Below are positions 1 through 15,382 of a stretch of 15,382 bases of DNA, one piece after another. Position 1 is the first letter of the stretch, and each line of letters opens with the position of its first letter. The DNA comes from Pseudomonadota bacterium (GTDB lineage: Bacteria > Pseudomonadota > Gammaproteobacteria > Burkholderiales > Thiobacillaceae). The stretch spans positions 1 to 15,382 of the forward strand of contig JAKBJA010000179.1 of assembly GCA_021836225.1 (NCBI GenBank). Direction: 5' to 3'. Below the pieces are notes generated by a model. It was not told the origin of the DNA and did no database searches. It saw only the letters and a list, made by a program, of their open reading frames with translations. A program made the translations under genes and the position numbers.

Positions 1-123
1 TTCGTCGGCCAGGCGGAAGTGCAGTTCGAGATAGCGCTGGTTGACGCTACGCAGGTCTACCGTGACACTGGCATGGTCGAGGTTGAGGCTGCGGGCGGCG
101 AACCCGGTCATGCTGGCTGTCAT
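1..123 (-). CDS. yicC: YicC/YloC family endoribonuclease, N-terminal fragment
   Basis: This is the first 41 codons of a leftward gene that continues off the left edge. The start is the ATG whose complement is at 121-123. The protein opens with MTASMTGFAA and continues into V-D-L-RSVNQRYLEL-FRL. The SMTGFA opening and the RSVN(H/Q)RYLE block are the N-terminal signature of the YicC/YloC family. Members are about 290 residues long, so roughly 14% is visible. YicC-type proteins are described as endoribonucleases acting on RNA, with stress and stationary-phase phenotypes. A second in-frame ATG four codons downstream could be the real start. The gene is divergent from the kinase gene, with about 100 bases between them, so the two may share a promoter region. 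No active-site residues can be assessed in this fragment. Confidence 0.88.
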   Translation of the reverse strand, partial: MTASMTGFAARSLNLDHASVTVDLRSVNQRYLELHFRLADE

Positions 124-226
124 GAGTTTTCAGAATTAGGGTTATAAATGGCAAATGCCGGTTCGGTGCCGGCGTGGGCTTTTTCGGCACAGCGGGATAA
201 CAGGCAAAGATAATAGACGTTCGACT

Positions 227-1171
227 ATGGCGACTCAACCCAACCAGGCGCTTCCCAACGGATACCGGCTGAACGAATACACCATCGTGCGCAAGATCGG
301 CGGCGGCGGCTTCAGCATGGTCTATCTGGCGCGCGACGACGACAACCAGTCGGTGGCGATCAAGGAATACCTGCCGGGCGCGCTGGTGCTGCGCACCGAA
401 GGCTCGGTCATCGTGCAGGCCAATTCGACCGAGAACAACAACATCTTCCGCCACGGCATGAAGTGCTTTTTCGAGGAGGGCCGGGCGCTGGCGCGCATCG
501 ACCATCCCAACGTCATCCGGGTGACCAACTTCTTCCGCGCCAACGACACCGTCTACATGGTGATGCGCTTCGAGCGCGGCAAGACCCTGCAGCAGCACAT
601 CCAGGCCAATCGCGGCACCATCCGCGAAAGCTTCATCCGCCGCGTCTTCGCACAGCTGATGAACGGCCTGCGCGAGGTGCATACGCACAAGCTGCTGCAT
701 CTCGATATCAAGCCGTCCAACCTGTACATCCGCCTGGACGGCTCGCCGGTGCTGATCGACTTCGGCGCCGCGCGGCAGACGCTCAGCCAGGAAGAAAGCA
801 AGCTGCAGCCCATGTACACGCCCGGCTTCGCTGCCCCTGAGCAATACCATAACCGCGAGCGGCTGGGTCCGTGGACCGATGTCTACAGCGTGGGCGCCAG
901 CCTTTATGCCTGCCTGGCGGGCTACCCGCCGCAATCGGCCGATGCGCGCCTGCTCAACGACAAGCTGGTGCCGGCGACCCAGAACTGGCGTGGCGCCTAT
1001 TCCGACCAGCTGCTGGAAACCATCGATCAGTGTCTCAAGCTCAACTACATGGAGCGTCCGCAAAGCGTGTTCAGCCTGCAAAAGGTGTTGATGGACCGCA
1101 GCGCGATGGTGCCGCCGCGTTCTTCGCTTTTGAGTACCATCAAGCGCTCGCTGAGCAAGGAATTGTTTTAA
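227..1171 (+). CDS. Soluble eukaryote-like serine/threonine protein kinase
   Basis: A 314-residue kinase domain with almost nothing attached. Visible landmarks: glycine loop GGGGFSMVY (25-33), ATP-anchoring Lys46 in VAIKEY, catalytic loop HLDIKPSN (158-165) with Asp160, Lys162 and Asn165, DFGAAR (178-183) with metal-binding Asp178, and AAPEQY (202-207) closing the activation segment. No transmembrane segment or sensor domain is present; a short basic tail (about 295-314) follows. The open frame reaches upstream to 155, but I chose the ATG at 227 because the protein then begins just before the kinase fold and the extra 24 residues look like leader sequence; no strong Shine-Dalgarno decides it. 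The residue before the catalytic Asp is Leu rather than Arg, a non-RD kinase, which in other families often means activity without activation-loop phosphorylation. The PP2C phosphatase 61 bases downstream is its probable antagonist. The target is unknown. Confidence 0.9.
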   Translation: MATQPNQALPNGYRLNEYTIVRKIGGGGFSMVYLARDDDNQSVAIKEYLPGALVLRTEGSVIVQANSTENNNIFRHGMKCFFEEGRALARIDHPNVIRVTNFFRANDTVYMVMRFERGKTLQQHIQANRGTIRESFIRRVFAQLMNGLREVHTHKLLHLDIKPSNLYIRLDGSPVLIDFGAARQTLSQEESKLQPMYTPGFAAPEQYHNRERLGPWTDVYSVGASLYACLAGYPPQSADARLLNDKLVPATQNWRGAYSDQLLETIDQCLKLNYMERPQSVFSLQKVLMDRSAMVPPRSSLLSTIKRSLSKELF

Positions 1172-1232
1172 AGTATGGAACCTGGACACTTCAGTTGACC
1201 GCTTCCAACGCTACGAAATACCGCCTGTCGAA

Positions 1233-2141
1233 ATGAAATTCACCATCTATCAGGCGTCCCGCCAGGGCGGGCGCAAGAACAACCAGGATCGGGTTGCCTA
1301 TTCCTACAGCCGTGAAGCGCTGCTGATGGTGGTGGCGGACGGCATGGGCGGCCACATGCACGGCGAAATTGCCGCGCAGATCGCGGTGCAGACGCTCACC
1401 GACCAGTTCCAGAAGCTGGCCAAGCCGCGTCTCGACGACCCCATGGCTTTCCTGTCCGACGCGACCACGCGCGCGCACTATGCGATCAACGATTACGCGG
1501 TCGACCAGGATCTGCTGGAAATTCCCCATACCACCGTCGTTGCCGCCGTGGTGCAGGACAACACCGCCTACTGGTCGCATGTGGGCGATTCGCGGCTGTA
1601 TCTGTTCAGCGACGGCAGCCTGATCGCGCGTACCGAGGACCATACCGCGGTGGCCCAGCTGGTGCGCAACGGCATCATCAGCGAGGAAGAGGCGGGCCAC
1701 CACCCGGAACGCAACAAGGTGTCCAACTGCCTGGGTGGCTATGTCACCCCACAGGTGGAATGCAGTCCGCCGATCCCGCTGCACGATGCCGATACCATGC
1801 TGCTGTGCACCGACGGCATCTGGGGCATGATCAGCATTCCCGAAGTGGCGGCGCTGCTGCATGCCTACACGCTGGAGGATGCGGTACGGCACCTGATGGA
1901 TCATGCCGAATTCCGCGGCGGCGAGCACGGCGACAACCTCAGTCTCATCGCCATGACCTGGGGCGAGGCGCGCATGCCGAGCAAGGACTCCATCTCCACC
2001 CTGGCGCTGCCGGACGGCGGCGTCACCACGCAGATCAACGCACTGCGCCCGCTGCCCGGTTCCCAGGCGGTGTCGGACGACGAGATCGAACGCGCCATCG
2101 CCGAAATCCAGCAGGCCATCCAGAAAATCTCCGCCAAGTAA
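1233..2141 (+). CDS. PP2C-family (PPM) serine/threonine phosphatase
   Basis: A 302-residue metal-dependent protein phosphatase expected to remove phosphate from Ser/Thr, probably of the neighbouring kinase or its substrates. The core motifs are complete: GGRKNNQD (12-19, Asp19), VVADGMGGHMHGE (33-45, metal-binding Asp36), HVGDSRLYLF (117-126), RTEDHT (134-139), CTDGIWGM (193-200, Asp195) and GGEHGDNLSLI (230-240, Asp235). The four acidic metal ligands expected of bacterial PP2C enzymes are therefore present. After about residue 245 there is a tail with no recognised domain that ends in a helix-like, charged stretch (DDEIERAIAEIQQAIQKI). There is no membrane segment, so it is cytoplasmic. The ATG at 1233 precedes the fold directly. 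The kinase/phosphatase pairing is a common bacterial signalling module; that they act on each other is inferred from adjacency. Confidence 0.92.
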   Translation: MKFTIYQASRQGGRKNNQDRVAYSYSREALLMVVADGMGGHMHGEIAAQIAVQTLTDQFQKLAKPRLDDPMAFLSDATTRAHYAINDYAVDQDLLEIPHTTVVAAVVQDNTAYWSHVGDSRLYLFSDGSLIARTEDHTAVAQLVRNGIISEEEAGHHPERNKVSNCLGGYVTPQVECSPPIPLHDADTMLLCTDGIWGMISIPEVAALLHAYTLEDAVRHLMDHAEFRGGEHGDNLSLIAMTWGEARMPSKDSISTLALPDGGVTTQINALRPLPGSQAVSDDEIERAIAEIQQAIQKISAK

Positions 2142-2169
2142 GAACACGCGATGGCAGGGGCGGGCGCGG

Positions 2170-2175
2170 TAAAAT
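2170..2175 (+). promoter_or_regulatory. Possible -10 element (TAAAAT) upstream of rph
   Basis: TAAAAT lies in the 61-base gap between the phosphatase and rph, 27 bases before the rph ATG. It matches the sigma-70 -10 consensus at five of six positions. No convincing -35 hexamer is found 16-18 bases upstream. The surrounding 11-mer GGTAAAATTGC (2168-2178) recurs exactly before the halogenase gene (4725-4735), which supports a promoter-like role for both. Weak on its own. Confidence 0.35.
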
Positions 2176-2202
2176 TGCGCTTTCCCTTACCTGACCGTTG
2201 CC

Positions 2203-2931
2203 ATGTCTGTCATTTTCCGTCCCAGCGGCCGCGCGCCCGACGCGCTGCGCACCCTGTCGTTCACCCGCAAGTTCACCAAGCACGCCGAAGGTTCGGTGCT
2301 CGTCGCCATGGGCGACACCCGCGTGCTGTGCACCGCCAGCGTGCTGGACAAGGTGCCGCCGCACAAGAAAGGCAGCGGAGAAGGCTGGGTGACGGCCGAA
2401 TACGGCATGCTGCCGCGTTCCACCCACACCCGCACCGACCGCGAAGCCGCGCGCGGCAAGCAGTCGGGCCGCACCCAGGAAATCCAGCGCCTGATCGGGC
2501 GCAGCCTGCGCGCCGTGGTCGACCTGAAAAAGCTCGGTGAGCGCACGATCCATCTCGACTGCGACGTGCTTCAGGCCGACGGCGGCACCCGTTGCGCCAG
2601 CATCTGCGGTGCCTGGGTGGCCGTTGCCGACGCCATCGCCGGCCTGCTCGCCGAGGGCAAGCTTGCCGAAACCCCGCTTACCGGCAGCATCGCCGCCGTC
2701 TCCGTCGGCGTCTATCAGGGCCAGCCGGTGCTCGACCTCGATTACATCGAGGATTCGGACTGCGACACCGACATGAACGTGGTGATGACCGGCAGCGGCG
2801 GCATCGTCGAGGTGCAGGGCACCGCCGAAGGCACGCCGTTCTCGCGCGCGACGCTCGAGGCACTGCTTGACCTGGCGACTGCCGGCATCGGCCAGATCAC
2901 CGCGGCCCAGCACAAGGCGCTGGCAGCATGA
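2203..2931 (+). CDS. rph: Ribonuclease PH
   Basis: RNase PH is a phosphate-dependent 3'-to-5' exoribonuclease that trims tRNA precursor 3' ends and takes part in rRNA decay; it acts as a hexameric ring in the cytoplasm. The 242-residue product matches the usual length of about 238. Recognisable blocks are [12 protein letters not shown] near the N terminus, [24 protein letters not shown], the Arg-rich [28 protein letters not shown] and the C-terminal [16 protein letters not shown]. The phosphate-binding arginines of the R-x(n)[11 protein letters not shown] region are kept. The start at 2203 gives the canonical N terminus. It overlaps rdgB by four bases (ATGA), so the two are translationally coupled. 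The pairing rph-rdgB is widespread in proteobacteria and links RNA turnover with nucleotide-pool cleaning. Nothing unusual seen. Confidence 0.97.
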
Positions 2932-3518
2932 AGAAACTCGTCATCGCCTCCGGCAATCCGGGCAAGCTGCGCGAGATTGCGCGCATCCTCGAACCGCTCG
3001 ACATCGTCGCCGCGCCGCAGTCCGATTTCGGCGTCCCCGAATGCCCCGAGCCGCACGTCACCTTCGTCGAGAACTGCCTCGCCAAGGCGCGCCACGCCAG
3101 CGCCCACACCGGCCTGCCGGCGCTGGCCGACGATTCCGGCATCTGCGTCGAGGCCCTGAACGGCGCACCCGGCGTGTATTCCGCGCGCTATGCCGGCGAG
3201 CCGAAATCCGATGCGCGCAATAACGACAAGCTCATCGCCGCCCTTGCGGGGCAGCCCAACCGTCGTGCGCACTATTACTGCGTGATGGTGCTGGTGCACT
3301 ATGCCGACGACCCCGAGCCGCTGATCGCCGAGGGCCGCTGGTTCGGCGAGATCATCGACACTCCGCGTGGCGAGAACGGCTTCGGCTACGACCCGTATTT
3401 CCTCGTTCCCCAGTTTGGAAAAACCGGCGCCGAGCTCGGCGAGGACGAGAAGAACGCCGTCTCGCATCGCGGCCAGGCCTTGCGCGAACTGGCCGACAAG
3501 CTGAAGCGGCTTGGCTGA
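2928..3518 (+). CDS. rdgB: RdgB/HAM1 dITP/XTP pyrophosphatase
   Basis: This house-cleaning enzyme hydrolyses non-canonical purine nucleoside triphosphates (dITP, ITP, XTP) to the monophosphate plus pyrophosphate, keeping deaminated bases out of DNA and RNA. The 196-residue length is normal. Motifs seen: the substrate-binding N terminus [13 protein letters not shown] (5-17), [21 protein letters not shown] (67-87) with catalytic-region Asp69, the GFGYDPYF block and the C-terminal SHRGQAL. The ATG overlaps the rph stop by four bases, and the 3' end overlaps the hemW start by eight. The gene is thus the middle of an overlapping rph-rdgB-hemW unit. No deviation from the family was noticed. Confidence 0.97.
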
Positions 3519-4689
3519 GTCGGTTATCCGCGTTTTCAGCGGCGGCCTGACAGTCCAGCCGCCGCTGTCGCTCTACATCCACCTGCCGTGGTGCGTGAGG
3601 AAGTGCCCGTACTGCGACTTCAACTCGCACGCGGCGCAGGGCGTTCCCGAAGCGGCCTACGTCGACGCGCTGCTGCTCGATCTGGAACGCGCGCTGCCCG
3701 ACATCTGGGGACGCAGGATTCATACCGTGTTCTTCGGCGGCGGCACGCCCAGCCTGTTTTCGGCGGAGGGCATCGACCGCATCCTGACCGGCGTGCGTAC
3801 GCTCACCCAATTGATCCCGGGCGCCGAGATCACTTTGGAAGCCAACCCCGGGACGGTGGAGGCCGCCAAATTCGCCGGCTTCCGCGAGGCGGGGGTGACC
3901 CGGGTGTCGCTCGGCATCCAGAGCTTCAACCCGCGCCATCTGCAGGCACTCGGGCGCATCCATGACGACAGCGAAGCGCGCCGCGCCGCCGAGCTCGCCG
4001 CCACCCATTTCGACACCTTCAACCTCGACCTGATGTATGCGCTGCCGGGGCAGGCGCTGGCCGAGGCGATGGCGGATATCGACACCGCGCTGACATTCCG
4101 GCCGCTGCACCTGTCGGCCTACCACCTCACGCTGGAACCCAATACGCCGTTCGGCCACAGCGCGCCGCCCAACCTGCCGGACGACGACCTGGCTGCCGAC
4201 ATGCAACTGGCGATCGAGGCGCGCCTCGGCGAAGCCGGCATGCAGCACTATGAAACCTCGGCCTACGCGCGGCCCGGTCATGCCAGCCGCCACAACCTCA
4301 ACTACTGGCAGTTCGGCGATTACCTCGGCATCGGTGCCGGCGCGCATTCCAAGCTCAGCTTCCACGACCGCATCGTGCGGCAGATGCGGGTGAAGCATCC
4401 GCAGCAGTATATGGATGCGGTGAAAGCGGGCACCCACATTGCCGACACCCGCAGCCTCACGCGCGCCGACCTGCCGTTCGAATTCATGATGAATGCGCTG
4501 CGGCTGACCGAAGGCGTGCCCGCCGCGCTGTTCGAGGAACGCACGGGCCTGCCGCTGATCGTCTGCGCGGCTGCGCTCGAGAAGGCGCGCGGCCTGGGCT
4601 TGCTGGCGCGCGATGCGAGCCGGCTTCGGCCGACGCTGCAGGGGCAGCATTTCCTGAACGATCTGCTGGCGTTGTTTTTGCCGGCCTAG
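3511..4689 (+). CDS. hemW: Radical-SAM heme chaperone HemW
   Basis: A 392-residue radical S-adenosylmethionine protein of the HemN-like group. The iron-sulfur cluster motif is WCVRKCPYC, with Cys28, Cys32 and Cys35, followed by DFNSH as in HemW proteins; FFGGGTPS (74-81) binds SAM. HNLNYW (261-266) is the HNxxYW motif that marks the heme-carrying HemW subgroup and separates it from true coproporphyrinogen oxidase HemN. HemW is thought to deliver heme to respiratory proteins at the membrane. The start is a TTG at 3511 inside the end of rdgB: an in-frame stop lies at 3502-3504, and no ATG or GTG occurs before the cluster motif, so TTG is the only usual choice (a CTG at 3547 is less likely). Translation is probably coupled to rdgB. 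It is the last backbone gene before the pigment cluster. Confidence 0.95.
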   Translation: MAESVIRVFSGGLTVQPPLSLYIHLPWCVRKCPYCDFNSHAAQGVPEAAYVDALLLDLERALPDIWGRRIHTVFFGGGTPSLFSAEGIDRILTGVRTLTQLIPGAEITLEANPGTVEAAKFAGFREAGVTRVSLGIQSFNPRHLQALGRIHDDSEARRAAELAATHFDTFNLDLMYALPGQALAEAMADIDTALTFRPLHLSAYHLTLEPNTPFGHSAPPNLPDDDLAADMQLAIEARLGEAGMQHYETSAYARPGHASRHNLNYWQFGDYLGIGAGAHSKLSFHDRIVRQMRVKHPQQYMDAVKAGTHIADTRSLTRADLPFEFMMNALRLTEGVPAALFEERTGLPLIVCAAALEKARGLGLLARDASRLRPTLQGQHFLNDLLALFLPA

Positions 4690-4726
4690 CAGGGGCATGC
4701 GCTACCAGCAATGCGGGTTGTTTGGG

Positions 4727-4732
4727 TAAAAT
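4727..4732 (+). promoter_or_regulatory. Possible -10 element (TAAAAT) for the rightward pigment arm
   Basis: TAAAAT lies in the 109-base gap after hemW, about 66 bases before the halogenase ATG. It sits in GGTAAAATTGC (4725-4735), an exact 11-base repeat of the sequence before rph. No clear -35 lies at the normal spacing. This is the only intergenic space before the rightward arm, so a promoter is expected here; the exact position is tentative. Confidence 0.35.
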
Positions 4733-4785
4733 TGCCCTGTTTTTCAGTCTAAGCGGACAGAGCCTTTCGCCGTGCTGCCGTCATC

Positions 4786-4792
4786 CGAGGAA
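4786..4792 (+). promoter_or_regulatory. Ribosome binding site of the halogenase-like gene
   Basis: A GAGGAAA stretch ends about six bases before the ATG at 4799. It decides that start over the in-frame GTG at 4772, which would add nine residues and has no comparable Shine-Dalgarno sequence. Confidence 0.6.
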
Positions 4793-4798
4793 AGTCTC

Positions 4799-6142
4799 AT
4801 GTCGTACGATTCCATGCCTTCCGGTCCTGCCGACCACCATTGTGATGTCCTGGTGGTTGGCGGCGGCCCCGCCGGCTCGACTGCCGCCACGCTGCTGGCG
4901 CAAAAAGGCCACCGGGTCACCCTGCTGGAGAAGGCGCATCACCCGCGTTTCCACATCGGCGAATCCCTGCTGCCGGCCAACCTGCCGCTGTTCGAGAAAC
5001 TGGGCGTGCGCGCCGAGGTGGAGGCCATCGGCATGGAGAAATGGGGGGCGGAATTCGTCTCGCCCTGGCACGAGCACCAGCAGAGCTTCGAGTTTGCCGA
5101 CGCCTGGGACAAGTCGATGCCGCGCGCCTACCAGGTGCGCCGCTCCGAGTTCGACGAGATCCTGATCCGCAATGCCGCGCGCAAAGGCGCCGAGGTCATC
5201 GAAGGCTGCCGCGTGCGCGACGTGGAATTCCTGCCGAACGACGAAGGCGCCAACGTCCGTGCAGAGCACGACGACGGTCGCAGCGTGACCTGGCAATGCC
5301 GGTTCCTCGTCGACGCCTCGGGCCGCGACACCTTCCTCGGCAACCGTTTCCAGGCCAAGCAGCGCAACCCCAGGCACAACAGCGCCGCGCTCTATGGCCA
5401 CTTCAGGGGCGCCCAGCGGCACACGGGCAAGAAGGAAGGCCACATCACCATCTTCTGGTTCGAGCATGGCTGGTTCTGGTTCATCCCGCTCGCCGACGGC
5501 ACCACCAGCATCGGCGCAGTGACCTGGCCGACCTATCTGAAGACCCGCAAGAAGCCGGTGCAGGACTTCTTCTTCGACCTCATCGCCCAGTGCCCGGCCC
5601 TGGCGGCGCGGCTGAAGGATGCAGAACTCGTTTCGGAAATCGAGGCCACCGGTAACTTTTCCTATGCCTGCGACCGCAGCCACGGTCCCAACTACCTGCT
5701 TCTGGGCGATGCCTACGCCTTCATCGATCCGGTCTTCTCGTCCGGCGTCATGCTCGCCATGAACAGCGCCTTCGTCGGCGCCGATGCGGTGGATGCCTGC
5801 CTGCGCCAGCCGGAAAAAGCGGCGAGGGCACTCAAGCATTTCGACCGCATGATGAAGCACGGGCCGAAGGAATTCTCCTGGTTCATCTACCGTGTCACCA
5901 ACCCCACCATGCGCGACCTGTTCATGTCGCCACGCAATGTTTTCCGGGTGAAGGAAGCGCTGCTGTCGGTGCTGGCCGGTGACATCTTCGGCAGGACGCC
6001 GATCTGGCGTTCGCTGCTGGTTTTCAAGGTGATCTATTACCTGGCCTCACTGACCAACCTGAAACGCACGATCGGGGCGTGGAAGCGGCGCAAGTTGAAT
6101 ATCCGCTATGTTGAAGATGCGGAAGGGGCCGGCAGCCGATGA
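4799..6142 (+). CDS. Flavin-dependent halogenase-like FAD oxidoreductase
   Basis: A 447-residue FAD protein of the tryptophan/phenol halogenase superfamily. It opens with CDVLVVGGGPAGSTAA (15-30), the GxGxxG dinucleotide fold, then FHIGESLLPANLPLFEKLG (51-69), typical of the phenol- and pyrrole-halogenase branch. Lys81 in MEKWGAEF sits where the catalytic lysine of these halogenases is expected. GWFWFIPL (224-231) matches the halogenase signature GWxWxIP. LLGDAYAFIDPVFSSGV (301-317) is the second FAD contact. Xanthomonadins are brominated aryl polyenes, and homologues of this protein occur in their clusters, so halogenation of the aryl head is a reasonable role. A non-halogenating monooxygenase or polyene reductase cannot be excluded. 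It is the first gene of the rightward arm, and its stop overlaps the chorismatase ATG (ATGA). The C-terminal region (about 390-430) is basic and hydrophobic and may touch the membrane. Confidence 0.82.
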   Translation: MSYDSMPSGPADHHCDVLVVGGGPAGSTAATLLAQKGHRVTLLEKAHHPRFHIGESLLPANLPLFEKLGVRAEVEAIGMEKWGAEFVSPWHEHQQSFEFADAWDKSMPRAYQVRRSEFDEILIRNAARKGAEVIEGCRVRDVEFLPNDEGANVRAEHDDGRSVTWQCRFLVDASGRDTFLGNRFQAKQRNPRHNSAALYGHFRGAQRHTGKKEGHITIFWFEHGWFWFIPLADGTTSIGAVTWPTYLKTRKKPVQDFFFDLIAQCPALAARLKDAELVSEIEATGNFSYACDRSHGPNYLLLGDAYAFIDPVFSSGVMLAMNSAFVGADAVDACLRQPEKAARALKHFDRMMKHGPKEFSWFIYRVTNPTMRDLFMSPRNVFRVKEALLSVLAGDIFGRTPIWRSLLVFKVIYYLASLTNLKRTIGAWKRRKLNIRYVEDAEGAGSR

Positions 6143-7179
6143 AGCACGCGGAAGCGATGCTGCGGCTGGAGGTTCTGCCCGCGTCCCGCCTTGTCCGACT
6201 GGGCGGCGACGAACGCGGCGGGGTGCTGGGCGGCGCCTGCTTTTCGCATCCGGCCTGCCCGCCCGATATCGGGGATTTTCCTGTCCTGGCCGTGGACATG
6301 GCCCTGCCGCCCGGTGAAGAGCCGATCTGTGAGGTCTGGCATAGCCATGAAGCGCTGCAATCCGGCCAGCATGGTCCTATCCGCTATCGCCATGGCGACA
6401 CGCTGCTGTTCGGCTGCCTGAGCCTGGACGAATCCGCCGTGGCGGCCCTCAACGATGCGCGTGCGCCTCTGCAGGCCGCGACGGAATCCGCCTACCAGGC
6501 CATTTTCGCGTTGCTCGATGCCCGCGGTTATCACGCCATCCTGCGCTTCTGGAACTATTTCCCCGCGATCAACCGGGAAAGCCACAGCATGGAGCGCTAC
6601 CGCCAGTTCAACATCGGCCGCCAGGATGCCTTCCTGGCCCACGGCCGCTCGGTCGTCGACAAGGTGCCCGCCGCCTGCGCCCTTGGCTCCGCCGCCGGCG
6701 GCCTGCACATTGCCTTTCTCGCGGCGCGGGCGGACGTGATTGGCGTCGAGAACCCGCGCCAGGTCAGTGCCTACCACTACCCCAGCCAGTACGGGCCGCG
6801 CAGCCCGACCTTCGCGCGCGCAGGCCTGGTCAAGCTGGGGGGGCGCGACATGCTGTTCATCTCCGGCACAGCCAGCATCGTCGGTCACCAGACGCTGCAC
6901 CACGGCGATGTGTCGGCGCAGACGCGGGAATGCATGAACAACATCGCGGCCATCGTCGCCGAGGCCAACCGCCTGGCGACGGGCGCCGGTTTTCGCCTCG
7001 ATACGCTTGCCTACAAGGTCTATGTCCGACATCCTGAAAATGTGGACACGGTCCGTCGCGAAATGGCGCAGTTCATTGGCGGTGCGGTGTCGGCGGTCTT
7101 CCTGCAGGCCGATGTGTGCCGCGCCGACCTGCTGGTTGAAATCGAGGCCTCGGGCGGCCATGCAATCGGTCCCGCTTAA
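6139..7179 (+). CDS. xanB2: XanB2/FkbO/Hyg5-type chorismatase (hydroxybenzoate synthase)
   Basis: A 346-residue chorismatase, often annotated as pteridine-dependent deoxygenase-like. The family converts chorismate to hydroxybenzoates or dihydroxycyclohexadiene carboxylate with loss of pyruvate; XanB2 yields 3- and 4-hydroxybenzoate, and 3-hydroxybenzoate starts xanthomonadin. Diagnostic blocks are RFWNYFPAIN (136-145), YRQFNIGRQDAF (154-165), GVENPRQVSAYHYP (202-215), LFISGTASIVGHQT (239-252), HHGDVSAQT (254-262) and CRADLLVEIEA (327-337) with the acidic active-site residue(s) Glu334/Glu336. Both the chorismate-binding and catalytic regions look intact. The ATG overlaps the halogenase stop by four bases, and a GGAAGGGG stretch about ten bases upstream can serve as Shine-Dalgarno. 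It should feed the aryl-polyene synthase encoded by the opposite arm, and may also supply 4-hydroxybenzoate for ubiquinone. Product specificity within the family is not settled by inspection. Confidence 0.9.
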   Translation: MKHAEAMLRLEVLPASRLVRLGGDERGGVLGGACFSHPACPPDIGDFPVLAVDMALPPGEEPICEVWHSHEALQSGQHGPIRYRHGDTLLFGCLSLDESAVAALNDARAPLQAATESAYQAIFALLDARGYHAILRFWNYFPAINRESHSMERYRQFNIGRQDAFLAHGRSVVDKVPAACALGSAAGGLHIAFLAARADVIGVENPRQVSAYHYPSQYGPRSPTFARAGLVKLGGRDMLFISGTASIVGHQTLHHGDVSAQTRECMNNIAAIVAEANRLATGAGFRLDTLAYKVYVRHPENVDTVRREMAQFIGGAVSAVFLQADVCRADLLVEIEASGGHAIGPA

Positions 7180-7204
7180 ACGGGGTTTTCATTCGGAACA
7201 TGCC

Positions 7205-8044
7205 ATGTCTTTCCACCGTCGCCTGACCCTCGCCGTGCTGTTGCTCGCCGGCATTTCAGCCGGCCACGCCTGCGCTGCTGTGAAACCCCTGTGGGAACTG
7301 GGCATCGGCATGAGTGCCCTGTCTTTTCCTGACTATCGCGGTTCGGACCAATCCAGCCTCTATGCCATTCCCTTCCCCTACCTGGTCTATCGCGGCACCT
7401 TCCTGAAGGCAGACCGGAACGGCATCCGTGGCACCTTGTTCGACAGCGACCGCATCGAACTCAGTGTCAGCGTCGGCGCCTCGTTGCCGGTGAACAGCGA
7501 CGACAACCAGGCCCGGCAGGGCATGCCCGACCTGCATCCGACGGTGGAGATCGGACCTTCGCTCGACCTCAATCTGTGGCGCACCCACGACCGGCGCACC
7601 ACACTGGACCTGCGCCTGCCGGTCCGCACCGCCGTCACCGTGGCAAACGGCATGCACGACATCGGCTGGGTGTTCTCGCCGCGCCTCAACCTCGGCATCG
7701 TCGACGTCGGAGGGCTTGCGGGATGGAATCTGGGGCTGCTCGCCGGACCCGTGATGGGGTCGGAGCGCAACCATGACTATTTCTATTCGGTGGCGCCGCA
7801 CTATGCCACCGCCGACCGCCCGGCCTTCGAGGCCGAGGGAGGTTACGCCGGCAGCCAGTTCATGCTGACGGTGTCGAAGCGCTATCCGAAATACTGGGTG
7901 GGCGCGTTTGCGCGCTGGGACAGCCTCAAGGGCGCCGCATTCGACGACAGCCCGCTGGTCCGGCAGGAGAGCTATTTTGCCGCCGGTGTCGGCATCGCCT
8001 GGATCCTCGGCGAATCGTCCACCCGCGTCGAGGCGGTCGAGTGA
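7205..8044 (+). CDS. MipA/OmpV family outer-membrane protein
   Basis: A 279-residue secreted protein. Residues 1-24 form a signal peptide: basic MSFHRR, hydrophobic LTLAVLLLAGISAG, and a likely cut after ACA at residue 24. The mature part starts with the MipA/OmpV signature WELGIGMSALSFPDYRGSDQS (30-50), followed by PFPYLVYRGTF (56-66) and NGIRGTLFDS. The rest alternates polar and hydrophobic residues as in a beta barrel and ends with an ESYFAAGVGIAWIL strand. MipA of E. coli is a scaffold between murein synthase and lytic transglycosylase; many relatives have no known role. The ATG at 7205 gives a proper signal peptide; a second ATG at 7200 is out of frame. It starts 25 bases after the chorismatase, and its stop overlaps the acyltransferase GTG. 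Within a pigment operon it may help the polyene lipid reach or sit in the outer membrane (inference). Confidence 0.85.
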   Translation: MSFHRRLTLAVLLLAGISAGHACAAVKPLWELGIGMSALSFPDYRGSDQSSLYAIPFPYLVYRGTFLKADRNGIRGTLFDSDRIELSVSVGASLPVNSDDNQARQGMPDLHPTVEIGPSLDLNLWRTHDRRTTLDLRLPVRTAVTVANGMHDIGWVFSPRLNLGIVDVGGLAGWNLGLLAGPVMGSERNHDYFYSVAPHYATADRPAFEAEGGYAGSQFMLTVSKRYPKYWVGAFARWDSLKGAAFDDSPLVRQESYFAAGVGIAWILGESSTRVEAVE

Positions 8045-8880
8045 ACGCGCACCTGGCTTCGCTGCCCAGCCTGCCGCGGCGCTGGCTGCATCGGCTCTAC
8101 GAATATTTCGCCCTGTGGTTCGGCCTGGTGCTGCTCGGCGCGATTTCGCTGACCTGGTCGACGCTGTCCGTGCCGCTCTATTACGTCCTGCCCAAGCGCT
8201 GGGCCAGGCCGCTCGGACGCTGGGCCATCACCACCGGTTTTCGCAGCTATCTCGGCGCGCTGTCTCTCATCGGAGCCTGCCGCTTCGACCTCAGCGCGCT
8301 CGATGCCCTGCGCGCCGAAGGCCCGCTGGTCATCGCCCCCAATCACCCCTGTCTGCTCGACGCCGTGATGGTCATCTCGCGCCTGCCCAACATGACCTGC
8401 ATCATGAAAGCCGATATCATCGACAACGTCTTTCTCGGCGCCGGCGCCCGCCTCGCCGGCTACATCCGCAACGACGCGCAGCTGAGCATGATCAAGCAGG
8501 CCGTGGCCGATCTGAAAAACGGCAGCCACCTGCTGATCTTCCCCGAAGGCACCCGCACCACCCGCTGGCCGGTCAACGCCTGCAAGGGCACCACTGCGCT
8601 CATCGCCAGCCGTGCCCGGGTGCCGGTCCAGACTGTCTTCATCGAGACCGATTCGCCCTACCTCAGCAAGGGCTGGCCGCTGTTCCGCCGGCCGGCGATG
8701 CCGATCACCTATCGCATCCGCCTCGGCCGTCGCTTTGATCCGCCGGAAAAGGCCGGGACCTTTACCGAGGAACTGGAGCGCTACTTCATCGATGAACTGC
8801 GCGATGCGCCTCATTTCCTTCCGCCCGACGCCCCGCAGGCTACTGAATGCCGGGCCCCCGGCTTGTCTGATGTCGCCTGA
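8041..8880 (+). CDS. 1-acyl-glycerol-3-phosphate-type acyltransferase (LPLAT superfamily)
   Basis: A 279-residue acyltransferase of the PlsC-like superfamily. One hydrophobic stretch (about 24-50, beginning LWFGLVLLGAISL) anchors it in the inner membrane. The catalytic NHPCLLD motif (101-107) supplies the H-x4-D pair His102/Asp107; FPEGTRTTRW (167-176) is the phosphate-binding block, and an internal KADIIDN-like segment (123-129) matches the acceptor loop. In aryl-polyene clusters such enzymes are thought to attach the polyene acyl group to a lipid carrier, which fits here; ordinary phospholipid synthesis is less likely given the location. The start is GTG at 8041, overlapping the stop of the MipA gene (GTGA), so coupling is probable. 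The C-terminal tail past about 255 is rich in Pro and Ala and lacks family motifs. The 3' end overlaps the glycosyltransferase start by 11 bases. Confidence 0.9.
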   Translation: MNAHLASLPSLPRRWLHRLYEYFALWFGLVLLGAISLTWSTLSVPLYYVLPKRWARPLGRWAITTGFRSYLGALSLIGACRFDLSALDALRAEGPLVIAPNHPCLLDAVMVISRLPNMTCIMKADIIDNVFLGAGARLAGYIRNDAQLSMIKQAVADLKNGSHLLIFPEGTRTTRWPVNACKGTTALIASRARVPVQTVFIETDSPYLSKGWPLFRRPAMPITYRIRLGRRFDPPEKAGTFTEELERYFIDELRDAPHFLPPDAPQATECRAPGLSDVA

Positions 8881-9655
8881 CACGAACGTTTCAGCCAGCC
8901 ACCTGGTGCTGATCCCCAGCTATAACCCGGGGGCGCAGGTCTACGACACGGTGCGCGCTGCCCGTGCCCGCTGGGCGCCGGTGTGGGTGGTGGTGGACGG
9001 CAGCACCGACGGCACCGCCGAAGGCCTGCAGGACATGGCGGCGAATGACCCCCAACTGAAGGTTCTGGTGCTGTCGCAGAACCAGGGCAAAGGCGCCGCC
9101 GTGCTGCACGGTCTGGACCTCGCTGCGCAAGCGGGGTTTACTCACGCCCTGACGATGGACTCCGACGGCCAGCACCCGGCCGACCTCATCCCGGCCTTCA
9201 TGGCGGCCTCGCAACAGGCGCCCGGCGCGATGGTCCTCGGCAAGCCGGTATTCGATGCCGACGCCCCCGCGCTGCGCGTGCAGGGGCGCAAGGTGTCCAA
9301 CGGCTGGGCCAATCTGGAGACCCTGTGGGCGGGCATCGGCGATTCGCTTTACGGTTTTCGCGTCTATCCGATCGACCCCTTGCGCCAGGTGATGCGCGGC
9401 CAGCGCTGGATGCGCCGCTTCGACTTCGACCCTGAAGCCGTGGTACGCCTGTGCTGGCGCGGCGTGCGCCCGATCAACCTGCCCGCGCCGGTGAAATACC
9501 TGCGCGCCGACGAAGGCGGCGTGTCCCACTTCAACTACCTGCGCGACAACACCCTGCTCACCTGGATGCATCTCCGGCTGATGCTGGGCTTCCTGCTGCG
9601 CCTGCCGCTTCTGCTGCTGCGACGCCGGAACACTCACCGGTCAAACACCCCATGA
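8870..9655 (+). CDS. Family 2 glycosyltransferase
   Basis: A 261-residue GT-A type transferase. LVLIPSYNPG (12-21) opens the nucleotide-sugar fold, VVDGSTDGT (41-49) follows, NQGKGAAVLHGL (71-82) matches the dolichol-phosphate-mannose-synthase-like subgroup, and MDSDGQH (96-102) holds the metal-binding Asp motif. The C terminus (about 235-255) is a leucine-rich, basic segment that may bind the membrane rather than span it. The open frame extends upstream to 8612 inside the acyltransferase, but the ATG at 8870 places the fold at the N terminus and gives an 11-base overlap, consistent with the rest of the operon. Glycosyltransferases with this look sit beside the acyltransferase in several aryl-polyene and xanthomonadin clusters, and probably add a sugar to the polyene head group or lipid carrier. 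Donor and acceptor are unknown. Confidence 0.88.
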   Translation: MSPDTNVSASHLVLIPSYNPGAQVYDTVRAARARWAPVWVVVDGSTDGTAEGLQDMAANDPQLKVLVLSQNQGKGAAVLHGLDLAAQAGFTHALTMDSDGQHPADLIPAFMAASQQAPGAMVLGKPVFDADAPALRVQGRKVSNGWANLETLWAGIGDSLYGFRVYPIDPLRQVMRGQRWMRRFDFDPEAVVRLCWRGVRPINLPAPVKYLRADEGGVSHFNYLRDNTLLTWMHLRLMLGFLLRLPLLLLRRRNTHRSNTP

Positions 9656-10425
9656 AAAACACCCGCAATCCGTCCGCGCACGCGGTGCATGCTCCACATC
9701 CGCCCCTCACCGGCTACTACGCCAGCGAACAGGAGCGGCGCGGCTTCGTCGGCAAGCTGTTCGACAACACCGCCTCCGACTACGACCGCATCGATCGCCT
9801 GCTGGCCCTGGGCAGCGGCCCCTGGTACCGCAACCAGGCGCTGCAGCGGGCGGGCCTGAAACCCGGCATGCGCATCGTCGACATCGGCGTTGGCACCGGC
9901 CTGGTGGCGTGCGAAGCGGTGACACTGGTCGGTGATACTGCCCTGGTGGTGGGCGTCGATCCCAGCGCCGGCATGATGGCCTGCGCGCACCTGCCGGGCG
10001 TCCAGCTCGTCGAGGGGCGGGCGGAGGCGATCCCGTTTCCGGATGCCAGCTTCGATTTCCTCAGCATGGGTTACGCGCTACGCCACATCGGCGACCTGTC
10101 GGCCGCCTTCAGCGAATTCCATCGCGTCCTCAAGCCCGGCGGCCGCCTGTGCCTGCTCGAGATCACCAAGCCTGAACGCGCCTGGAGCCAGGCGCTGCTC
10201 AAGGTCTACATGCGTGGCGTAGTGCCGGTGCTGGCCCGAATGATCGGCAGCAGCGCCGAATCGGCCAGGCTGTGGCGCTATTACTGGGACACCATCGAAG
10301 CCTGCGTGCCGCCGAGCGGGGTGATCGATACGCTGGAGAGCGCCGGCTTCACAGGGGTGCGTCGGCATATCGAAACGCGGGCGCTGTCGATCCTGGCCGA
10401 GTACCAGGCGGTCAAGCCGGGCTGA
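9652..10425 (+). CDS. UbiE/COQ5-like SAM-dependent methyltransferase
   Basis: A 257-residue class I methyltransferase. The SAM-binding motif I is RIVDIGVGTGL (74-84), with VVGVDPSAGM (99-108) as the acidic ribose contact, FDFLSMGYALRHI (134-146), and FHRVLKPGGRLCLLEITKP (156-174). The segment YDRIDRLLALGSGPWYRN (44-61) and the overall layout resemble UbiE/COQ5 quinone C-methyltransferases, but the CVPP-containing C-terminal part and the first 20 Pro/His-rich residues differ. The ATG at 9652 overlaps the glycosyltransferase stop (ATGA); the open frame upstream of it lies inside that gene and was rejected. In this setting it most likely methylates the aryl head of the polyene on carbon or oxygen; aryl polyenes and xanthomonadins carry such methyl or methoxy groups. 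A second ubiquinone-pathway enzyme is the alternative. It is the last gene of the tightly coupled rightward set. Confidence 0.85.
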   Translation: MKNTRNPSAHAVHAPHPPLTGYYASEQERRGFVGKLFDNTASDYDRIDRLLALGSGPWYRNQALQRAGLKPGMRIVDIGVGTGLVACEAVTLVGDTALVVGVDPSAGMMACAHLPGVQLVEGRAEAIPFPDASFDFLSMGYALRHIGDLSAAFSEFHRVLKPGGRLCLLEITKPERAWSQALLKVYMRGVVPVLARMIGSSAESARLWRYYWDTIEACVPPSGVIDTLESAGFTGVRRHIETRALSILAEYQAVKPG

Positions 10426-10443
10426 GCGTCCAGGCAAGCCAGG

Positions 10444-10452
10444 TGCAATAAT
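10444..10452 (+). promoter_or_regulatory. Possible extended -10 promoter before the PagL-like gene
   Basis: TGCAATAAT in the 58-base gap after the methyltransferase matches the extended -10 pattern TGnTATAAT at all but one defined position. It ends 31 bases before the ATG at 10484. No -35 hexamer is visible, which an extended -10 does not strictly need. It may let the PagL-like gene be expressed separately from the coupled genes upstream. Confidence 0.35.
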
Positions 10453-10483
10453 TTGAACCCATCGGCATTCCTGAGAAAACTTC

Positions 10484-11095
10484 ATGAGTGATCTGTTTCT
10501 ACCCATTCGGTCTACGCTGCCCGGCGCGGTTTTATCCCTGCTTGCCCTGTTGTCCAGTCCGGCCCATGCCCAGAGTCATCCCGCTGACCGTTGGGAAGTC
10601 GCGATCGAAGCGGGTTATCTGGAAAAAGTCAGAAACAACTCCCCGCTGGACTACGTCATCGCACCCCTGCAAGTGGCCTGGCGCTCGCCTGCACTGTTCG
10701 ATCTGTGGAATGGGGAAAGCGGCGCACGCCTGACCGTGCGCAACCGGATCGCGGTCATTTACGAGACCTATCTGGAGGGCGCCGAGGACTATTATTTCGC
10801 TTTTGCCGGTGCGCCCAGCTTCGAGTTGTGGTCGGCCGATCAAAAGACCGCGCTGTTCTTTGAAATCGGCGGCGGCGCGGGGCTCACCGATTCAACCGAC
10901 ATACCCGGTGGGCAAGGACAGGACCTCACGTTCAACTGGTTCAGCCAGCTAGGGCTGCGTTATCAGTTCGACAAGAAACAGGCATTCACGGCAGCCGGAT
11001 ATTTCACGCACCACTCCAATCTGGGTATGACCGCTCCCAACCCAGGGATCGATGTTTTAGGCCTCAATCTTGGGATGGTTTGGCAGTTCGATTGA
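10484..11095 (+). CDS. PagL-like lipid A 3-O-deacylase family outer-membrane protein
   Basis: A 203-residue secreted beta-barrel protein. The signal peptide spans 1-29 (hydrophobic core LPGAVLSLLALLSS, cut after AHA). The mature part shows barrel strands such as WEVAIEAGYLEKV (37-49) and ALFFEIGGGAGLTD (123-136). The PagL-family end block is FTHHSNLGMTAPNPGID (174-190). His176 and Ser178 fit the catalytic H-x-S of PagL, and the Glu expected 14 residues after the His is Asp190 here. PagL removes the 3-O acyl chain of lipid A in the outer membrane; whether this protein does so, or acts on the polyene lipid, is unknown. Base composition is clearly lower in GC than the genes before it (about 52-62% in five hand-counted 60-base lines, against about 70% in lines from neighbours). 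It ends 58 bases from the end of the convergent antiporter gene. Confidence 0.78.
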   Translation: MSDLFLPIRSTLPGAVLSLLALLSSPAHAQSHPADRWEVAIEAGYLEKVRNNSPLDYVIAPLQVAWRSPALFDLWNGESGARLTVRNRIAVIYETYLEGAEDYYFAFAGAPSFELWSADQKTALFFEIGGGAGLTDSTDIPGGQGQDLTFNWFSQLGLRYQFDKKQAFTAAGYFTHHSNLGMTAPNPGIDVLGLNLGMVWQFD

Positions 11096-11153
11096 TCGTC
11101 TAGCGGGCTGGGTCGCACGCTTGCTTTGCGCGCAATGATGAAGCGGATGCGTC
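11096..11153. other. Convergent junction between the two pigment arms
   Basis: A 58-base gap separates the stop codons of the PagL-like gene (plus strand) and the antiporter gene (minus strand). No hairpin followed by a T run was seen on either strand, only an imperfect GCACGC/GCGCGC pairing without a U tract. Transcripts from the two arms may therefore overlap, or termination is factor-dependent. Confidence 0.6.
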
Positions 11154-12470
11154 TCAGTGCCGGCCCGCAACCGCCACCCCCATCTTCGGCAGCCAGCGCC
11201 GCAATCCCGGCGTCGTGATCACCGTGCTGAAAATCGCCATCAGCACCAGCATGGTGAACATTTGCTGCGAGATCACGCCGAGGTCGTAGCCGACGTTGAT
11301 GACGATGAGCTCCATCAGCGCGCGGGTGTTCATCATGATGCCGATCACCTTGCCCTCGTGGTGCGACATGCCGGCCCAGCGCGCGGCGACGTAACTGGCG
11401 CCGAATTTTCCCAGGGTGGCCAAGGCGATCAGCAGCAGGCACCAGCCCCAGGCGGCGGCGGAATCGAGGCCGCCGACGTTGGTGCGCAGCCCGGTGTAGG
11501 TGAAGAAGATGGGCAGGAAGAAGACCATGACGAAATGGCCGATGCGTTCCTTCCAGGCCTCGATGAGTTCGTGCTCGTCATGCAGGATCACGCCCATCAT
11601 GAAGCCGCCGAAGATGGCGAAGATGCCGAGCTGATAGGTGGTCATCGCCGAGACGAAGATGGCGGCGAGCAGGATGCCGAGCAGGTTGTGGGTGAGCTTG
11701 CCGCGTCCGGCCTTCTCGCCCACCGGCACTGGCTTGGCCTGGCTTGCATGGATCACGCGCTTCATCAGCGGCCGCACGACGAACCACCAGGTGAGGAAAA
11801 ATACCCCGACCAGCGCCACCTTGAAAGCGAAGGCGGCGGCGCTGAACTGGGCCAGGGCGAGCGCGGTGATCAGCGCGAGCAGCAGCCAGCCGATGACGTC
11901 GTTGATGGCGGCGGCGCTGATGGCGATGACGCCGATGGGCAGGCGGGTGATCTTGAACTCGATCATGATGCGGCCGAGGATGGGCAAGGCGGTGATCGAG
12001 AAGGCGGTGGCGATGAACAGCGCCGAGGCGAGCGGGTCGACGCCGGGCGACAGCAGCGGCGCGCTGAACCAGCCGAAGCCGAAACCGAGCGCGAAGGGCG
12101 CGACCATGCTGGCGCTGGCGATGGCGGTGACGGCGCGGCGGTTGTTGCGCTCGGTCAGGTGGGCGAAGTCGAATTCCAGGCCGATCTGGAACATCAGCAG
12201 GATGAGGCCGATCTGCGACAGCATCTGCATCGGCGCCGCCGGCGTCGAATGAAAAACAGTTTGAAAAAGATCGGGCGCGAGCAGGCCGAACAGCGACGGG
12301 CCGAGCAGGATGCCGACGATGATTTCGCCCACTGCCGGCGACTGGCCGACGCGCTGCGCCAGTTCGCCGCCGAGGCGGGCGGCCAGGACAATCACCATCA
12401 GCTGCAGCAGGGTGAAGAACAGCAGCGCCTCGGTCTGGTGGACCGCGAGGGTATGGGCGGAGGTGCTCAA
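11154..12470 (-). CDS. CPA2-type cation/proton antiporter (KefB/NapA-like)
   Basis: A 438-residue integral membrane protein with about 12-13 hydrophobic segments. Typical CPA2 features are QSPAVGEIIVGILLGPS (43-59), IGLILLMFQIGLEFDF (87-102), AFSITALPILGRIM (156-169) and AAAINDVIGW (186-195), the ion-binding site. The pair is Asn190-Asp191, where electrogenic NapA-like exchangers carry Asp-Asp; Asn-Asp suggests electroneutral exchange, but this cannot be settled here. No cytoplasmic RCK/TrkA-N or USP domain follows, so it is the bare transporter. The start is TTG at 12468-12470: a strong GGAGGG lies five bases upstream, and the TTG overlaps the stop of the ketoreductase gene (TTGA). It is therefore the last gene of the leftward polyketide operon rather than an unrelated neighbour. 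Its ion and its job in pigment formation are unknown. Confidence 0.9.
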   Translation of the reverse strand: MSTSAHTLAVHQTEALLFFTLLQLMVIVLAARLGGELAQRVGQSPAVGEIIVGILLGPSLFGLLAPDLFQTVFHSTPAAPMQMLSQIGLILLMFQIGLEFDFAHLTERNNRRAVTAIASASMVAPFALGFGFGWFSAPLLSPGVDPLASALFIATAFSITALPILGRIMIEFKITRLPIGVIAISAAAINDVIGWLLLALITALALAQFSAAAFAFKVALVGVFFLTWWFVVRPLMKRVIHASQAKPVPVGEKAGRGKLTHNLLGILLAAIFVSAMTTYQLGIFAIFGGFMMGVILHDEHELIEAWKERIGHFVMVFFLPIFFTYTGLRTNVGGLDSAAAWGWCLLLIALATLGKFGASYVAARWAGMSHHEGKVIGIMMNTRALMELIVINVGYDLGVISQQMFTMLVLMAIFSTVITTPGLRRWLPKMGVAVAGRH

Positions 12471-13186
12471 ATCATCCCTCCATTGACCGAGATGATCTGG
12501 CCGCTGATGTAGCTCGCCTGCTCCGAGGCGAGGAAGCTCACCAGGTTCGCCACCTCGTCCGTCCGCCCGGCGCGCTTCATCGGCACCAGGCTCTCGATGG
12601 CCTTGGCGTCGAACACGCCGGCTATCATCCCGGTCTGGATGATGCCCGGCGCCACGGCGTTGACCGTCACCCCGCGGCTGGCGAGTTCCAGCGACAGCGA
12701 CTTGGTGGCGGCGTGCAGCGCCCCCTTGGCGGCGGCATAGTTGACCTGGCCGCGGTTGCCGGTGAGGCCGGCGATGGAAGTGATGTTGACGATGCGCCCC
12801 CAGCGGCTGCGCAGCATCGGCATCGTCAGCGGCTGGGTGACGTTGAAGAAGCCGCTGAGCGAGACATCAAGTACGCGGTGCCACTGCGCCGCGCTCATGC
12901 CGGGGAAGACGGCGTCGTCGTGGATGCCGGCGTTGTTCACCAGCACTTGGATCGGCGTGTCGGCGACCAGTGCCTCCAGCGCGGCGCGGCTGGCGTCGGC
13001 GTCGGTGACGTCGAAGGCGATGGCTTCGGCCTGTCCGCCACCCTGCCTGATTTCGTCAGCCAGCGCCTGCGCTTTAGCCAGGTTGCGGTTGGCGTGGATG
13101 TAGACGTAACAGCCGTCGGCGGCGAGGCGGCGGCTGATCGCCGAGCCGATGCCGCCGCTGCCGCCGGTGACCAGCGCGCACTTCAT
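12467..13186 (-). CDS. apeQ: ApeQ/FabG-like 3-oxoacyl-ACP reductase
   Basis: A 239-residue short-chain dehydrogenase/reductase. TGGSGGIG (7-14) is the NADP-binding glycine motif, NNAG (84-87) the structural block, and Ser137, Tyr150 and Lys154 (ITSIAG, NYAAAKG) the catalytic set. PGIIQTGM and the final SGQIISVNGGMI match FabG-type reductases. The Asn of the usual N-S-Y-K tetrad (VNL in most relatives) appears as Ser109 in DVSLSGFF. It should reduce the beta-keto group formed in each chain-extension round of the aryl polyene, using NADPH on an ACP-bound substrate. Its ATG overlaps the dehydratase stop by four bases and its stop overlaps the antiporter TTG, so it is coupled on both sides. Named by its position after an ApeP-like gene; a plain fatty-acid FabG is less likely. 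Confidence 0.88.
   Translation of the reverse strand: MKCALVTGGSGGIGSAISRRLAADGCYVYIHANRNLAKAQALADEIRQGGGQAEAIAFDVTDADASRAALEALVADTPIQVLVNNAGIHDDAVFPGMSAAQWHRVLDVSLSGFFNVTQPLTMPMLRSRWGRIVNITSIAGLTGNRGQVNYAAAKGALHAATKSLSLELASRGVTVNAVAPGIIQTGMIAGVFDAKAIESLVPMKRAGRTDEVANLVSFLASEQASYISGQIISVNGGMI
12476..12481 (-). promoter_or_regulatory. Strong Shine-Dalgarno for the antiporter TTG start
   Basis: On the minus strand this reads GGAGGG, five bases before the TTG at 12468-12470. It lies inside the last codons of the ketoreductase gene and is the best ribosome binding site seen on this arm. It decides the TTG as start, since no ATG is available in that frame nearby. Confidence 0.65.
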
Positions 13187-13632
13187 GTCGGGTCTCCCAG
13201 TTTGTCGGCGTCCATCACCACGGCGGCGCGGCCGCTGAGCAGTTCGTGCCCGGCGGCGCTGACGCGAAAGCCGTACAGGATCGTGTTGCCATCGCCGGAC
13301 AGACGCTCCGCCTCGACGGCGAGGTCGGCGGCGATGTCGTCCAGCCGCATGACATGCAGATCGATGCCGCGCACGCTGGCCAGGTAGCCGGCACGCGGCG
13401 CACCGTCGGCCGCCGCCAGCAGCGCGCCGTGGGCGGCCATCGCCTGCGCCGCGTACTCGATGCCGCAGGCCGCACCCAGGCGGTCATGCGCTCTCAGCGG
13501 GTTGGCGGCATCGCGGTGGCTCGACGCCGTACAGCGGATGCGCTGGGCATCCCACTCGCTGACCGTGTCGAGCAGGCACATGCTGCCCTGGTGCGGCAGG
13601 TGGGCGAGCAGCCAGGCGTGGTCTAGCGGCAT
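13183..13632 (-). CDS. apeP: ApeP-like hotdog-fold 3-hydroxyacyl-ACP dehydratase
   Basis: A 149-residue single hotdog-domain protein. LPHQGSMCLLD (12-22) is the ApeP-type N-terminal motif with the presumed catalytic His14, and LGAACGIEYAAQAMAAHGAL (52-71) forms the central helix with the presumed catalytic Glu59. The C-terminal half (GYLASVRGIDLHV onward) holds the expected beta strands. It would remove water from the 3-hydroxyacyl-ACP after ketoreduction, leaving the trans double bonds of the polyene. In the E. coli and Xenorhabdus aryl-polyene systems ApeP works as a heterodimer with a second dehydratase, ApeI; no ApeI-like gene lies in this window. It overlaps the CLF gene upstream by ten bases and the ketoreductase downstream by four. 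Family assignment rests on motif and context, since hotdog proteins share little sequence. Confidence 0.85.
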   Translation of the reverse strand: MPLDHAWLLAHLPHQGSMCLLDTVSEWDAQRIRCTASSHRDAANPLRAHDRLGAACGIEYAAQAMAAHGALLAAADGAPRAGYLASVRGIDLHVMRLDDIAADLAVEAERLSGDGNTILYGFRVSAAGHELLSGRAAVVMDADKLGDPT

Positions 13633-14420
13633 GGTGCGACCGCCACCGCCAGACGCAGCGGCGCCAGGTAATCCAGCATGACCTGTTTGCTTGTCCCCCG
13701 CGCCACGGCCTGCAGCAGCGGCAACCCGCGCGCGCAGGGAATGGCGCGGCGCAGCGCTTCGAGTTCGGGCTCGGCCAACCTGTCGGGCTCGGCGTCGGCG
13801 AGGCTGACCTCGATCCGAGCCAGCGAGCGCGCACTCTGCGCCGGCATCAGCGCCAGCGCAATGCCGAAGGCCCCGGGAAGCGGACGCTTGGCGTGCATGG
13901 GCTCGGGATAGGGCATGTCGTAGGTGATCAGCAGCGTGCCGTCACCCGCGACCGCGACCTGCGCCATGGCCTCCAGCAGGCCGGCGCCGAAACTGCCGTC
14001 GTGGGCGCACAGCACCGTGGCCGGGGTCATGGCGCCGGAGGCGATGCCCCAGTAGCCCGCCGGGGCGTTGTGCACCGAGTTGTGAAAACGGGTCGGCGAG
14101 ATGTGGCGGTCGTCGGAGGCCAGCACCTTGCAGAGGGCATCGCAATTGTCGTTGTCGGCGCCGGAGGACGAAAACACCGTGGCCAGCTGTCTGGCATCGA
14201 GCTGTCCGTTGGCGCAGGCCTCCTGTCCCACCGCCAGCGCGACCTTGATCGCGAGGCCGGTGCGGCGGCGCTCGGCAGGCGGCAGCGCCTGCGGCGCGGG
14301 CACCGTAAGGGGGCGCGCTTCGTAGGGGGCGGCGCCTGCGAGGATGGGCTGCGCCGCGAGCCAGTTGTCGAGCCCCGGCCCGATCAGGCCGATGCCGTCG
14401 AGGTAGGCGGCGAGCTTCAT
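13623..14420 (-). CDS. apeC: Short ketosynthase-like chain-length factor (ApeC-like)
   Basis: A 265-residue protein resembling only the N-terminal half of a beta-ketoacyl synthase. TVFSSSGADNDNCDAL (81-96), SPTRFHNSVHNAPAGYWGIA (108-127) and ATVLCAHDGSFGAGLLEAM (134-152) are the characteristic blocks. Aligned by eye with the neighbouring ketosynthase (VVSTACSSS), the catalytic cysteine position is Asp141, so it cannot condense by itself; Cys138 lies three residues earlier. Proteins of this type pair with a full ketosynthase and set chain length, as ApeC does with ApeO. The ATG at 14418-14420 overlaps the ketosynthase stop (ATGA). The open frame runs on upstream to about 15035, but that stretch lies inside the ketosynthase gene and looks like out-of-frame translation. 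The last ten bases overlap the dehydratase start. A stable pair with the upstream product is expected from the coupling. Confidence 0.87.
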   Translation of the reverse strand: MKLAAYLDGIGLIGPGLDNWLAAQPILAGAAPYEARPLTVPAPQALPPAERRRTGLAIKVALAVGQEACANGQLDARQLATVFSSSGADNDNCDALCKVLASDDRHISPTRFHNSVHNAPAGYWGIASGAMTPATVLCAHDGSFGAGLLEAMAQVAVAGDGTLLITYDMPYPEPMHAKRPLPGAFGIALALMPAQSARSLARIEVSLADAEPDRLAEPELEALRRAIPCARGLPLLQAVARGTSKQVMLDYLAPLRLAVAVAPCR

Positions 14421-15382
14421 TGCGCGCGCCCCAGGATCAGGCTGCAATTGGTGCCGCCGAAACCGAAGGCGTTGCTCAGCACCCGGCTGGGCGCGGCCAG
14501 CCGGTTCGCGGTCAGGTACTGGACGGGAATGCCCGGGTCGATGCGGCGCGTGTTGATCCCGCCCGGCAGGAAGCCCTGCTGCAGCGCCAGCGCGCTGATG
14601 ACCGCCTCGAGACCGCCGGCCGCGCCCAGGGTGTGGCCGGTCGCGCCCTTGGTGGAACTGCACGGCACGGCGTTGCCGAACAGCGCAGCCACCGCGCGGC
14701 CCTCGGCGGCGTCGTTGCTCGGCGTCGCGGTGCCGTGCAGGTTGATGTAGTCGATGTCGGCCGGCTTGAGGCCCGCCGCTTTCAGCGCGGCGCTCATCGC
14801 CATGTGTGCGCCCAGGCCTTCCGGGTGCGGCGACGACATGTGGTGGGCGTCGCTCGATTCGCCCGCGCCCAGCAGCAGCACGGCATCGGTGTCGAGGCTG
14901 TCGGCCGGGCGCTCGAGCAGCACGAAGGCGGCCGCCTCGCCGATGGACAGGCCGTTGCGATCCCCGTCGTAGGGCCGGCAGGGTTCGGGCGAAAGCAGCT
15001 CCAGCGAGTTGAAGCCGTACAGGGTAGTCAGGCACAGCGAGTCGACGCCGCCGACGATGGCGGCGTCGATCAGGCCGGCCGCGATCATCCGTGACGCCGA
15101 GGCGAACACCTTGGCGCTCGACGAGCAGGCGGTGGAGACCACCGCGGCCGGGCCCTCCAGGTTGAAGGCGGTGCGCACGAAGTCGGCCACCGAATAGGTG
15201 TTGTGGGTGGTGCGATAGTGGAAGTCGTCCGGCAGGGCGCCTGTCACCGGATCGCGGCGGCGGTAGGCCTGCTCGGTCTGCAGGATGCCGGAGGTGCTGG
15301 TGCCGAGCAGCACGCCGATGCGTCGGCGGCCGTAGCGTGCGGCGGCCGCGCCGACGGCGGCACTGAAACCATCCTGACGCAG
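14417..15382 (-). CDS. Beta-ketoacyl-ACP synthase (type II aryl-polyene KS), partial
   Basis: A leftward gene whose 5' end lies beyond the right edge; 321 residues are visible, out of about 400 for the family. The catalytic triad is complete: Cys in STACSSSAKVF (codon at 15125-15127), His in NLHGTATPSND, and His in STKGATGHTLGAAGG. GVLLGTSTSGI near the visible N terminus, RPYDGDRNGLSIGEAAAFVLLER, and the C-terminal SNAFGFGGTNCSLILGR are typical KAS I/II-like blocks. A GTG at 15311-15313 could be mistaken for the start, but the frame continues upstream with matching KS sequence (SAAVGAAAARYG) to the window end. It should condense malonyl-ACP with the growing aryl polyene, probably as partner of the CLF-like protein encoded next (stop and start overlap, ATGA). 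It could be equivalent to ApeO or ApeR; the order KS-CLF-DH-KR favours ApeO. Confidence 0.93.
   Translation of the reverse strand: MRQDGFSAAVGAAAARYGRRRIGVLLGTSTSGILQTEQAYRRRDPVTGALPDDFHYRTTHNTYSVADFVRTAFNLEGPAAVVSTACSSSAKVFASASRMIAAGLIDAAIVGGVDSLCLTTLYGFNSLELLSPEPCRPYDGDRNGLSIGEAAAFVLLERPADSLDTDAVLLLGAGESSDAHHMSSPHPEGLGAHMAMSAALKAAGLKPADIDYINLHGTATPSNDAAEGRAVAALFGNAVPCSSTKGATGHTLGAAGGLEAVISALALQQGFLPGGINTRRIDPGIPVQYLTANRLAAPSRVLSNAFGFGGTNCSLILGRAQ

Follow-up and report, generated by a model that had tools for sequence, protein, structure and literature searches.

What product is encoded by a locus of a Thiobacillus-like betaproteobacterium in which a halogenase-like gene and a chorismatase gene face a set of polyketide-type genes? 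From its sequence, we read the locus as a xanthomonadin/arcuflavin-type aryl-polyene cluster, with a probability of roughly 0.88; its product would very likely be a xanthomonadin-type aryl polyene, a yellow pigment of the membrane. The window (the whole stretch of 15,382 nucleotides analysed) contains twelve genes of this locus, as follows.

4799..6142, + strand: flavin-dependent halogenase-like protein, ArcA-like (PF04820, E=1.8e-30)
6139..7179, + strand: chorismatase of the FkbO/Hyg5/XanB2 superfamily, ArcB-like (PF21168, E=1.9e-40)
7205..8044, + strand: MipA/OmpV-like outer membrane protein, ArcC-like (PF06629, E=1.6e-41; start chosen, ATG 7205)
8041..8880, + strand: lysophospholipid-type acyltransferase, ArcD/ApeD-like (PF01553, E=2.6e-13)
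8870..9655, + strand: GT2 glycosyltransferase, ArcE-like (PF00535, E=6.5e-18; start chosen, ATG 8870)
9652..10425, + strand: UbiE-like methyltransferase (PF01209, E=1.1e-30)
10484..11095, + strand: PagL-like lipid A deacylase (PF09411, E=6.6e-22)
11154..12470, - strand: CPA2-type Na+/H+ (cation:proton) antiporter, ArcG-like (PF00999, E=4.7e-49)
12467..13186, - strand: ketoreductase, FabG/ApeQ-like, ArcH-like (PF00106, E=4.2e-54)
13183..13632, - strand: ApeP-like dehydratase, ArcI-like (PF22817, E=0.008, below the Pfam cut-off)
13623..14420, - strand: chain-length factor (CLF), ApeC/ArcJ/Lysobacter ORF16-like (PF13723, E=6.4e-24)
14417..15382, - strand: ketosynthase (KS), ApeO/ArcK-like, N-terminal end beyond the window edge (NF006618, 491 bits; cut-off 407)

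Every gene class that the sequence-only reading had named is present, with Pfam matches above the curated cut-off for all but the dehydratase, and the coordinates bear out its layout of two convergent arms. Seven genes run rightward (halogenase-like to PagL-like) and five leftward (KS to antiporter), and the stop codons at 11095 and 11154 are 58 bases apart. Stop and start codons overlap by four bases at 6139-6142, 8041-8044, 9652-9655, 12467-12470, 13183-13186 and 14417-14420, longer overlaps of 10-11 bases occur at 13623-13632 and 8870-8880, and there are small intergenic gaps upstream of MipA and PagL; the start codons of MipA, GT2 and UbiE are our choice, which affects the coordinates of the overlaps and gaps concerned. 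From these overlaps and short gaps, each arm looks like an operon. Scans found neither promoter-like nor terminator-like sites between the arms (10300-11400) and no promoters around the halogenase start (4500-5000). One terminator-like site was predicted in the latter region, as compared with 0.7 in shuffled sequences, and such site predictions carry no weight as evidence.

The KS, which is cut by the right edge of the window, has a CSSS active site, and the top PDB match of the full-length KS of a relative is 6qsp_A. The CLF matches 7f28_A and 6qsp_B. The structures 6QSP and 7F28, the best matches of KS and CLF, are both ApeO:ApeC pairs, so that, by the ranking of their matches, the two proteins side with the aryl-polyene system and not with a different type II system, the outcome that the sequence-only reading had regarded as damaging. 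The CLF of Lysobacter carries an essential Gln (PMC3691225), and Gln154 of the present CLF falls in the stretch where that residue is expected, a position assigned by expectation and not by direct alignment with the protein described there. Of the 29 aligned rows (29 of 55 sequences, at coverage of at least 60% and identity of at least 30%), 28 retain Gln154. The ketoreductase scores 361.8 bits against the FabG model NF004200, above its cut-off, and a profile of 11 dehydratase orthologues matches the FabA/FabZ-type chain 6qsr_B (E=1.3e-5).

These genes might alternatively belong to some other type II fatty-acid or polyketide system that lies beside a chorismatase by chance. In keeping with such a reading, a link to pigment formation is not obvious for the antiporter, MipA and PagL-like genes, and PagL is without a counterpart among the listed arc genes. 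However, the KS is closer to ApeO chains (265 and 245 bits) than to FabF-type chains (at most 176 bits), the dehydratases are of the ApeP and ApeI types, and the same gene order is found again in relatives, which shows that the arrangement is not due to chance. We therefore regard an unrelated type II system as scarcely credible.

The aryl-polyene assignment is extended by the relatives, in which the stretch to the right of the KS can be followed. The closest genome (G012) has aligned stretches of 89-92% DNA identity to the window, while window positions 10427-13145 are without an aligned piece in the two contigs compared. Past the position of the right edge, G012 encodes a PAP2 phosphatase, a polysaccharide deacetylase, an MMPL exporter, LolA, an LpxL-like acyltransferase, an ApeI-like dehydratase, an AMP ligase and an ACP. 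In L026, PF19574 (LolA-like carrier) and PF03176 (MMPL/RND exporter) genes likewise lie to the right of the KS, and both have orthologues in L035. The ACP, ligase, ApeI-like dehydratase, MMPL exporter and LolA that the sequence-only reading expected beyond the edge are thus found in G012 and other relatives. In L026, none of the nine genes that follow the KS on its right is, by best domain, the thioesterase that this reading also expected, or a second KS (ApeR), and the ApeI-like gene there has a 4HBT match only below the cut-off. The other KS matches in G001-G006, G008 and G009 are only 35-38% identical, except for one of 65% in G003, and about 3 kb separate that of G001 from a FabH-type match.

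The aryl AMP ligase and its dedicated ACP thus lie beyond the window, and we infer those of the window's own organism from its relatives. All 18 genomes searched contain a relative of the ligase. In nine of ten near relatives the ligase/ACP set runs straight on from the KS, and in seven of ten the whole locus is contiguous; G005 has its ligase/ACP arm away from the KS, and in G009 separate contigs carry the chorismatase arm and the KS. The absence of ACP and ligase genes beside the KS had been proposed as grounds to abandon the assignment. In our assessment this is too strict, because in Azoarcus the ligase and ACP are described as unlinked to the KS and the pigment is still made (PMC3949708). 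Since KS and CLF match ApeO:ApeC and the right-edge genes are present in G012, with the core enzymes in the window or in that genome, the reading as a chorismatase-containing, xanthomonadin-like aryl-polyene cluster of a betaproteobacterium holds.

The chorismatase is predicted to supply 3-hydroxybenzoate, and perhaps also 4-hydroxybenzoate, as the starter. It scores 257.7 bits against TIGR04444 (cut-off 325), and its closest solved chains are 5ag3/5a3k and 4bps (FkbO). Gly243 and Cys327 are the Hyg5 residues (FkbO has Ala at both positions) and are kept in 46 of 46 aligned rows, whereas Ala181, where Hyg5 has Gly, is Ala in all 46. These rows were obtained by tblastn at query coverage of at least 75% and identity of at least 38%, which retained 46 of 48; L022 (truncated gene) and L061 are outside. 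Of the three CH-II (Hyg5) residues listed in PMC7170507, two are therefore matched and the third is Ala, in an alignment that does not include the XanB2 subtype. Because of this Ala, we rate a XanB2-like mixed product as more probable than we otherwise would, but sequence cannot tell 3-hydroxybenzoate alone from a mixture of the two.

A related possibility is that the chorismatase feeds both the pigment and, by way of 4-hydroxybenzoate, ubiquinone, like the bifunctional XanB2. Both XanB2 and ArcB are described as giving 3- and 4-hydroxybenzoate (PMC3949708), and a UbiE-like gene is in the same putative operon. Against this, 4-hydroxybenzoate also formed without enzyme in the ArcB assay as reported (PMC3949708), and the location of the gene between the halogenase and the pigment genes points to the pigment. 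The UbiE-like protein itself scores 146 bits against the UbiE equivalog, for which the cut-off is 216. Overall, we consider a dual role possible, and somewhat less probable than a role in pigment formation only.

The halogenase-like protein is assigned an in-frame ATG at 4799, in an ORF that opens at GTG 4772. Its top PDB matches, 8zop and 3e1t, are chains named halogenase, and it contains a GGGPAG flavin motif, a WxWxIP motif and a candidate catalytic Lys, which we take to be the motifs of a flavin-dependent halogenase. The latter two are present in all 30 orthologues aligned (tblastn, at least 75% coverage and 38% identity; 30 of 48 kept; here and in the other alignments, many sequences drop out owing to a contig end or a different location of the gene). 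Despite these intact motifs, halogenation of the pigment by this enzyme is unproven. The same pathway could yield a non-halogenated pigment, if the enzyme oxygenates the ring in the manner of a flavin monooxygenase, or stands idle where bromide is scarce: Azoarcus has arcA at the corresponding place, and arcuflavin is nonetheless described as non-brominated (PMC3949708). Three of the 18 pathway genomes (G009, G011 and G015, possibly incomplete) have no halogenase match at E<=1e-40. The conserved motifs and the names of the best solved relatives speak for a true halogenase, as does the reported pattern of gene and bromine, in which Lysobacter has no halogenase gene and a non-brominated pigment while Xanthomonas has the gene and a brominated one (PMC3691225). 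We see the odds as even, and a conserved halogenase with a non-brominated Azoarcus product offers a clean test of the enzyme's role.

With a gene order like that of arcA-L, the polyene might also be esterified to a dialkylresorcinol, as in arcuflavin. In contrast to the arcuflavin producer Azoarcus, however, none of the 18 relatives (possibly incomplete genomes) has a DarB-type synthase/cyclase above the cut-off of the StlD/DarB model NF005293, which makes an arcuflavin-like ester highly unlikely and points to another polyene partner, probably a lipid or glycolipid. The model passes in two of 23 other chorismatase genomes and in one of 14 controls; over 41 genomes, 39 have a match at E<=0.001, and only two exceed the cut-off. 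At least some of the weak matches coincide with the places of FabH-type matches. FabH-type (PF08541) matches in 11 genomes number one in eight of them, two in G008 and none in G006 and G010; the extra one in G008 scores best as a beta-ketoacyl-ACP synthase III and far below the DarB cut-off. The stretches between the arms span 1.75 to 4.35 kb in eight relatives (L002, L005, L010, L014, L015, L016, L019 and L023). Of these, L002 comes from T. denitrificans strain RG. Their ORFs vary and none is labelled as a dialkylresorcinol-type gene, although these labels were given by eye and alone exclude nothing. By the same labels, there is an integrase-like ORF in L005 and an endonuclease/exonuclease-like ORF common to L010, L014 and L016.

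From gene content, gene order, orthology and active-site residues, we infer substrates, tailoring, anchoring and function as follows. The chorismatase would convert chorismate to 3-hydroxybenzoate (perhaps with 4-hydroxybenzoate), which the ligase would activate and the ACP carry, both being encoded in relatives immediately beyond the right edge. KS/CLF, the ketoreductase and two dehydratases would then extend it with malonyl units to a fully conjugated polyene acid. The head group may be methylated by the UbiE-like enzyme and may be halogenated by the halogenase-like one. Anchoring of the polyene to a (glyco)lipid would fall to the two acyltransferases, GT2, the polysaccharide deacetylase and the PAP2 phosphatase, and its transfer to the outer membrane to the MMPL exporter and LolA; once there, the pigment would protect lipids from oxidants and light. 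In a more elaborate version, the outer membrane of a sulfur-oxidising Thiobacillus would hold an aryl polyene that is halogenated, methylated at the head group, bound to a glycolipid and free of dialkylresorcinol, and PagL and MipA would reshape the outer leaflet to accommodate it; this version is speculative and on balance unlikely.

In comparison with known systems, the aryl-polyene (APE) clusters of E. coli CFT073 and Xenorhabdus (ApeA-R) have counterparts here for ApeO, ApeC, ApeP, ApeQ, ApeI, ApeH, ApeL (LolA-like), ApeM (RND exporter) and ApeD (acyltransferase). They differ in that the stretch seen here has a single ACP and lacks both an ApeR-like second KS and an ApeK-like thioesterase gene, and in that no chorismatase is among ApeA-R as tabulated in PMC8253772. 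The Xanthomonas xanthomonadin cluster has a XanB2 chorismatase, halogenase and AMP ligase in common with the present one, judged by gene content as given in the papers (PMC3949708, PMC3691225). The cluster of Lysobacter enzymogenes OH11, as described in PMC3691225, resembles ours in a CSSS KS adjoining a half-length CLF (ORF16), two dehydratases and no thioesterase gene, but is without a halogenase.

The closest counterpart is arcA-arcL of Azoarcus sp. BH72 (PMC3949708, Table 1), whose order is identical to that of the window apart from arcF: halogenase, chorismatase, MipA, acyltransferase, glycosyltransferase, antiporter, reductase, dehydratase, CLF and KS. The UbiE-like and PagL-like genes stand in the place of arcF, which is absent here. 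The impression that the accessory genes differ from those of the classic clusters is thus not sustained. The second arc locus, with methyltransferase, polysaccharide deacetylase, exporter, LolA, acyltransferase, second dehydratase, ligase and ACP, also has counterparts here (PMC3949708; the methyltransferases are paired by description and not by sequence), although it is unlinked in Azoarcus and contiguous with the KS in most near relatives of the window. Our literature search, judged by titles and abstract openings, found no Thiobacillus work on an aryl-polyene or xanthomonadin pigment, and similar clusters have already been named in Dechloromonas, Variovorax and Sideroxydans (PMC3949708). 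KS and ligase mutants of Azoarcus are reported to be colourless (PMC3949708). Because this proven pigment cluster has almost the same gene order, the organism is a new host of a known kind of pathway and the locus not a new pathway; with it, the range of a proven pigment pathway comes to include Thiobacillus-like bacteria.

Left of the cluster, the window carries a run of genes that lie on a single strand:

155–4689, + strand (all genes): Ser/Thr kinase, PP2C phosphatase, rph, rdgB and hemW, in this order

To the right of hemW, seven rightward genes (halogenase-like to PagL-like) are followed by five leftward genes (antiporter to ketosynthase, KS), and the two arms converge at 11095/11154. Neighbouring genes within each arm are mostly joined by 4- to 11-base stop/start overlaps. 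The gene labels given by the sequence-only reading all hold; the weakest is that of the dehydratase, a protein linked by an 11-orthologue profile to the FabA/FabZ-type chain 6qsr_B, presumably a structure out of the Xenorhabdus APE work.

A chorismatase search of genome contigs gave 24 loci (best, 95%), of which 17 carry Thiobacillus, Thiobacillaceae or Hydrogenophilales in their titles. The genome of the best locus, G012, aligns with the window at 89–92% DNA identity on two contigs (loci L001 and L035), covering positions 1–10426 and 13146–15376 nearly in full, and the middle of the window, between these pieces, coincides with the G012 contig ends. Such matches suggest a Thiobacillus-like source. 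The kinase-to-hemW neighbourhood was found among the 24 loci, several of which are cut short, only at L001 and L003. More than 8 kb upstream of the halogenase is present, without these genes, at L002, L004, L005, L015–L018 and L020; the cluster thus occupies differing chromosomal places. Among 200 genomes drawn from the order, 25 had a chorismatase match (two were already in the set). Of the 23 new loci, 11 have the halogenase next to the chorismatase, and the remaining 12 include several short contigs.

The KS has a CSSS motif. The complete KS found at L026, in a relative, scores 265 bits against 6qsp_A and 245 bits against 7f28_B, versus 176 or less for FabF-type chains. For the chain-length factor (CLF) of the window, the best chains are 7f28_A and 6qsp_B, at E about 1e-6. 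According to PMC8358021, 6QSP is the Xenorhabdus doucetiae ApeO-ApeC pair and 7F28 an Acinetobacter pair. Gln 154 of the CLF is kept in 28 of 29 rows (the exception is L034); it lies in the stretch where the Gln required in the Lysobacter CLF (PMC3691225, in part) would be expected.

Beyond the KS, the leftward arm of G012 goes on, on the same strand throughout, to genes for PAP2, polysaccharide deacetylase, MMPL exporter, LolA, LpxL-like acyltransferase, ApeI-like dehydratase, AMP ligase, a small membrane protein whose DUF3159/IspA match is weak and below cut-off, and ACP, domain names being taken from the L026 orthologues. In G012 the ACP, ligase, ApeI-like dehydratase, MMPL exporter and LolA are thus found where the sequence-only reading proposed to look for them, past the right edge; the thioesterase that it also named was not seen in the L026 stretch scanned. 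The ligase/ACP arm directly adjoins the KS in nine of ten near relatives (G001–G009 and G012), six of these nine sharing the PAP2 gene; in G005 it is on the opposite side, approximately 16 kb past the halogenase. This split-off arm (L036 and L028, G005:C14) is intermediate between the contiguous arrangement and the unlinked one of Azoarcus. Both arms and the extension share a single contig in 7/10 (G001–G004, G006–G008); in G012 the junction of the arms is hidden by a contig break, and in G009, a Thiobacillus bin, the chorismatase arm (L021, G009:C28), with no halogenase match, and the KS with the ligase arm (L033, G009:C46) are on separate contigs. A ligase relative occurs at E<=1e-30 in 18/18 genomes, and is at least 68% identical to the G004 query in 16 (G004 itself counted), 56% in G010, and 46%, with one in-frame TAA, in G011.

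The chorismatase aligns with chains 5ag3/5a3k (Hyg5; labelled pteridine-dependent dioxygenase) and with FkbO (4bps). It has Gly and Cys, as in Hyg5, at two diagnostic positions where FkbO has Ala and Ala. PMC7170507 lists three CH-II residues, Gly, Gly and Cys. By spacing and alignment, all 46 rows have the second Gly and the Cys, and all 46 have Ala in place of the first Gly, so the enzyme is not simply of the Hyg5 type and may plausibly belong to a XanB2/ArcB-like subtype. The Azoarcus authors note that the product is not accurately predictable from sequence alone (PMC3949708, in part).

The best solved relatives of the halogenase-like protein are chains named halogenase. WxWxIP and the Lys of the KxGAxF region, which are marks of halogenases, are kept in all 30 orthologues covering at least 75%. 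However, arcuflavin is non-brominated despite the presence of arcA (PMC3949708, in part), which counters an easy conclusion of halogenation. It is also countered by 3 of 18 genomes (G009, G011 and G015) in which no halogenase match at E<=1e-40 was found, possibly in part because of missing sequence. G014 has, besides an intact copy, two additional homologues (G014:C249 and G014:C35; 70% and 69%) with one in-frame TAA each.

A DarB-type synthase, the marker of a dialkylresorcinol ester (arcuflavin), passed the cut-off (model NF005293) in none of the 18 relatives, in 2/23 other chorismatase genomes and in 1/14 controls, completeness not being given for these genomes; this suggests that the pigment is probably not such an ester. 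Given the acyltransferases, GT2, deacetylase and PAP2, the anchor may be a lipid or glycolipid, a possibility also considered for the E. coli aryl polyene (PMC8253772, in part). The two DarB-family synthases of other chorismatase-bearing genomes are at G129:C35:162231-163364 and G042:C14:8213-9331; the latter shares its contig with the chorismatase, approximately 12 kb away, and G042 is a possible arcuflavin-type producer.

The loci vary in other respects. At L003, L010, L012, L014, L016, L017 and L019, the PagL-like/UbiE-like order is reversed with respect to the window, and the MipA match is absent or short. The spot between the arms holds differing genes from species to species, including an integrase/transposase-like ORF (labelled by eye) at L005:14974-16146. 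G003, whose main locus is L005/L037, has a second, more distant aryl-polyene-like set at L032 (G003:C47:16800-36700; KS 65% identical), which could be a second cluster or metagenome-bin contamination.

Sideroxydans is an iron-oxidising lithotroph. Clusters of this kind have already been named there and in Dechloromonas and Variovorax (PMC3949708, in part), and with Azoarcus these make both the pathway and its betaproteobacterial presence matters already in print. By title and abstract opening, none of the papers listed for Thiobacillus together with aryl polyene/arylpolyene or xanthomonadin deals with such a pigment in Thiobacillus. In PMC3949708, arcA-L of Azoarcus sp. BH72 comprises halogenase, XanB2-type chorismatase, MipA, acyltransferase, glycosyltransferase and arcF, then Na+/H+ antiporter, reductase, dehydratase, CLF-like gene, KS and arcL; the ligase/ACP genes are unlinked yet required, and the KS and ligase mutants are both colourless. 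The sole difference is at the arcF position, which in the window is taken by genes for a UbiE-like methyltransferase and a PagL-like protein; a counterpart of arcL would fall beyond the window edge. The two-armed cluster observed in the sequence-only reading is confirmed, and its interpretation as a xanthomonadin-like pigment locus is right for the most part. What the locus adds is a known type of cluster, slightly rearranged, in a new host, and its novelty is low.
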